Position numbers and translations under genes: made by a program
In this document: positions 1 through 64,000 of the stretch, piece after piece
How the letters are laid out: the number at the start of each line of letters is the position of its first letter
Numbering within the stretch: the first letter of the stretch is position 1
The notes under the pieces: model-generated
What the model saw: the letters and a program-made list of their open reading frames with translations, nothing else
Database searches by the model: none
What the model was told of the DNA's origin: nothing
Origin: Kaistia hirudinis
Lineage (GTDB): Bacteria > Pseudomonadota > Alphaproteobacteria > Rhizobiales > Kaistiaceae
Direction: 5' to 3'
DNA length: 64,000 bases
NCBI RefSeq assembly: GCF_014196455.1
Contig: NZ_JACIDS010000004.1
Coordinates: forward strand, 248,001 to 312,000

Positions 1-707
<707 letters not shown>

Positions 708-729
708 GTTCGTCCCTCTCTCCTGCCGT

Positions 730-2400
730 TCAGGCTATTCTTCCGTAGAAAACGTCGCGTCCGCCGAGGCTGACGATCCCCGTCGCCGCATCGAGCGACG
801 CCGTGAAGCCGTGCCCGTCGAGCGGGGTGACCACCGCGCCGGCCGGCAGCGGCACGCTGACCGGGCCGGAGCCGAGATTGAAGAGGCAGATGATGCTTTC
901 GTCGCCCTCGGCCCGCACGAAGCCGAGCACGTCGTCCGGCGTATCGACAAAGGCGATCGAGCCGCGGATCAGCGCCGGATGGGCGTGGCGGAAGGCGATG
1001 AGGCGCCGATATTGCGCGAGGACCGAGGCATGGTCGCTCTCCTCGCGATTGGCGGCGCGAGCGATGTGTTCCTGCGGCACCGGCAGCCAGGGCTTTGCGG
1101 TCGAGAAGCCACCATAGGTGCCGTTCGATTCCCACACCATCGGCGTGCGGCAACCGTCGCGGCCCTTATATTCCGGCCAGAAGCGGATGCCGTAGGGGTC
1201 CTGCAGGTCCTCGAAGGTCAGCACCGCCTCGGTGAGCCCCAGTTCCTCGCCCTGATAGAGGCAGACCGAGCCGCGCAGCGAGAGCAAGATCGCGCTGGCG
1301 AGCTTCGCCACGGCGTCATAGTCGCCGTCGGTCGTCCAGCGCGAGACATGGCGCACGATGTCGTGGTTCGAGAACGCCCAGCACGGCCAGCCATCGCCGA
1401 CGATCGCCTCGAACGCCTTGATGCGGGCGACGAAGTGTTCCTTGGTGAAGATCGGCGACAGGAAGTCGAAGGTGTAGCACATGTGCAGCTTGTCGCCGCC
1501 CGACGTGTACGCCGCCATGGTCTTCAGCGAGCGCGGTCCGTCGCCGATCTCGCCGACCGTCGTCTGGCCGGGATAGCGGTTGAGCAGGCTCCGCAGCCGC
1601 TTCAGGAATTCGAGATTCTCCGGCTGGCTCTTGTCGTGGATATGATCCTGCCAGTTATACGGATTGACCGCCGGCGCCTCGGGCGAGTTGCGGTCTTCCG
1701 GGAGTGACGGCGGATTGTCCTCGAGCCCCTGCGAGTGGACGTAGAAGTTCACCGTGTCGAGGCGGAAACCGTCGACGCCGCGCTTCAGCCAGAACTCGAC
1801 CGTGTCCAGCAGCGCATCCTGCGCGGCCATGCAGTGGAAATTGATGTCCGGCTGCGAGGTCAGGAAGTTGTGCTGATAATACTGGCAGCGGGTCGTGTCC
1901 CATTCCCAGGCCGAGCCGCCGAAGATCGACAGCCAGTTGTTGGGCACCGTGCCGTCCGGCTTCGCATCGGCCCAGACATACCAATTGGCCTTGTCATTGT
2001 CCTTAGACGACCGGCTCTCCTTGAACCAGGCGTGCTGGTCCGAGGTATGCGACAGCACCTGATCGATCATGACCTTGATGCCGCGGGCATGCGCCTCGGC
2101 GATCAGGCGGTCGAAATCCTCGATCGTGCCGAACAGCCCGTCGACGGCGCAGTAGTCGGAGACGTCGTAGCCGAAATCCTTCATCGGCGACTTGAAGAAG
2201 GGCGAGATCCAGATCGCGTCGACGCCGAGCTCGGCGACATAGTCGAGGCGCTGCGTGATGCCCTTGAGATCGCCGACGCCGTCGCCGTTCGTATCCTGGA
2301 ACGAGCGCGGATAGATCTGGTAGATCACCGCGCCGCGCCACCAGTCGGCATCGACGGGCTGGGCTGCAGCCATCCCGACGCTGGAAACCTGCTCGTTCAT
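730..2400 (-). CDS. aglA: Alpha-glucosidase, GH13 family
   Basis: A 556-residue cytoplasmic glycoside hydrolase predicted to split imported alpha-glucosides (sucrose, maltose, trehalose type). The N-terminus carries the GH13 hallmark IYQIYPRSF, and the catalytic triad is visible: nucleophile Asp215 in GFRLDTVN, acid/base Glu284 in VGEIGD and Asp347 in SNHD. No signal peptide is seen, consistent with intracellular hydrolysis after ABC import. The reading frame stays open upstream into aglG, but the ATG at 2400 was chosen because it begins just after the aglG stop (2403) and gives the usual family length of about 550 residues. It is the fourth gene of the agl operon. Exact substrate preference cannot be read from sequence. 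Confidence 0.93.
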
Positions 2401-2402
2401 TG

Positions 2403-3233
2403 TCAGCCTTTCACGCCGCCGGCCGTCAGGCCGGAAATGATCTTGCGTTGGAAGATGAGCACCAGCACGACCAGCGGCACGGTGACGATCACCGAGGCGG
2501 CCATGATGTTGCCCCAGGGAATCTCGAACTGGGAATTGCCGGAGAGCAGCGCGATCGCCACCGGAACCGTGCGCGTCTCGTTGGACGAGGTGAAGGTCAG
2601 GGCGAACAGGAATTCGTTCCACGCTGCGATGAAGGCGAGAAGGCCCGTCGTCACCAGCGCCGGCCACATCAGCGGCAGGAAGACCCGCGTGACGATCACC
2701 CAGGAACTGGCGCCGTCGACGATCGCCGCTTCCTCGATCTCGATCGGCAGGTCACGCATGAAAGTGGTCAGCACCCAGACCGTGAAGGGCAGGGTGAAGA
2801 TCATGTAGGAGAAGATCAGCGCGAAGGGCGTGTTGAAGATGCCGAAGAAGCGCACCAGCTCGAACAGGCCCGACAGCACGGCGATCTGCGGGAACATCGA
2901 GACCGCGAGGATCGTGAACAGGAGCAGCGAACGGCCGCTGAAGCGCACGCGCGACAGGGCGAAGGAGGCGGTCACGGCGAGCAGCAGCGAGATCGCCACC
3001 ACCACGGAGGCAATGAACAGCGAATTGCCGAGATTGCGCACGAACGAGCCGGTCGTCAGGACCGAATTGTAGTTCGTGAGCGAGAAGGTCTTCGGCCAGT
3101 AATCGATCTGGAACAGCGCCGTCCCGCTTTTGAACGACGTGATGATCGCATAGTAGAACGGGAAGATCGAGACCACGACGATGCCGACGACCAGCAGGTA
3201 GAAGGCCGTGCGCTTGATCACATGCCAGAGCAT
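2403..3233 (-). CDS. aglG: Alpha-glucoside ABC transporter permease
   Basis: Inner-membrane permease of 276 residues, MalG type. It has about six hydrophobic segments and the CUT1 EAA loop (EEAAIVDGASSW), which contacts the ATPase. It ends in the TAGGVKG tail typical of MalG-like permeases. Its ATG shares one base with the stop of aglF (TGATG), indicating translational coupling. The frame is open far upstream inside aglF; the chosen start MLWHVIKR begins at this overlap. Partner of the AglF permease and AglE binding protein. Confidence 0.92.
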   Translation of the reverse strand: MLWHVIKRTAFYLLVVGIVVVSIFPFYYAIITSFKSGTALFQIDYWPKTFSLTNYNSVLTTGSFVRNLGNSLFIASVVVAISLLLAVTASFALSRVRFSGRSLLLFTILAVSMFPQIAVLSGLFELVRFFGIFNTPFALIFSYMIFTLPFTVWVLTTFMRDLPIEIEEAAIVDGASSWVIVTRVFLPLMWPALVTTGLLAFIAAWNEFLFALTFTSSNETRTVPVAIALLSGNSQFEIPWGNIMAASVIVTVPLVVLVLIFQRKIISGLTAGGVKG

Positions 3234-4201
3234 CAGCGGCCTCCCTCGAAATTGACCTTGCCGACGATGATGTAGACGACCGTGATCACGGTGAGGATCA
3301 GGAACAGCATCGTGGATGCCGCCGAGCCATAGGCGAACTTGTCGAAGTCGAACAGGTTTTCTCGCGCGAAGACCGACATGGTCTTGGTCTGCGAATTGTT
3401 CGCGGTCAACACATAGATCAGGTCGAAGATGCGCAGCGCGTCGAGCATGCGGAAGATCACGGCGACCATCAGCGCGGGCCGCACCAGCGGCAGCGTCACC
3501 TTCCAGAACACCTTGATCGGATGCACGCCGTCGATCTTGGCGGCCTCGTAGATGTCGCCGGGGATCATCTGCAGGCCGGCGAGGATCAGCAGCGCCATGA
3601 ACGGCGTCGTCTTCCAGATGTCGACGACCAGCACCGCGAGCATCGCGGTGTCGGCGTTGGCGGTCCAGGCGATCTTGGTCGAGATGAGCCCAAGATGGAG
3701 CAGGATGTCGTTGATGATGCCGAACTGGTCGTTGAGCATCCAGGCCCACATCTTGGCCGAGACGATGGTCGGGATGGCCCAGGGGATCAGGATGGCGGCG
3801 CGGACGATGCCGCGGCCGCGGAATTCGGCGTTCAGCACCAGCGCGACCATCATGCCGATGATGGTTTCCATCACCACCGAGACGACGGAGAAGCGGACCG
3901 TGTTCCAGACCGACTGCCACCAGAGCGGATCGACGAGCAGGCCGTCATAGATGACGCGGCCGCTCTTCAGCGTCGTGACCGAGAGATAGTTCTCGAAGCC
4001 GATCCACTGCGCGCCTTCGATATTGGTCAGCGAGGCGTTGGTGAAGGAGAAATAGATGCTGCGAAGCAGCGGCCATCCGGCCACCATCGCGAGGACGACC
4101 AGCATCGGCGCCAGGAAAATCCAGGCGGCGCGTACGCGCTGGCGGATCAGTTCCGAACCCGCCTTGGCGACGGGCATGTCCAGGGATTCGGCGACGGCCA
4201 T
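3233..4201 (-). CDS. aglF: Alpha-glucoside ABC transporter permease
   Basis: MalF-type inner-membrane permease of 322 residues, with a first membrane segment near residues 27-50 and the EAA loop (YEAAKIDGVHPIKVFWKVTLP) in the C-terminal half. An in-frame ATG exists 42 bases upstream at 4243, but only the ATG at 4201 follows a purine-rich GGAGGGGGG ribosome site, so 4201 was preferred. It lies 160 bases after aglE, with a stable hairpin in that gap, and overlaps aglG by one base. Together with AglG it forms the translocation pore. Confidence 0.9.
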   Translation of the reverse strand: MAVAESLDMPVAKAGSELIRQRVRAAWIFLAPMLVVLAMVAGWPLLRSIYFSFTNASLTNIEGAQWIGFENYLSVTTLKSGRVIYDGLLVDPLWWQSVWNTVRFSVVSVVMETIIGMMVALVLNAEFRGRGIVRAAILIPWAIPTIVSAKMWAWMLNDQFGIINDILLHLGLISTKIAWTANADTAMLAVLVVDIWKTTPFMALLILAGLQMIPGDIYEAAKIDGVHPIKVFWKVTLPLVRPALMVAVIFRMLDALRIFDLIYVLTANNSQTKTMSVFARENLFDFDKFAYGSAASTMLFLILTVITVVYIIVGKVNFEGGR

Positions 4202-4312
4202 CCTGCGTATCCCCCCTCCGAGCCGTCTCGGCTTCGGTTCCATTATGGTTTGTGGGCTCTGGGCGCATCAGTCAGGACTGACGGTAGCGGAGCGGCGCCG
4301 TCCGTCAATCGA

Positions 4313-4344
4313 TTCGCCTCCGGCCGTGACCGGCCGGAGGCGAA
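4313..4344 (-). other. Intercistronic hairpin between aglE and aglF
   Basis: A perfect 13-bp stem (arms 4313-4325 and 4332-4344) with a 6-base loop starts 17 bases after the aglE stop on the minus strand. No T-run follows, so it is more likely an mRNA-stabilising or processing hairpin, like the malE-malF structure, than a full terminator. It would let the binding protein be made in excess over the permeases. Confidence 0.6.
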
Positions 4345-4360
4345 GTTCAGCGTAAGGCGA

Positions 4361-5626
<1,266 letters not shown>

Positions 5627-5766
5627 TGTGAACCCTCCCAGAGAGATTTTCAGACTGCGCGGAACGGATGAGTCCCTCGGCAGCCGTCACGGACGCCCTC
5701 GGGCCATGACAGCATCGGCACCCCTCGCCCCAAAACGCCCTTCGGACTCGCATCGGAGCCAAGTCT

Positions 5767-5780
5767 TCAAAGCGCTTTGA
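5767..5780. promoter_or_regulatory. Putative AglR operator O1
   Basis: Perfect palindrome TCAAAGCGCTTTGA with the central CG step typical of LacI/GalR operators. It lies 141 bases upstream of aglE. Its 10-bp core AAAGCGCTTT recurs next to the regulator gene at 5993-6002. Confidence 0.7.
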
Positions 5781-5992
5781 GGTGGGACATGACCAGTTGG
5801 GCAGGCCGGTGTCAAGCCTTGCACGCGAACGCTCATCGCTGCGTCGCAACAAATTCGGACCCTAAATAATACGATAAATCAGTGCATTGCATTGAAGTTC
5901 CGTCGGAATCAATTGTGCTGGCTCCGTTGTGCAGCGCAGAAGTACGCGCCGTCCAACCGGGCGTCGGCCAAAGGCACTTGTCAGCCTCTTTG

Positions 5993-6002
5993 AAAGCGCT
6001 TT
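5993..6002. promoter_or_regulatory. Putative AglR operator O2
   Basis: Second copy of the AAAGCGCTTT core (full context TGAAAGCGCTTTGA), 33 bases upstream of the regulator start and 224 bases from O1. Its position suits autoregulation, and two sites suit looping by a LacI-type protein. Confidence 0.7.
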
Positions 6003-6034
6003 GAATGGATTTAATTCGGGAGGAACAGAGCTCA

Positions 6035-7057
6035 ATGAAGCTCAAGGAGCTAGCGTCGCACCTGCGGCTTTCGCAGACAACCGTCAGCCGCGCGCTGAAC
6101 GGTTATCCGGAGGTCAATGAGGAGACCCGCCGCCGTGTGCTGGAGGCCGCGCGTCGGCACGGCTATGAGCCGAATGCGAGCGCGCGCCGTCTGGCGACCG
6201 GCAGGGCAGGGGCGATCGGCATCGTCATGCCGACCGATCGCCACATGCTGCTCGATCCGCATTATATCGAATTCCAGGCGGGCCTCGGCGAGACGCTGCT
6301 CGGCGAGGAGATCGACATCGTTCTGACGCCGAGCGGCCCGGACCAGGACGAGGCGACCTACCGGCGGATCGCGGTCGACGGGCGCGTCGATGCGGTCGTG
6401 CTGGCGAGCCCGCTCATCGAGGACGAGCGCATCCCGCTTCTGACGAACCTGCGGCTGCCCTTCATCCTGCATGGCCGCACGGAGGCGCCCGTCGACCACG
6501 CCTGGCTCGACATCGACAACGAGGGGGCGTTCCAGCACGCGACCAAGCATCTGCTCGATCTCGGCCATCGCCGGATCGGCCTGATCAATGGTGATCTGCG
6601 CTACACCTTCGCCCGCGACCGGGAGAACGGGTTCCGGGCCGCGCTCGCCGCGCGGGGGCTCGTCGCCGACGAGCGGCTGCTGGCGAGCGGTCCGATGACC
6701 GACGAGATCGGCTATCGCATCACCGCGCGCTTCCTGGCGGAGCGCCCGCGGCCGACCGCGCTCCTGGTCTCGTCGATGATGATGTCGCTTGGCGCCTTCC
6801 GCGCGATCCGTGCGGCCGGGCTGGAACTGGGCCGCGACGTTTCGATGATCGCGCATGACGACGTGTTTCCGTTCCTCAATCCCGACGTCATGGTGCCGAC
6901 CATGTCGACGACGCGTTCCTCGATTCGCGCCGCCGGCAAGCGGGTGGGCGAACTGATGCTGGAACTGCTGCGCGGCCGCGCTCCGGGAACGATCCACGAA
7001 TTATGGCCGGTCGAACTCGTCATTCGCGGCTCGACCGGACCGGTGCCGCGCGCGTGA
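6035..7057 (+). CDS. aglR: LacI-family repressor of the alpha-glucoside operon
   Basis: A 340-residue LacI/GalR regulator. The N-terminal helix-turn-helix and hinge are clear (KLKELASHLRLSQTTVSRALNGYPEV, residues 2-27), followed by a periplasmic-binding-protein-like effector domain to about residue 335. An in-frame ATG at 6005 exists, but a GGGAGGA ribosome site at 6018-6024 lies downstream of it, so the ATG at 6035 was chosen. It is divergent from aglE with matching palindromes on both sides of the gap, so it most likely represses aglEFGAK and itself until a sugar is bound. The symbol follows operon synteny. Confidence 0.9.
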   Translation: MKLKELASHLRLSQTTVSRALNGYPEVNEETRRRVLEAARRHGYEPNASARRLATGRAGAIGIVMPTDRHMLLDPHYIEFQAGLGETLLGEEIDIVLTPSGPDQDEATYRRIAVDGRVDAVVLASPLIEDERIPLLTNLRLPFILHGRTEAPVDHAWLDIDNEGAFQHATKHLLDLGHRRIGLINGDLRYTFARDRENGFRAALAARGLVADERLLASGPMTDEIGYRITARFLAERPRPTALLVSSMMMSLGAFRAIRAAGLELGRDVSMIAHDDVFPFLNPDVMVPTMSTTRSSIRAAGKRVGELMLELLRGRAPGTIHELWPVELVIRGSTGPVPRA

Positions 7058-7217
7058 CGACGAAGCCGATTGACGCCCCGCGGCCTTTGCGCTGACATCG
7101 CCTGCGTTACCGACCGGCGGCGTTGCGCGGCAATGGAGGCTCCCGATCCGGTCCGCGGTCTGCCGAGGAGGACGGGCAGATGCACGCGTCCAACCGTCCC
7201 GCTGGAGTTGAACTTCG

Positions 7218-8153
7218 ATGACCGCAGACCCATTCGAGACCGCCGCCCTGATCGCGGTCGACTGGGGCACCTCGCGTTGCCGTGCGATGCTGCTCGACCG
7301 CACGGGTGCGATCCTGGCCGAGGCCGAGAGCGGCGACGGCATCGCCGCGCTGGGCGGCCAAGGCCATGAGGAGGCGTTCGACCGCGTCGTCGCCGGCTGG
7401 CCGGACCGCCCGGCGATCATGGCCGGCATGATCGGCAGCCGCCAGGGCTGGCGCGAGGCGGCCTATGTCACGGTGCCGACCTCGCTCGATGCGCTCACCG
7501 CCGGCCTGCTGCGGTTCGAGACGAGCGAGCATCGCCCGCTCGCCATCGTGCCCGGCCTCGTGCTGCGCTCCGAAGCGCGCGACGGCGACGTCATTCGCGG
7601 CGAGGAGACGCAGCTTGTGGGGCTGATGGAGAAGGAGCCGGATTTCGAGGGGCTGGCGATCCTGCCCGGCACCCATTCGAAATGGGCGGCGGTGCGCGCC
7701 GGCGAGATCACGTCCTTCCAGACCTTCATGACCGGCGAGATGTTCGAACTGCTCGCCAAGAAGTCGTTCCTGCGCCATTCCGTCTCCGAATCGGCCGATG
7801 ATCTCGCTTCCTCGCCCGATTTCGAACTCGCGGTGCGCCGCAGCGTCGAGGCGGAACTGCCCTTCCTCGCCGCGGTGTTCTCCGTGCGGGTGCGCCAGCT
7901 TCTGAACGGCGTGTCCGGCGACGACAATCTCGCCTATCTCTCGGGCCTCGTGATCGGCGGCGAGATTGCGGCGGCGCGCAAGATTGGCCTCCGCAAGGCC
8001 GGCGAGGCGGTGCGCATCATCGGCTCGCGCTCACTGGCGCGCGCCTATCTGAAGGCGTTCCACATTCTCGGCGAGGATGCCGAGACGCTGGACGGGACCG
8101 ATCTCGTCCGTGCCGGCCTCGTCAAGCTCGCCCGCGCCAACGGCATGCTGTAG
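7218..8153 (+). CDS. dgoK: 2-dehydro-3-deoxygalactonokinase
   Basis: A 311-residue kinase that phosphorylates 2-keto-3-deoxygalactonate in the DeLey-Doudoroff route of D-galactonate breakdown. The N-terminal ASKHA-like motif IAVDWGTSRCRAMLLD, the MAGMIGSRQGW segment and LPGTHSKWA (central) are characteristic of DgoK. It is followed 71 bases later by the pathway aldolase on the same strand. The galactonate dehydratase and dehydrogenase are not in the window. It lies 160 bases downstream of the agl regulator and is probably a separate unit. Confidence 0.93.
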   Translation: MTADPFETAALIAVDWGTSRCRAMLLDRTGAILAEAESGDGIAALGGQGHEEAFDRVVAGWPDRPAIMAGMIGSRQGWREAAYVTVPTSLDALTAGLLRFETSEHRPLAIVPGLVLRSEARDGDVIRGEETQLVGLMEKEPDFEGLAILPGTHSKWAAVRAGEITSFQTFMTGEMFELLAKKSFLRHSVSESADDLASSPDFELAVRRSVEAELPFLAAVFSVRVRQLLNGVSGDDNLAYLSGLVIGGEIAAARKIGLRKAGEAVRIIGSRSLARAYLKAFHILGEDAETLDGTDLVRAGLVKLARANGML

Positions 8154-8224
8154 ACCCTGCTTCGGCCGCGGTGTTCGTCGCGGCCGATCTCCTTTCGCCC
8201 CGAAGTCGCTGCCGAGGTTCGCCG

Positions 8225-8848
8225 ATGTCCCATCCCCTGTTCGCCGGTCACCGGCCGCTCGTCGCCATTCTGCGCGGGGTCAAGCCCGACGAGGTCGAGG
8301 CCATCTTCGAGGTGCTGGTCGCCGCGGGCATCACGCTGATCGAGGTGCCGCTCAATTCGCCCGATCCGTTCAATTCGATCGGCCGGCTGGCGCGGATCTC
8401 GGCCGGCCGCGCGCTGGTCGGCGCCGGAACCGTGCTGACGGCGCAGGAGGTCGATGCGGTCAAGGATGTCGGCGGACAGATCGTGGTGTCGCCGAACGCC
8501 AATGCGGCGGTGATCCGCCGGACCAAGGAACTGCGGCTGCTGTCGTTCCCCGGCGTGTTCACGCCGAGCGAGGCGTTCGCCGCGATCGACGCCGGCGCGG
8601 ACGCGCTGAAATTCTTTCCCGCCGAGCTGATCGGCTCCGCCGGCATCCGCGCCATCAAGGCGGTGCTGCCGCCCGCGCTCCCCGTCCTGGCCGTCGGCGG
8701 CGCCGGCGCGTCCAATTTCGGCGAGTTCCTGAAGGCCGGCTGCGCGGGCTTCGGCATCGGCTCCAGCCTGTACAAGATCGGCTTCGACGCTGCCGAAGTG
8801 AGCCGCCGCGCCGTGGAGATCGTAACCGCCTTCGACGCCGCAGCATAA
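8225..8848 (+). CDS. dgoA: 2-dehydro-3-deoxy-6-phosphogalactonate aldolase
   Basis: A 207-residue class I KDPG/KDPGal aldolase of the Eda family. It cleaves KDPGal to pyruvate and glyceraldehyde 3-phosphate, the step after the adjacent kinase. Visible family elements: the start region VAILRGVKPDE with the catalytic Glu in IEVPLNSPDP, GAGTVLTAQEV, and the Schiff-base Lys in ALKFFPAE. The frame is open 54 bases upstream, but MSHPLFAGHRPLVAIL matches normal family N-termini. The neighbouring dgoK makes the galactonate branch more likely than Entner-Doudoroff Eda. Confidence 0.92.
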   Translation: MSHPLFAGHRPLVAILRGVKPDEVEAIFEVLVAAGITLIEVPLNSPDPFNSIGRLARISAGRALVGAGTVLTAQEVDAVKDVGGQIVVSPNANAAVIRRTKELRLLSFPGVFTPSEAFAAIDAGADALKFFPAELIGSAGIRAIKAVLPPALPVLAVGGAGASNFGEFLKAGCAGFGIGSSLYKIGFDAAEVSRRAVEIVTAFDAAA

Positions 8849-8973
8849 GCGGCCCGGCGTCTATTGCCTTGCAGCATCAAGCGATTGTGAACCGCCCGCG
8901 TCGGGCGTGTCTTACAATTGTCTCATCCCGTCGTAATCTTGCGTTCATGTGCGAACCCAAAGGGAGGTCCGTC

Positions 8974-9180
8974 ATGAACGACGCCGATACCTGCCTGCGC
9001 AGGGATTCTTCGCTGAACGAATTGCTGCACGAGCCGATCATTGCGATGCTGATGTCGAGCGACGGTGTGCGCTCGGACGAAATTCGCGCGCTGTTCCGCA
9101 CCGCGGCGGAGAAAGATCTGGCGCGCGCCCGCCGCGACGGGCGCAGCATCGAGCGGTTCGAGCGCTGCTTCACCCCGTGA
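8974..9180 (+). CDS. Small hypothetical protein (68 aa)
   Basis: A short ORF with a good ribosome site (AGGGAGG at 8961-8967) encoding an acidic-then-basic, probably helical protein (MNDADTCLRRDSSLNELL... ending RFERCFTP). It resembles short uncharacterised proteins of Rhizobiales and has no motif I recognise. The segment SDGVRSDEIRALFRTA could be a short helix-turn-helix-like stretch, but this is only an impression. It is convergent with urtE, 6 bases away. The start was chosen from the ribosome site; the frame is open further upstream. Confidence 0.65.
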   Translation: MNDADTCLRRDSSLNELLHEPIIAMLMSSDGVRSDEIRALFRTAAEKDLARARRDGRSIERFERCFTP

Positions 9181-9186
9181 GGCGAC

Positions 9187-9882
9187 TCAAACGGTGAGGT
9201 GAGCGCGTACCGATTCGGAGCCCATTTCGGCCTGGGTGCCGGAAGCGACGATTTCGCCGCGATCCATCACGGCGAAGGTGTCGGCCAGTTCGTGCGCGAA
9301 ATCGAAATATTGCTCGACCAGCAGGATCGCCATCGTTCCCTGCTCGCGCAGCCATTTGATGGCGCGGCCGATATCCTTGATGATCGAGGGCTGGATGCCC
9401 TCGGTCGGCTCGTCGAGCACGAGGAGGCGCGGGCGCGTCACCAGCGCCCGGCCGATCGCCAGTTGCTGCTGCTGGCCGCCCGAAAGGTCGCCGCCGCGCC
9501 GCCCGAGCATGTCCTTCAGCACCGGAAACAGGTCGAAGACATAATCGGGGATGTAGCGGTCCTTCCGCGCGATCGGCGCGTAGCCGGTCTCGAGATTCTC
9601 CTTCACCGTCAGCAGCGGGAAGATCTCGCGCCCCTGCGGCACATAGGCGATGCCGGATTTGGCCCGGTCATAGGAGGGTGAGCGCCCGAGCGGCTTGCCC
9701 TCCCAGATGATCTCGCCGCCGGCGATCGGCTTCTGCCCGACAATGGCGCGCAGCAGACTCGTTTTGCCGACGCCGTTGCGGCCCATGAGGCAGGTCACCT
9801 TGCCCGTCTCGGCCTTGATCGAGACGCCGCGCAGCGCCTGGGCGGCGCCGTAATAGAGATCGACGTTCTTCGCTTCGAGCAT
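9187..9882 (-). CDS. urtE: Urea ABC transporter ATP-binding subunit UrtE
   Basis: A 231-residue LivF-type ATPase with Walker A (GRNGVGKTS, about residues 34-42), GGDLSGGQQQQ signature and Walker B LLVLDEPTEGIQPSI, the UrtE pattern. Last gene of urtABCDE on the minus strand, 3 bases after urtD. Together with UrtD it energises urea uptake through UrtBC. Such operons are usually induced by nitrogen limitation through NtrC; I found no clear sigma-54 promoter here, while a two-component system is encoded next to urtA. Confidence 0.95.
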   Translation of the reverse strand: MLEAKNVDLYYGAAQALRGVSIKAETGKVTCLMGRNGVGKTSLLRAIVGQKPIAGGEIIWEGKPLGRSPSYDRAKSGIAYVPQGREIFPLLTVKENLETGYAPIARKDRYIPDYVFDLFPVLKDMLGRRGGDLSGGQQQQLAIGRALVTRPRLLVLDEPTEGIQPSIIKDIGRAIKWLREQGTMAILLVEQYFDFAHELADTFAVMDRGEIVASGTQAEMGSESVRAHLTV

Positions 9883-9885
9883 GGC

Positions 9886-10656
9886 TCAGCGCCCCAGATA
9901 GACTTCGATGACGGTCGGATCGGCGGAGACGTGATCGAGCGTGCCTTCGGAGAGCACGGAGCCCTGGTGCAGCACGGTCACCTTGACGTCCAGCTCGCGC
10001 ACGAAATGCATGTCGTGCTCGACCACGACGACGGACTTGGTCTTGGCAATCTCGCGCAGCAGCGCCGCCGTCTCCATCGTCTCGGCATCGGTCATGCCGG
10101 CGACCGGCTCGTCGACGAGGAGGAGTTGCGGCTCCTGCGCGAGCAGCATGCCGATCTCCAGCCATTGCTTCTGGCCATGCGAGAGATTGGCGGCGAGCCA
10201 GTCCTTCTTGTCGGTCAGGCGGATGGTGGCGAGGATCTCCTCGATGCGGGCGATTTCCTTTGCGCTCGTCCGATGGAACAGCGTCGCGAAGGGCTTGCGC
10301 ACGCCGGCGAGCGCGAGGTCGATATTGTTCCAGACCGTGTGGCTCTCGAACACGGTCGGTTTCTGGAACTTGCGGCCGATTCCGAGCGAGGCGATCGAGG
10401 CCTCGTCCATGCGCGTCAGATCGGTCGTGCCGGCGAAATAGACGTCGCCTTCGTCCGGCTTGGTCTTGCCGGTGATGACGTCCATCATCGTCGTCTTGCC
10501 GGCGCCGTTCGGACCGATGATGGCGCGCATCTCGCCCGGCTCGATCACCAGCGACAGGGCGTTCAGCGCCTTGAACCCGTCGAAGGAAACCGAGACGCCG
10601 TCGAGATAGAGCAGCGAGTTCTTCGCCTTCTCGTGGCTCTTTTCCGGTGCGCTCAT
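9886..10656 (-). CDS. urtD: Urea ABC transporter ATP-binding subunit UrtD
   Basis: A 256-residue LivG-type ATPase: Walker A GPNGAGKTT, the LSHGQKQWLEIGM signature variant typical of UrtD, and Walker B LLLVDEPVAGM. Its start codon overlaps the urtC stop by 4 bases (ATGA), and it is separated from urtE by 3 bases. It forms the ATPase pair with UrtE at the inner membrane. Confidence 0.95.
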   Translation of the reverse strand: MSAPEKSHEKAKNSLLYLDGVSVSFDGFKALNALSLVIEPGEMRAIIGPNGAGKTTMMDVITGKTKPDEGDVYFAGTTDLTRMDEASIASLGIGRKFQKPTVFESHTVWNNIDLALAGVRKPFATLFHRTSAKEIARIEEILATIRLTDKKDWLAANLSHGQKQWLEIGMLLAQEPQLLLVDEPVAGMTDAETMETAALLREIAKTKSVVVVEHDMHFVRELDVKVTVLHQGSVLSEGTLDHVSADPTVIEVYLGR

Positions 10657-11813
10657 GCTCCTTCCTCCGCAGCCTGACTGGCCTCGATCGGCGACAGCGC
10701 CCCCGGCGCCTTGGTTTCGTCCGGCTTCTTGCGGGCCCGCGCCATCAGCGTGCCGACCACGCCCTTGGGCAGGAACAGCGTGACGGCGATGAACAGGCCG
10801 CCGAGGACGAAGAGCCAGTATTCGGCAAGCACGCCGCTCGTGAACCAGGTCTTGCCGAAGTTCACGAGCAGCGCGCCGACGATCGGGCCGATCAGTGTGC
10901 CGCGCCCCCCGACGGCGACCCAGATGACCGCCTCGATCGAATTGGCGGGGGCGAATTCGCCCGGATTGATGATGCCGATCTGCGGCACGTAGAGCGATCC
11001 GGCGACGCCGGCCATCATGGCGGAGAGCACGAAGACGAACAGCTTGTAGCCCTCGACGCGGTAGCCGATGAAGCGGGTGCGGCTCTCGGCGTCGCGGACC
11101 GCGATCAGCACCTTGCCGAACTTCGACGCGATGACGGCGCGGCAGATCAGGAAGCCGAGCGCGAGCGCGAAGGCCGAGGCGAAGAACAGCACGCCGCGCG
11201 TTTCCGGCGCCTGGATGTTGAAGCCGAGAATGTCCTTGAAGTCGGTCAGGCCGTTATTGCCGCCGAAACCCATGTCGTTGCGGAAGAAGGCGAGCAGCAG
11301 CGCATAGGTCATCGCCTGGGTGATGATCGAGAGATAGACGCCGGTGACGCGCGAGCGGAAGGCGAACCAGCCGAAGACGAAGGCGAGCAGCCCCGGCACC
11401 AGCAGCACCATGATGGCAGCGAACCAGAACATGTCGAAGCCGTGCCAGAACCAGGGCAGCTTGGTCCAGTTCAGGAAGACCATGAAATCGGGCAGGATCG
11501 GATTGGCATAGACGCCGCGCGTTCCGATCTGGCGCATCAGATACATGCCCATGGCGTAGCCGCCGAGCGCGAAGAAGGCGGCGTGGCCGAGCGAGAGGAT
11601 GCCGCAATAGCCCCAGACGAGATCCACGGAGAGGGCGAGCAGCGCGTAGCACAGATATTTGCCGACCAGCGCGACGACATAGGTCGGCACATGGAGCGGG
11701 AAGGACGGGTCGGTCAGGCTGAGGAGCGGCAGCGCGATGCCGATGCCGAGGAGCACGGCCAGCACCGCCCAGGTCTTGCCGTCGAGCGCGCGGAAGAAGA
11801 AGGCGGTGATCAT
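10653..11813 (-). CDS. urtC: Urea ABC transporter permease UrtC
   Basis: LivM-type permease of 386 residues with about nine membrane segments. Conserved stretches include DLVWGYCGILSLGHAAFFALGGYAMGMYL and WVAVGGRGTLIGPIVGALLVN. The frame is open further upstream through a repeat element, but MITAFFFRALDGKTW at 11813 fits the usual N-terminus. It overlaps urtD by 4 bases. The 235 bases before it, up to urtB, hold a palindromic repeat. Confidence 0.93.
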   Translation of the reverse strand: MITAFFFRALDGKTWAVLAVLLGIGIALPLLSLTDPSFPLHVPTYVVALVGKYLCYALLALSVDLVWGYCGILSLGHAAFFALGGYAMGMYLMRQIGTRGVYANPILPDFMVFLNWTKLPWFWHGFDMFWFAAIMVLLVPGLLAFVFGWFAFRSRVTGVYLSIITQAMTYALLLAFFRNDMGFGGNNGLTDFKDILGFNIQAPETRGVLFFASAFALALGFLICRAVIASKFGKVLIAVRDAESRTRFIGYRVEGYKLFVFVLSAMMAGVAGSLYVPQIGIINPGEFAPANSIEAVIWVAVGGRGTLIGPIVGALLVNFGKTWFTSGVLAEYWLFVLGGLFIAVTLFLPKGVVGTLMARARKKPDETKAPGALSPIEASQAAEEGA

Positions 11814-11876
11814 GACGTCGCCTTTTGCTGCAATGTTTCGTCGGCTCTTTTGCCGTGACAGTGCGCTGCCCCGGTG

Positions 11877-11992
11877 GCCCCCCTCCCGGCCTCCCCCACA
11901 AGGGGGGAGGAGAAGGAAGAGCATGCGGCATCGATGACGTGCGAGGCCCACCCTCTCCCCCCTTGTGGGGGAGAGCCGGAGAGGGGGGCCGA
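11877..11992. repeat. Palindromic repeat family A, copy 1 (urtB-urtC gap)
   Basis: A composite palindromic element of about 116 bases. One end has an inverted pair around CCTCCCCC-ACAAGG-GGGGAGG, the other a pair around CTCTCCCC-CCTTGT-GGGGGAGAG, followed by a GGAGAGGGGGGC tail. It shares this right-hand module almost base for base with the copy at 21075-21205. It fills most of the gap between urtB and urtC, two co-directional genes. Confidence 0.75.
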
Positions 11993-12048
11993 CATGCGTG
12001 ACGCCGGCTGATCAACGAGACGCATCGCCCGGGCGATCATGATCATGC

Positions 12049-13668
12049 TCAGGCCTCCACCGAGCGGCCCTTCAAGGCGAACAGGCCTCGCGGACGCTTC
12101 TGGATGAACAGGATGATGAAGACGAGCACCAGGATCTTGGCGAGCACCGCGCCGGCATAGGGCTCGAGGAACTTGTTGGCGATGCCGAGCGTGAAGGCGC
12201 CGACCAGCGTGCCCCAGAGATTGCCGACGCCGCCGAACACCACGACCATGAAGCTGTCGATGATGTAGCTCTGGCCGAGATTCGGGCTGACATTGTCGAT
12301 CTGGCTGAGCGCCACGCCGGCAATGCCCGCAATGCCGGAGCCGAGGCCGAAAGTCAGCGCGTCGACCAGCGGCGTGCGGATGCCCATGGAAGAGGCCATC
12401 GGCCGGTTGGCGGTCACGGCGCGGGTCTGCAGGCCGAAGGGCGTGCGCTTCAGCACCAGCATGAGCACCGCGAAAACGCCGAGCGCGAAGACCACGATCC
12501 ACATGCGGTTATAGGTGATCGCGATATTGCCGAGGTCGAAGGCGCCGGACATCCAGGAAGGGTTGCCGACCTCGCGGTTGTTGGGGCCGAAATAGGTGCG
12601 CACCGCCTGCTGCAGGATCAGCGAGATGCCCCAAGTGGCGAGCAGCGTCTCGAGCGGGCGGCCATAGAGGAAGCGGATGACCGAGCGCTCGATCAGCACG
12701 CCGACCGCGCCGGAGACGAGGAAGGCGAGCGGCAGCGCGATGGCGAGCGACCAGTCGAACAGCTCGGGATAGGAATTGCGGATGATCTCCTGCACGACGA
12801 AGGTCGTGTAGGCGCCGAGCATGACCATCTCGCCATGCGCCATGTTGATGATGCCCATCACGCCGAAGGTGATGGCGAGGCCGATGGCGGCGAGCAGCAG
12901 CACCGAGCCGAGCGAGACGCCGTACCAGATGTTCTGGACGCCTTCCCAGAGCTTGAGCTGGCCCTGGATCGAGGCGACGGCATCGGCGGCGGCGCTCTTC
13001 ACGGCGCCATCCGGTCCGCTCGCGGTCGAGGCGAGCATGGCGAGCGCGTCCTGGTCGGCCCGCGTCGACAGCACCGCGATGGCGGCGATCTTGTCGGCGT
13101 CGCCCATGTCGGATTTCAGCACCGCGGCGGCGCGCGCCTCGGTCATGATCTTCTTGACGCCCGGATCGGTTTCCTTGGCGATCGCCTGGTCGAGCAGGGG
13201 AATCTGCGCCGGGTCGCCGCTCCTGAACACGTCGGCGGCGGCCGAGCGGCGCTGCGCGGGATCGGCGCTCATCAGCGTCAGCGATCCCGTGGCGGAGCGG
13301 ACGAGGCCGCGGATCTTGTTGTTGACCTTGATCTTGGTGACGCCGCTGCGCCCGGCCTCGCCGAGCGCTGCGCCGGTCACCGGGTCGGTGAGCGTGAAGC
13401 CGCTGCCGGATTTCGTTGCCTTGACGACGGCGTTGTCGGACTTGCGCACATAGAGATCGCCATTGGAGAGCGCGTCGAGGACGGGCGCGACCTGCGGATC
13501 GCCGGTCGCGGCGAGATCGCCGATCGCCTTTTCGAGCGCGGCATAGTCGCCCTGGCCGAGCGCATTCACCTGCGCCGTCAGGTCGGCGCCGAAGGCCGGG
13601 CGGAGCACGCCGAACAGTGTCAGCGCGATGATGGCGAGAGCTGCAAGCCGGGAAGGGAACGGGCGCAT
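12049..13668 (-). CDS. urtB: Urea ABC transporter permease UrtB
   Basis: A 539-residue LivH-type permease. Unlike LivH it has an N-terminal signal segment (MRPFPSRLAALAIIALTLFGVLRPAFGA) and about 200 extracytoplasmic residues with HEAT-like helical repeats (DPAQIPLLDQAIAKETDPGVKK and similar) before the membrane domain; this extension is normal for proteobacterial UrtB. The membrane part from about residue 245 shows GVMGIINMAHGEMVMLGAYTTF and TANRPMASSMGI. It sits 132 bases downstream of urtA with a hairpin in the gap. Confidence 0.94.
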   Translation of the reverse strand: MRPFPSRLAALAIIALTLFGVLRPAFGADLTAQVNALGQGDYAALEKAIGDLAATGDPQVAPVLDALSNGDLYVRKSDNAVVKATKSGSGFTLTDPVTGAALGEAGRSGVTKIKVNNKIRGLVRSATGSLTLMSADPAQRRSAAADVFRSGDPAQIPLLDQAIAKETDPGVKKIMTEARAAAVLKSDMGDADKIAAIAVLSTRADQDALAMLASTASGPDGAVKSAAADAVASIQGQLKLWEGVQNIWYGVSLGSVLLLAAIGLAITFGVMGIINMAHGEMVMLGAYTTFVVQEIIRNSYPELFDWSLAIALPLAFLVSGAVGVLIERSVIRFLYGRPLETLLATWGISLILQQAVRTYFGPNNREVGNPSWMSGAFDLGNIAITYNRMWIVVFALGVFAVLMLVLKRTPFGLQTRAVTANRPMASSMGIRTPLVDALTFGLGSGIAGIAGVALSQIDNVSPNLGQSYIIDSFMVVVFGGVGNLWGTLVGAFTLGIANKFLEPYAGAVLAKILVLVFIILFIQKRPRGLFALKGRSVEA

Positions 13669-13735
13669 GGTCGGCGGTACCAGTTCGTCTTAAGGAGAAT
13701 TGATCGGCCGGACCGGACTTCTCGTCCGGGAGAAA

Positions 13736-13757
13736 CGGGGGCGGCTCGCCGCCCCCG
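13736..13757 (-). other. Intercistronic hairpin between urtA and urtB
   Basis: A GC-only 9-bp stem (CGGGGGCGG / CCGCCCCCG) with a 4-base loop, 44 bases after the urtA stop on the minus strand, without a T-run. Same position and type as the hairpins after aglE and potF, so probably an mRNA-stabilising or attenuating element that favours the binding-protein transcript. Confidence 0.6.
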
Positions 13758-13800
13758 TCGGTTCAGAGAGGGTCCAAGCAGGATCCGTGCCGGGCTTCGA

Positions 13801-15096
13801 TCAGGAGCCGCCGCACTTTCCGGTCTTGACGTTGAAGTTGCCGCAGGACATCGGGGCGCGCCAATCGGAGATCAGGTCCTTCGAGTCCGGCAGGTAGTCC
13901 GACCACTCGTCGCCGACCACGAGGCCAGGGGTCTGCCAGACGACGTCGAGCTGGCCGTTGTCCTGGATCTCGCCGATATAGACCGGCTTGGTGATGTGGT
14001 GGTTCGGCATGATGGTCGAGAAGCCGCCGGTCAGGTTCGGCACCGAGACGCCGATCAGCGCGTCGATGACGGCGTCGGGCTGCGTCGTGCCGGCCTTCTC
14101 GACAGCGGCGACCCAGGCGTTGAAGCCGATATAGGTGGCTTCCATCGGGTCATTGGTGGTGCGCTTGTCGTTCTTGATGAACGCATGCCACTTCTTGATG
14201 AAGTCCTCGTTCTCCGGCGTGTCGATCGACTGGAAATAGTTCCAGGCGGCGAGATGGCCGACGAGCGGGGCGGTGTCGATGCCGGCGAGCTCTTCCTCAC
14301 CCACCGAGAAGGCCACGACCGGGATGTCCTCGGCCTTGATGCCCTGGTTGCCGAGCTCCTTGTAGAAGGGAACGTTGGCGTCGCCATTGACGGTCGAGAC
14401 GACGGCGGTCTTCTTGCCGGCCGAACCGAACTTCTTGATGGCGGCGACTTCGGTCTGCCAGTCGGAGAAGCCGAACGGCGTGTAGTTGATCATGATGTCC
14501 TCTTCGGCGACGCCCTTCGACTTCAGGTACGCCTCGAGGATCTTGTTGGTCGTGCGCGGATAGACGTAGTCGGTGCCTTCGAGCACCCAGCGCTTCACGG
14601 CGCCGCCTTCCTCGCTCATCAGATAGTCGACGGCCGGGATCGCCTGCTGGTTCGGCGCGGCGCCGGTATAGAACACGTTGCGCTCGCTCTCCTCGCCCTC
14701 GTACTGGACGGGGTAGAAGAGGATCGAGTTCAGCTCCTTGAAGACCGGCAGGACGGACTTGCGGGACACCGAGGTCCAGCAGCCGAACACCACCGAGACC
14801 TTGTCCTGGCTGATCAGCTCGCGCGCCTTCTCGGCGAAGAGCGGCCAGTTGGACGCGGGGTCGACCACGACGGCCTCGAGCTTCTTGCCGAGAACGCCGC
14901 CCTTCTTGTTCTGCTCGTCGATCAGGAAGAGCACCGTATCCTTCAGCGTCGTCTCCGAGATCGCCATCGTGCCCGAGAGCGAGTGCAGAATGCCGACCTT
15001 GATCGTATCGTCCGCGGCAAAGGCGCTCGTCGCGCCGACGGCGATCGTCGCCGCCGTCGCAAGGGCGCCGATTGTCCGGCTCACCTTGTTCAACAT
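13801..15096 (-). CDS. urtA: Urea ABC transporter substrate-binding protein UrtA
   Basis: A 431-residue periplasmic binding protein of the Leu/Ile/Val family (peripla_BP_5). Signal peptide at residues 1-27 (ending AFA-ADD), then the UrtA-type sequence TIKVGILHSLSGTMAISE, GCWTSVSRKSVLPVF and FYPVQYEGEE, and a C-terminus ending GKCGGS. First gene of the operon; its promoter must lie in the 270-base divergent gap up to the sensor kinase gene, which holds a near-perfect palindrome. Confidence 0.95.
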   Translation of the reverse strand: MLNKVSRTIGALATAATIAVGATSAFAADDTIKVGILHSLSGTMAISETTLKDTVLFLIDEQNKKGGVLGKKLEAVVVDPASNWPLFAEKARELISQDKVSVVFGCWTSVSRKSVLPVFKELNSILFYPVQYEGEESERNVFYTGAAPNQQAIPAVDYLMSEEGGAVKRWVLEGTDYVYPRTTNKILEAYLKSKGVAEEDIMINYTPFGFSDWQTEVAAIKKFGSAGKKTAVVSTVNGDANVPFYKELGNQGIKAEDIPVVAFSVGEEELAGIDTAPLVGHLAAWNYFQSIDTPENEDFIKKWHAFIKNDKRTTNDPMEATYIGFNAWVAAVEKAGTTQPDAVIDALIGVSVPNLTGGFSTIMPNHHITKPVYIGEIQDNGQLDVVWQTPGLVVGDEWSDYLPDSKDLISDWRAPMSCGNFNVKTGKCGGS

Positions 15097-15252
15097 GCTT
15101 GAATTCCCCCTGTTGCTTCACGCCGGCCGGCGGGACCGGATGCGGCGATCGTCCATCGTTGAGAGGCTCGAAACGACACGGACGGCTCCCTGGAAGGACG
15201 GAACCCCGCGACGCCCGGCGCAACTCTCGGACGGTTTCCGCACTGCGGCATA

Positions 15253-15268
15253 TACGTCGAACGACGTA
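15253..15268. promoter_or_regulatory. Palindrome TACGTCG-AA-CGACGTA, candidate response-regulator operator
   Basis: A perfect 7-bp inverted repeat with a 2-base centre, in the divergent gap between urtA (157 bases away) and the sensor kinase (99 bases from the GTG used here). Size and symmetry fit a site for a LuxR/NarL-type dimer, and such a regulator is encoded at 18797-19720. It is the most symmetric sequence I noticed in this gap. The link is inference. Confidence 0.55.
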
Positions 15269-15366
15269 GGGTGCGCCGCGGCGGTCCTTCGTGAGCGGTG
15301 CCGCCTTCCTTGCGCTGGCGCGCGGGATCGCTACTCTGGTGCCGCAATCCTAGGCAGGCTTATCGC

Positions 15367-18300
15367 GTGAGCAGGGGAACTTTGGCCGGGCGCCAGCGCA
15401 TCCTTCCGGTGCGCCGGGAATATAACCGCTGGGTGGCCAACCAGACGCTGGAAGACTATGCGCTCCGCTTCACGGCGAAGAGCGCCCGGCGCTGGTCGTC
15501 GCCGCGCGTCGCGCAGACGGCGATCGGCGCCATCTCGTTCCTGGCGCTGGAGGCGATCGGCGGCACGATCACGCTGTCGCATGGCACGGTCAACGTCATC
15601 GCGGCGACGTTCGTCGTCGGCGTGGTGCTACTGCTCACCGGCCTGCCGATCGCGCGCTATGCCGCGCGCTATGGCGTCGACATCGATCTCCTCACCCGCG
15701 GCGCGGGCTTCGGCTATATCGGCTCGACGATCACCTCGCTGATCTACGCCACCTTCACCTTCATCCTGTTCGCCATCGAAGCCTCGATCATGACGACGGC
15801 GCTCGAAATGGCGTTCGGCGTCCCGATCTGGCTCGGCTATGTGCTGTCGGCGGCCGCGGTGATCCCGCTCGTCACGCATGGCATCACCTGGATCAGCCGG
15901 TTCCAGATCGCCACGCAGCCGCTCTGGATCATCCTCAACATCCTGCCCGTCGGCTTCATCCTGTGGCAGGACGGCGGCTCGGTCTCCGACTGGCTGAACT
16001 TCCCCGGCCTCGCGCCGGCGGCGAGCGGGTCGAGCCTCGACCTCGTCGCCTTCGGCGCGTCCTGCTCGGTCATTCTCGGGCTGATGCCGCAGATCGGGGA
16101 GCAGGTCGACATTCTCCGTTTCGTGCCGCCGGCCGGGCCGCGCGGCTGGCGCGACCGCCTCGCCATGCTGCTCGCCGGCGCGGGCTGGATCATCGTCGGC
16201 GCGCCGAAAATGCTGTTCGGCTCCTTCCTCGCGGTGCTGGCGCTGCGCCACGCCGTGCCGGCCGAGCATGCCGCCGAGCCGGCGCGCATGTATGCCGTCG
16301 CCTTCGGCTATGTGCTGCCCTGGCCCGATGCGGTGCTGTTTCTCACCGCCGCCTTCGTGGTGGTGTCGCAGCTCAAGATCAATGTGATGAACGCCTATGC
16401 GGGCTCGCTCGCCTGGTCGAACTTCTTCTCCCGCCTGACGCACAGCCATCCGGGCCGCGTCGTCTGGCTGGTGTTCAACGTCGCGATCGCGCTGCTCCTG
16501 ATGGAGCTCGGCATCTATCGCGCGCTCGAACAGACGCTCGGCCTGTTCTCGGTCGTCGCCGTCGCCTGGCTCGGCACAATCGTCGCCGACCTCGCCATCA
16601 ACAAGCCGCTCGGCCTCTCGCCGCCGGGCATCGAGTTCAAGCGCGCCCATCTCTACGACATCAACCCGGTCGGCGTCGGCTCCATGGGCATCGCGGCCGC
16701 GATCTCGCTCATTGCCGCCGTCGGTCTCCTCGGCGAGACGGCGAAGGCGCTGGCGCCCTTCATCGCGCTCGGCCTCGCGCTCGTCGTCGCCCCGGCGATC
16801 GCCTGGGCGACCGGCGGGCGCTACTACCTCGCCCGCAAGCCGCGCGCCCACTGGATGGAGCGGACCGAGATCCAGTGCACGGTCTGCGAGCATTTCTTCG
16901 AGCCGGAGGACAGCGCCTATTGCCCGGCCTATTCCGGGCCGATCTGCTCGCTCTGCTGCTCGCTCGATGCGCGCTGCCACGACCTCTGCAAGCCGCACGC
17001 AAGGCTGCAGGTGCAGGTCGGCGAGGCCGTGTCGGCCGTGCTGCCGAAGCGGCTGGCGGTGAAGATCAGCCCGCGTATCATCCAGTATTTCGGTATCCTG
17101 ACGCTGTTCATGGGCGTCATCAGCATCGTGCTGCTGCTGATCCACGTCCAGGCGACCTCCTATGGCGGGGCGCATAGCGCCATCATCGGCCAGACGCTCT
17201 GGGCCGCGTTCTTCATCCTGTTGATCGTCTCCGGCATCGCGTCGTGGTTCCTCGTGCTGGCCAATGAGAGCCGCCACGTCGCGCAGGAGGAATCGGCCCG
17301 CCAGACGACGCTGCTGCTCAAGGAGATCAGCGCGCATCAGAGGACCGATGCCGAGCTGCAGCGCGCCAAGGAGGCGGCCGAGGCGGCGAACCTCGCCAAG
17401 AGCCGCTACCTCGTCGGCCTCTCGCACGAGCTGCGCACGCCGCTTAACGCCGTGTTCGGTTATGCGCAGATCCTGGAGCGCGACGAGGCGATCCCGCGCG
17501 CGCGGCGGGGCAATATCTCGGTCATCCGCCGTAGCGCCGAGCATCTCTCCGGCCTGATCGACGGGCTGCTGGAAATCTCGCGCATCGAGGCCGGGCGGTT
17601 GCGGCTGCAGCGCGACGAGGTGCGGCTCGACGATTTCCTCGACCAGATCGTCGACATGTTCCGTTTCCAGGCCGAGGCGAAGGGGCTCGCCTTCCGCTTC
17701 GAGCGGCCGGAGCGGCTGCCCGAGGTCGTTGCGACCGACGAGAAGCGGCTGCGCCAGATCCTCGTCAACCTCTTGTCGAACGCGATCAAATTCACCGAGA
17801 GCGGCGTCGTCACGCTGCGGATCGCCTATCGCAGCCAGATCGCGACCATCACGGTCGACGATACCGGGCCGGGCATCTCCGTGGAGGATCTCGATCGCAT
17901 CTTCGAGCCGTTCGAGCGTGGCACCAGCGCCGCCGCCAAGATGACGCCCGGCACCGGGCTCGGCCTCACCATCACCAAGATGCTGGCCCAACTCATGGGG
18001 GGCGACCTGACCGTCACCAGCGAGGTCGGAATCGGCAGCCGCTTCAATGTCCGTGTGATGCTCGCCGCCATCGACCGGCCGACGCCGTCGCCGGCCCTGC
18101 CGAAGCGGATCTTCGGCTATGAGGGGCCGCGCCGGACGATCCTCGTCGTCGACGACGACGAAGATCACCGCGATCTCGTGCGGCAGATGCTGGAACCGCT
18201 CGGCTTCATCGTGCTCGCCATGCCGGATGGCCCGTCGAGCCTCGCGCTCGCCGCCGACATCCGGCCGGACCTGTTTCTGCTCGACATCTCCATGCCCGGC

Positions 18301-18804
18301 ATGACGGGTTGGGAGCTCGCGGTGCGGCTGCGGGAGGCCGGGCACAGCGCGCCGATCCTGATGGTATCGGCCAATATCGGCGAGATGCAGCCCGAGCGGG
18401 CGGAGGATGCGGTCCATGACGGGGCGCTGCCGAAGCCCTTCGACATGCGCCAGCTGCTCGACCGCATCAAGGCGCTGCTGCGCCTCGAATGGACCGACGA
18501 GGCCGCGGCGCCCCCCAAGGTCGAGGCGGAGGCCGATGCGATCCGCAGTCCGGGGGCGGACCATGTGCGTCAGCTTCTCGATCTCGGCGCGATCGGCTAT
18601 GTCCGGGGCATCGAAGCCAAGCTCGCGGAGCTCGACGGCGTGGCCGGCAACCAGGCCTTCGTCGCCATGCTGCGCGGCCATGTGCGCAGCTTCGATTTCG
18701 GCGGCTATACCGCCGCGCTGGAGCAGTTGATTTCGGAACCCACGGACGCCGGGCGCATGAACGCCGATACGACTGACAGGGAAGCGACGCACGCCAATGG
18801 CTGA
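15367..18804 (+). CDS. NCS1-transporter-like/hybrid sensor histidine kinase fusion
   Basis: A 1145-residue membrane sensor. Residues about 40-490 form a multi-span domain resembling NCS1 (purine/cytosine/allantoin permease) proteins: FLALEAIGGTITLSHG, LLTRGAGFGYIGSTITSL. A cysteine-rich stretch follows (Cys504, 507, 519, 527, 530, 531, 537, 541; CxxC...CxxCC pattern, zinc-ribbon-like), then two more membrane segments, a short coiled coil, a HisKA domain with His687 in LSHELRTPLN, an HATPase_c domain (NLLSNAIKF, DDTGPGIS, GTGLGL) and a receiver domain with Asp973 in LLDISMPG. The start is uncertain: GTG at 15298 is also in frame; GTG 15367 was chosen for a nearby AGGCAGG and because the conserved region begins about VRREYNRWVANQTLEDYALRF. 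Next to urt, it probably senses a nitrogen compound. Confidence 0.85.
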   Translation: MSRGTLAGRQRILPVRREYNRWVANQTLEDYALRFTAKSARRWSSPRVAQTAIGAISFLALEAIGGTITLSHGTVNVIAATFVVGVVLLLTGLPIARYAARYGVDIDLLTRGAGFGYIGSTITSLIYATFTFILFAIEASIMTTALEMAFGVPIWLGYVLSAAAVIPLVTHGITWISRFQIATQPLWIILNILPVGFILWQDGGSVSDWLNFPGLAPAASGSSLDLVAFGASCSVILGLMPQIGEQVDILRFVPPAGPRGWRDRLAMLLAGAGWIIVGAPKMLFGSFLAVLALRHAVPAEHAAEPARMYAVAFGYVLPWPDAVLFLTAAFVVVSQLKINVMNAYAGSLAWSNFFSRLTHSHPGRVVWLVFNVAIALLLMELGIYRALEQTLGLFSVVAVAWLGTIVADLAINKPLGLSPPGIEFKRAHLYDINPVGVGSMGIAAAISLIAAVGLLGETAKALAPFIALGLALVVAPAIAWATGGRYYLARKPRAHWMERTEIQCTVCEHFFEPEDSAYCPAYSGPICSLCCSLDARCHDLCKPHARLQVQVGEAVSAVLPKRLAVKISPRIIQYFGILTLFMGVISIVLLLIHVQATSYGGAHSAIIGQTLWAAFFILLIVSGIASWFLVLANESRHVAQEESARQTTLLLKEISAHQRTDAELQRAKEAAEAANLAKSRYLVGLSHELRTPLNAVFGYAQILERDEAIPRARRGNISVIRRSAEHLSGLIDGLLEISRIEAGRLRLQRDEVRLDDFLDQIVDMFRFQAEAKGLAFRFERPERLPEVVATDEKRLRQILVNLLSNAIKFTESGVVTLRIAYRSQIATITVDDTGPGISVEDLDRIFEPFERGTSAAAKMTPGTGLGLTITKMLAQLMGGDLTVTSEVGIGSRFNVRVMLAAIDRPTPSPALPKRIFGYEGPRRTILVVDDDEDHRDLVRQMLEPLGFIVLAMPDGPSSLALAADIRPDLFLLDISMPGMTGWELAVRLREAGHSAPILMVSANIGEMQPERAEDAVHDGALPKPFDMRQLLDRIKALLRLEWTDEAAAPPKVEAEADAIRSPGADHVRQLLDLGAIGYVRGIEAKLAELDGVAGNQAFVAMLRGHVRSFDFGGYTAALEQLISEPTDAGRMNADTTDREATHANG

Positions 18805-19720
18805 GGTTTCGCGCGCCCGCGACATCGTCCTCGTGGTGGACGATTCGCCCGAGACGCTGAGCTTTCTGACCGATGCGCTGGAGCATTCGGGCGCCACCGT
18901 GCTCGTCGCGACCGAAGGCGCGCGTGCGCTGGCCCTCGTCGAGCGCATCACGCCCGACATCATCCTGATGGACGCGGTCATGCCGGGCATGGACGGTTTC
19001 GAGACCTGCCGGCGGCTCAAGGCCAATGCCGGGCTTTCCCATGTGCCGATCATCTTCATGACCGGTCTCTCCGAGACCGAGCACATTCTGGAGGGCCTCG
19101 AAGCCGGGGGCGTCGACTATGTGACGAAGCCGATCGTGCTCGACGTGCTGCTCGCCCGGATCCGCGTCCATCTCGCCAATGCCCGCACCGCGCAGAGCGC
19201 GCGCATGGCGCTCGATACGGCCGGACGCTATCTGCTCGCCGCCAATCGGGCCGGCGCGATCCTTTGGTGCACGCCGCAGGCGGCAAAGCTGCTGGAGGCG
19301 GCGCTGCCCAACGAGGGCGGCACGATCCACCTGCCGGAGGCGGTGCGCGTGTGGCTCAAGGTTTCCGCCGGCCAGCGCGGCGCTGTCTCGCCGCCGACGC
19401 CGATCACCGTCGAGGGCGGCCGTCAGCTGCAGCTCTCCTTCCTCGGCAGGACGGGCGAGGACGAGTTCCTCTTCCGCCTGACGGCCGATGACGAGAGCGG
19501 CCACGAGGCGGCGCTTCGCCGCCAGTTCGCGGTCACGCAGCGCGAGGCGGAGGTGCTCCTGTGGATCGCGCGCGGCAAATCCAACCGCGACATCGGCGAA
19601 ATCCTCGGCCTCTCGCCCCGCACGGTGAACAAGCACCTGGAAACGATCTACCAGAAGCTCGGTGTCGAAAACCGGGCCTCGGCGGCCATCGTGGCGCTCT
19701 CGGCGATCGGGGAGCGATAG
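18797..19720 (+). CDS. Response regulator, receiver plus LuxR-type HTH
   Basis: A 307-residue regulator overlapping the sensor gene by 8 bases, so surely its partner. Receiver domain at residues 10-125 with phospho-acceptor Asp59 (LMDAVMPGMDG) and Lys in YVTKPI; a middle segment about 130-225 (GRYLLAANRAGAILWCTPQA...) that looks PAS-like; a C-terminal LuxR/NarL HTH at about 240-300 (VTQREAEVLLWIARGKSNRDIGEILGLSPRTVNKHLETIYQKLGVENR). It presumably controls the divergent urt operon or genes for nitrogen-compound use; the palindrome at 15253-15268 is a candidate site. Confidence 0.9.
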   Translation: MAEVSRARDIVLVVDDSPETLSFLTDALEHSGATVLVATEGARALALVERITPDIILMDAVMPGMDGFETCRRLKANAGLSHVPIIFMTGLSETEHILEGLEAGGVDYVTKPIVLDVLLARIRVHLANARTAQSARMALDTAGRYLLAANRAGAILWCTPQAAKLLEAALPNEGGTIHLPEAVRVWLKVSAGQRGAVSPPTPITVEGGRQLQLSFLGRTGEDEFLFRLTADDESGHEAALRRQFAVTQREAEVLLWIARGKSNRDIGEILGLSPRTVNKHLETIYQKLGVENRASAAIVALSAIGER

Positions 19721-19748
19721 GGAGGCGGCGGCGTTAGCGGCGCCGTCT

Positions 19749-19773
19749 GCGCTTCAATCAGGGCATGAAGCGC
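19749..19773. terminator. Hairpin between convergent genes
   Basis: An 8-bp stem GCGCTTCA/TGAAGCGC with a 9-base loop sits 28 bases after the response-regulator stop and immediately before the stop of the convergent oxidoreductase. It has no clear T-run, so any terminator role (possibly for both strands) is tentative. Confidence 0.4.
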
Positions 19774-19774
19774 T

Positions 19775-21049
19775 CTAGAGCCTGTCCCTGAGCGCATACC
19801 AGCTCATGCCGGCCACCAGCGCCGGCCAGCGCAGCAGCTTGCCGCCGGGGAAGCGGGGGCAGGGGAGGGCGGCGAAGGCGTCGAGGCGGCCGGGATCGCC
19901 GAGGATGGCGTCGGCAATGATCTTGCCGCCATAGGGGGCGAGCGCCACGCCCTGGCCCGAATAGCCCGACGCGGCATAGACGCCGGTTCTGAGGCGGCGA
20001 AGGAAGGGCAGCCGCTTGACGGTGACGGCGAGCGTGCCGCCCCAGGCATGGTCGATGCGGACATCGCGGAGGCCCGGATAGATCTTCAGGAGATGTCGGC
20101 GCACGAAGGCGGTGATGTCGGCCGGGTCGCGCCGCGAATAGGTCTCGCCGCCGCCGAAGAGGATGCGGCCGTCGCCCGTGGGGCGCCAGTAATAGACCAC
20201 GAAGCGCGAATCCGAGACCGCCTCGCCGCCGGGAATGAGGCCGCCGGGCTGGCCGGCGCCGATCGGCGCCGTGGTCAGGATGTAGTTCTTGATCGGCATG
20301 GCGCGGGTCTCGGTCTCCGCGTCGATGCCGTCGAGCAGGCCGTTGCCGGCGAGCACGACGATATCGGCCCGGATGCGGCCGCGCGCCGTCTCGATCGTCG
20401 GCGTCGCGCCATCCACGAGACGGATCGCCGGTGTGTGCTCATGCAGGCGGGCGCCGGCCTTGGCGGCGGCGCGGGCGAGTCCCTGCGCGAATTTCAGCGG
20501 ATGCAGATGCCCCGCTGTGCGATCGAGCCGGCCGCCGAAATAGTCCTTGGTGCCGATCATCGCGGCGAGGCGGTCGGGCTCGACCCATTCGGCGTGCGGA
20601 TAGCCATATTCGGTGTTGAGCTTGTCGACATAGTGCCGTTCCTCGTCGACGAGACGGGGCTTATGCACGGCCTCGATCAGCCCCGGCCGCCATTCGGCGT
20701 CGATGCCGTGCCTGTCGATCAGCGTGTGGACGAGCGCCTTCGCCTCCTCGGCGAGGGTGAACAACTCATGCGCGGCCGGGCGCCCCAACTGGCGTTCGAG
20801 CCAGTCCTGATCGCGGCGCTGGCCGGTATGGAGCTGGCCGCCATTGCGACCCGAAGCGCCCCAGCCGATCGCCTTCGCTTCGATCAGCACGGTGTCGATT
20901 CCGGCCTCGGCCAGATGCAGCGCGGCGGAAAGGCCTGTGAAGCCGCCGCCGATGATCGCCACATGCGCGGTCGTATCGCCGTCGAGCGGAGGAAAGGCGA
21001 GCGCGCGATCCGCCGTCGCCTCGTACCAGGAGGGCGGCCGGTCGGTCAT
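19775..21049 (-). CDS. puuB: FAD-dependent oxidoreductase, gamma-glutamylputrescine oxidase type
   Basis: A 424-residue DAO-family flavoenzyme. The ADP-binding motif is at the N-terminus (HVAIIGGGFTGLSAALHLAEAG), followed by GWGASGRNGGQLHTGQR, the segment around the FAD linkage seen in PuuB/OrdL proteins, and a C-terminal ASGYSGQGVALAPYGGK. PuuB oxidises gamma-glutamylputrescine to the aldehyde with H2O2 release. The neighbouring aminotransferase and PuuA-like ligase and the divergent putrescine transporter support this role. The symbol is a family and context assignment. Confidence 0.8.
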   Translation of the reverse strand: MTDRPPSWYEATADRALAFPPLDGDTTAHVAIIGGGFTGLSAALHLAEAGIDTVLIEAKAIGWGASGRNGGQLHTGQRRDQDWLERQLGRPAAHELFTLAEEAKALVHTLIDRHGIDAEWRPGLIEAVHKPRLVDEERHYVDKLNTEYGYPHAEWVEPDRLAAMIGTKDYFGGRLDRTAGHLHPLKFAQGLARAAAKAGARLHEHTPAIRLVDGATPTIETARGRIRADIVVLAGNGLLDGIDAETETRAMPIKNYILTTAPIGAGQPGGLIPGGEAVSDSRFVVYYWRPTGDGRILFGGGETYSRRDPADITAFVRRHLLKIYPGLRDVRIDHAWGGTLAVTVKRLPFLRRLRTGVYAASGYSGQGVALAPYGGKIIADAILGDPGRLDAFAALPCPRFPGGKLLRWPALVAGMSWYALRDRL

Positions 21050-21074
21050 GCTGCGACGTCGATAACGGTTGTGG

Positions 21075-21205
21075 CGCGCCCTCTCCCCCCTTGTGGGGGA
21101 GAGCTGGAGAGGGGGGCGCTTGCCGGACGACGGAACTGTCCTGCGACGATTTCCCGGTGTCGAGAGGGGCCCCCCTCCCTAGCCCTCCCCAAGGGGGGAG
21201 GGGAC
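21075..21205. repeat. Palindromic repeat family A, copy 2 (puuB-aminotransferase gap)
   Basis: About 131 bases filling most of the 178-base gap between two minus-strand genes. It begins with a CTCTCCCC-CCTTGT-GGGGGAGAG palindrome nearly identical to the right module of copy 1 and ends with CCTCCC..CTCCCC-AAGG-GGGGAG. Confidence 0.75.
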
Positions 21206-21227
21206 AGGACGGAGCCACGCCCCCCCA

Positions 21228-22616
21228 TCACGCGACCAGTCCCAGCCGCTTCACCTCGGCGAGCGTGTCGTCGAGCGTCTTCTTCGCCGTCGCCGCCAGA
21301 ATGTCCGCTTCCTCATGGGTCAGCGTCAGCGGCGGCGCGAGGATCAGGGAGTCGCGCACCGCGCGCATCACGAGGCCGTTGCGGAACGAGAAATCGCGCG
21401 CGATCGTGCCGACCTTGCCGGTATCGGGGAAGGCATGCGCCCGCGATGGCTTGTTCGGCACCAGTTCGAGCGCGCCCATCAGGCCGGTCATGCGCGCCTC
21501 GCCGACGAGGGGATGATCGCCGAGCGCCAGCCAGAGCTTCTGCAGATACGGCCCGATATCGTCCCGGACCCGATCGACGAGCTTTTCTTCCTCGATGATG
21601 CGGAGGTTTTCGAGCGCCGCGGCGGCCGTGAGCGGATGGGCGGAATAGGTGAAGCCGTGGTGGAATTCGCCGCCCGGCCCGATCAGCACGTCGGCGACCT
21701 TGTCCGAGACCATGACGCCGCCGATCGGCAGATAGCCGGAGGAGAGCCCCTTGGCGATTGGCATCAGGTCGGCTTCGATGCCGAAGGTCTGCGACCCGAA
21801 CCAGTTGCCGGTGCGGCCGAAGCCGGTGATGACCTCGTCGGCGACGAGCAGGATCTCGCGGCCCCTCAGGATGCGCGCGATCTCCGGCCAATAGCTGGCG
21901 GGCGGGATGATCACGCCGCCGGCACCCTGGATCGGCTCGGCGACGAAGGCTGCGATGTTCTCCTCGCCGAGTTCCTCGATCGCTGTTTCCAGTTCCCGCG
22001 CCGCCTGGATGCCGAATTCCTCGGGCGTCGCCTCGCCGCCTTCGCCGAACCAATAGGGCTGGGCGATGTGGTGGATGCCGGGGATCGGCAGCCCGCCCTG
22101 CGAATGGATCGGCGCCATGCCGCCGAGGCTGCCGCCGCCCATGGTCGAGCCGTGATAGGCGTTCTTGCGGGCGATCAGCACGGTCTTCTTCGGCTTGCCG
22201 AGGGTCGCCCAATAATGCCGCACCATCCGGATGACGGTGTCGTTGGCCTCGGAGCCTGAGCCGCAGAAGAAGACATGGTTGAACTGCGGCGGAGAAAGAC
22301 GGGCCAGCGCCTCCGCGAGGGCGACCGCCGGCGGGTGGGTCGTCTTGAAGAAGGTGTTATAATACGAGATCTCGGCCATCTGCCGCTGGATCGCCGCGGC
22401 GATCTCCGGCCGGCCATGCCCGATATTGACGCACCACAGACCCGACATGCCATCGAGGATACGGTTACCGTCGCTGTCCCAAATCCAGGCACCCTCGCCC
22501 CGCACGATGACGCGGCTGCCCTCCGCGTTCAGGGACTTCATGTCCGAGAACGGATGGATGTGATGCGCCGCGTCGCGGGCGCGATAGTCGGCGGTGGCGT
22601 TGGAGAGAGAGGTCAC
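21228..22616 (-). CDS. Class III aminotransferase (putrescine/omega-amino acid type)
   Basis: A 462-residue PLP-dependent aminotransferase. Visible features are the cofactor region LVADEVITGFGRTG, the Schiff-base Lys289 in MPIAKGLSSGYLPIGG and the N-terminal HPFSDM / MSGLWCVNIGHGRPE typical of SpuC-like putrescine:pyruvate and beta-alanine:pyruvate aminotransferases. It sits between the PuuB-like oxidase and the PuuA-like ligase on the same strand, so it probably transaminates putrescine, gamma-glutamylputrescine or the GABA formed later. Which of these cannot be decided from sequence. Confidence 0.85.
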   Translation of the reverse strand: MTSLSNATADYRARDAAHHIHPFSDMKSLNAEGSRVIVRGEGAWIWDSDGNRILDGMSGLWCVNIGHGRPEIAAAIQRQMAEISYYNTFFKTTHPPAVALAEALARLSPPQFNHVFFCGSGSEANDTVIRMVRHYWATLGKPKKTVLIARKNAYHGSTMGGGSLGGMAPIHSQGGLPIPGIHHIAQPYWFGEGGEATPEEFGIQAARELETAIEELGEENIAAFVAEPIQGAGGVIIPPASYWPEIARILRGREILLVADEVITGFGRTGNWFGSQTFGIEADLMPIAKGLSSGYLPIGGVMVSDKVADVLIGPGGEFHHGFTYSAHPLTAAAALENLRIIEEEKLVDRVRDDIGPYLQKLWLALGDHPLVGEARMTGLMGALELVPNKPSRAHAFPDTGKVGTIARDFSFRNGLVMRAVRDSLILAPPLTLTHEEADILAATAKKTLDDTLAEVKRLGLVA

Positions 22617-22695
22617 TCGATCGGTCCTGATCCCGGCGCGGCGGAGGCGTTCGCCCGCAGTTTCGCCAATGGCGGCCTGCGGGCGAAATCCGGCG

Positions 22696-24096
22696 CTAGA
22701 CGTTGAGCAGCAGGTATTCGCGCTCCCAGGGGCTGATCACCTGCATGAAGGTCTCGTATTCGGCCTGCTTGATTGCCCGATAGGTCGAGACGAAGCGCTT
22801 GCCGAAGATCTCGACGAGCTCCTCGCAGTCCTCGAACAGCGAAACCGCCTCGAGGATACTGCGTGGCAGGTCGATTTCGTCCGAATTGGCGGATCCCGTG
22901 ACCGGCTCTCCCGGCTTCAGACCTTCCATCAGGCCGAGATAGCCGCAGGCGAGCGAGGCCGCGATGGCGAGATAGGGATTTGCGTCCGACGAGGGCAGCC
23001 GGTTCTCCAGCCGCCGTCCCGCCGGCGAGGAATTCGGTACCCGCAACCCGACGGTCCGGTTGTCGTAGCCCCACTGCGTATTCACCGGCGCCGAAGAAGA
23101 GCGCACGAGACGGCGGTATGAATTGACATAAGGCGCCAGCATGCACATGACGGCCGGAAGATATTTCTGCGATCCGCCGATGAAGGCAAAGAACTCCGGC
23201 GTCGGATCGCCGTCTTCATCGGAGAAGATATTGCGCCCGGTCTCGCGATCCGTCACGGATTGATGGATATGCATGGCCGAGCCCGGCTCGCGCGACATGG
23301 GCTTTGCCATGAAGGTCGCGTACATATCATGCCGGAGCGCGGCCTCGCGAATGGTGCGCTTGAACAGGAAGACCTGGTCGGCGAGGATCAGCGGATCGCC
23401 GTGCAGGAGATTGATCTCCATCTGCGCGGCGCCTTCCTCGTGGATCAGCGTGTCGATCTCCAGACCCTGCTGCTCCGAGAAATCATAAATGTCGTCAAAG
23501 AGATCGTCGAACTCGTTGATCGCCGCGATCGAATAGGACTGCCGCGCCGCCTCGGGCCGTCCCGAACGCCCGGTCGGCGGCTCGAGCTGGTAATCCGGAT
23601 CGTGGTTCGGCCTGACGAGATAGAACTCGATCTCCGGCGCCACCACCGGGTTCCAGCCTTGATGGTGATAGAGCTCCACCATGCGGCGCAAAACCTGGCG
23701 CGGCGCCGTCTCGACCGGCCGACCGTCGCGGTGATAGCCGTCATGAATCAGCTGCGCGGTCGGATCGCCTTCCCAGGGCACGACGGTCAGCGTCGAGAAG
23801 TCCGGCTCGAACAGGATGTCCTGATCCGCGACGTCGCTCTGATAGTCCGCGTCGTCATCGGGATAGTCGCCCGTGATCGTCTGGGTCAGGATCGAACCCG
23901 GCATCGACATCGTCGGGCCGGCCAGGAACTTGGACACCGGCATCATCTTGCCGCGCGCCACGCCGGCCTGATCCGGCACGACGCACTCAATGTCCTCGAT
24001 CCCGCGATGCTTCAGCCACTCGCGGGCTTCTTCCAGCGAAGCCACGCCACGCCTGGCATCCTCGCGCGGTTTGAGCGGCTTCTTCCGCTTGTTCAC
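22696..24096 (-). CDS. puuA: Glutamine synthetase family, gamma-glutamylputrescine synthetase type
   Basis: A 466-residue ligase of the PuuA branch: it joins glutamate and putrescine using ATP. Features include an N-terminal beta-grasp (GIEDIECVVPDQAGVARGKMMPVSKF), the metal and ATP motifs APEIEFYLV, EEGAAQMEINLLHGD, HIHQSV and the C-terminal NRLPSSDANPYLAIAASLACG. The start is GTG 24096, directly behind AGGAGG; an ORF continues 177 bases upstream but would lack family similarity and enter the divergent promoter region. First gene of the minus-strand putrescine set, divergent from potF. Confidence 0.88.
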   Translation of the reverse strand: MNKRKKPLKPREDARRGVASLEEAREWLKHRGIEDIECVVPDQAGVARGKMMPVSKFLAGPTMSMPGSILTQTITGDYPDDDADYQSDVADQDILFEPDFSTLTVVPWEGDPTAQLIHDGYHRDGRPVETAPRQVLRRMVELYHHQGWNPVVAPEIEFYLVRPNHDPDYQLEPPTGRSGRPEAARQSYSIAAINEFDDLFDDIYDFSEQQGLEIDTLIHEEGAAQMEINLLHGDPLILADQVFLFKRTIREAALRHDMYATFMAKPMSREPGSAMHIHQSVTDRETGRNIFSDEDGDPTPEFFAFIGGSQKYLPAVMCMLAPYVNSYRRLVRSSSAPVNTQWGYDNRTVGLRVPNSSPAGRRLENRLPSSDANPYLAIAASLACGYLGLMEGLKPGEPVTGSANSDEIDLPRSILEAVSLFEDCEELVEIFGKRFVSTYRAIKQAEYETFMQVISPWEREYLLLNV

Positions 24097-24206
24097 GATG
24101 CCTCCTGCGGCGTCTCTCCAATGTTCGGGAGGTGACGCCAGGCGGGTTCCGAAGTCAACTGCGCCCGCCTGTGCATAGCCTTTGTCGCAGTGCCGAAGAA
24201 TCGGTT

Positions 24207-24259
24207 GAGCCCCGCCGCAAAGCCACATAACGTTCGAGAAAATCGGGCTGGCGGGGCTC
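24207..24259. promoter_or_regulatory. Inverted repeat in the puuA/potF divergent gap
   Basis: A 10-bp inverted repeat, GAGCCCCGCC (24207-24216) and GGCGGGGCTC (24250-24259), ends 37 bases before potF. It could be a leader hairpin or a regulator site shared by puuA and potF. No further evidence decides between these. Confidence 0.4.
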
Positions 24260-24296
24260 GTCGATCGCCGCATGCGACCATCGGAGGGTGCAGGGA

Positions 24297-25376
24297 ATGA
24301 AGAAGGTTCTTGGCGCGTTGGCCTTGAGCGCCAGCGTCTTGGCGGTTGGTTCCGCTTCCGCGGCCGACAAGGAAGTCCATATCTACAACTGGTCGAACTA
24401 TATCGACGATTCCATCCTCAAGGACTTCGAGAAGGAAACCGGCATCAAGGTCGTCTACGACGTCTACGATGCCATGGAGACGCTCGAAGCCAAGATGTAT
24501 GCCGGCCGCTCGGGCTACGACATCGTCGTTCCCACCGACCGCAACATGCAGCTGATGATCGAGGCCGGCGTCTTCCAGCCGCTCGACAAGTCGAAGATCC
24601 CGAATCTCCAGTACAACTGGCCGGATATCTACAAGCGTCTCGCGACCTATGATCCGGACAACAAATACGCCGTGAACTACATGTGGGGCACGACCGGTCT
24701 CGGCTACGACAAGGCCAAGATCGATGCCCGCATGCCCGACGCCCCCGTCGATTCCATGGACATGATCTTCAAGCCGGAAGTGGCGGCCAAGTTTGCTGAC
24801 TGCGGCATCTACATCCTGAATTCGCCCGAAGACGTGATGCCCGCCGCAATGAACTATCTCGGCATCAATCCGGATTCCAAGAATCCGGAAGACTTCCAGA
24901 AGGCCACCGACCTGCTGACGAAGGTCCGTCCCTATATCCGCAAGTTCGATTCCTCGCTGATCAATCCGCTGGCGACGGGCGAGGCTTGCCTCGTCTTCTC
25001 CTATTCCGGGGACATCCTGCAGGCCAAGGACAGCGCCAAGGCCGGCGTTGACGTCCACTATTCGATCCCGAAGGAAGGCGCGCTGCTGTGGATGGATTCC
25101 ATGGTCGTGCCGAAGGACGCGCCGAACCCCGACGCGGCGTTCGCCTTCATCAACTATATCCAGAAGCCGGAAGTGATCGCCAAGGCGACGAACTTCGTGA
25201 AATACCCCAATGGCAATCTCGAATCGCAGAAATATGTCGATCCGACGATCCTGAAGGACCCGACGATCTACCCGCTGCCCGAGACGTTCGCGCATCTCTA
25301 TACGACGACGCCGAATCCCGAGGACGTTCAGGACAAGATGACCGATCTCTGGCAGAAGGTGCTTGCGGCGCAGTAA
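24297..25376 (+). CDS. potF: Putrescine ABC transporter substrate-binding protein
   Basis: A 359-residue periplasmic binding protein with signal peptide (residues 1-25, ending ASA-ADK) and the PotD/PotF core: VHIYNWSNYIDDSILKDFEKETGIKVVYDVYD, YDIVVPTDRNMQLMI, and WGTTGLGYD. The ATG at 24297 follows GGAGGG. Followed by potG, potH and potI. PotF (putrescine) is preferred to PotD (spermidine) because of the adjacent puu genes. A hairpin follows the gene. Confidence 0.92.
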   Translation: MKKVLGALALSASVLAVGSASAADKEVHIYNWSNYIDDSILKDFEKETGIKVVYDVYDAMETLEAKMYAGRSGYDIVVPTDRNMQLMIEAGVFQPLDKSKIPNLQYNWPDIYKRLATYDPDNKYAVNYMWGTTGLGYDKAKIDARMPDAPVDSMDMIFKPEVAAKFADCGIYILNSPEDVMPAAMNYLGINPDSKNPEDFQKATDLLTKVRPYIRKFDSSLINPLATGEACLVFSYSGDILQAKDSAKAGVDVHYSIPKEGALLWMDSMVVPKDAPNPDAAFAFINYIQKPEVIAKATNFVKYPNGNLESQKYVDPTILKDPTIYPLPETFAHLYTTTPNPEDVQDKMTDLWQKVLAAQ

Positions 25377-25395
25377 GCGGCTTGTGTTGATCGCG

Positions 25396-25422
25396 GCCGT
25401 CCGAACCTCAGGCTCGGACGGC
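25396..25422 (+). other. Intercistronic hairpin between potF and potG
   Basis: A 9-bp perfect stem GCCGTCCGA/TCGGACGGC with a 9-base loop that can pair further (CCT/AGG), 20 bases after the potF stop. No T-run, so it is more likely to protect the potF transcript than to terminate it. Confidence 0.55.
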
Positions 25423-25442
25423 TCCCTCATCCGGCGAAGGGA

Positions 25443-26600
25443 ATGGCGATGGTGGGTCCTGCAATTGGTCCGATCCGGCGCTCCTTTGCGCCGTGGAACG
25501 ATCCGGGCGTCAAGCCCTTCATCGAATTCCGTCATGTCACCAAGCGTTTCGGCGAATTCGTCGCCGTGGACGATCTGAGCCTCCAGATCTACGAGCGGGA
25601 GTTCTTCGCGCTGTTGGGTCCATCGGGCTGTGGCAAGACGACGCTGATGCGCATGCTCGGCGGTTTCGACGAGCCCACCGACGGCCAGGTCCTCCTCGAT
25701 GGACAGGACCTCGGGGGCATCCCGCCCTATCGCCGTCCCACCAATATGATGTTCCAGTCCTATGCGCTGTTCCCGCATATGTCGGTGTGGGACAACATCG
25801 CATTCGGTCTCAGGCAGGACGGCACGCCGAAGGCCGAGATCAAGGCTCGCGTCGAGGAGATGCTGGCTCTCGTCAAGCTCGAGAAGTTCGCACGCCGCAA
25901 GCCGCAGCAGCTTTCGGGCGGCCAGCGGCAGCGCGTGGCGCTCGCCCGCTCGCTCGCCAAGAAACCCAAGGTGCTGCTCCTCGACGAACCGCTCGGCGCG
26001 CTCGACAAGAAGCTGCGCGAGGAGACGCAGTTCGAACTGACTGACCTGCAGATGAAGCTCGGCATGACGTTCCTGATCGTGACGCACGATCAGGAGGAGG
26101 CGATGACCGTCGCGGACCGGATCGCTGTCATGGACCAGGGCCGGATCGTCCAGGTCGCGACACCGGCCGAGATCTACGAGCAGCCGAACTCGCGCTATGT
26201 GGCCGACTTCATCGGCGACATCAACATCCTGGAGGGGCATCTGGCGCCGGCACCGCCGGGCTCCACCCGCCTGGAATGCGCCGCGACCGGCGCCAATGTC
26301 GAGGTTCGCCAGGAGACCGCCGCACCGACGGGCGGCCAGGCGTGGTTCGCGATCCGGCCGGAGAAGGTGCGCATTTCGCTCGACGCGCCGACCGATCCGT
26401 CGGTGAATGCGGTGCGCGGCGAGGTCTGGGACATCGGCTATCTCGGCGATGTGTCGATTTACCATGTGCGCCTGTCGACCGGCGCCACGCTCAAAGCGAC
26501 GATCACCAACGCGACGCGCCTGGTCGAGCGGCCGATCACTTGGGAAGACAAGGTCTGGCTGACCTGGTCGCATGATGCGGGCGTCATCCTGACGAGATAG
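25443..26600 (+). CDS. potG: Putrescine ABC transporter ATP-binding protein
   Basis: A 385-residue PotA/PotG-type ATPase: Walker A GPSGCGKTT at about residues 61-69, [37 protein letters not shown], and a C-terminal TOBE domain (FAIRPEKVRISLD, about 280-380). An N-terminal extension (MVGPAIGPIRRSFAPWNDPGVKPF) precedes the domain, as is usual in PotG. Second gene of potFGHI. Confidence 0.93.
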   Translation: MAMVGPAIGPIRRSFAPWNDPGVKPFIEFRHVTKRFGEFVAVDDLSLQIYEREFFALLGPSGCGKTTLMRMLGGFDEPTDGQVLLDGQDLGGIPPYRRPTNMMFQSYALFPHMSVWDNIAFGLRQDGTPKAEIKARVEEMLALVKLEKFARRKPQQLSGGQRQRVALARSLAKKPKVLLLDEPLGALDKKLREETQFELTDLQMKLGMTFLIVTHDQEEAMTVADRIAVMDQGRIVQVATPAEIYEQPNSRYVADFIGDINILEGHLAPAPPGSTRLECAATGANVEVRQETAAPTGGQAWFAIRPEKVRISLDAPTDPSVNAVRGEVWDIGYLGDVSIYHVRLSTGATLKATITNATRLVERPITWEDKVWLTWSHDAGVILTR

Positions 26601-26649
26601 GCCACCGGCAACGACAGGCGAGGGCGGACGGGCGAGGGAACCAAACGAC

Positions 26650-27579
26650 ATGGCGGCGACGGATACGGTCTCTCCCCCGGCGAAGCGAAGCGGCATGCGC
26701 TGGCTCGTCGTCGCCATTCCCTTTGCCTGGCTGCTGATCTTCTTCCTCATTCCGTTCTTCAACGTTTTCAAGATTTCGCTCTCGACCCGCGCCAGGGCCC
26801 TGCCGCCCTACAAGCCGGTCTTCGATCTCTCGGAGGGACTCTCCGGCCTCTGGTCCCAGATCCAGCAGCTCTCGCCGGCGACCTATCTGCAGCTGGTCAG
26901 CGATTCCAAATATTGGCAGGCCTATCTTTCCAGCCTGCAGATCGCGCTCATCTCCACTGTTCTGATCTTGGTCGTCGCCTATCCGATCGCCTATGGCATG
27001 GCGCGGACGCGCGCCGAGTGGCGCGGGGCGCTGGTCATGCTGGTGATCCTGCCGTTCTGGACGTCGTTCCTGATCCGCGTCTATGCGTGGATCGGCATTC
27101 TGGGCAATGAGGGCCTGCTCAACGGCTTCCTGCTCTGGACAGGCGTGATCGATCGGCCGCTGACGATCCTGACCACCAACTGGGCGGTCTATATCGGCAT
27201 CGTCTATTCCTACCTGCCCTTCATGATCCTCCCGCTCTACGCCACGCTGGAGAAGATGGACGACACCTTGCTGGAGGCCGCCGCCGATCTCGGTTGCCCG
27301 CCGATCCAGGCCTTCTGGAAGATCACCTTCCCATTGTCGCTGCCCGGCGTGATCGCGGGCTGCTTCCTGGTGTTCATCCCGATCACCGGCGAATTCGTCA
27401 TCCCTGAACTGCTGGGCGGTTCCGGCACGATGATGATCGGCAAGACGCTCTGGTACGAGTTCTTCAACAACCGCAACTGGCCGCTCGCCTCGGCGGTCGC
27501 CGTGGTGCTGCTGTTGATCCTCGTCGTGCCCATCGTCCTGTTCCAGAACGTCCTGCAAGCGAACGAGGCCAAGAAGTGA
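26650..27579 (+). CDS. potH: Putrescine ABC transporter permease
   Basis: Inner-membrane permease of 309 residues with about six membrane segments, a large periplasmic loop after the first one (residues about 50-100) and the EAA motif LLEAAADLGCPPIQAFWKITFPLSLPG. Conserved PotH/PotB sequence WTSFLIRVYAWIGILG is present. Third gene of the putrescine operon, 10 bases before potI. Confidence 0.93.
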   Translation: MAATDTVSPPAKRSGMRWLVVAIPFAWLLIFFLIPFFNVFKISLSTRARALPPYKPVFDLSEGLSGLWSQIQQLSPATYLQLVSDSKYWQAYLSSLQIALISTVLILVVAYPIAYGMARTRAEWRGALVMLVILPFWTSFLIRVYAWIGILGNEGLLNGFLLWTGVIDRPLTILTTNWAVYIGIVYSYLPFMILPLYATLEKMDDTLLEAAADLGCPPIQAFWKITFPLSLPGVIAGCFLVFIPITGEFVIPELLGGSGTMMIGKTLWYEFFNNRNWPLASAVAVVLLLILVVPIVLFQNVLQANEAKK

Positions 27580-27589
27580 GGATCGGTCG

Positions 27590-28411
27590 ATGAGAAAGGG
27601 ACAGAGCTGGTTCAACACGACCTCGGTCGCGCTCGGCTTCGCGTTCCTCTACGCGCCGATCATCATCCTGGTCATGTATTCCTTCAACGATTCGAAGCTC
27701 GTGACGGTGTGGGGTGGCTTTTCCACGCGCTGGTATTTCGAATTGCTGCAGGATCAGGCGATGCTCGATGCGGCCTGGATCACATTGCGTCTCGCCTTTG
27801 TGTCGGCGACGGTCGCCACGCTTCTCGGCACGCTTGCGGCGATCACGCTGGTGCGTTTCGGGCGTTTCCTGGGCCGTTCGGTCTTCTCGGGCATGATCTA
27901 TGCCCCGCTCGTGATGCCTGATGTCATCACCGGCCTCTCCTTGCTGCTGCTGTTCGTTGCGCTCGGCGTCGACCGCGGTTTCTGGACCGTCACGCTGGCG
28001 CATGTGACGCTGACCATGTGTTTCGTTGCGATCGTCGTGCAGTCGCGCCTCGTCGCATTCGATCGCAATCTCGAGGAGGCGGCGCTCGATCTCGGCTGCC
28101 CGCCCTTCAAGACCTTCCTCGTCATCACGTTGCCGCTGATCCTGCCCGGCGTCATTGCGGGCTGGATGCTGGCCTTTACCCTGTCGCTGGACGATCTCGT
28201 CATCGCCAGCTTCACGACCGGCCCCGGGGCGACGACCTTGCCGATGAAGATCTTCAGTCAGGTGAAGTTCGGCGTGACGCCGGAGATCAATGCCATTTCC
28301 ACGATCCTGATCGCGATCGTGGCGACGGGCGTGCTGATCGCCTCTCTCGTCGGCAAGCGTCGCGAGGTCGAGAGGCAGAAGGCCGAACGCCTGGCGCTCC
28401 GCGGTGGCTGA
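27590..28411 (+). CDS. potI: Putrescine ABC transporter permease
   Basis: Second permease, 273 residues, PotI/PotC type: FLYAPIIILVMYSFNDSKLVTVWGGFSTRWY near the N-terminus, the EAA motif LEEAALDLGCPPFKTFLVITLPLILPG and the periplasmic LDDLVIASFTTGPGATTLPMKIFSQVKFG. Last gene of potFGHI. Confidence 0.93.
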   Translation: MRKGQSWFNTTSVALGFAFLYAPIIILVMYSFNDSKLVTVWGGFSTRWYFELLQDQAMLDAAWITLRLAFVSATVATLLGTLAAITLVRFGRFLGRSVFSGMIYAPLVMPDVITGLSLLLLFVALGVDRGFWTVTLAHVTLTMCFVAIVVQSRLVAFDRNLEEAALDLGCPPFKTFLVITLPLILPGVIAGWMLAFTLSLDDLVIASFTTGPGATTLPMKIFSQVKFGVTPEINAISTILIAIVATGVLIASLVGKRREVERQKAERLALRGG

Positions 28412-28484
28412 TATTTATCCGGGTTATATTGAAGGACCGCCTTCGGCCGCCTAAATGTCGGTTCCCGGGGTTCGGAGAACGCAG

Positions 28485-29093
28485 ATGAAGGCAGTCCGCA
28501 CGATCTATTGCACGGCATTTTGCGGCGTGAAGCGCGTGGCCTCCGGTCTCGTGGGCGACGTAGCCGTTGCCGTGAAGGGCCTGGTCGACAGCGGGCAGCC
28601 GGTCGCCGTCTTCGAGGAAGCGACCAGCCGACCGATCGAGATCGATTTCCGCGGCTCGGTGGAGGATGTGCGCGAGCGGATCGAGGCGGCTCCGATCGAC
28701 GGCCCCGTCGCGGAAGAGGGCGAACCGGAAACCTCAGGGGAGGCGCGCGGGCGCGGCCGGCCGCGGCTCGGCGTCGTGGCGCGCGAGGTGACGCTGCTGC
28801 CGCGGCATTGGGAATGGCTCAGCCGGCAGCCGGGCGGCGCCTCGGTCGCGCTCCGGCGCCTCGTCGATGCCGCGCGGCGCGAAAATGCTTCGCTCGATCG
28901 CCGGCGCGACGCCCAGGAATCGGCGAACCGCTTCATGACGTCGATGGCCGGTGACCAGCCTCGTTTCGAGGAGGCGAGCCGTGCGCTCTTCGCCGGCGAT
29001 GCCGAGCAGTTCGATGCGCTGACGCAGGCCTGGCCGGACGATGTCCGCGACCATAGCCGCCGCCTTGCCGCTGCGGCTTTCGCCGCCGTCTGA
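28485..29093 (+). CDS. DUF2239 family protein
   Basis: A 202-residue cytoplasmic protein of unknown function. It has the family's two blocks: an N-terminal beta-rich part (YCTAFCGVKRVASG, VAVFEEATSRPIEIDFRGS) and the highly conserved central GRPRLGVVAREVTLLPRHWEWLSRQPGGASVALRRLVDAARR, which resembles a helix-rich DNA- or RNA-contacting segment. A low-complexity linker (about 80-95) joins them. The ATG at 28485 was chosen because the conserved core begins immediately after it. It stands alone between potI and the convergent AsmA-like gene. Confidence 0.85.
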   Translation: MKAVRTIYCTAFCGVKRVASGLVGDVAVAVKGLVDSGQPVAVFEEATSRPIEIDFRGSVEDVRERIEAAPIDGPVAEEGEPETSGEARGRGRPRLGVVAREVTLLPRHWEWLSRQPGGASVALRRLVDAARRENASLDRRRDAQESANRFMTSMAGDQPRFEEASRALFAGDAEQFDALTQAWPDDVRDHSRRLAAAAFAAV

Positions 29094-29113
29094 CGCCGGC
29101 CCCGCGCGCCGGT

Positions 29114-30841
29114 TCAGGGCGTCGGCTGGCCCGGCGCGATATCGAGCGAATCCGCGTCGCCGCGCAGAATGAAGGGCACGCTCTTCGCCGGCGTGAAGCG
29201 GCCTGCGTCGAAATCGATCGAACCGTGCATATCGAATGCGGGTCGCGCGAAGTCGGCGCTGCCGTTGAAATCGGCTGTATAGCCCTGGCCCTGCAATTGG
29301 CCGGTCTCGATCGAGAGCGTGTCGCGGCCGAGAGAAAAGCCGATCGACGCCTGGGTGAAATCCGTCTTGCCCGAAAGCGCGTCGGTGGCGGTCTTGTCGG
29401 TCCAGGCCTTAGCGAGCGCGGAGGCGTCGATGCCGTTCAGCGTCCCGCCGCTCAGCGTCAGCTCGCCGCTGCCTGCCAGATTGTTCATCAAGGCGTCCCA
29501 TCGATCGCCGCCCGTTGTCAGCGCGAACATGCCCGCGGCCGTTCCGCGCGTGCCGAGGAACGGCAGCAGGGTCGTTGGGAGCGACTTCAGCGAGAGCGCA
29601 TCGAATTGCGCCCTGATGGCCGCCTCGCTGGCTGGCCCGCCTGTGTCGAGGGAAAAGCTCGCCGACACGCGCGCGTCGAAGAGGCGCATATCGGCCAGCG
29701 CGACATCGAGCCGTCCGGCCCGCAGCGCCGCGGAACCGGCGACACGGCCGATCGCGTCGCCGCCATAGAGCAGTCGATCGGCTGAAAGGCGCACGTCGAG
29801 ATCGACCTGCCCGAGTGCGGAGAAATCGAGCACGCGCTCGCCCAGCGCGCGGGCCGCCGTCAGTGCGTCCATGGCGAGCTCTGCGAACGGCGCGATGTCG
29901 AGGTCGTCGAAGGCGAGTGTCGCCTGTGCGGACGGGCGGGCGCTCGTGAAGTCGAACGACAATCCGCCCTCGCCGTCGCTGCCGTCGATGGAGAGCTTTG
30001 CATCCGGCAGCGTGGCGATGCCGCGGGCCAGCGACACCGCACCTTGCAGCGATGCGGCGCCGAACGCGGCGTGATCGGGGAGATACAGGCCGAAGAGGTT
30101 CGCGAGTTCGTGCAGAGCCGGCGTCTGGATCGCGATATCGCCGCTCGCCGTGGGGCGATCGAGCTGTTGGACCTGGCCGTTGAAGGTCGCGCGAACGGGT
30201 TCCGCGTCGACGGCGAGCTGCAACGTCGTCAGGCGCTGCTCGAAGAAGTCGAGCAGCGAGCCGATCGTGATCGAGAATGTCCCGGGCTTGCCTTGCCAGG
30301 TTGCCTTGCCCGAGAGGCTCGCCGGGCCGGAAGGGTCGGGCCATTTGAGAAGGGCATCGACATGGTCGATCTCCACGCTCCGTCCGGCGGCGTTCGCATA
30401 GTGGATCGTCCCGTCGGTCAGCGAGAGGCGCTGCACCCGCGTCGTCGCATCGAGCGCGTATGGCAATGTCCAGTTGGGGCGCCCTTCCGCGTCGGTGACG
30501 AAATGGAAGACCGGCGCGCGCAGATCGAAGGCTGACGGCTCGATGCGGCCCTGGAAGATGAGGGGAAGCAGGGGGATCTGTGCCGACAGCATCTCGGTCG
30601 TGACCAGCGTGTCGCCGGTCTGGATCGAGACGATGCGGGCTTTCGGAAATCCGACGGTCAGATAGGGCCGGAACGCGACCGTCGGCGTCCCCTCGAATGT
30701 CAGCGCCTTTCCACCCCAGCCTGCGATCTCATAGGTGATCGAACGCCGCACAACCTCGATCGAGACGAGGCTGGGCGCGGTGACGATGAAGACACCGACC
30801 AGCATGGCGAGAACGATCGAGAGAAGGGCGAGCCGTTTCAT
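29114..30841 (-). CDS. AsmA family protein
   Basis: A 575-residue envelope protein with one N-terminal membrane anchor (MKRLALLSIVLAMLVGVFIV) and a long beta-rich periplasmic region. AsmA-type features are GKALTFEGTPTVAFRPYLTVGFPKARI near residue 45 and the C-terminal AsmA_2 block (FTQASIGFSLGRDTLSIETGQLQGQGYTADFNGSADFARPAFDMHGSIDF). The family is linked to phospholipid transport between membranes and outer-membrane assembly. It is monocistronic, divergent from the acetoacetyl-CoA synthetase gene. Confidence 0.85.
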   Translation of the reverse strand: MKRLALLSIVLAMLVGVFIVTAPSLVSIEVVRRSITYEIAGWGGKALTFEGTPTVAFRPYLTVGFPKARIVSIQTGDTLVTTEMLSAQIPLLPLIFQGRIEPSAFDLRAPVFHFVTDAEGRPNWTLPYALDATTRVQRLSLTDGTIHYANAAGRSVEIDHVDALLKWPDPSGPASLSGKATWQGKPGTFSITIGSLLDFFEQRLTTLQLAVDAEPVRATFNGQVQQLDRPTASGDIAIQTPALHELANLFGLYLPDHAAFGAASLQGAVSLARGIATLPDAKLSIDGSDGEGGLSFDFTSARPSAQATLAFDDLDIAPFAELAMDALTAARALGERVLDFSALGQVDLDVRLSADRLLYGGDAIGRVAGSAALRAGRLDVALADMRLFDARVSASFSLDTGGPASEAAIRAQFDALSLKSLPTTLLPFLGTRGTAAGMFALTTGGDRWDALMNNLAGSGELTLSGGTLNGIDASALAKAWTDKTATDALSGKTDFTQASIGFSLGRDTLSIETGQLQGQGYTADFNGSADFARPAFDMHGSIDFDAGRFTPAKSVPFILRGDADSLDIAPGQPTP

Positions 30842-31042
30842 TCGCTCCGACGGCGGTTGGCATGGTGATCGACGGTCTTTCCGATAGGCACAAACCGTCC
30901 GCGGCGCAATGTCGTCGGCCCTCTGACGGTTCCGGCGGCGCGTGACTTGAGTGCCCGATCCGGTTTATCCAAGGGTGTTGCGGCGCCTCGCTGCCGCGCC
31001 GAAATCTTGCATTCCTCGACCCCAGGGACGGATCGAACGCGC

Positions 31043-32998
<1,956 letters not shown>

Positions 32999-33068
32999 CG
33001 GGCTGAAATTATCGTTGATGAAACGTTAAATACCAGTTGCGGGAATCCAATATTCAATAAATAAGCGC

Positions 33069-33083
33069 TTAAACAAGACTTAA
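33069..33083. promoter_or_regulatory. Perfect CtrA box TTAA-N7-TTAA
   Basis: Exact match to the alphaproteobacterial CtrA consensus (TTAA, 7 bases, TTAA), 75 bases before the pilus-type gene. A second near match, TTAA-N7-TTTA, lies at 33098-33112. The surrounding 32999-33157 gap is much AT-richer than the rest of the window and also has one GANTC site (33043-33047). Confidence 0.6.
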
Positions 33084-33157
33084 TTCTATACAGATTGTTA
33101 AGGTCGCGTTTACCGCGCGCGGTTGCCTATGGTCCTCATGCGTTCTGAGGGGACATT

Positions 33158-34672
33158 ATGGGGCATTGGCGCAATCTGCTGAGCGATCGGCGCGGCAACG
33201 TCGCGGTTATCTTCGCCGTCGCGGCGATCCCGTTGCTGATGGGCCTGGGTGTTGCTGTCGACTATGGCCGGACGGTGGTGACGCGGTCGCGTCTTGCGGA
33301 CTCCATCGACGCGGCCGTGCTTGCGATCGGCAGCCAGCCCGCCATGTCCGATGCCGATGCGAAGACAGCGATCACGAAATGGGTCAATGCGCAGGTGAAC
33401 GGTGCCGCGATCGGTTCCTGGCAGGTCGATTCCGTGACCCAGACCGGCGGGACGATCCATGTGACGGCGTCCGGCAGCGTTCCGACGACTCTCGCGAGCC
33501 TCGTCGGCGTGAAGACGCTGCCGGTCGTCGTTTCGACCGAGGCCGTCCGTCAGGCAAAGAAGATCGAGCTGGCGCTGGTGCTCGACAATACCGGCTCCAT
33601 GGCGGGCTCGAAGCTCTCCTCGCTGATCACGGCGGCGAATTCTCTCGTCGATACGCTCGCCAAGGGCACCAAGCAGGCCGACGATCTGCGCGTTGCGCTG
33701 GTTCCGTTCTCCATGACGGTCAAGGTCGGCGCGTCCTACAAGACCGCCACGTGGATGGACACGCAGGCGCTGTCGCCGGTCCATAGCGAGATCTTCGACA
33801 AGACAGGCGTCAATCGCTTCAGCCTGTTCGAAAAGATGGGGGTCGCATGGGGCGGCTGTGTCGAGTCGCGGCCCATGCCCTATGACGTCCAGGACACGCT
33901 GCCGAGCGCCTCCAACCCATCGACCTATTACGTGCCGTATTTCGCCCCCGACGAGCCGGACACCAAGAGCGGCAATTCCGCCGTCTATCCGAACTCCTAT
34001 CTGGCTGATGTGACGACCAGCACGAACTGGAAGACGCAGGAGACCTATTCCGCGAAGTACACGAAGAACTTCACCAAGACCGGCACCAACAGTTCGACCG
34101 GCTATACCTATGGACCCAATTCGGGCTGCGGGTTGGCGCCGCTGATGCGCCTGACCAACAACACGACGAGCATCAAGTCGGCGATCAGTGCCATGACGGC
34201 GGTCGGCGATACCAACATTCCGATCGGTCTCGCCTGGGGCTGGAATACACTCGCCCCGGCCGGCCCGTTCGGCGATGGCGTGGCCTATACCGATACCGAG
34301 CACAGCAAGATCGTGGTGCTGATGACCGACGGGCAGAACCAGAACTCCAATCCCGGCGGCAGCAACAGCAACGCCTCGTATTATTCCTCGATCGGCTACA
34401 TCTGGCAGAATCGGCTGGGGATCACGTCCGGCTCGGATACGACGCGCCGGACGGCGATGGATTCGAGGCTCTCCACCCTTTGCACCAACATGAAGGCCAA
34501 GGGCATCCAGATCTATACGGTGCGCGTCGAGGTCACGACGGGTTCCAGCACGGTGCTGAAGAACTGCGCCTCGAGCCCGGACATGTTCTACGACGTGCAG
34601 GATTCCTCGCAACTGCTGGCGACCTTCCAATCGATCGCCGGCGAGATCTCGAAGCTGCGGATCTCGAAATAG
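33158..34672 (+). CDS. TadE/TadG-like pilus protein with VWA domain
   Basis: A 504-residue membrane-anchored protein. The N-terminus has the TadE/TadG prepilin-like start (LLSDRRGNVAVIFAVAAIPLLMGLGVAVDYGR), one hydrophobic helix at about 15-37. From about residue 125 follows a von Willebrand A domain with a MIDAS-type DNTGSM and later VVLMTDGQNQN. A long Thr/Ser/Asn-rich insertion lies between these. Such proteins belong to Flp/Tad pili or surface adhesion but often occur as lone genes, as here. CtrA boxes upstream suggest cell-cycle control. Convergent with rsmE, 1 base between stops. Confidence 0.88.
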   Translation: MGHWRNLLSDRRGNVAVIFAVAAIPLLMGLGVAVDYGRTVVTRSRLADSIDAAVLAIGSQPAMSDADAKTAITKWVNAQVNGAAIGSWQVDSVTQTGGTIHVTASGSVPTTLASLVGVKTLPVVVSTEAVRQAKKIELALVLDNTGSMAGSKLSSLITAANSLVDTLAKGTKQADDLRVALVPFSMTVKVGASYKTATWMDTQALSPVHSEIFDKTGVNRFSLFEKMGVAWGGCVESRPMPYDVQDTLPSASNPSTYYVPYFAPDEPDTKSGNSAVYPNSYLADVTTSTNWKTQETYSAKYTKNFTKTGTNSSTGYTYGPNSGCGLAPLMRLTNNTTSIKSAISAMTAVGDTNIPIGLAWGWNTLAPAGPFGDGVAYTDTEHSKIVVLMTDGQNQNSNPGGSNSNASYYSSIGYIWQNRLGITSGSDTTRRTAMDSRLSTLCTNMKAKGIQIYTVRVEVTTGSSTVLKNCASSPDMFYDVQDSSQLLATFQSIAGEISKLRISK

Positions 34673-34673
34673 G

Positions 34674-35429
34674 CTAGGGCGCCTCGTTCCAGTCGCCGGC
34701 GGCAGCCTGGACGAGCGCCAGCGCCGCGACGGCTGCCGTGTCGGCGCGCAGGATGCGGGGACCGAGCGGTATCGTCGTGACGAAGGGGCGGCTTACGAGC
34801 AGCGTGCGCTCCTCCGGCGAGAAGCCGCCTTCGGGGCCGATCAGCACGGCGAGCGGCGTGCCGCGCAGCGCATGCAGGATCGCGAGCGGGTCGCTGCCGG
34901 CGGCATCCTCGTCGCAAAAGATCAGCCGGCGGTCCGGGCTTTCATCCTCCCAGGCGGCGATCACGTCGGCGAGCGGGCGCGGTGCCGCGATGGTCGGGAT
35001 CGTGAGGATCCCGCATTGTTCGGCCGCCTCGATCGCATTCGCGGCAAGGCGGTCCTCATTGAGGCGCGTCACCTGGGTGCGGCGGGTGATGACCGGGCGG
35101 ATCGTCCCGGCTCCCATCTCGACGGCCTTCTGAACCATATAGTCGAGCCGCGCCTGCTTGAGGGGGGCGAAGAGATAGTGCAGATCGGCGGGCGGCGTCT
35201 GGGGGCGGGTCTCTTCGACGATCCGCAACTGTGCACGCTTGCGGTCACCTTCCAGGGTCGCGCGCCATTCGCCTTCGCGCCCGTTGAAGACGAGTATGGC
35301 GGCGCCGGGGCCCATGCGCAGCACATTGACGAGATAGTTCGCCTGGTCGCGATCGAGCGGGACGAGCGCATCCGCGGCGAGCGGCGCGTCGAGGAAGAGC
35401 CTCTGCGTGGTGAAGTCGTAGCGGGACAT
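34674..35429 (-). CDS. rsmE: 16S rRNA (uracil(1498)-N(3))-methyltransferase
   Basis: A 251-residue SPOUT-class methyltransferase that methylates U1498 of 16S rRNA. It has an N-terminal PUA-like part (RLFLDAPLAADALVPLDRDQANYLVNVLRMGPGAAILVFNGREGEW) and the C-terminal SAM-binding knot signature LIGPEGGFSPEE. The start MSRYDFTTQRLFL at 35429 matches family N-termini; the frame is open further up. Divergent from xseA, with about 100 bases between them. Confidence 0.95.
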   Translation of the reverse strand: MSRYDFTTQRLFLDAPLAADALVPLDRDQANYLVNVLRMGPGAAILVFNGREGEWRATLEGDRKRAQLRIVEETRPQTPPADLHYLFAPLKQARLDYMVQKAVEMGAGTIRPVITRRTQVTRLNEDRLAANAIEAAEQCGILTIPTIAAPRPLADVIAAWEDESPDRRLIFCDEDAAGSDPLAILHALRGTPLAVLIGPEGGFSPEERTLLVSRPFVTTIPLGPRILRADTAAVAALALVQAAAGDWNEAP

Positions 35430-35529
35430 GCGCGAGCGATAAGCGAGCGGGGGGCGCGCCGCAAGTCCGGCTTGACCACCGTCCGGTCGGCGGGCATTCA
35501 GGGACAGAGGGCCCCACAACCGAGACGGC

Positions 35530-37074
35530 ATGACCGAGACAGCCTCCAACGCCGCCGAATACTCCGTCTCCGAGATCTCGCTGGCGCTGAAGCGCACGGT
35601 CGAGGAAGCCTATGGCTATGTCCGCGTGCGCGGCGAGATCTCCGGCTATCGTGGTCCGCATTCCTCCGGCCATGCCTATTTCGCGCTCAAGGACGATCGC
35701 GCCAAGCTCGAGGCCGTGATCTGGAAGGGCAATTTCGGCCGCCTTCGCTTCCGTCCCGAAGAGGGCATGGAGGTGATCGCGACCGGCAAGCTCACGACCT
35801 TCCCGGGCTCGTCCAAATATCAGATCGTGATCGAGCAGCTGGAGCCGGCCGGCGTCGGTGCGCTGATGGCGCTGCTCGAGGAGCGTCGCCGCCGCCTCGC
35901 CGCTGAAGGCCTGTTCGATCCGGCCCGCAAGCGGCCGATACCCTATCTGCCGCGCGTCATCGGCGTCGTCACCTCGCCGACCGGCGCCGTCATCCGGGAC
36001 ATCCTGCACCGTCTTGCCGATCGCTTTCCTGTCGCCGTGCTGGTCTGGCCCGTGCGCGTCCAGGGGGAGACCTCGGCGGCGGAGGTCGCGGCGGCGATCG
36101 CCGGCTTCAACGCGATTGCGCCGGGCGGGCCGATCCCGCGGCCGGACGTGCTGATCGTCGCGCGCGGCGGCGGCAGCCTCGAGGATCTCTGGGGCTTCAA
36201 CGAGGAGATCGTGGTGCGCGCCGCCGCGGCCTCGGATATCCCCCTGATCTCCGCTGTTGGCCACGAGACCGATACGACGCTGATCGACTATGCTGCGGAC
36301 CTCCGCGCGCCCACACCGACCGGCGCCGCGGAGATGGCCGTGCCGGTCCGCTCGGAACTAGTGGGCGCCGTATCGGATCTCTCGCGCCGCCTCGACGGCG
36401 CCATGCTCCGTCATGTCGAAGGACGCCGCCGGGATCTGCGCGCCGCGGCGCGCGCGCTGCCGCGTCTCGACGATCTCCTCGCCATTCCCCGGCGCAGCTT
36501 CGACGAACTCGCCGGCCGTCTCGCCCGCGGCCTTTCGACCAACACGCTGGCGCATCGCGCGCGGCTGGAGCGTTCGTCCGGCCGGCTGCAGTCTGCTTCG
36601 CTCGATCGCCTGATCATGCGCGCCGGCGAACGGCTGGCCGCCCTGTCCACACGGCAGGGGCGGGCGCTGGAGGTCCATGCCGAACGCAAGCGCGCAGCCT
36701 TCGCCCGGCTCTCCGGCAGGCTCAGGATCGATCCGCTCGCCGAGCGCGTGACGCGCGGTAGGGACCGGCTCGGGCAAGCCGAGGAACGCGGCCGTCGTGC
36801 CTTTGCGCGGATCGTGGAGAAGAGCCGCGACAGGCTCGATCGCGCGGCGCGCCTGCTCGACACCCTATCCTATCGCAGCGTGCTGGCCCGTGGCTTCGCG
36901 CTGGTGACCGATGCCGCCGGCGCGCCGGTGCGCTCGGTGACGGCGATCGCTCCCGGCGACGCACTGACGATCGAACTCCAGGATGGCAAGGTCGGCGCGG
37001 TCGCGGCCGGATCCGCCGCGCCGGCGAAGCCAAAGCGCCGTCCGAAGGCGCCGTCGCAAGAGAGCCTGTTCTAG
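35530..37074 (+). CDS. xseA: Exodeoxyribonuclease VII large subunit
   Basis: A 514-residue XseA. An N-terminal OB-fold ([29 protein letters not shown]..) at about residues 10-110 precedes the nuclease domain with [28 protein letters not shown] and [28 protein letters not shown], then coiled-coil regions to the C-terminus. With XseB it degrades single-stranded DNA. The small subunit gene is not in this window. Ends 4 bases into the convergent MarR gene. Confidence 0.95.
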
Positions 37075-37520
37075 CCGCGTGCCGCGAGCTGTCCAAGCAG
37101 TCGCGCCAAGGTGGTGGCATCCGCGTCATTGTCGAGCCGCGCGCCAACATGGGCTGCGATGGCCGCCCGGTAGATCGGCCACATGCGGTCCAGCAAGGCC
37201 CGGCCGCTCTCGGTGATCGACACCATCTGTCCGCGCCCGTCGCTGCTGCAGGGGCTGCGATGCACATGACCGGCCTCTTCCAGCCGGTCGATCAGGCGCG
37301 AGACATTGTGCTGCGCGAGCAGCAATCGCTGCTGCAGTTCCAGCGGCCGGAGCGCGCCGCCCTCGGCCCGGCGCAGTTCGAGCAGCGCATCGTACCAGCC
37401 GAGCGGCGGCAATCCCGCCTGTTTCAGGTCGGCTTCGATCGCCTGGAGCGCGACCTGCTGCGCGCGCATCAGGCCGACCCAGGCGTTGACGACGGCCTCC
37501 GATGGTTCTGTCGCGGACAT
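37071..37520 (-). CDS. MarR-family transcriptional regulator
   Basis: A 149-residue winged-helix regulator: recognition region [57 protein letters not shown], the classical MarR pattern including the D-x-R wing. An in-frame start 30 bases upstream is possible; ATG 37520 has a GGGAG ribosome site. Divergent from a glutathione S-transferase across about 110 bases rich in palindromes, so it probably represses that gene and itself in response to an electrophile or aromatic ligand. Confidence 0.88.
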
Positions 37521-37544
37521 GGCGCACTCCCGATCTGGATGCAG

Positions 37545-37592
37545 ATGCATTCATCTTGACAAGTCGATGTACTTGCATCTAAGTGAATGCAT
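37545..37592. promoter_or_regulatory. Probable MarR operator/promoter region
   Basis: Inverted arms ATGCATTCA (37545-37553) and TGAATGCAT (37584-37592), each containing a smaller ATGCAT palindrome, flank a possible -35 TTGACA (37556-37561). An additional TGCATATGCA palindrome overlaps the right end. Location between the MarR and GST genes makes it the likely binding site. Confidence 0.5.
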
Positions 37593-37632
37593 ATGCATCG
37601 AACCTGCGGTGCAGTCAATTGAGGAGTACCCC

Positions 37633-38295
37633 ATGAGTCCGCCGCTGACCCTGGTTTCCTTCGATCTCTGCCCCTACGTCCAGCGCGCCGCCATCGTGCT
37701 TGGCGAGAAGGGCGTGCCCTATGAACGCACCAATATCGACCTTTCGAACAAGCCGGACTGGTTCATGGCGATCTCGCCGCTCGGCAAGGTCCCGTTGCTG
37801 AAGGTCGGCGACGAGGTGCTGTTCGAGAGTACGGTGATCGCGGAATATCTGGACGAGACACAGCCGGCGCCGCTGCATCCCGCCGATCCGCTGCTGAAGG
37901 CGCGTCATCGTGGCTGGATGGAGTTCGGCTCGACGATCCTGGGCGACGTCTGGGTGCTCGAAACCACGGCCGATCAGGCGGCATTCGACGCCAAGGTCAA
38001 GACGGTCAAGGAGAAGTTCGCGCGGGTCGAGGCCGAGCTCGGCGACGGTCCTTTCTTCGCCGGCCCGTCCTTCTCGCTCGTCGATGCGGTCTTCGCGCCG
38101 ATCTTCCGCATCTTCGAGGGCTTTGATGCCGTCCGGGATCTCGGACTGTTCGAGGGCCTGCCCAAGGTTCAGGCCTGGCGCAAGGCGCTGGGGGACCGCG
38201 CCTCGGTCAAGGCCGCCGTCGTTCCCGACTTTCAGGAGCGGTTGCTCGCCTTCCTGAAGCGACAGAATGGCATCATCGCGCAGGGCATCGCCTGA
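37633..38295 (+). CDS. Glutathione S-transferase family protein
   Basis: A 220-residue GST. The thioredoxin-like N-terminal domain has the Cys-type active site LCPYVQRA (Cys13), as in omega/beta-like or glutaredoxin-like GSTs, and the glutathione-contact motifs GKVPLL and ESTVIAEYLDE; the helical C-terminal domain covers about 90-215. ATG 37633 follows GAGGAG. Likely detoxifies or reduces electrophiles and is probably controlled by the divergent MarR-type regulator. Confidence 0.9.
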   Translation: MSPPLTLVSFDLCPYVQRAAIVLGEKGVPYERTNIDLSNKPDWFMAISPLGKVPLLKVGDEVLFESTVIAEYLDETQPAPLHPADPLLKARHRGWMEFGSTILGDVWVLETTADQAAFDAKVKTVKEKFARVEAELGDGPFFAGPSFSLVDAVFAPIFRIFEGFDAVRDLGLFEGLPKVQAWRKALGDRASVKAAVVPDFQERLLAFLKRQNGIIAQGIA

Positions 38296-38305
38296 GTCGC
38301 GCGCG

Positions 38306-39979
38306 TCAGCGGTCCGCGTTTGACCGGAGGCCGCTCAACGTCGTCTGCGTCGAGAGCGCCTCCGGATCGGTGAGGAGATGCAGGATCGCGGGCTTGCCGC
38401 TCTGGATCGCGCGCTCGAAGGCCGGGGCGAAGTCTGCGGTCGTGCGGACGGTTTCGCCATGCCCGCCAAAGGCGCGGGCCAGCGCCGCGAAATCCGGGTT
38501 GACGAGATCGGTCGCCGAAACGCGGCCCGGATAGTGGCGCTCCTGATGGGCGCGGATCGTGCCATACATGCCGTTGTCGGCCACGATGACGATGATCGCC
38601 GCGCCTTCCTGGACCGCAGTCCCGAACTCCTGGCCCGTCATCTGGAAGCAGCCGTCGCCGGCGAAGTCGACGACGGTCCGCTGGGGATGGCGCAGCTTGG
38701 CGGCAACCGCGGCCGGCAGGCCATAGCCCATCGAGCCCGAGGTCGGGGCGAGCTGCGTGCCGGGGCGGCGGAAGCGGTAATAGCGATGCAGCCAGCCAGC
38801 ATAGTTGCCGGCGCCATTGGTCAGGATCGCGTCGTCCGGCAGCGTGGCGTTCAGATGTGCAATGACGGCCCCGAGCTCGACGCCTGAGACGGCTCGCGGC
38901 GCGGGCTCCGACCAGGCGCGATAGCTGGCGTTGGCGGCGCGCGTCGCGTCGCGCCAGCGGATCTCGACGGGCGGGTGGACCACTTCGAGCTGAGCGGCGA
39001 AGCCGTTCGGCGTCGCATTGATGGCCAGCGTCGGGCGATAGACGCGGCCGAGCTCCTCGGCGCTCGCATGGACATGCACGAGCTTCTGCTTCGGCTCCGG
39101 CACGTCGATCAGCGTATAGCCGGAAGAGGGGACTTCGCCGAGACGGCCGCCGATCAGGAGCAGCAGGTCGGCGTCGCGGATGCGCTCCGCCAGCGCGGGA
39201 TTGATGGCAAGGCCGACATCGCCGGCATAGTTCGGATGTTCGTGATCGAAGAGCCCCTGGCGGCGGAAGGAGACCGCGACCGGCAGGTCGAAGCGCTCGG
39301 CGAAGCGCGCGAGCGCGGCGACGGCCTTGTCGCTCCAGCGCGATCCGCCGGCAATGACCAGCGGGCGTTCGGCGGCCCAGAGCAGTTTCTGAAGCTGCGC
39401 CGTCTGGGTCAGTCCCGGGAACGTCTCGATCGGGTCGAAGGCTTCGGGCAGGTGCGGCGAGACGCGCTCGCGCAGCATGTCTTCGGGCAGGGCGATCACC
39501 ACCGGCCCTGGCCTGCCGGACGTCGCGACATGGAAGGCGCGAGCGAGGATCTCCGGGATGCGGGCCGCGTCGTCGATTTCGGTCGCCCATTTGGCGAGGC
39601 CCGAAAAGACCTGGCGATAGTCGAGTTCCTGGAATGCCTCGCGGTCGCGATGGCCCCGCGCGATCTGCCCGACGAGCAGGATCATCGGCGTCGAATCCTG
39701 CATCGCGACATGGATGCCGCTCGCCGCATTCGTCGCACCCGGACCGCGTGTCACAATGGCGACGCCCGGCCGGCCGGTGAGTTTGCCCCAGGCCTCGGCC
39801 ATCATCGCGGCGCCGCCCTCGTGCCGGGCATTGGTAATCGCGATCGGCGAGCCATGCAGCGCGTCCAGCACGGCGAGGAAGCTCTCGCCGGGAACCGTGA
39901 AGACGCGCTCGACCCCGTTCGCCGCCAGCATGTCGACGATGAGTTCGCCGCCACTGCGGCCTTGGGTCGATGCTGTCAT
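38306..39979 (-). CDS. Thiamine-diphosphate-dependent enzyme (acetolactate synthase-like)
   Basis: A 557-residue ThDP enzyme with the three domains of the family. The N-terminal PYR domain has the catalytic Glu (VFTVPGESFLAVLDAL) and RHEGGAAMMAEAW; the middle domain spans about 195-325; the C-terminal PP domain has the GDG...N cofactor motif (DFAGDGCFQMTGQEFGTAV...ADNGMYG). Family members include acetolactate synthase, benzoylformate decarboxylase and oxalyl-CoA decarboxylase. There is no IlvH/N small subunit nearby, so biosynthetic ALS is unlikely; the substrate is unknown. Start 39979 was preferred over an in-frame codon at 40036 because of a nearby GAGAGG. Confidence 0.88.
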   Translation of the reverse strand: MTASTQGRSGGELIVDMLAANGVERVFTVPGESFLAVLDALHGSPIAITNARHEGGAAMMAEAWGKLTGRPGVAIVTRGPGATNAASGIHVAMQDSTPMILLVGQIARGHRDREAFQELDYRQVFSGLAKWATEIDDAARIPEILARAFHVATSGRPGPVVIALPEDMLRERVSPHLPEAFDPIETFPGLTQTAQLQKLLWAAERPLVIAGGSRWSDKAVAALARFAERFDLPVAVSFRRQGLFDHEHPNYAGDVGLAINPALAERIRDADLLLLIGGRLGEVPSSGYTLIDVPEPKQKLVHVHASAEELGRVYRPTLAINATPNGFAAQLEVVHPPVEIRWRDATRAANASYRAWSEPAPRAVSGVELGAVIAHLNATLPDDAILTNGAGNYAGWLHRYYRFRRPGTQLAPTSGSMGYGLPAAVAAKLRHPQRTVVDFAGDGCFQMTGQEFGTAVQEGAAIIVIVADNGMYGTIRAHQERHYPGRVSATDLVNPDFAALARAFGGHGETVRTTADFAPAFERAIQSGKPAILHLLTDPEALSTQTTLSGLRSNADR

Positions 39980-40132
39980 GGGGGCCTCTCGGTGGATGGG
40001 ACATTCGTTCTTAAGGGGAGGGCTCGCCCGGCTCAAGCGGGCGCGTGTCGCGGCGGCGGACGCAATGCAGCCGCTTTCAAGCGTTCCGATCCACGCCTAG
40101 ACTCGGAAGAAATGCGAATCGGGAGGCCCCCT

Positions 40133-41062
40133 GTGATCCCCATACCGACTGCCGGTTCGTCAGCTGTCCGCGCGCTCCTGCTGGCAGCTGCGCTTCTGCT
40201 CGGTGGGCAGACGGCCGGTCATGCACAAGCTAGCGATGGCGACGATCAACCCGACTTCCCGACCGCCGAATTCGACGAGGGGGCGAAGGAGGCGAGCGTC
40301 ACGGATTCCGGCATCACGGTGCGCATCCATCAGGAACGGCGGCCGAAGGTCGACCCCAATCTCGACGTGCCGGTCTTCGAGGTCTTCGTCGGCGAGAAGA
40401 GGGTTCTCGAGTATGTCGGCGTTGCCTCTGGCATGGATGTTCCCGCGGTCAGCGCCTCGATCGTCGAGATCGATCCGACGAACGACAGCAAGGAGGTCTA
40501 TTTCTCCTCCTATTCCGGCGGTGCGCATTGCTGTTCGCAGGTCGCCGTCGCCACCAAGACGGCCTCTGGCTGGGTGCCGGTCGAGATTGGCTCGTTCGAC
40601 GGTGACGGCTATTATCTGCAGGATCTCGGCAATGACGGCGTCGCCGAGATCGTGTCGGTCGACAACGCCTTCCTGTACGCCTTCGATTGCTATGCCTGCA
40701 GCGCGGCGCCGCTGGTGATCTATACGGTGCGCGACGGCAAGCGCGTCGATCTCACCGCAGACCCGCGCTACGTCAGGAACCACCGCGACTGGCTGAAGCA
40801 GCTCGAGGAGGACGCCGATCCGCAGACCCGCTGGACGTCGCCGGGCTTCCTCGCGGGTTGGGTTGCTGCGAGCATCCGGGCCGGAAGTGGCCGTTCCGCC
40901 TATCAGGATCTCCTGGCCCACTGGGATTCCAGCAAGGACGAGGGCGAGGAGACCTGCCTCACCGGCGCCGATCTCGACACCTGTCCGGCCACCGATAAGA
41001 AGGTGCTCAAGTTTCCCGAACGGCTGAAGCTGTTTCTGGAGCAGCACGGCTATTCGCTCTGA
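40133..41062 (+). CDS. Secreted hypothetical protein with GGAHCC motif
   Basis: A 309-residue protein with a signal peptide (hydrophobic ALLLAAALLLGGQTAG, cleavage near HAQA). It carries a conserved-looking block EVYFSSYSGGAHCCSQV, then an integrin-like FG-GAP-type segment (IGSFDGDGYYLQDLGNDGVAEIVSVDNAFLYAFDCYACS) and several cysteines likely to form disulfides. I recognise this only as a group of uncharacterised periplasmic proteins of Alphaproteobacteria. Start is GTG 40133, 6 bases after GGGAGG; ATG 40112 is in frame but lies before that ribosome site. Confidence 0.75.
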   Translation: MIPIPTAGSSAVRALLLAAALLLGGQTAGHAQASDGDDQPDFPTAEFDEGAKEASVTDSGITVRIHQERRPKVDPNLDVPVFEVFVGEKRVLEYVGVASGMDVPAVSASIVEIDPTNDSKEVYFSSYSGGAHCCSQVAVATKTASGWVPVEIGSFDGDGYYLQDLGNDGVAEIVSVDNAFLYAFDCYACSAAPLVIYTVRDGKRVDLTADPRYVRNHRDWLKQLEEDADPQTRWTSPGFLAGWVAASIRAGSGRSAYQDLLAHWDSSKDEGEETCLTGADLDTCPATDKKVLKFPERLKLFLEQHGYSL

Positions 41063-41073
41063 CAGGCCGTGGC

Positions 41074-41090
41074 GCGACGGAATCCGTCGC
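41074..41090 (+). terminator. Possible terminator hairpin
   Basis: A 7-bp stem GCGACGG/CCGTCGC with a 3-base loop, 11 bases after the stop of the secreted protein gene. No T-run, so weak. Confidence 0.35.
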
Positions 41091-41152
41091 ATGGCGCGTT
41101 GAAGATGAGCGGGCGTACCGGCGCGATCAGCGCCACAACATGAGGAACAGCC

Positions 41153-41467
41153 ATGATTTCGAGGCGCAATCTGTTGCGTGGTCTGTTTGCGGGCGCGGTC
41201 GCCGCCCCGCTGGCGGGATTGCCCGTTGCCGAGGCCGAAGCCCAGACGATGTGGATGGCGCCGCCGCCGCCGCGCCGTGAGCGCGTCCCGCCGCCGCGCC
41301 GGGGCTATGTCTGGATTCCCGGCCATTGGGGCTGGCGCGCCGGGGCCTATGTCTGGGTGCCGGGCCGGTGGATCGCCTATCGTCCGGGCTGGCACTATGC
41401 GCAGCCGCGCTGGGTGCGCCGCGGTCCGCGCTGGGTGTTCGTCCCCGGCGGCTGGGTCCGTCGATAA
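41153..41467 (+). CDS. YXWGXW/WXXGXW repeat protein with Tat-like signal
   Basis: A 104-residue exported protein. The N-terminus ISRRNLLRGLFAGAVAAPLAGLPVAEAEAQ contains a twin-arginine-type motif and hydrophobic core. The mature part is Pro/Arg/Trp-rich with three or four repeats of the form Y-x-W-x-PGHW / YVWVPGRW / WVFVPGGWV, the YXWGXW repeat seen in small periplasmic proteins of unknown role. A strong hairpin follows. Confidence 0.8.
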   Translation: MISRRNLLRGLFAGAVAAPLAGLPVAEAEAQTMWMAPPPPRRERVPPPRRGYVWIPGHWGWRAGAYVWVPGRWIAYRPGWHYAQPRWVRRGPRWVFVPGGWVRR

Positions 41468-41479
41468 GCGGTATCGACA

Positions 41480-41507
41480 AGCGGGCGCGGCTTTCGCCGC
41501 GCCCGCT
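41480..41507. terminator. Bidirectional terminator-like hairpin
   Basis: A perfect 12-bp GC-rich stem (arms 41480-41491 and 41496-41507, loop TTTC) lies exactly between two convergent genes: 12 bases after the small repeat protein and 5 bases from the beta-mannosidase stop. No long T-run. Confidence 0.6.
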
Positions 41508-41512
41508 CCGCT

Positions 41513-43963
41513 TCAGAGATAGCTCGCCCGGAGATGGTGGATCGTGAGGTCTCCCGCCTGCGGCATGGTCGTGCCCGGCTCGGGGCGGAACGTCACGACG
41601 CGGTCTTCGCCCGGCAGCAGCAGGAAGCTTGTATCATCGAAATGGCCGGGCCGCCCTTCGGCCTCGGGCCGGACGTAGAAGGCCGGGGCGTCCGATGACA
41701 GCACGAAGCGGCCGGGGCCGTCGGCTGCGACCGTGACGGTCGCCTCCGGCAGTTCGAACCGCTTGGGCGGGGCCGGGAAGACCACGACTTGAAGCGCCGG
41801 ATCGAAATCGTCGCCGTGGCGTCCGTCGAGCACATAGATGCGGTCGGTGCCGCCTTCGGCCGGCAGCGAGAAGAGCTCGACCGCCCGGTCCGGCGGCAAT
41901 TGCGCCTTGCAGCGGCGCTCGTCCAGCCATTGCCCGGACAGGTCGAGCGTCCGCAGCCTCACCTCGATCGGAACCGTCTTGTGCAGATCGCTGACGCCAT
42001 GGGCGACGAGGCGGCCGTCGACGATGCGCGCGGTCAGCATCACCGGCGCGAAGAAGCGTTTCGCGTGATGATGCAGGGTCTTCCAGGCGAGCGTCCAGTC
42101 GATTGACGACCAGGAGACGGCCGGCCAGACATCGTTGAGCTGCCAATAGAGCGCGCCCATGGAATGCGGCTTGAGGCTGCGCCAATAGCGAACCGCCGTC
42201 TCGATGGCGAGGGCCTGCTGCAGCTGTGACAGATAGACGAAATCGGGAAAGCTCGAAGGCACGCGGAAGTAACGCGCCATCGTATCGATGATGCGCGCAT
42301 TGCCGGCGCCGTCGCGCTGATGAAATTCCATGACCGGCGCCGTGGCGTTCCAGTCCTTTGGCTCGGCAAAGGAACGTATCGCGGTCATGGAGGGGAAGGA
42401 CTGGAAGCCGAATTCGGAGCAGAAACGTGGCTTGACGGTGTAATAGTGCTCGAAATTCTTGTTCGAGTGCCAGACATCCCAGAAATGGATGTCGCCCGAA
42501 CCATCGTCGTGCCAGGCGTCGCCATAGTCGAGATCGCCATTGCAGGGCGACGAGGGCCAGAACCGGCGGCCGGGATCGGTGTCGAGCACGGCCTTCTCGA
42601 TGACGCGGTTCAGCCGGTCGTAATTGACGAGGTAGCGGTCGCGATTATTGCGCGACAGCTCGTACCAGGTCAGCGAGCCGATCACCTCATTGTCGCCGCA
42701 CCAGAGCGCGATCGACGGCCGGCTCGACAAGCGCTTGATCTGATAGCGTAATTCCGCGTCGACAGTGGTCAGGAATTCCGGCGTCGAGGGATATTGCGAG
42801 CAGGAAAACATCATGTCCTGCCAGACGAGCAGGCCGAGCTCGTCACAGAGATCGTAGAAGACGTCGAACTCGTAGAAGCCGCCGCCCCAGACGCGGAGCA
42901 TGTTCATATTGGCTTCGACCGCGGCCGTGAGCAGCGCGCGGACGCGTTCGCCGCTGATGCGCGAGGGCAGGGCGTCTGCCGGTATCCAATTGGCGCCCTT
43001 GGAGAAAATGTCGATACCGTTGACGCGGAAGGTCATGGAGGCGCCGGCTTGGTCGGGCTCGGTGACCACTTCGAGCGTACGGAAGCCGATGCGGCGCGTG
43101 ACGCGGTCGCCGGGGATCGTGACCACGGCTTCGTGCAGCGGCTGGGCGCCATGTCCCGCCGGCCACCAGAGCGCCGGCTTGCCGACATTCAGCGCGACCG
43201 TGACGCGCCCGCCCGAGACTGGGTCGACGGATACGGAGACGGTTTCGGTATGGCCGCAGAGCGAGACGGCGAGGGGCACGGTCGTCGCCGTCTTCGCGAC
43301 CAGTTCCACCTCGGCCAATGCGACGACGGTTCCATCCTGTTGATGCTGCTGGCGAATCTGCACGCTTTCGATCCGCGCGCGCTCAAGAAGGCGCAGCGCC
43401 GGCGGCGCGTAGAGGCCGCTGACCAGCAGGCAGGGCCCCCAGTCCCAGCCGCCATGGCACTGCGCCTTGCGGATCATGTTGAGGTCCGGGACGCGATTGT
43501 TCGCGACGCTCCAGGGGATCGGGAAGGGCTGGATCGCGGCGAGGCGGCTCGCTTCGGCGCCGGCGGGCAGGAAGCGGATGCGGATCTCGTTCGCGCCGGG
43601 CCGAAGCAGCCCGTCGAGGTCGAGGCGGTGGCGGATGAAGCTTGAGCCGAGTTTCGCCACCAGGCCGCCATTGACGAAAACATGGGCGAAGGTGTCGACG
43701 AATTCGAGGTCCAGCACCGGCCAGCGGCCGGCGAGCTGTTCCGCGTCCAGCTCGAAGCTGCGGACGATCTCCCATTCCGCCTCGCCGACCCACTGGACCT
43801 CCGCCTCGTGCGTCCCCTTGTGCGGATCGGGGATGCGACCGAGCGCGAGCAGCGCGGAGTGGATGTCGCCGGGAATGGCGATCGGCCCGAGCGGTGCGCC
43901 GGACGCCTCCGCGAGGGACCAGAGGCCGGAGAGGTCAATGTCGGCTACGACGGCATCAGGCAT
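41513..43963 (-). CDS. Beta-mannosidase, GH2 family
   Basis: An 816-residue glycoside hydrolase removing terminal beta-mannose from oligosaccharides. GH2 layout: N-terminal sugar-binding jelly roll (about 1-190, with CHGGWDWGPCL), an Ig-like domain, then a TIM barrel with acid/base Glu426 in WCGDNEVIG and nucleophile Glu517 in CSEFGFQSFPS; the spacing of about 90 residues fits beta-mannosidases. VWGGGFYEFDVFYDLCDELG is typical of that branch. No signal peptide, so probably cytoplasmic. No transporter is adjacent; it is divergent from transaldolase. Confidence 0.9.
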   Translation of the reverse strand: MPDAVVADIDLSGLWSLAEASGAPLGPIAIPGDIHSALLALGRIPDPHKGTHEAEVQWVGEAEWEIVRSFELDAEQLAGRWPVLDLEFVDTFAHVFVNGGLVAKLGSSFIRHRLDLDGLLRPGANEIRIRFLPAGAEASRLAAIQPFPIPWSVANNRVPDLNMIRKAQCHGGWDWGPCLLVSGLYAPPALRLLERARIESVQIRQQHQQDGTVVALAEVELVAKTATTVPLAVSLCGHTETVSVSVDPVSGGRVTVALNVGKPALWWPAGHGAQPLHEAVVTIPGDRVTRRIGFRTLEVVTEPDQAGASMTFRVNGIDIFSKGANWIPADALPSRISGERVRALLTAAVEANMNMLRVWGGGFYEFDVFYDLCDELGLLVWQDMMFSCSQYPSTPEFLTTVDAELRYQIKRLSSRPSIALWCGDNEVIGSLTWYELSRNNRDRYLVNYDRLNRVIEKAVLDTDPGRRFWPSSPCNGDLDYGDAWHDDGSGDIHFWDVWHSNKNFEHYYTVKPRFCSEFGFQSFPSMTAIRSFAEPKDWNATAPVMEFHQRDGAGNARIIDTMARYFRVPSSFPDFVYLSQLQQALAIETAVRYWRSLKPHSMGALYWQLNDVWPAVSWSSIDWTLAWKTLHHHAKRFFAPVMLTARIVDGRLVAHGVSDLHKTVPIEVRLRTLDLSGQWLDERRCKAQLPPDRAVELFSLPAEGGTDRIYVLDGRHGDDFDPALQVVVFPAPPKRFELPEATVTVAADGPGRFVLSSDAPAFYVRPEAEGRPGHFDDTSFLLLPGEDRVVTFRPEPGTTMPQAGDLTIHHLRASYL

Positions 43964-44088
43964 GGCGGCGCCTCATCGCTGGCAGGGGGAGAGAGGCTGT
44001 AGCACGGAAAGCGATCGAGTGGAGCGGACGGCAAACGCCGACAGGGAATGACGCGATTTTTCGGCTTCCATTTGGAGGCCAAGATGCT

Positions 44089-44119
44089 CATATGCCCTTC
44101 ATATGTGCGCACTATGCGC
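44089..44119. promoter_or_regulatory. Palindrome cluster upstream of transaldolase
   Basis: Two CATATG palindromes 11 bases apart (44089-44094, 44100-44105) followed by GCGCA-CTA-TGCGC (44107-44119), all just upstream of the transaldolase ribosome site. The 11-base spacing would place two sites on the same helix face. No regulator is obvious nearby. Confidence 0.35.
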
Positions 44120-44143
44120 CGCCGCTCTATGGAGGAATGTCCG

Positions 44144-45112
44144 ATGACCTCGAAACTCGAACAGCTCAAGGCCATGACGGTGGTCGTCGCCGATACGGGT
44201 GACCTCGAGGCGATCAAGACCTTCCGTCCGGTCGATTGCACCACCAATCCCTCGCTGGTGCTGAAGGCGTTCGAGCTGCCGCAGTACAAGGACGTGATCG
44301 ACGCCGCCGTTGCCTGGGGCTCCAAGCAGGGTGGCTCGCGTGACGCTATCGCCGCCGCCGTCGCGGATCGTCTGGCCGTCGCCTTCGGCGCCGAGGTCTC
44401 CAAGCTGGTGCCCGGCCGCGTCTCGACCGAGGTCAATGCCGACCTCTCCTTTGACACGCAGGCCTCGCTCGACAAGGCGCGGTCGATCATCGCCGCCTAC
44501 AAGGAACTCGGCGTTCCGCGCGAGAAGATCCTGATCAAGCTCGCCTCGACCTGGGAGGGTATCCGCGCCGCGGAGATCCTGCAGAAGGAAGGCATCGACT
44601 GCAATCTGACGCTGCTGTTCTCGCTCGCCCAGGCGGCCGCCTGCGCCGAGGCCGGCGTGTTCCTGATTTCGCCCTTCGTCGGCCGCATCCTCGACTGGCA
44701 CGTCAAGGCGTCCGGCAAGACGTTCGAGCCGGAAGAGGATCCGGGCGTCCTCTCGGTCCGCGCGATCTACGCTTACTACAAGACCCGCGGCATCAAGACC
44801 GTCGTCATGGGCGCTTCGTTCCGTTCGACCGGCGAGATCGAGGCTCTGGCGGGCTGTGACCGCCTGACCATCGCCCCGGCGCTGCTCGAAAAGCTCGCCG
44901 CCGACGAGGGCACGCTGGTGCGCAAGCTCGATCCGGCGAACCCCGGCACGTCGCCGGCCACCATCGCTGCCGACGAGAAGAGCTTCCGCTGGGCGCTCAA
45001 CGAGGACCAGATGGCGACGGAGAAGCTCTCCGAGGGCATCCGCCAGTTCGCCAAGGACCTGCGCACGCTGCGCAGCCTCGTCGCCGCCAAGCTCGAAGCC
45101 GTCCCGGCGTAA
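44144..45112 (+). CDS. tal: Transaldolase
   Basis: A 322-residue class I aldolase of the TalB type moving dihydroxyacetone units between sedoheptulose 7-phosphate and glyceraldehyde 3-phosphate in the pentose phosphate pathway. Schiff-base Lys132 lies in [15 protein letters not shown], exactly the E. coli TalB position; DCTTNPSL and TLLFSLAQA are also diagnostic. ATG 44144 follows GGAGGA; the frame is open upstream. A strong intrinsic terminator follows. Confidence 0.95.
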
Positions 45113-45181
45113 GGCGTTTCCTTTCATCTTCCTCCGGGAGAGGTGAAGGGTAGGCTGCTTCAGCCCCGTTCCGCCCCATTC

Positions 45182-45210
45182 AAGCCCGCCATGCCCCGCA
45201 TGGCGGGCTT
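45182..45210 (+). terminator. Rho-independent terminator of the transaldolase gene
   Basis: A perfect 12-bp stem AAGCCCGCCATG/CATGGCGGGCTT with a 5-base loop, continuing into TTTT, 69 bases after the stop. The clearest plus-strand terminator in the window. Confidence 0.8.
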
Positions 45211-45272
45211 TTCCATGCCGATTTGGTGCTGTGGCGGCATTGCTCCGTCGGCTGACTGATGTTAAATACAAA

Positions 45273-45282
45273 CTGTCGACAG
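45273..45282. promoter_or_regulatory. Palindrome CTGTCGACAG before the hydroxyproline genes
   Basis: A perfect 10-bp palindrome 19 bases upstream of the start of the first gene of the set, overlapping an AT-rich stretch (TTAAATACAAA). Possible operator for a regulator encoded elsewhere. Confidence 0.35.
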
Positions 45283-45301
45283 AAACGAAGGACATCACGA
45301 C

Positions 45302-46231
45302 ATGGATCCGAGGACGAGCTGGAAGGGTGTTTTTCCGGCGGTGACGACGCAGTTTCGCGAGGACTTCTCCGTCGATCTCGATGCGACGAAGAAGGTCGTC
45401 GAGGCGCTGGTCGCCGACGGCGTTTCGGGTCTCGTGATGTGCGGCACGGTCGGCGAGAATTGCTCGCTGTCGCATGCCGAGAAGTTCTCGCTCCTGGAAA
45501 TGGCGGTCTCGACCGTCGCCGGGCGCCTGCCGGTGATCTCGGGCCTTGCGGAATATACCAGCGCGCTCGGCTCGACCTATGCGCGCGAGGCGAACCGCAT
45601 CGGTGTCGATGGGCTGATGGTCATGCCGGCCATGGTCTATCCGGCCAAGCCGCGCGAGACGCTCGATCATTTCTCGACGATCGCGCGGGCGACCGACACG
45701 CCGATCATGATCTACAACAACCCGCCCTCCTATCGCACCGACGTGACGCCGACCATGCTGGCGGCGCTGGCGGAGATCGACACGATCGTCGCCTTCAAGG
45801 ACTCGTCCGGCGACACGCGCCGCATCGTCGATGTGCGCAACATGACCGGCGATCGGTTCATCCCGTTCTGCGGCCTCGATGACGTGGTGCTGGAGAGCGT
45901 CGCGCTCGGCTGCGTCGGCTGGGTGTCGGGCATGTCCAACGTCTTCCCGCGCGAGGGCGAGACGCTGTTCCGCCTGATCCGCGATCGCCGCTTCGACGAG
46001 GCGATGCCGATCTATGACTGGTTCATGCCGATCCTCCATCTCGATGCCCGCTCGGACCTCGTTCAGGCGATCAAATATTGCGAGAAGCTGATCGGTCGCG
46101 GCACCGACCGCACCCGCGCCCCGCGCCTGCCGCTGGACGCCGCCGAGAAGGCGGAGCTTGACGCCGTGATGAAGAAGGCGCTGGCTGAACGCCCGGCGCT
46201 GCCCGAGGTCGGTCTGCCGCTGGCTGCGTGA
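45302..46231 (+). CDS. DapA-family deaminase, probable pyrroline-4-hydroxy-2-carboxylate deaminase
   Basis: A 309-residue TIM-barrel enzyme of the dihydrodipicolinate synthase/N-acetylneuraminate lyase family, with Schiff-base Lys166 in VAFKDSSGD and Tyr138 in IMIYNNPPSY. In hydroxyproline degradation a member of this family (LhpC/HypD) converts Pyr4H2C to 2-oxoglutarate semialdehyde. That role is proposed because the next two same-strand genes encode a D-amino-acid-dehydrogenase-like flavoprotein and a hydroxyproline-type epimerase. Sequence alone would fit other DapA-family lyases. Confidence 0.8.
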   Translation: MDPRTSWKGVFPAVTTQFREDFSVDLDATKKVVEALVADGVSGLVMCGTVGENCSLSHAEKFSLLEMAVSTVAGRLPVISGLAEYTSALGSTYAREANRIGVDGLMVMPAMVYPAKPRETLDHFSTIARATDTPIMIYNNPPSYRTDVTPTMLAALAEIDTIVAFKDSSGDTRRIVDVRNMTGDRFIPFCGLDDVVLESVALGCVGWVSGMSNVFPREGETLFRLIRDRRFDEAMPIYDWFMPILHLDARSDLVQAIKYCEKLIGRGTDRTRAPRLPLDAAEKAELDAVMKKALAERPALPEVGLPLAA

Positions 46232-46598
46232 AATTGGCCATGCGCAGCTGCGCCTTCCCCTAGCGGAGAAGGTGACGGCTGGCGAAAAAGACGGGGTTCG
46301 CCTCGCCTTTCTTCACCTCTCCCTGAAGATTGCTCGGGGAGAGGCGGACTCGGACCTCCGGGATGAGGTTCCCGGCCTTTGTCCGATCCTCCGTCGTCCC
46401 GGCGAAAGCCGGGATCCATTCAGCCTGAGGCGCTCGATTGTCCTGCACCTCGGCTGCATGGATCCCGGGTCAAGCCTGGGATGACGCCGGAGATTGGGAT
46501 GCGGCGAGAGGTGAGACGGCCGCTCCATGCACTTGCCCTCCCTTTTCGGGGCAGGTGAAATGTAGGTTCATATTTCCTTCGGCGAGACGGATACGGGA
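46232..46598. other. Gene-free gap of 367 bases filled with repeats
   Basis: No gene seen. It holds a clear family B element (46387-46497) flanked by degraded family A fragments: a CTTCACCTCTCCCTGAAG-like arm near 46312-46345 with a partner GGGGAGAGG, and a GGGGCAGGTGAAA arm near 46548-46560. The B element appears inserted into an older A element. Confidence 0.6.
46387..46497. repeat. Palindromic repeat family B, copy 1
   Basis: About 111 bases with outer inverted ends of the type TCCGTCGTCCCGGCGAAAG... and ...CCTGGGATGACGCCGGAGA. Each end folds on its own (CCCGGC-GAAA-GCCGGG; ATCCCGGGTCAAGCCTGGGAT). Shares GGATCCATNCAGCCTGAGG with copies at 61.1 and 63.2 kb. Confidence 0.75.
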
Positions 46599-47840
46599 AT
46601 GCGCATAGCCGTCATCGGAGCGGGAATCGTGGGCGTCGCTGTCGCCCATGCGCTTCTCGACGAGGGCCATGTCGTGGATCTCGTCGATCGCGACGGCATT
46701 GCCGCCGGCGCTTCAGCCGGCAATGCCGGCTGGATCGCCCATATGGACATCCTGCCGCTCGCCTCGCCCAAGGCCTGGCGCAACCTGCCGCGCTGGATGC
46801 TCGATCCGCTCGGGCCGCTTGCGCTCCGTCCGACCTATCTGCCGAAGCTGATCCCCTGGTTCGCCCGCTTCGTCGCGGCGAGCCGCCCCGCCCGCATCGA
46901 GGCCTCGACGCTGGCTGTTGCCGCGTTGAACGGCCTGTCGCTGCCGGCCTGGGAGCGGCGCCTCGACCGGCTCGGCCTTGCGCATCATCTGCGCCGCGAC
47001 GGCATCCTCTCGGTCTGGGCCTCCGACGCGGCGCGCCGGTCCGCCGACGGCCTGATCGCGCGGCAGCGCGCCATGGGCATTGACGTCCAGCCGCTCACCG
47101 CCTCGGAGCTCGCCGCGCTCGAGCCGGCGCTCGGACCGCGCGCGCGGTCGGGCGTGCTCTATCCCGGCGGCTGCCATGTTTCCGATCCGCGCGCCGTGAC
47201 GCTCGATCTTGGCCTCAGGGCCAGCGAGCGCGGCGCCCGCATCGTACAGATGGAGGCGCTCGCGCTCCGGCGCGGCGGCGAAATCGGCTTTTCGCATTCG
47301 CTGGGCGGCATCGCGCTCTATGACGCGGTCGTGGTCGCGGCGGGTGCGTGGTCGAAGCGTCTCGCCGCCTCCCTCGGCGACCGCATCCCGCTCGATACCG
47401 AGCGCGGCTACAATGTCACGCTGCCGGTCGGCCGGCTCGGTCTCAACCGGCCGATCATGTATGAGGGCGAGGGCTTCGTGACCTCGCCGCTCGATACGGG
47501 CGACCGCGTGGGCGGCAGCGTCGAGTTCGCGGGGCTGGACGCGGCACCGAATTTCGGGCGCGTCGATGCGATCCTGAAGCGCCTCGCCGCCTTCCTGCCG
47601 GATGCGGATCTTTCTGGCGGAACGCGCTGGATGGGCTTTCGCCCGTCGATCCCGGATTCGCTGCCCGTGATCGGCAGCGCGCCGTCGGAACCGCGCATCG
47701 TCTATGCCTTCGGGCATGGCCATTACGGCTTGACGCAGGCAGCGGCGAGCGCGGAAATCGTGGCCGACATCCTGGCCGGCCGCCCGCCGGCGATCGACAT
47801 CACCCCCTATTCGCCTCGGCGTTTCGCCGAGCGCTTCTGA
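46599..47840 (+). CDS. FAD-dependent D-amino-acid dehydrogenase, probable D-hydroxyproline dehydrogenase
   Basis: A 413-residue DadA-like flavoenzyme: N-terminal FAD motif VIGAGIVGVAVAHALLDEGHVVDLVDRDGIAAGASAGNAGWI, and C-terminal WMGFRPSIPDSLPVIGSAP...YAFGHGHYGLTQA, diagnostic of this group. In the hydroxyproline route the LhpB-type enzyme oxidises cis-4-hydroxy-D-proline to Pyr4H2C, the substrate of the deaminase upstream. It is followed 32 bases later by the epimerase. Membrane-peripheral, passing electrons to the respiratory chain. Confidence 0.82.
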   Translation: MRIAVIGAGIVGVAVAHALLDEGHVVDLVDRDGIAAGASAGNAGWIAHMDILPLASPKAWRNLPRWMLDPLGPLALRPTYLPKLIPWFARFVAASRPARIEASTLAVAALNGLSLPAWERRLDRLGLAHHLRRDGILSVWASDAARRSADGLIARQRAMGIDVQPLTASELAALEPALGPRARSGVLYPGGCHVSDPRAVTLDLGLRASERGARIVQMEALALRRGGEIGFSHSLGGIALYDAVVVAAGAWSKRLAASLGDRIPLDTERGYNVTLPVGRLGLNRPIMYEGEGFVTSPLDTGDRVGGSVEFAGLDAAPNFGRVDAILKRLAAFLPDADLSGGTRWMGFRPSIPDSLPVIGSAPSEPRIVYAFGHGHYGLTQAAASAEIVADILAGRPPAIDITPYSPRRFAERF

Positions 47841-47872
47841 CGGAGAGGGCCGCTGGGCCCGGAGGCAAGACC

Positions 47873-48889
47873 ATGGCGCGCCATTCCTTCTTCTGCATCG
47901 ACGGCCACACCTGCGGCAATCCGGTCCGCGTCGTCACCGGCGGTTCCATTCCCGTGCTGAAGGGCTCGACCATGTTCGAGAAGCGGCAGCACTTCCTCGC
48001 CGAATATGACTGGATCCGCAAATCGCTCTGCTTCGAGCCGCGCGGCCACGACATGATGTCGGGCTCGATCCTCTATCCGCCGTCGAGCGAGGATTACGAC
48101 ATCGCGATCCTGTTCATCGAAACGTCGGGCTGCCTGCCGATGTGCGGTCATGGCACGATCGGCACGGTAACGACGATGATCGAGCACGGCTTGGTGACGC
48201 CGAAGACGCCGGGCCTGCTGCGGCTCGAGACGCCGGCCGGCCTCGTCGAGGCGCGCTATGTCCAGAACGGGCCCTATGTCGACAGCGTCACGCTGACCAA
48301 TGTGCCGTCCTTCCTGCTCGGGCGCGACTATGAGGTCGAGGTCGACGGGATCGGCACGCTCAAGGTCGATATCGCCTATGGCGGCAATTTCTATGCGATC
48401 GTCGAGCCGCAGGCGAACTATGCCGACCTCTCCGACCTCGAACCGTCCGATATCGTGCGCCTGTCGCCGAAGCTGCGCGCGGCGTTCAATGCCCGGCACA
48501 GCATCGTCCATCCGACCAATCCGGCTCTGAACCAGCTGACCCATGTGCAGTGGACCGGCAAGCCGAAGCATGCCGGCTCGTCGGGCCGCAACGCCGTCTT
48601 CTATGGCGACAAGGCGATCGACCGCTCGCCCTGCGGCACCGGTACCTCGGCGCGCCTGGCGCAGCTCTTCGCCACGGGACGGCTCAAGGAAGGCGAGGCC
48701 TTCGTGCATGAGAGCATCATCGGCTCCACCTTCACCGGCCGCGTCGCCGGAACGACGACCGTCGGCGGCGTGCCGGCGATCATCCCGACGATCGAGGGCT
48801 GGGCGCGCGTCACCGGCTACAACACGATCTTCGTCGACGATCGGGACCCGTTCTGGGCTGGCTTCCAGGTGGTCGACGGCGAGGGCTGA
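47873..48889 (+). CDS. 4-hydroxyproline 2-epimerase (proline racemase family)
   Basis: A 338-residue cofactor-free epimerase converting trans-4-hydroxy-L-proline to cis-4-hydroxy-D-proline. Both catalytic cysteines are present: Cys91 in PMCGHGTIG and Cys254 in SPCGTGTSAR. The Cys/Cys pair separates epimerases and racemases from trans-3-hydroxyproline dehydratases, where the second position is Thr. Proline racemase is the alternative, but the dehydrogenase and deaminase next door favour hydroxyproline. ATG follows GGAGG. Confidence 0.87.
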   Translation: MARHSFFCIDGHTCGNPVRVVTGGSIPVLKGSTMFEKRQHFLAEYDWIRKSLCFEPRGHDMMSGSILYPPSSEDYDIAILFIETSGCLPMCGHGTIGTVTTMIEHGLVTPKTPGLLRLETPAGLVEARYVQNGPYVDSVTLTNVPSFLLGRDYEVEVDGIGTLKVDIAYGGNFYAIVEPQANYADLSDLEPSDIVRLSPKLRAAFNARHSIVHPTNPALNQLTHVQWTGKPKHAGSSGRNAVFYGDKAIDRSPCGTGTSARLAQLFATGRLKEGEAFVHESIIGSTFTGRVAGTTTVGGVPAIIPTIEGWARVTGYNTIFVDDRDPFWAGFQVVDGEG

Positions 48890-48979
48890 CGCGCACGACG
48901 CCACGCGGTGCGGCATCCGCATGCTGGCGATCCCGGGCGGCTTTGGCTAGAACAGGGGAGCCATTCGGGAGGGAATTCG

Positions 48980-50014
48980 ATGCGCGCCTTGGTGCTTGAA
49001 GAACGTCTGAAGCTGTCGCTCCGCGACATCGAGTTGCCGCAGGCGGTGGGCCCGCGCGACGTGAAGATCGCGATCCACACGGTCGGCGTCTGCGGTTCGG
49101 ACGTGCACTATTATACGCATGGCCGGATCGGGCCGTTCATCGTCGAGGAGCCGATGGTGCTGGGCCATGAGGCCTCGGGCACGGTCGTCGAGATCGGCGC
49201 CGAGGTGAAGGGGCTGAAGGTCGGCGACCGGGTCTGCATGGAGCCGGGCATTCCGGATCTCTCCTCGCGCGCGTCCAAGCTCGGCCTCTACAATGTCGAT
49301 CCGAGCGTCCGCTTCTGGGCGACCCCGCCGGTGCATGGCTGCCTGACGCCCTTCGTCGTCTTCCCGGAAGCCTTCACCTTCAAGCTGCCCGACAATGTCT
49401 CCTTCGCGGAAGGCGCGATGGTCGAGCCTTTTGCCGTCGGCATGCAGGCCGCGTCCAAGGCGAAGATCGCGCCGGGCGACACGGCGCTCGTGATCGGCTC
49501 CGGGCCGATCGGCATCATGGTGGCGCTCGCCGCGCTCGCCGGCGGCTGCAGCCGCGTCTATATCTCCGACCACAGCGCGGCCAAGCTGGAGATCGCCGGG
49601 CGCTATGACGGCATCGAGCCGATCAAGCTTCCCGAGCAGTCGGTCGGCGAGGTGATCGCGGCGGGCACGGATGGCTGGGGCGTCGACATCGTGTTCGAAG
49701 CCGCTGGCGCACGCAGCGCCTATGACGGCATCTTCGGCTTCCTGCGGCCGGGTGGCGCCGTCGTGCTGGTCGGCATGCCCGTGGAGCCGGTCGCGATCGA
49801 CATCGTGTCCGCGCAGGCGAAGGAAGCGCGGATCGAGACGATCTTCCGCTATGCCAATGTCTATGACCGCGCGATCGCGCTGATCTCGTCGGGCAAGGTC
49901 AATCTGAAGCCGCTGGTGACGGGCGTCTATCCATTCGAGGAGTCGATCGCCGCCTTCGAACGCGCGGCGTCGGCCGATCCGCACGACGTCAAGCTTCAGA
50001 TCCTGATGGGCTGA
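48980..50014 (+). CDS. Zinc-dependent polyol dehydrogenase, probable xylitol/sorbitol dehydrogenase
   Basis: A 344-residue medium-chain dehydrogenase oxidising a polyol with NAD. Catalytic zinc ligands Cys38 (GVCGSD) and His63-Glu64 (LGHEASG) are present, with nucleotide motif GSGPIGIM. The usual four-cysteine structural-zinc lobe is replaced by [34 protein letters not shown], as in bacterial xylitol dehydrogenases. The ribosome site GGGAGGG fixes ATG 48980. No polyol transporter or kinase is beside it, so the true substrate is open. Confidence 0.85.
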
Positions 50015-50018
50015 GGCG

Positions 50019-50297
50019 TCAGCGCGAAAGGCGGCGCCGGTTGGCGCGCACGCGCTTGCGATAGGGGTTGAGGAAGGCGGCCGTCGTGCGATGCACGTCG
50101 CCGCCCTTCAGCATGGCGGCCGAGGCGGCGAGCCAGGCTTCGCCCATGGCGGCGCCCTTTTCGGCGACCATGGCGAGCGCCTCCGCCGGCGCGGCCGGAC
50201 CGCCCTTGGCCAGTTTCTCCAGCCGAAGCGCAACGACTTCCTGAGCCTCGAGCGCCATACGGGACGCATCGAGCATCAAACCGAACCAGCCATACAT
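50019..50297 (-). CDS. Small helical hypothetical protein (92 aa)
   Basis: Ala/Leu-rich amphipathic protein (LMLDASRMALEAQEVVALRLEKLAKG...) with a very basic C-terminus (NPYRKRVRANRRRLSR). Composition resembles phasin-like or nucleoid-associated small proteins of Rhizobiales, but no domain can be named. Convergent with the polyol dehydrogenase, 4 bases apart. Confidence 0.65.
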   Translation of the reverse strand: MYGWFGLMLDASRMALEAQEVVALRLEKLAKGGPAAPAEALAMVAEKGAAMGEAWLAASAAMLKGGDVHRTTAAFLNPYRKRVRANRRRLSR

Positions 50298-50320
50298 GGG
50301 GTCATTGTTCCAAATGCGAG

Positions 50321-50345
50321 GCCCCGGCCGGAAGCCGGCCGGGGC
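50321..50345 (-). terminator. Hairpin downstream of the PRC-barrel gene
   Basis: An 11-bp GC stem GCCCCGGCCGG/CCGGCCGGGGC with a 3-base loop, 34 bases after the PRC-barrel stop on the minus strand. No strong T-run follows, so termination is probable rather than certain. Confidence 0.5.
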
Positions 50346-50378
50346 GCAGTTACTCGCAGGTAATTATAAGGCAGGCGA

Positions 50379-50750
50379 TCAAACCATCCAATAGGGCGGC
50401 ACGCCGTAATAGTCGTGCACGCGCTTCTCATAGGCGCGGTCGCCCCAGGCGGGCTCTTCGCCCTCGTCATAGGTCGGGCCGCCCTCGAGTTGCTCGCGCG
50501 AGAGGCCGACGACATAGCCGCCGAGCCCGGTATCGTATTTGAGCGCGTTCCAGGGCAGCGGGTGGTAGTTCTCGCCGATTCCCAGGAAACCGCCGAACGA
50601 CAGCACGGCATAGGCCACGCGGCCGGAGACCTTGTCGATCATCACGTCATGCACGGATCCGAGCCGCTCGCCGGTCGGATCGTAAACGGCGGTACCTTCG
50701 ACCTTGTCGGCGCCGATCAGGCTGTTCACCGGGCGTTCCATCGCTTCCAT
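50379..50750 (-). CDS. PRC-barrel domain protein
   Basis: A 123-residue protein with one PRC-barrel (SLIGADKVEGTAVYDPTGERLGSVHDVMIDKVSGRVAYAVLSFGGFLGIGENYHPLPWNALKYD, about residues 10-80) and a short acidic tail ending GVPPYWMV. Such single-domain proteins are common stress- or photosynthesis-related accessory proteins in Alphaproteobacteria; the role is unknown. ATG 50750 follows GAGGAGGAC; the frame runs much further upstream but into low-complexity sequence antisense to another gene. Confidence 0.85.
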   Translation of the reverse strand: MEAMERPVNSLIGADKVEGTAVYDPTGERLGSVHDVMIDKVSGRVAYAVLSFGGFLGIGENYHPLPWNALKYDTGLGGYVVGLSREQLEGGPTYDEGEEPAWGDRAYEKRVHDYYGVPPYWMV

Positions 50751-50839
50751 CACGTCCTCCTCATCGGTGTTTCGGTGTGAGGTGAACGTCGGTGGGGGCG
50801 AAGTCGTTCCCATGCATGCGCCAGCGTGTGGCAACAAAA

Positions 50840-50859
50840 AACCCCGCCGGAGCGGGGTT
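50840..50859 (-). terminator. Rho-independent terminator of the Ala-rich protein gene
   Basis: Perfect 8-bp stem AACCCCGC/GCGGGGTT with a 4-base loop, followed on the minus strand by a run of six T. It begins 36 bases after the stop at 50896. A textbook intrinsic terminator. Confidence 0.85.
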
Positions 50860-50895
50860 CTGAATTTCGGGGGGAGGGAGGATGATCGCAGAAGA

Positions 50896-51426
50896 CTAGC
50901 TGCAGCTTGCCGAATTGCAGCCCGCCGAGCCCGTGATATTGCCGCCCGTGCCGCTGCTGGTCGTGGTGGTGGTCGTGGTCGTCGTGGTTGTCGATCCGCC
51001 GCTGGCCTTGGCGCCGGTCGTTGCCGCACTGCTGATGGACTCAGGCGACGCGGTGACGCCCTCGGCGGACGCGACAGCCTTGGCAATGCTCGACGCGGCG
51101 CCGGGGGATACGGCCGAAACTTCCTTGGCGATCTCTGCGGCGGCAGCAGGCGCTGCAGCTGCCACCTCCTTGGCGATCGCTGCCGCCGCGGCCGGATTGG
51201 CTGCCGCTGCTGCCGCTGCGATCTTCGCGGCGAGAGAGGGGTTCTTCTTCGCGAGAGCGGCTGCCAGCTTGGCCAGCGCGACCGGATCATTCTTCACAGC
51301 ATCGATCTGCGACTGAATGTCGGCGCTGACCTGCGCGTATACCATGGTGGTGGAACCGCCGACGGCAGCAAAGGAGACGACAATTCCTAGCGCCAAAGCG
51401 GCTAAATGCTTACGTGCAATGATCAT
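50896..51426 (-). CDS. Secreted alanine-rich repeat protein with poly-Thr tract
   Basis: A 176-residue exported protein of unknown function. Signal peptide about residues 1-31 (LAALALGIVVSFAAVGGSTTMVYAQ). The mature part has several imperfect Ala-rich repeats built on IAKEV (AAAIAKEVAAAAPAAAAEIAKEV...), predicted long helix. It continues into a Ser/Gly linker with a run of eleven Thr encoded by a GTG/GTC-type trinucleotide tract on the plus strand (about 50959-50994), and ends in a Cys-containing tail (GCNSASCS). ATG 51426 was chosen for the signal peptide and GCGAGG; the upstream extension is not signal-like. Confidence 0.75.
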   Translation of the reverse strand: MIIARKHLAALALGIVVSFAAVGGSTTMVYAQVSADIQSQIDAVKNDPVALAKLAAALAKKNPSLAAKIAAAAAAANPAAAAAIAKEVAAAAPAAAAEIAKEVSAVSPGAASSIAKAVASAEGVTASPESISSAATTGAKASGGSTTTTTTTTTTTSSGTGGNITGSAGCNSASCS

Positions 51427-51522
51427 AATAGTGCCTCGCTTTACGGCGTGCCAATCAGCTTTCCCGACCCGCGATGGACTGCCCAATAGCATAGGAACAC
51501 ATTTTGCCGTATAGCACAATAG

Positions 51523-51539
51523 ATGCTGCACTGCAGCAT
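51523..51539. promoter_or_regulatory. Inverted repeat upstream of the Ala-rich protein gene
   Basis: Perfect 7-bp repeat ATGCTGC-ACT-GCAGCAT, 97 bases before the start on the minus strand, in a locally AT-richer promoter-like stretch (51480-51540). Possible regulator site. Confidence 0.4.
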
Positions 51540-51670
51540 AAGCTGTGCCCGCACAAGCTGCCGCTCTGGTTATCGGCGCACGCCTGAAGTCGGCAGCATT
51601 TGCGTCGAACTTTGCGCGATGATTGAAATTAAAGGCATCTCAGGCAAATCAACGCCAGAAGAATGCGCGT

Positions 51671-52123
51671 TTAAGCTGTAGCTTGACGTCGCGCCACGAG
51701 ATAGATGTGCTCGCAGACCAGTGCCGCCTCTCCGGTCTGCTTGGTCACGGTGACCTGCTCGATCACGATCCCGTGAGTGGCGCGCTTGGGATGGTCGCGC
51801 TTCTCGGTGATCTTGGCCTCGACGGTGATCGTGTCGCCGATGAAGACCGGCTTCACGAAACGCACCTTGTCATAGCCATAGGACATGGCGTGCGGGTTGA
51901 TCGTCGTCGCGGTCATGCCGACGCCGACCGACAGGATCAGCGTGCCGTGGGCGACGCGCTGCTTGAAGTCCTGCGTCGCGCACCATTCCGCATCCATGTG
52001 GTGCGGGAAGAAATCGCCGGTCTGGCCGGCATGGATGACGATGTCGGCCTCCGTGATCGTCCGCCCCATGGTGCGGCGGGTGAAGCCGATCTCGTAGTCC
52101 TCGAAATATTGCTCGACGATCAT
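51671..52123 (-). CDS. MaoC-like dehydratase/hydratase
   Basis: A 150-residue hot-dog-fold protein of the MaoC/R-specific hydratase family. The active-site motif is GDFFPHH: Asp37 and His42 keep the D-x4-H spacing, although the usual Asn two residues after Asp is Phe. The conserved ending [18 protein letters not shown] is shared with a second MaoC-like gene at 61315. It would hydrate or dehydrate an enoyl- or hydroxyacyl-CoA. Last gene of a minus-strand run with an SDR, a sugar-acid dehydratase and a sugar importer, an unusual setting for a CoA-ester enzyme. ATG 52123 gives the typical family start. Confidence 0.82.
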
Positions 52124-52151
52124 GACACGTCCCGCAACTGCGGGCCTTGCT

Positions 52152-52280
52152 TTCACCTCTCCCTGAGGGAGAGGTCGGCGCGAAGCGCCGGGAGAGGGTT
52201 TACGGCCTCTCCGGTTGGTTCCCTAAACCCTCTCCTGCCGGCCTGCGGCCGTCGACCTCCCCCCAAGGGGGGAGGTGAAG
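52152..52280. repeat. Palindromic repeat family A, copy 3
   Basis: About 129 bases bounded by inverted ends TTCACCTCTCCCTGAGGGAGAGGTC and GACCTCCCCCC...GGGAGGTGAA. Internal smaller palindromes (GGCGCGAAGCGCC; TTTACGGCCTC and CCTAAACCCTCTC parts) give several stem-loops. It occupies the gap between the SDR and MaoC genes, both minus strand. Confidence 0.8.
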
Positions 52281-52303
52281 AGGGGCGGCCTCGCTCCTAC
52301 GGC

Positions 52304-53038
52304 TCAGTTCACCCAGCCGCCGTCGATGATGTGCATCTGGCCGGTGGTGTAGGTGGCGGTCGCGAGATAGAGGGCGAGGTCGGCGATTTCCTGCGGCGTG
52401 CCGATGCGGCCGATGGGCTGGCGGGCGATGAAGGCGGCGCGGGCGGCCTCGTAGTCGCCCTGGGCCTTCAGGCGCTCCTGCAGCGAGGGGCTCTCGACCG
52501 TGCCGGGGCAGATGCCGTTGCAGCGAATGCCCTTGGTCACGAAATCGGCGGCGACCGACTTGGTCAGGCCGACCGTCGCCGCCTTGGTGATGCCATAGGC
52601 GAAGCGGTTCGGCACGCCCTTGATCGAGCCCGCGACGGAGCAGATGTTGACGATCGAGCCGTCGCCCTTGGCCAGCATGCCGGGAAGCGTGGCCTTGATG
52701 GTCCGCCACATCGACTTGACGTTCAGATCATAGGCAAAGTCGAGGTCGGCCTCGCTCGCCTGCTCGATCGTGCCGGCATGGACGATGCCCGCGCAGTTGA
52801 ACAGCACGTCGACGGTGCCGATCTCGGCGACCAGGGCGTCGACGTCGGCGCCCTTCAGCACGTTGAGGATCCGCGTCGTGATGCCGGGCGTGCCGTCGAG
52901 CTCCTTGAGCTTCTCGGCATTGACGTCCGTCGCCCAGACGATTGCGCCTTCAGCAGCCGCGCTCTCCGCGATCGCCCGGCCGATACCCTGCGCCGCCGCC
53001 GTGACCAGCGCGACCTTGCCCTCGAGCTTCCCGCTCAT
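52304..53038 (-). CDS. Short-chain dehydrogenase, 2-keto-3-deoxy-L-fuconate dehydrogenase type
   Basis: A 244-residue SDR with the nucleotide motif VTAAAQGIGRAIAE, VLFNCAGIVHAGT, catalytic Tyr/Lys in RFAYGITKAATV and the C-terminus IIDGGWVN. The overall sequence, including CNGICPGTVESPSLQER, resembles the 2-keto-3-deoxy-L-fuconate dehydrogenase of the oxidative L-fucose route and the related BDH2 group. It would oxidise the C4 (or equivalent) hydroxyl of a 2-keto-3-deoxy sugar acid produced by the dehydratase upstream. ATG 53038 gives the standard length. The assignment is from remembered similarity and context. Confidence 0.8.
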   Translation of the reverse strand: MSGKLEGKVALVTAAAQGIGRAIAESAAAEGAIVWATDVNAEKLKELDGTPGITTRILNVLKGADVDALVAEIGTVDVLFNCAGIVHAGTIEQASEADLDFAYDLNVKSMWRTIKATLPGMLAKGDGSIVNICSVAGSIKGVPNRFAYGITKAATVGLTKSVAADFVTKGIRCNGICPGTVESPSLQERLKAQGDYEAARAAFIARQPIGRIGTPQEIADLALYLATATYTTGQMHIIDGGWVN

Positions 53039-53051
53039 GAATTCCGTTCCT

Positions 53052-54161
53052 TCAGTTCGCAATCGTGAAGCGCGATCCCTCGACCGTCTGCCGATCGATC
53101 GCGGCGAAGTCCCAGGCGATGCCGAGCCCCGCCTCCTGGCTGGGGATGGCATAGCCGTTGTCGATGGTCATCCCCTTGGTCGTGAGGCTGTCCAGCTGCG
53201 GGATGTATTCGACCCAGCGCGCATTGGGAACAGCGGAACAGAGCGCGACATGCAGTTCCATCAGGAAATGGGGGCAGACGACGACGTTGAAGGTCTCGGC
53301 GAGATGCGCGACCTTGAGCCAGGGCGTGATGCCGCCGATGCGCGCGACGTCGACCTGCACCACCGAACAGGCGCGGCGCTGCAGATAGTCGCGGAAATGC
53401 AGCGCCGAATAGAGGCTCTCGCCGACCGCGACCGGGATCGTGGTCGACGCCGAGAGGCGCACATGGCCGTCGATATCGTCGGCCGTCAGCGGCTCCTCGA
53501 GCCAGCCGATATCGGCCGCCTCATAGTGCCGGGCCCGGCGGATCGCCTCGTCAACGGAGAAGGCCTGGTTGGCGTCGGTGAAGATCTCGAAGCCGCCGCC
53601 GACCGCCTCGCGCACCGCGGCGAGGCGGGCCACGTCCTCATGGATCGGACGGCCGACCTTCATCTTGGCGCCGCCGAAGCCCGACTCCCGGGCGCGGATC
53701 GTGTCCTCGACGATCGCGCTGGTGTCGAGATGCAGCCAGCCGCCCTCGGTCGTGTAGAGGCGGATCTTCTCCTGCGCGCCGCCCGCCAGGATGTGGACGG
53801 GCAGGGCGGCCTTGCGGGCCTTCAGGTCCCAGAGCGCGGTATCGATGGCGGCGAGCGCCAGCGAGGTGATCGCGCCCACGCTGGTCGCGTGGGTGAGAAA
53901 CAGGAGGTCGCGCCAGATCTGCTCGATCATGCCGGCCTCGCGGCCGATCAGAGCCGGTCCGAGCGTCCGCTCGATCAGCGACATGATCGCCGGTCCGCCG
54001 GTGCCGATCGTATAGCTGTAGCCCGTCCCGACGGCGCCGTCGGAATCGGTGATGCGGATGATCGGCGTTTCCTGGCTGACGAAGGACTGGATCGCATCGA
54101 CCCGCTTCACCTTCGGCTTCAGGTCGACCATCAAGCCTTCGACGCGAACGATCTTGGCCAT
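53052..54161 (-). CDS. Enolase-superfamily sugar-acid dehydratase, mandelate racemase group
   Basis: A 369-residue enzyme with all mandelate-racemase-group residues: KxK at Lys166/Lys168, metal ligands Asp196, Glu222 and Glu248, the Asp271-His298 dyad (VVCPHFLMELH) and Glu318. It probably removes water from a hexonate or 6-deoxyhexonate to give a 2-keto-3-deoxy acid. It is shorter than the Xanthomonas-type L-fuconate dehydratase, so exact substrate is open (rhamnonate, fuconate, galactonate and others). GGAGGA sits just before ATG 54161. Neighbours are the SDR and the sugar importer. Confidence 0.87.
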   Translation of the reverse strand: MAKIVRVEGLMVDLKPKVKRVDAIQSFVSQETPIIRITDSDGAVGTGYSYTIGTGGPAIMSLIERTLGPALIGREAGMIEQIWRDLLFLTHATSVGAITSLALAAIDTALWDLKARKAALPVHILAGGAQEKIRLYTTEGGWLHLDTSAIVEDTIRARESGFGGAKMKVGRPIHEDVARLAAVREAVGGGFEIFTDANQAFSVDEAIRRARHYEAADIGWLEEPLTADDIDGHVRLSASTTIPVAVGESLYSALHFRDYLQRRACSVVQVDVARIGGITPWLKVAHLAETFNVVVCPHFLMELHVALCSAVPNARWVEYIPQLDSLTTKGMTIDNGYAIPSQEAGLGIAWDFAAIDRQTVEGSRFTIAN

Positions 54162-54193
54162 CCTATCCTCCTTCTTCGCCCTGTTGTCCGGGC

Positions 54194-55039
54194 CTATCCC
54201 TTGACGCCGCCGAAGGTCAGTCCGGCGATCAGGTGCTTCTGCACGATAAAGGTGAGCACGAGCGCCGGCACGATGATGATCACGGCCATCGCGCACATGC
54301 CCGTCCAGTCGACGGTGAACTGGGCCGTGAAATCCATCAGCCCGACCGGCAGCGTCTTCGAGGCGGTGGTGCGGGTCAATTGCGAGGCGAGCGCGAACTC
54401 GTTCCACGAGGTCAGGAAGGCGAAGATGCCGGCCGAGGCGACGCCGGATTTCGCCAGCGGGAACTCGATCTTCCAGAAGGCCTGCCACGCCGTGCAGCCG
54501 TCGATCTTGGCCGCTTCGGAGAGTTCATGCGGGATCTGGCGGAAGAAGCCGTCGATCAGCCAGATCGTGAAGGGGATGTTCAGCGCGAGATAGACCAGGA
54601 TGACGCCGAAATCGGTGTCGATCAGGCCGATCCGGCTCCAGATCATGAAGACGGGCAGCGACAGCGAGATGCCGGGCACGGTGCGCGACAGCATCAGCGT
54701 CAGGAACGACGCCTTCTTGAAGCGGAAATTGTAGCGCGCGAAGGCATAGCCGCCCGCCATGCCGATCAGCACGGCCAGCACGGTGCTCGTTACGGCGATG
54801 ATGACCGAATTGACGAAATAGCTCGCGACCGGAATGCCCTGCTGCGTCGCCGACAGGCCGAAGATCGAACGGAAATTGTCGAGCGTCCAGGCCTGGGGAA
54901 TCCAGACCGGTGGGCGCGCCATCACTTCGACATTGTCGCGGAAGGCCGTCATCACGACCCAGAGGCCGGGCACGCAGATGACGACCATGACCACGAAGAC
55001 GCCGAGGCGGATCAGGAATCGCTGGAGAGGGGTTTCCAT
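54194..55039 (-). CDS. Sugar ABC transporter permease (MalG type)
   Basis: A 281-residue CUT1 permease with six membrane segments, the EAA loop LSEAAKIDGCTAWQAFWKIEFPLAKSG and the GLTFGGVKG tail. Its ATG overlaps the stop of the upstream permease by one base (TGATG), as in aglF-aglG. No ATPase gene is in this operon; a shared MsmK/UgpC-type ATPase, possibly the one at base 1, may serve it. Confidence 0.9.
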   Translation of the reverse strand: METPLQRFLIRLGVFVVMVVICVPGLWVVMTAFRDNVEVMARPPVWIPQAWTLDNFRSIFGLSATQQGIPVASYFVNSVIIAVTSTVLAVLIGMAGGYAFARYNFRFKKASFLTLMLSRTVPGISLSLPVFMIWSRIGLIDTDFGVILVYLALNIPFTIWLIDGFFRQIPHELSEAAKIDGCTAWQAFWKIEFPLAKSGVASAGIFAFLTSWNEFALASQLTRTTASKTLPVGLMDFTAQFTVDWTGMCAMAVIIIVPALVLTFIVQKHLIAGLTFGGVKG

Positions 55040-55941
55040 CAGGCCATGCTCCCCAGGCTCGCGCGCGCAGTCGCGAGTTTGCGGAAGAAATAATAGGTGA
55101 AGTAGATCGAGAGCAGGATCGACACATAGGACATGGCGTTCGCCATGCCCATGCGGGCATCCTGGTAGCCGACGCGGGCGAGCAACGTCCAAAGCAGTTC
55201 GGTGCGTCCCGCCGGGCCGCCATTGGTCATGATCTTGACCATGTCATAGGCGCGCGCGACGTCGAGCGAGCGGATCGCCATGGCGATGTAGATGAAGGGC
55301 AGCAGGAAGGGCAGCGTGATGTGGCGGAACACCTGCCACGAATTGCAGCCATCGACCTTGGCCGCCTCGATCGGATCGCGCGGCATCGCCATCAGCCCGG
55401 CGAGCAGCAGGATCGCGAAGACCGGCGTCGACATCCAGACCTCGGCAGTCAGGATCGCGAAGTTCGCCGTCCAGCCATTGACGAGCCAGGGGATGGTGAC
55501 GTTGCTCCAGCCGAGCGACTGGATGGCGTTGTTGATGAGGCCGACATTGTCGTTGAAGATGTATTTGAACTGGAAGCCGACCAGGATCGGCGAGAACATC
55601 ATCGGGAACATCATGATGGTCCGGATGACGCGCTGGCCGGTGGTGATCCGGTCGATCAAGAGCGCGATGCCGAGGCCCAGCACGAGTTCCAGATTGAGCG
55701 CGATCGTCAGGAACACGACCGTGCGCCCGAACGCCCACCAGAAGTCGATATCCGAGAAGATCCGCTGGTAGTTCCGAAGGCCGACCCACTGCCAGAGCGA
55801 GGCCGGCTGCACGAGGCGGTAATTGGTGAAGCTCGTATAGAGCGAGAACACCAGCGGGATCAGGATGACCGCCGCGATGATGACGAAAGCCGGCAACAGC
55901 AGCAGGAAGGGTGGCGAAAAGCGGCGCGTGAAGGATTGCAT
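55039..55941 (-). CDS. Sugar ABC transporter permease (MalF type)
   Basis: A 300-residue CUT1 permease: TRRFSPPFLLLLPAFVIIAAVILIPLVFSLYTSFTNY at the N-terminus and the EAA loop IEAAKVDGCNSWQVFRHITLPFLLPF. An in-frame GTG at 55962 is possible; neither start has a good ribosome site, and ATG 55941 is used. It lies downstream of the binding-protein gene, with a palindromic repeat between. Confidence 0.9.
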   Translation of the reverse strand: MQSFTRRFSPPFLLLLPAFVIIAAVILIPLVFSLYTSFTNYRLVQPASLWQWVGLRNYQRIFSDIDFWWAFGRTVVFLTIALNLELVLGLGIALLIDRITTGQRVIRTIMMFPMMFSPILVGFQFKYIFNDNVGLINNAIQSLGWSNVTIPWLVNGWTANFAILTAEVWMSTPVFAILLLAGLMAMPRDPIEAAKVDGCNSWQVFRHITLPFLLPFIYIAMAIRSLDVARAYDMVKIMTNGGPAGRTELLWTLLARVGYQDARMGMANAMSYVSILLSIYFTYYFFRKLATARASLGSMA

Positions 55942-55993
55942 CAATGGAGTCCGGTGAGCCACTGGATCAGGGCCGAAAGCGACGCCGCCGTCT

Positions 55994-56120
55994 CTTCACC
56001 TCTCCCTCAAGGAGAGGTCGGCGGCGAAGCCGACGGGAGAGGGTTTACGGACTATCCGGGGGAGGGCGTGAACCCTCTCCCGGACCTGCGGTCCGACCTC
56101 CCCCTCAGGGGGAGGTGAAG
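55994..56120. repeat. Palindromic repeat family A, copy 4
   Basis: About 127 bases with ends CTTCACCTCTCCCTCAAGG and CCCTCAGGGGGAGGTGAAG and an internal GGTTTAC...GTGAACCCTCTCCC pair. It sits between the binding-protein gene and the permease gene, the position where the agl, urt and pot operons have simple hairpins. Confidence 0.8.
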
Positions 56121-56125
56121 GCGGC

Positions 56126-57466
56126 CTATTTCAGAACGCCGGCGTCTTCCATGATCTGCTTCGCCTTGCCGGCGGCCGTATCGAGCGCCTCCTTCGGCGT
56201 CTTCTGGCCGACGATGGCGGCCTGGAGCTCCGGCCAGATCACGTTGGAGACTTCGATCCACTGCGGGACGAGCGGCGGCGTGCGCGCCTCGGCGAGCGAC
56301 TGCTCCCAGGTCGAGAACATGTCGGCCATGTAGGTGTTGTTGTTCTTCTTGAACTCTTCCACCACGTCGGCGAACGCCTTGGTGCGGGTCGGCAGGTTGC
56401 CGGCGCGCGCTTCCATCATCTCCGACTCATAGTCCGTCAGGAAGGTGATGAAGGAAACGGCGGCTTCCTTGTTGTCGCAAGCCTCCGTGACCGAGAAGGA
56501 GTGCGAGCCGGACCAGCCGCCGCGCTTGCCGGCCGTGCCGACCGGAGCGACCGCGAGGCCGATCTTGCCGGCGACCTTCGACGACTTCGGGTCGTTGAAG
56601 AACGCGGCCCAGCCCGGCCAGTCGAGGTCGACGGCGAGCGTGCCGGCGGCAAAGGCCTGGCCGATATCGTCCCAGGTGTAGTTCACGGTGCCGGCGGGAA
56701 CCGCCTTGGCGTTGTAGATGTCGACGAACCACTGCAGCGCGTCGATGCCGGCCTGCGAATTGAAGATCGGGTTCCATTTCTCGTCGAACATGTCGCCGCC
56801 ATTGGCGCGCACGATCTCCATGAACCGGCCGGTCATGCCCTCGTCCTTGCCGGCGAAAGCCGTGCCGTAGAGGTTCGGCGGGGCGGCGAAGAAGATGATC
56901 TGCTGCTTGAACTCGTCGAAGGTCTTCGGCGGAGCGAGATCGACGCCGAACTTCTCCTTGTACTTCTTCTGGTTATCGGCGTTCTCGTACAGCTCTTTCT
57001 GGTAGTAGAGGTTCGAGACGTCGGTAACGCGCGGCAGCTGCACGAGGCGGCCGTCGACCTCGGCGCTCTTCAGCGTGCCGGGGACGAATTCGGCGAGGGT
57101 CGTCGCCGGGATGACCTTCGACAGGTCGATGTAGAGGTCACCGTACTGCGGCGCGAAGGAGGTGTGGTTCGAGCCCACGCACCAGGTGATCGCGCCGGAG
57201 GCGATGTCCTGCTTGATCTCGCGGTCCAGCTCGAAATGGTTCTTGGACGAGACGATCTCGACCTTGGCGCCCGTCGCCTTCTCCCATTCGGGGATGCGCG
57301 TATAGAGCTTCTCGTACTGGGTGCCGCCGATCAGCTTCACCTTCAGCGTGTAGCCGGGGAACTTGCCCCAGTCATACTGCGTGTCCTCCGCATGAGCGGG
57401 GATGGCGAGCGCGCAGAGCGCAGCGCACGAAAAAAGGGCGGCCTTGAAGCCGCGAGCAATCGTCAT
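56126..57466 (-). CDS. Sugar ABC transporter substrate-binding protein
   Basis: A 446-residue periplasmic protein, first gene of the minus-strand half of this locus. Signal peptide at residues 1-28 (ALFSCAALCALAIPAHA-ED), then an SBP family 1 fold (IPEWEKATGAKVEIVSSKNHFELDREIKQDIASG; WDDIGQAFAAGTLAVDLDWPGWAAFF). GGGAGGGAGA precedes ATG 57466; the upstream in-frame codons would spoil the signal peptide. Likely binds a 6-deoxyhexose, sugar acid or related saccharide given the enzymes around it. Confidence 0.88.
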   Translation of the reverse strand: MTIARGFKAALFSCAALCALAIPAHAEDTQYDWGKFPGYTLKVKLIGGTQYEKLYTRIPEWEKATGAKVEIVSSKNHFELDREIKQDIASGAITWCVGSNHTSFAPQYGDLYIDLSKVIPATTLAEFVPGTLKSAEVDGRLVQLPRVTDVSNLYYQKELYENADNQKKYKEKFGVDLAPPKTFDEFKQQIIFFAAPPNLYGTAFAGKDEGMTGRFMEIVRANGGDMFDEKWNPIFNSQAGIDALQWFVDIYNAKAVPAGTVNYTWDDIGQAFAAGTLAVDLDWPGWAAFFNDPKSSKVAGKIGLAVAPVGTAGKRGGWSGSHSFSVTEACDNKEAAVSFITFLTDYESEMMEARAGNLPTRTKAFADVVEEFKKNNNTYMADMFSTWEQSLAEARTPPLVPQWIEVSNVIWPELQAAIVGQKTPKEALDTAAGKAKQIMEDAGVLK

Positions 57467-57522
57467 CGGTGATCTCCCTCCCGACGCCGCCATCGGATCA
57501 TCCTCACGATTCCGACCGGCAT

Positions 57523-57546
57523 ATGCTCCACTGCTGAATGGAGTAT
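57523..57546. promoter_or_regulatory. Putative IclR-type operator
   Basis: Imperfect inverted repeat ATGCTCCA (57523-57530) / TGGAGTAT (57539-57546), one mismatch, 8-base spacer, in the 168-base divergent gap between the binding-protein gene and the IclR gene, 57 bases upstream of the former. Followed by an AT-rich GTATATAAG. Confidence 0.5.
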
Positions 57547-57634
57547 TCGTATATAAGCGAAATTGACGGAACCGAGTCAACGTCTAACTTGGCGCTCGCA
57601 CCCGGCTCGGACCGTGGCGGGGAGGGACGAGAAA

Positions 57635-58417
57635 ATGCTGGACGAAGCCAATGACCGCTATCGGGCGCCCGCGCTCGACAAGGGGCTGGATATCCTCGAA
57701 TTGCTGGCTTCGACCGACGAGAGCCTGACCCAGGCCGAGATCGCCAAGGCGCTCAATCGCTCGCCGAACGAGATCTACCGCATGCTCGACCGGCTCGTGC
57801 GGCGCTCCTATGTCGCGCGCATCATGGGCGACCGCTACGAGCTGACGCTGCGCCTGTTCTCGCTCGCGCATCAGCATCCGCCGGTGCGCCGCCTCGTCAG
57901 CCAGGCGCTGCCGATCATGCGCAGCTTCTGCAAGACCGCCGAGCAGGCCTGCCATCTCGCCGTCTATGATCGCGGCCGCGTCGTGGTCGTCGCGCAGATG
58001 GATGCGCCCTCCTATTGGAGCTATTCGATCCGCGTCGGCGCGCGCGTCAGCCTCTACAACACCGGCTCGGGCCATGTGCTGCTCGCCTTCGCGACGCCGC
58101 AGGAGCGCGCGATGATGGAAGCCGAACGCGAGGACCAGGCGGAGGACAAGCTGCGCCCCGACGGGCTCGACCGCCGCCTCGTGCAGATCCGCCGCGACGG
58201 CTACGAGGTGATGCCGAGCGTCCAGTCCGAGGCGGTGTACAATCTCTCGGCGCCGATCCTCGGGCCGAACGATACCGCCATCGCGGCGCTCACCTGTCCG
58301 TTCCTGCCGCGAATCGATCGCCCCAATGTGCCGGGACGCGAGGAGGTCCTGGCGATCCTGCTCGCCACGACACGCGAGCTGTCGACGGCGCTCGGCCGCG
58401 GCGAGGGGAGCGCATGA
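57635..58417 (+). CDS. IclR-family transcriptional regulator
   Basis: A 260-residue regulator. N-terminal winged helix (ALDKGLDILELLASTDESLTQAEIAKALNRSPNEIYRMLDRLVRRSYVAR, residues 10-60) and C-terminal GAF-like ligand domain (VGARVSLYNTGSGHVLLAFATPQERAMM; NLSAPILGPNDTAIAALTCPF). GGAGGGA precedes ATG 57635. It lies at the divergent centre of the locus, so it probably controls both halves in response to a sugar-derived acid. Confidence 0.9.
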   Translation: MLDEANDRYRAPALDKGLDILELLASTDESLTQAEIAKALNRSPNEIYRMLDRLVRRSYVARIMGDRYELTLRLFSLAHQHPPVRRLVSQALPIMRSFCKTAEQACHLAVYDRGRVVVVAQMDAPSYWSYSIRVGARVSLYNTGSGHVLLAFATPQERAMMEAEREDQAEDKLRPDGLDRRLVQIRRDGYEVMPSVQSEAVYNLSAPILGPNDTAIAALTCPFLPRIDRPNVPGREEVLAILLATTRELSTALGRGEGSA

Positions 58418-58510
58418 GCGCATCGCTTGCGGGCGGGCCGTTCCTTGTGAATGATATGATCACCAGTAAATGAAACATCGCCCGGCGCGCCGCCGGGCAG
58501 GGAGGCTTCG

Positions 58511-59344
58511 GTGCGGATCGTCGATACCCATCTCCACCTCGTCTATCAGGAGCGGGTCCGCTATCCCTGGCTCGCCGGCGCGCCGGCGCTGAACCGCGAC
58601 TTCACGCTCGACGAGTACTGGCCCGCGGCGAAGGCCGCCGGCATCGAGGCGGCGCTCCACATGGAGGTCGATGTCGCCGAGGCCGACATGGAGGCCGAGA
58701 CGGCCTTCGTCACCGGTCTCGGCGCGCCGGTCGTCGGCGCGATCGCCGCCTGCCGGCCGGAGAACGAAGATTTTCCGGCGCTGATCGAGCGCTATGCGGC
58801 CAATCCCGGCGTGAAGGGGCTGCGCCGTATCCTGCACCAGTCGCCGGACGAGCTCGGCCGCCGGCCGCTGTTCCAGGAGAATCTCCGCCGTCTGGCGCCG
58901 CTCGGGCTGACCTTCGATCTCTGCGTGCTCGCGCGCCAGCTTCCGATCGCGATCGAGATCGCGCGCGCGGCGCCGGACGTGCAGTTCATCCTCGACCATT
59001 GCGGCGTGCCGAACGTCAAGGATCAGGCGCTCGATCCCTGGCGCGCCGACATGACAGCGCTCGCCGAACTGCCCAATGTCGCGGCGAAGATTTCCGGCGT
59101 CATCGCCTATGGCGATCCGGCGAACTGGACGGTCGCGGACCTCCGCCCCTTTGTCGAGCACACGATCGAGGCCTTCGGCTGGGACCGCGTCGTCTGGGGC
59201 TCGGATTTTCCGGTCTGCACGCTGACCGCCGATCTGACGCGCTGGGTCGCGGCCACGCATGAGCTGATCGCCGGCGCGAGCGACGACGAAAAGACCAAGC
59301 TGCTCAGCACCAATGCCGAGCGCATCTACAAGATCACCGCCTGA
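58511..59344 (+). CDS. Amidohydrolase family 2, sugar lactonase type
   Basis: A 277-residue TIM-barrel metal hydrolase starting with GTG and the metal motif IVDTHLHLV (HxH); further ligands in LDHCG and WGSDFPV. Proteins of this shape next to 6-deoxy-sugar genes act as L-fucono-1,5-lactonase or L-rhamnono-lactonase, opening the lactone from sugar oxidation to the free acid. The dehydratase, mutarotase and oxidoreductase nearby support this; the sugar is not determined. Confidence 0.82.
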   Translation: MRIVDTHLHLVYQERVRYPWLAGAPALNRDFTLDEYWPAAKAAGIEAALHMEVDVAEADMEAETAFVTGLGAPVVGAIAACRPENEDFPALIERYAANPGVKGLRRILHQSPDELGRRPLFQENLRRLAPLGLTFDLCVLARQLPIAIEIARAAPDVQFILDHCGVPNVKDQALDPWRADMTALAELPNVAAKISGVIAYGDPANWTVADLRPFVEHTIEAFGWDRVVWGSDFPVCTLTADLTRWVAATHELIAGASDDEKTKLLSTNAERIYKITA

Positions 59345-59368
59345 ACGGCATCAACGGGGGAGGAAGAC

Positions 59369-59698
59369 ATGAAGCGGATGGGGTTCATTCTCGGCATCAA
59401 GCCCGAGGCGATCGCTGAGTATAGGCGCCTGCACGCGGCCGTCTGGCCGGGCGTGCTGGAGCGCATCGCGCTCTGCAACATCAAGAACTATTCGATCTAT
59501 CTGCGCGAGCCGGAGAACCTGCTTTTCGCCTATTTCGAATATCACGGCACCGATTTCGCCGCCGACAGCGCCAAGATGGCGGCCGATCCGGTGACGCAAG
59601 ACTGGTGGAAGGTCTGCATGCCGCTCCAGTCCCCGCTCGAAAGCCGCAAGGACGGCGAGTGGTGGGCGGAGATGGAAGAGGTATTCCATACGGATTGA
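59369..59698 (+). CDS. L-rhamnose/L-fucose mutarotase family protein
   Basis: A 109-residue dimeric alpha/beta protein of the RhaM (DUF718) family: start MKRMGFILGIKPEAIAEYRRLHAAVWPGVLERIALCNIKNYSIYL and ending DWWKVCMPLQSPLESRKDGEWWAEMEEVFH. It interconverts sugar anomers, helping a dehydrogenase use its preferred form. It points to a 6-deoxyhexose as the substrate of the whole locus. 24 bases after the lactonase gene. Confidence 0.88.
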   Translation: MKRMGFILGIKPEAIAEYRRLHAAVWPGVLERIALCNIKNYSIYLREPENLLFAYFEYHGTDFAADSAKMAADPVTQDWWKVCMPLQSPLESRKDGEWWAEMEEVFHTD

Positions 59699-59709
59699 GG
59701 GTGATTCGT

Positions 59710-59839
59710 CTTCACCTCTCCCAGAGGGAGAGGTCGGACCGAAGGTCCGGGTGAGGGGTTACGGCCTCATCCGGAGCATTCCCTAACCCCTCACCCGCCG
59801 CACGCCGTGCGTCGACCTCTCCCTCTGGGAGAGGTGAAG
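59710..59839. repeat. Palindromic repeat family A, copy 5 (most symmetric copy)
   Basis: 130 bases with perfect 26-bp terminal inverted repeats (59710-59735 versus 59814-59839), each arm itself a hairpin. Inside lie GGACC-GAA-GGTCC and TGAGGGGTTA / TAACCCCTCA. It fills nearly the whole 152-base gap between the mutarotase and oxidoreductase genes. Confidence 0.85.
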
Positions 59840-59850
59840 AATCGGGGCGT

Positions 59851-60957
59851 ATGCCGCCCAATCCCATGCCCGAGGCATCCATGGCCGATTTCGAACCGTC
59901 TTCCCTGATCCAGACCTGGCCGAAGCCCGCCGCACCGCGGCCGATCGTCATCATCGGGGCGGGGGGCATCGTCAATGACGCGCATCTGCCCGCCTATGCG
60001 ATGGCCGGCTTTCCGGTCGCCGGCATCTATGACCGCGATGTCGGCAAGGCGCGCGCGCTCGCCGAGCGCTGGGGTGTGCCGGCGCTGCGCACGGTCGACG
60101 AGACGGTCGCCGTGCGCGACGCGGTGTTCGATCTCGCGACGCCGCCGGCGGCGCATGTCGAGGTGCTGAAGCGCATCCCCAAGGGCGCCGCCGTGCTGAT
60201 CCAGAAGCCGATGGGCCGCGATCTCGACGAGGCGAGCGCCATCCTCGCGCTGTCGCGCGAGCGCGGCTTCAAGGCAGCCGTCAATTTCCAGCTGCGCTTC
60301 TCGCCGATGATGCTGGCGCTCGCCGATGCCGTCCGGCGCGGCGTGGTCGGGCGGCTGGTCGATGTCGAGGTGCATCTGAACCTCGTCACGCCCTGGCATC
60401 TCTTCCCGTTCCTCAAGGGCATGCCGCGCGTCGAGATCGCCGTCCATTCGATCCATTATCTCGATCTGATCCGCGCCTTTCTCGGCAATCCGACGGGCGT
60501 GCATGCGCGCACGCTCGGCCATCCCTCGACCGACCTCGCGCAGACGCGCACCTCCGCGCTCCTCGATTTCGGCGGCGATACGCGCTGCACGCTGTCCATC
60601 AACCACAATCATGATTTCGGCCGGCGATTCCAGGATGCAAGCTTCCGCTTCGAGGGAACGGACGGCGCGGCGCTCGTGAAGCTCGGCCTGCTGCTCAACT
60701 ATCCCGAGGGCGAGCCGGACGAGCTCTGGATTACCGGCGAGCGCGGCCCGCAGGCAAAGTGGCGGCAGGTGCGCCTCTCCGGCGGCTGGTTCCCGCACGC
60801 CTTTATCGGCGTCATGTCCAACTTGCAGCGCTTCGCGAGCGGTGAGGACGAGCGCCTCGTCACCTCGGTCGAGGATGCCTGGCACACCATGGCGCTGGTC
60901 GAGGCCGCCTTCGAATCCGCCGCGGCGCCGGCGACCGCGGTGAAGGCGGCGCCTTAG
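59851..60957 (+). CDS. Gfo/Idh/MocA family oxidoreductase
   Basis: A 368-residue NAD(P)-dependent sugar oxidoreductase: Rossmann motif VIIGAGGIVNDAHLPAY, the family Lys motif LIQKPMGRDL and HSIHYLDLIRAFLG in the C-terminal domain. Within this cluster it may oxidise the sugar to its lactone or act on a keto-intermediate. Starts at 59866 and 59881 are also possible; the Rossmann motif begins about 30 residues in. The gene starts 12 bases after a repeat element, whose GAGAGGTGAAG end could serve as its ribosome site. Confidence 0.85.
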   Translation: MPPNPMPEASMADFEPSSLIQTWPKPAAPRPIVIIGAGGIVNDAHLPAYAMAGFPVAGIYDRDVGKARALAERWGVPALRTVDETVAVRDAVFDLATPPAAHVEVLKRIPKGAAVLIQKPMGRDLDEASAILALSRERGFKAAVNFQLRFSPMMLALADAVRRGVVGRLVDVEVHLNLVTPWHLFPFLKGMPRVEIAVHSIHYLDLIRAFLGNPTGVHARTLGHPSTDLAQTRTSALLDFGGDTRCTLSINHNHDFGRRFQDASFRFEGTDGAALVKLGLLLNYPEGEPDELWITGERGPQAKWRQVRLSGGWFPHAFIGVMSNLQRFASGEDERLVTSVEDAWHTMALVEAAFESAAAPATAVKAAP

Positions 60958-61314
60958 GGGCTGCAGTGTGCGTTGGCTGGATTGCCTCGGCCGGCTCTTC
61001 GTCAATGGCATTGCGGCGCATAGGGATGGGCGCGATGAAGGCGGTCCAATCTTCCGTCATCCCGGCGAAAGCCGGGATCCATGCAGCCTGAGGCGTCGCA
61101 TCGATCAGCGCTTCGGCTGTATGGATCCCGTGTCGAGCACGGGATGACGGCGGAGACTTGGAGACGCCGGAGAATTCGACCGCTGCAGGGGAATTTCCAC
61201 ACGGCGAGCGCAGGAGCGGCGCCTTCTCATCGGCAGCCAACTTTCCCATTGATTTGCAGATGAGTTATCGATTGATATATGAAGAATGAGGCGGTCGGCA
61301 TGTGGGAGGAAGCC
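60958..61314. other. Gene-free gap of 357 bases
   Basis: No gene seen. It contains a family B repeat (61044-61155), and an AT-richer 60 bases (61250-61300, TTTGCAGATGAGTTATCGATTGATATATG) that could carry a promoter for the MaoC/CoA-transferase genes. Confidence 0.5.
61044..61155. repeat. Palindromic repeat family B, copy 2
   Basis: About 112 bases: GTCCAATC.TCCGTCATCCCGG start, GCGAAAGC hairpin, GGATCCATGCAGCCTGAGG, then CGGCTGTATGGATCCCG and GGGATGACGGCGGAGA at the end. Nearly the same as the copy at 63134-63246. Confidence 0.8.
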
Positions 61315-61896
61315 ATGACGACGAAGACCGGGGCCGGCGATGTGAGCGCTCCCACTGTGGGCGTGTCGTCGACGCATCCCAAGGACATGCCGAAGGCGCA
61401 TTCCGACCTGCCGGTCTGGAATGCCGAGAACTGGTTCTATGAGGACTGGCCCGTCGGCCAGAAGATCCGCTCGCTCCGCCGCACCATGGCCGAGGGCGAT
61501 TCGCATCTCTTCAACCTGCTCGTCACCGACATCCATCCCTATGTGCAGGACCAGATGTTCGCGGCCAGCGAGGGCGTGTTCGGGCGCCGCCTCGTCGCCG
61601 GCGCCTTCGTCTTCTCGGCCGGGCTGGGGCTCGTCGCGACCAATTGCGTCAACGCCTTTTCCTATGGCTATGACCGGCTGCGCTTCATCAAGCCGGTCTT
61701 CATCGGCGACACGATCTATTCGATCCGCACCAATCTCGAGAAGCGACCGAAATACAAGGAGATGGGCCTCATTCGCGCCTCCTATGAGGTCTTCAAGGGA
61801 GAGGGCGAGCTGGTGCTTTATTGCGAGCATCTGCAGACGGTCAAATATCGCGACGCCGCATCCTTTGCCGGCGAAATAGAGAAGCATCAGGCCTGA
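61315..61896 (+). CDS. MaoC-like protein with altered active site
   Basis: A 193-residue hot-dog protein related to the MaoC gene at 51671 (shared [18 protein letters not shown] ending). A 40-residue N-terminal extension precedes the fold. In the active-site loop TDIHPYV, Asp72 is kept, but the second position is His74 and the catalytic His position is Val77, so standard R-hydratase chemistry is doubtful. Together with the CoA-transferase 5 bases downstream it should act on a CoA ester; it could be a mesaconyl/beta-methylmalyl-CoA-type hydratase or a non-catalytic partner of the other MaoC protein. GGGAGGA sets the ATG. Confidence 0.8.
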
Positions 61897-61901
61897 AGCT
61901 T

Positions 61902-63059
61902 ATGTCGAATTCGGAATTGCCGCTGAGCGGGCTGGTCGTCGTCGACCTCTCGCAGTTCCTGTCCGGACCCTATTGCGCGCTGCGCCTCATGGATCTCGGC
62001 GCGCGCGTCATCAAGGTGGAGCGGCCGGATGGCGGCGACCTCTGCCGCCGCCTCTATCTCACCGACACGGAGATCGGCGGCGACTCGACGCTCTTTCACG
62101 CGATCAATCGCGGCAAGGAGAGCTTCGCCGTCGACATGAAGAACCCGGCCGATCTGGCGGCGCTGAAGACGCTGCTCGCCAAGGCCGACGTCGTGATGCA
62201 GAACTTCCGTCCCGGCGTGATCGATCGCCTCGGCCTCGGCTATGAGGCGGTGAAGGCGATCAATCCGGACGTCGTCTACGGGTCGATCACGGGTTACGGC
62301 CTCGAGGGGCCATGGGTCGGGCGGCCGGGGCAGGATCTGCTGGCGCAGGCGCGCTCCGGCGTCACCTGGCTCAATGGCGACGGCGACCAGGGGCCGGTGC
62401 CGTTCGGCCTCGCCATTGCCGACATGCTGGCCGGCGCCGCGCTCTGCCAGGGCCTGCTGGCCGCGCTCGTGCGCCGCGGCGTTTCCGGCAAGGGTAGCCA
62501 TGTCGAGACCAGCCTGATCGAGGCGCTGGTCGATTTCCAGTTCGAGGTGCTGACCACCTATCTCAACGACGGCCAGCGCCAGCCGAAGCGCTCGTCCTTT
62601 CGCAATGCCCATGCCTATCTCTCGGCGCCCTATGGCATCTATCCGACCCGGAATGGCTGGCTGGCGCTCGCCATGATGCCGATCCCGCGCCTCGCCGATC
62701 TCCTCGGCATGCCCGAACTCGATCCCTGGCGCGACGATCCGAAGAGCTGGTTTGCGGGCCGCGACGAAATCAAGCGGCTGATCGCGGCGAAGCTCGCGAC
62801 GGAGACGACGGACCATTGGCTGTCGATCCTGGAGCCGGCGGATGTGTGGTGCGCCAAGGTGCTGGACTGGCCGGAGCTGATGGTCAATCCGGGCTTCACG
62901 GCGCTCGACATGCTGCAGACCGTCGAGCGCGCCGACAATGTCTCCATCCGCACGACCCGCTCGCCGCTGCGCGTCGACGGCGTCCGGCCGCTGACGAGCG
63001 TTGCCGCACCGCGCATCGGCGAACATACCGACGCGATCCGCGCCGAGTTCGGATTGTGA
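61902..63059 (+). CDS. CaiB/BaiF family (class III) CoA-transferase
   Basis: A 385-residue type III CoA-transferase: N-terminal LSQFLSGPYCALRLMDLGARVIKVERPDGGD, MQNFRPGVIDRLGLGYE, and the catalytic Asp region VPFGLAIADMLAGAALCQG. It moves CoA between a carboxylic acid and an acyl-CoA donor. Starts 5 bases after the MaoC-like gene, so both form one unit. The acid could come from the upstream sugar-acid route or be unrelated. Confidence 0.9.
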   Translation: MSNSELPLSGLVVVDLSQFLSGPYCALRLMDLGARVIKVERPDGGDLCRRLYLTDTEIGGDSTLFHAINRGKESFAVDMKNPADLAALKTLLAKADVVMQNFRPGVIDRLGLGYEAVKAINPDVVYGSITGYGLEGPWVGRPGQDLLAQARSGVTWLNGDGDQGPVPFGLAIADMLAGAALCQGLLAALVRRGVSGKGSHVETSLIEALVDFQFEVLTTYLNDGQRQPKRSSFRNAHAYLSAPYGIYPTRNGWLALAMMPIPRLADLLGMPELDPWRDDPKSWFAGRDEIKRLIAAKLATETTDHWLSILEPADVWCAKVLDWPELMVNPGFTALDMLQTVERADNVSIRTTRSPLRVDGVRPLTSVAAPRIGEHTDAIRAEFGL

Positions 63060-63133
63060 AGGCTTTTGCCTTTCCTTGAGTAGTTCTACCGCCAAAGGAG
63101 TGTCGCGCCACGAGACGATGTGTCCTGATGGTG

Positions 63134-63246
63134 GTCCAATCCTCCGTCATCCCGGCGCAAGCCGGGATCCATCCAGCCTGAGGCCCCTGTCGTCCTGCGT
63201 CTCGGCTGTATGGATCCCGGGTCAAGCCCGGGATGACGGCCGAGAA
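63134..63246. repeat. Palindromic repeat family B, copy 3
   Basis: About 113 bases with the same layout as copy 2. The right-end hairpin ATCCCGGG-TCAAG-CCCGGGAT is perfect here. It fills part of the 288-base gap between the CoA-transferase and the next plus-strand gene; nothing else is seen in that gap. Confidence 0.8.
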
Positions 63247-63347
63247 TGGGGCGACGCCCGTGAAGTCTCGCCACGAGGCGAGAAACCCAACCCGTTCCGG
63301 CCGTTCGCGTCGGATAACTGCACTCTACCTGCCCGGAGACCCAGACC

Positions 63348-64000
63348 ATGACGTCCCCCACGATCACCCTCAAGGGCATGACCTGGAGCCATCCGCGCGG
63401 CTATGACCCGGTCGTTGCCTGCGCCGAGATCTATGCGCGCGAGAAGGGCGTCGCGGTCGAGTGGGACAAGCGCTCGCTGCAGGATTTCGAGACCTTTCCG
63501 GTCGACGAACTCGCCCGCGCCTATGACCTCATCGTCATCGACCATCCCCATGTCGGCCAGGTCACGAATGAGGGCTGCCTGCTGCCGCTCGATGTGCCGG
63601 GCCGCGAGGATGAGCGCGAGGCGCTGGTCGCCGGCTCGGTCGGCCCGTCCTATCCGAGCTATACGTGGCGCGGGAAGCAGTGGGCCTTCCCGATCGATGC
63701 GGCCACGCCGGTCATGGCTTATCGCCCCGACCTCATCGCGACGCCGCCGGCGACCTGGGACGAGGTGGTGGCGCTGGCCGAAGCCGGGCATGTGCTGATG
63801 CCGATGCGCCCGCCGCATGCGCTCATGGCGTTCTTCACCTTCTGCGCCCATCTCGGCACGCCCTGCAACGTGCTGGGGCCGGAGCTGATCGGGCGGAACG
63901 CCGGCGTGCGGGCCTATGAGGCGCTGCATCGCGTCATCCGCAACCTGCCGGAAATCGCGTTCGACATCGATCCGATCGAGGTGTTCGAGCGCATGGCCGA
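63348..64000 (+). CDS. Solute-binding-protein-like gene lacking a signal peptide (partial)
   Basis: Open frame from ATG 63348 to the window end (217 residues seen): TITLKGMTWSHPRGYDPVVACAEIYAREKGVAVEWDKRSLQDFE, YDLIVIDHPHVGQVTNEGCLLPLD, PIDAATPVMAYRPDLI. This is the layout of an extracellular solute-binding protein family 1 domain. However, the N-terminus has no hydrophobic segment and runs straight into the first strand. It may be cytoplasmic, or the start may be misread; no better upstream start is visible. It follows the CoA-transferase gene on the same strand. Confidence 0.75.
   Translation, partial: MTSPTITLKGMTWSHPRGYDPVVACAEIYAREKGVAVEWDKRSLQDFETFPVDELARAYDLIVIDHPHVGQVTNEGCLLPLDVPGREDEREALVAGSVGPSYPSYTWRGKQWAFPIDAATPVMAYRPDLIATPPATWDEVVALAEAGHVLMPMRPPHALMAFFTFCAHLGTPCNVLGPELIGRNAGVRAYEALHRVIRNLPEIAFDIDPIEVFERMA

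Follow-up and report, generated by a model that had tools for sequence, protein, structure and literature searches.

To our knowledge, the membrane-level sensing of urea itself by bacteria is little understood. In a window of Kaistia hirudinis DNA (the whole stretch of 64,000 nucleotides that was analysed), the urea transporter operon urtABCDE lies divergent from a gene whose product joins a transporter-like membrane domain to a histidine kinase, which raises the question of what this protein senses and which genes it controls. From comparison with homologous loci, we consider it likely that the kinase and its partner regulator constitute a two-component system sensing urea or short-chain amides; a literature search found no description of such a urea- or amide-sensing permease-kinase.

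The kinase, its sensor half and its partner regulator

The locus comprises the following features, given in window coordinates:

9187..9882, minus strand: urtE ATPase, from ORF and neighbourhood reading
9886..10656, minus strand: urtD ATPase, from ORF and neighbourhood reading
10653..11951, minus strand: urtC permease, given by its ORF limits, with an uncertain start
12049..13668, minus strand: urtB permease, from ORF and neighbourhood reading
13801..15096, minus strand: urtA, encoding the urea-binding protein and diverging from the kinase gene
15253..15268, no strand: palindrome TACGTC-GAAC-GACGTA, candidate operator, in the divergent urtA/kinase region
15367..18804, plus strand: hybrid sensor kinase with a putative NCS1-type sensor, 1145 aa if read from GTG 15367 and more likely 1140 aa, starting at TTG 15382
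15445..16806, plus strand: membrane domain resembling NCS1 permeases, roughly residues 27-480, with hydropathy that fits 12 helices
16876..16989, plus strand: Cys8 module, residues 504-541, presumably cytosolic
17092..17256, plus strand: two extra hydrophobic helices, residues 576-593 and 609-630, by hydropathy
17398..18060, plus strand: HisKA (678-743) and HATPase_c (790-898), by Pfam
18139..18471, plus strand: receiver domain (Response_reg 925-1035), by Pfam
18797..19720, plus strand: LuxR-type response regulator, by Pfam, overlapping the kinase by 8 bases (18797-18804)

The original prediction had described a single 1145-residue frame with HisKA/HATPase and receiver domains, eight cysteines at residues 504-541 and two further membrane helices, overlapped by the regulator gene over 8 bases, and each of these elements was found as described, the frame being free of internal stops. 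A frameshift artefact joining two separate genes, the flaw it had itself considered, was ruled out by the presence of the same fusion in many separate genomes. Translation probably begins at TTG 15382, because several homologues begin [M/V]-A-[G/A]-R-Q-R-I; AGGGGA precedes this start codon. The hydropathy peaks of the membrane part fit 12 + 2 helices, some merged peaks having been split by eye.

In an alignment of the window protein with 168 of the 173 homologous loci, the phospho-acceptor histidine of HisKA was kept in 166/166 kinases examined and the receiver aspartate in all 162 rows with a residue at that column (7 rows were gapped); with HATPase_c in addition, the protein is a hybrid histidine kinase. 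The C-terminal tail (1036-1145) holds no conserved histidine that would mark an Hpt domain, the best column being histidine in 85 sequences, and Pfam matched no SSS (SLC5) or STAC domain in the kinase at E <=1. The partner, composed of Response_reg (11-123) and GerE/LuxR (247-300) domains by Pfam, is a LuxR/NarL-type regulator, and such a regulator adjoins the kinase in homologous loci with few exceptions.

At its gathering cut-off, the Pfam NCS1 model PF02133 misses the window protein and the other 19 members of the sensor alignment, and so the NCS1 assignment that had been predicted stood by way of relatives and a profile-profile match, not by a Pfam match of the kinase itself. The profile-profile comparison gave a probability of 99.7 (E 4e-27, columns 23-514), homology to accepted NCS1 members thus extending over the whole domain. 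Furthermore, the window protein shares 43% identity over residues 17-534 with an Acinetobacter stand-alone permease; the latter has 75% identity with a stand-alone permease of Klebsiella that passes PF02133 (38.1 bits, cut-off 23.5). The stand-alone relative of locus L077 also passes (29.3 bits), and those of L164, L167, L302 and L304 do not reach the cut-off. Sequence searches of solved structures, using profiles of the sensor, the stand-alone NCS1 set and the Cys8 module, returned no convincing template. In the reading we favour, the sensor half is part of a separate subfamily of NCS1 permeases, sharing with the family a membrane domain whose hydropathy fits 12 helices and having some kin that pass the Pfam cut-off, but differing in its Cys tail, its urea/amide neighbours and, in the window, its fusion to a kinase.

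Between the permease-like domain and the extra helices lies the cysteine pattern CxxC-x11-C-x7-C-x2-CC-x5-C-x3-C (positions 504, 507, 519, 527, 530, 531, 537 and 541), all eight residues of which were kept in 166/166 kinases examined, the window protein included. When a profile of this module was searched against 398 genomes, all 57 matches fell in these kinases. Compared with described zinc-binding families, the module gave weak matches to CRIPT, Prok-RING_1 and zf-RING_10, seen in 1-3 of the 23 members at E 0.14-0.26. It would probably form a structural two-zinc knuckle, and may serve as the metal or redox gate of the original prediction.

Urea and amide genes around the kinase

The linkage to urt that had been predicted was upheld. 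UrtA of the window passes TIGR03407 (551 bits against a cut-off of 492.75), a model that does not separate it from UrtA-like proteins, both amide-linked ones tried passing it too. Across homologous loci, genes for urea use (urt, urease) or for short-chain amides (formamidase, amidase, AmiS), counted by the markers urt, ure, fmdA, amiE and amiS, were present in 164/173, compared to 0/20 control loci, which rules out chance linkage; the controls were fixed positions (500,000, 1,000,000, 1,500,000 or 2,000,000) on long contigs and not a random draw. These counts are of loci, not independent events, as the sets may overlap in species, and the 80 named loci, being the best 80 of at least 594, are biased to near kin. 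Gene names in loci L137, L151, L155 and L299 come from translations read by eye or from BLAST against named genes.

The linkage also holds outside the order Rhizobiales and in all four of the plasmid records with the kinase that were read, and it persists where the kinase and regulator are of another type (including the shorter frames of L073-L075 and L222). On a sensor tree thinned to 108 rows, with L077 and L233 left out, the urea/amide label needs 5 changes, indicating that the association is not one inherited neighbourhood. The divergent partner is UrtA or UrtA-like in 146/155 loci, and the amide-type regulons contain formamidase FmdA, FmdB, AmiE and AmiS.

Stand-alone permeases of the subfamily keep similar company, with urease, formamidase or amidase adjoining 6 of the 8 members read (urease in 2, fmdA in 2, amidase in 2, only the kinase itself in 1 and nothing of the kind in 1). 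Because urease or formamidase adjoins them, their labels as allantoin or cytosine permeases look like misannotation.

A palindrome in the divergent region

The region between urtA and the kinase contains a candidate operator, the palindrome TACGTC-N4-GACGTA, whose exact form occurs once in the 5.26 Mb of this genome. Intergenic regions of true urt loci kept at least 10 of the 12 palindrome positions in 45/46 cases, compared to 0.3 expected from base shuffling; some UrtA-like regions in this count were partly cut off, and wider regions were used in later ones. Among rows labelled 'urt', a site of at least 10/12 lay within 420 bp of the kinase in 29/61 (0.7 expected), partly because urtA sits 1-8 kb off in many such loci. 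In the genome of locus L119, where urt was relocated, an 11/12 site remains at the kinase and a perfect one at the distant urtA.

Matches at 11 or 12 positions numbered 94 in 70,114 bp of regulatory DNA and 10 in 3,031,076 bp elsewhere in the loci, a density about 400-fold higher in the regulatory regions; the scan covered the upstream regions of both genes, and the partner class (UrtA or UrtA-like) was sometimes misassigned. Seven of the ten outside sites are found upstream of fmdA at a distance of 72-159 bp, and two fall in the urtA-kinase region once a better urtA match is used. Between genomes, the exact palindrome was found in 27/45 with the kinase and in 7/154 others (p = 2.6e-15), leaving 18/45 kinase genomes without it. 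An 11/12 site was missing from the regulatory regions of 64/155 loci (present in 43/54 and 48/92), and none was found in the 9 loci with ureA or fmdA as nearest divergent partner. Variants of the palindrome were seen in some clades and none in others; scanning the divergent region for sigma-70 and sigma-54 patterns yielded no usable match.

Proposed signalling, alternatives and known systems

We propose that the NCS1 domain would bind either urea, the likeliest ligand in this genome, or a short-chain amide, and that a conformational change would reach the HisKA dimer by way of the presumably cytosolic Cys8 module and the pair of extra helices. From His687, phosphate would move to Asp973 of the receiver and/or to the LuxR-type regulator encoded by the overlapping gene. 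Once phosphorylated, the regulator would bind the palindrome at 15253-15268 and switch, presumably by activation, both the divergent urtABCDE and its own kinase-regulator operon; general nitrogen control may act on urt beside this system. Since the second type of regulon concerns short-chain amides, urea or a short-chain amide is the more likely shared signal. A search for residues separating urea-linked from amide-linked sensors, across four urea clades, gave only conservative or impure columns, suggesting either that the pocket is a generalist or that the NCS1 domain does not decide the ligand.

A wider reading, on which we are evenly divided, is that of a new receptor class: a urea/amide NCS1 permease subfamily recruited whole as a two-component sensor, with a Cys8 metal module unseen in other proteins as the coupler and a palindromic operator of its own. 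It would be a kinase family dedicated to urea and amides, spread across alpha-, beta- and gammaproteobacteria and repeatedly re-tuned between urea and amide regulons with no visible change of pocket. A new urea permease family would then consist of the stand-alone proteins called 'allantoin/cytosine permeases' that adjoin urease.

It is possible, though on balance unlikely, that the NCS1 domain itself transports urea or amides and that, as has been argued for CbrA, the signal is read inside the cell, as flux, as cytosolic ligand or as nitrogen/redox state via Cys8; ligand and operator are common to this and the reading we favour, and the place and manner of sensing differ. The transporter-like stretches are invariant among the kinase-fused forms (locus L157 was left out of one comparison), with invariant stretches around residues 55-66, 123-137, 242-252 and 334-347, and the stand-alone relatives look like permeases next to urease. 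CbrA, in the available accounts, takes up histidine, and perception of the signal is reported not to require its SLC5 domain (PMC9100948), so that in fusions of this type sensing need not reside in the membrane part. A second importer nevertheless seems redundant, because the larger part of the loci already have an adjacent Urt or Urt-like transporter, as the divergent partners indicate, and some of those without one have a stand-alone permease or an AmiS/UreI-type gene.

That the Cys8 module is itself the primary sensor (of zinc, nickel or redox state) and the NCS1 domain an anchor appears improbable to us. The absolute conservation of its cysteines, the nickel that urease requires and the zinc-ribbon gene fmdB in many amide clusters would suit such a role, but permeases free of a kinase carry a 4-Cys or full 8-Cys tail, which argues that the module goes with the permease, and formamidase and amidase regulons offer no reason for nickel sensing. 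Least probable is the purine-derived 'urea precursor' of the original prediction (allantoin, hydantoin or uracil, by which urea production would feed into the control of urt): nucleobases or hydantoins are the classical substrates of NCS1 permeases, and the stand-alone relatives are annotated accordingly, but the catabolic genes in the neighbourhoods read are urease, formamidase, aliphatic amidase and AmiS, no purine-catabolism gene being recognised there by annotation or eye, and this genome has no PF02133 match at E 0.01, though that model misses the kinase too.

The urea/amide-sensing system that we favour resembles the SLC5/STAC systems, as the predicted analogy to CbrA-type fusions rightly held. 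In their available descriptions, CbrA, CrbS and RpuS likewise fuse a transporter-fold membrane domain to a kinase, the partners CrbR and RpuR are of LuxR type, and an inverted repeat or conserved motif is needed for control of nutrient-use genes, to which the candidate operator here may correspond. The window kinase differs in that its sensor is of NCS1 type and not SLC5, that Cys8 and two helices replace STAC/PAS, and that the system has a urea/amide regulon and a different palindrome. NCS1 would stand beside SLC5 as a second transporter family in transporter-kinase fusions, with an independent coupling module, and the two families would allow a comparison of how a transport cycle becomes a signal. 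The locus offers a candidate urea receptor together with its regulator, an exactly placed candidate operator and a few ligands to consider, and urea/amide sensors or permeases may lie behind the current labels ATP-binding protein, hybrid sensor kinase, allantoin permease and cytosine permease.

Substrate-responsive control of urease is also exerted by UreR, an AraC-type activator with no membrane kinase. Amide catabolism is likewise under substrate-responsive control by AmiC/AmiR, described as a soluble binding protein and an antiterminator with no membrane kinase (PMC13209695). In Kuenenia, an Amt-histidine kinase fusion acts as a sensor and likewise joins a nitrogen-compound transporter domain to a kinase in one polypeptide, but with an Amt/Rh fold and ammonium, and the opening of the abstract does not mention Cys8 (PMC5764959). 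The Klebsiella plasmid 'UTS' is named in two main texts as a urea ABC transporter with AmiF only, kinase terms having 0 occurrences in both (PMC5506382, PMC13060141); it resembles the transporter and formamidase beside a kinase homologue in one Klebsiella plasmid read here.

The kinase frame and its sensor half

The single long frame of the original prediction (15367-18804) proved genuine and uninterrupted when its ORF and translation were checked, and it encodes HisKA, HATPase_c and receiver domains. The 8-base overlap proposed between it and the regulator gene was likewise found.

15367-18804: hybrid sensor kinase frame
18797-19720: receiver-LuxR regulator gene, adjoining the kinase frame

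The kinase more likely starts at the TTG at 15382 than at the start of the ORF, since several homologues begin with [M/V]-A-[G/A]-R-Q-R-I. After the receiver, 18472-18804 (residues 1036-1145) encodes a conserved helical tail with a GYxxG-like motif and no conserved His. On the opposite strand next to the kinase lies a urtABCDE set, whose UrtA is accepted by the urea UrtA model TIGR03407, and the urease genes lie away from the locus, with two ureC places in the same genome. The stretch 3' of the regulator (19775-28411) reads by eye as a putrescine/polyamine-use cluster, comprising an FAD oxidoreductase, an aminotransferase, a glutamine-synthetase-like ligase, a periplasmic binding protein, an ATPase and two permeases.

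Pfam reported no NCS1 domain in the kinase or in any of the 20 sensor halves that we aligned. Compared with four stand-alone NCS1-type proteins, the profile of this alignment matched over columns 23-514, most of its length (probability 99.7, E 4e-27), and one of the four (from locus L077) exceeds the Pfam NCS1 cut-off. A closer stand-alone subfamily includes an Acinetobacter protein 43% identical to the window's sensor and a Klebsiella relative, 75% identical to the Acinetobacter one, that scores 38.1 bits against PF02133 (cut-off 23.5). Mean hydropathy across homologues fits 12 helices, the cysteine module and two further helices, some peaks being split by eye, and Arg/Lys-rich stretches ahead of helix 1 and immediately ahead of the module suggest that both regions are cytosolic.

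The eight cysteines of this module (Cys8) lie where they had been placed (504, 507, 519, 527, 530, 531, 537 and 541), and all eight are conserved in 166 of 166 kinases examined, the other three of the 169 rows counted being stand-alone permeases. A 53-column Cys8 profile gave 57 matches in 52 of 398 genomes of the phylum; because every match falls inside one already given by the sensor profile, the module appears to be no common zinc ribbon within those genomes. Against Pfam and solved structures it gave weak ribbon- or RING-like matches, nothing stronger. Stand-alone permeases carry a cysteine tail too, in a 4-Cys form in Acinetobacter, Klebsiella, Moraxella and Streptomyces and in the full 8-Cys form in Methylovirgula, the tail being largely gone in Arthrobacter and Tsukamurella. 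These tails argue that the module accompanies the permease rather than the kinase; tree analysis gives no order of origin for the fused and free permeases.

Linkage to urea and amide genes

Sensor matches were found in 48 of 199 genomes of the order Rhizobiales, 45 being strong and of the kinase type by our own count, and in 52 of 398 genomes of the phylum sample. Linkage to urea/amide genes is kept across homologues: under one criterion (urtA, urtA-like, ureA, ureC, fmdA, amiE or amiS at ≥45% identity), it was found in 164 of 173 loci, counted as loci and not as independent events, versus 0 of 20 control loci. The nine remaining loci comprise four contigs of 4.8-5.9 kb (L076, L156, L157, L230), a contig ending ~820 bp upstream (L126), three more distantly related stand-alone NCS1 proteins (L077, L078, L233) and L119, the only genuine exception. 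The three distant proteins (L077 at 6922-8565) are 25-27% identical, two of them carry a 4-Cys tail, and all lie near a UrtA-like binding protein (28-32%).

The partners are of four kinds: true urt; a urt-like transporter with FmdA/FmdB/AmiE; urease genes, in a stretch without a transporter; and FmdA with an AmiS/UreI-type gene, where the kinase is shorter and without a receiver and the regulator is of another type. This last kind was seen in Paracoccus, with L073-L075 and L222 assigned by frame length and neighbours, and in it sensor and amide genes remain joined although kinase and regulator differ. Mapped on a 108-sensor tree, the urea/amide label requires 5 changes (~36 with shuffled labels), and the linkage is therefore not a single frozen neighbourhood. 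A second, urt-like transporter linked to amidase genes was noted earlier in B. japonicum (available text of PMC3098086). TIGR03407 also accepts the amide-linked UrtA-like proteins of L137 and L163, so automatic annotation can label amide transporters as urea transporters.

A candidate operator between urtA and the kinase

A palindrome lies in the 270 bp that separate urtA from the kinase ORF.

15253-15268: TACGTCGAACGACGTA, 6-4-6 inverted repeat

Among true-urt intergenic regions, 45 of 46 retain at least 10 of its 12 repeat positions (base-shuffled expectation 0.3), as do 17 of 68 in the urt-like class (0.5 expected). Sites with 11 or 12 matches number 94 in 70,114 bp of regulatory DNA, taken as the regions ahead of the divergent partner and ahead of the kinase, versus 10 in 3,031,076 bp elsewhere; seven of these ten precede the fmdA start of their own cluster by 72-159 bp, two fall in the urtA-kinase region when the better urtA match is used, and one (L058) is left without explanation. 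Such a site is present in 91 of the 155 loci having a divergent partner (UrtA, 43/54; UrtA-like, 48/92; ureA or fmdA, 0/9). The regulatory regions of the urease-alone and fmdA-amiS classes showed no such site, and their operator may differ. Variants on TACG-N8-CGTA occur in Bradyrhizobium-type loci and in a second clade of the order.

The exact repeat has one copy in the window's genome and, across the order, is found in 27 of 45 kinase-bearing genomes versus 7 of 154 others (Fisher p 2.6e-15). Kinase genomes contain 28 exact copies: 23 no more than 600 bp from a kinase match, two 3.4-3.5 kb from the kinase, where urtA starts (L038, L039), and three elsewhere. The exception L119 is informative here: its best urtA match (85%) is on a separate contig with a perfect copy ~120 bp upstream, and its lone kinase has an 11/12 copy.

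Putative ligand, mechanism and related systems

We read the neighbourhoods of eight stand-alone relatives, which, where annotated, are named allantoin permease, cytosine permease or hypothetical protein. Urease is the neighbour of two (Acinetobacter johnsonii, Klebsiella), fmdA of two more (Moraxella, Tsukamurella) and an aliphatic amidase of another two (Arthrobacter and Methylovirgula, the latter sharing its cluster with a kinase homologue); the Acinetobacter baumannii permease is divergent from a kinase, with no other urea/amide gene in the stretch, and that of Streptomyces has no urea/amide neighbour. These neighbours argue for a subfamily that deals with urea and small amides, and for a kinase that may sense the solute its permease cousins carry. 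Stand-alone proteins named cytosine/allantoin permease (L300, 5956-7563; L164, 5663-7270) are candidate urea permeases because they lie next to urease genes.

In the mechanism that we propose, ligand would bind in the NCS1 domain, the signal would be relayed via Cys8 and the two helices, and the LuxR-type regulator, once phosphorylated, would bind the palindrome and control urt and the system's own operon. The reported induction of the Methylophilus fmd cluster by formamide and urea (available text of the review PMC10781810), compared by cluster and inducers alone, is consistent with this. A serious rival is that sensing takes place in the cytosol, since we found no pocket residues separating urea from amide users and since, in the available text of PMC9100948, the SLC5 domain of CbrA is reported to be dispensable for perception. 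Should the NCS1 domain indeed bind ligand, the system would be of greater interest.

The nearest designs are the SLC5/STAC kinases (CbrA, CrbS, RpuS) and an Amt-kinase; neither an NCS1-kinase fusion nor a comparable urea/amide-sensing kinase was found described in the full-text literature searched, which takes in few subscription papers. The system is genuine, conserved and coherent; it recasts the transporter-kinase design in a new form and yields a strong prediction of its regulon. A Pseudomonas urt-fmdA-amiE cluster has been described (PMC13209695), the available main text of which lacks "histidine kinase" and "response regulator". A Klebsiella plasmid transporter described in the literature as a urea system together with AmiF (PMC5506382, PMC13060141; kinase terms absent from the main texts as available) resembles the one beside a kinase homologue. 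Of the 532 plasmid records in which the sensor was matched, 342 are from Klebsiella; on the one that we read, the Klebsiella variicola plasmid NZ_CP114321.1 (L163), the kinase homologue lies divergently to a formamidase and urt-like genes, and the palindrome is present as an 11/12 copy.
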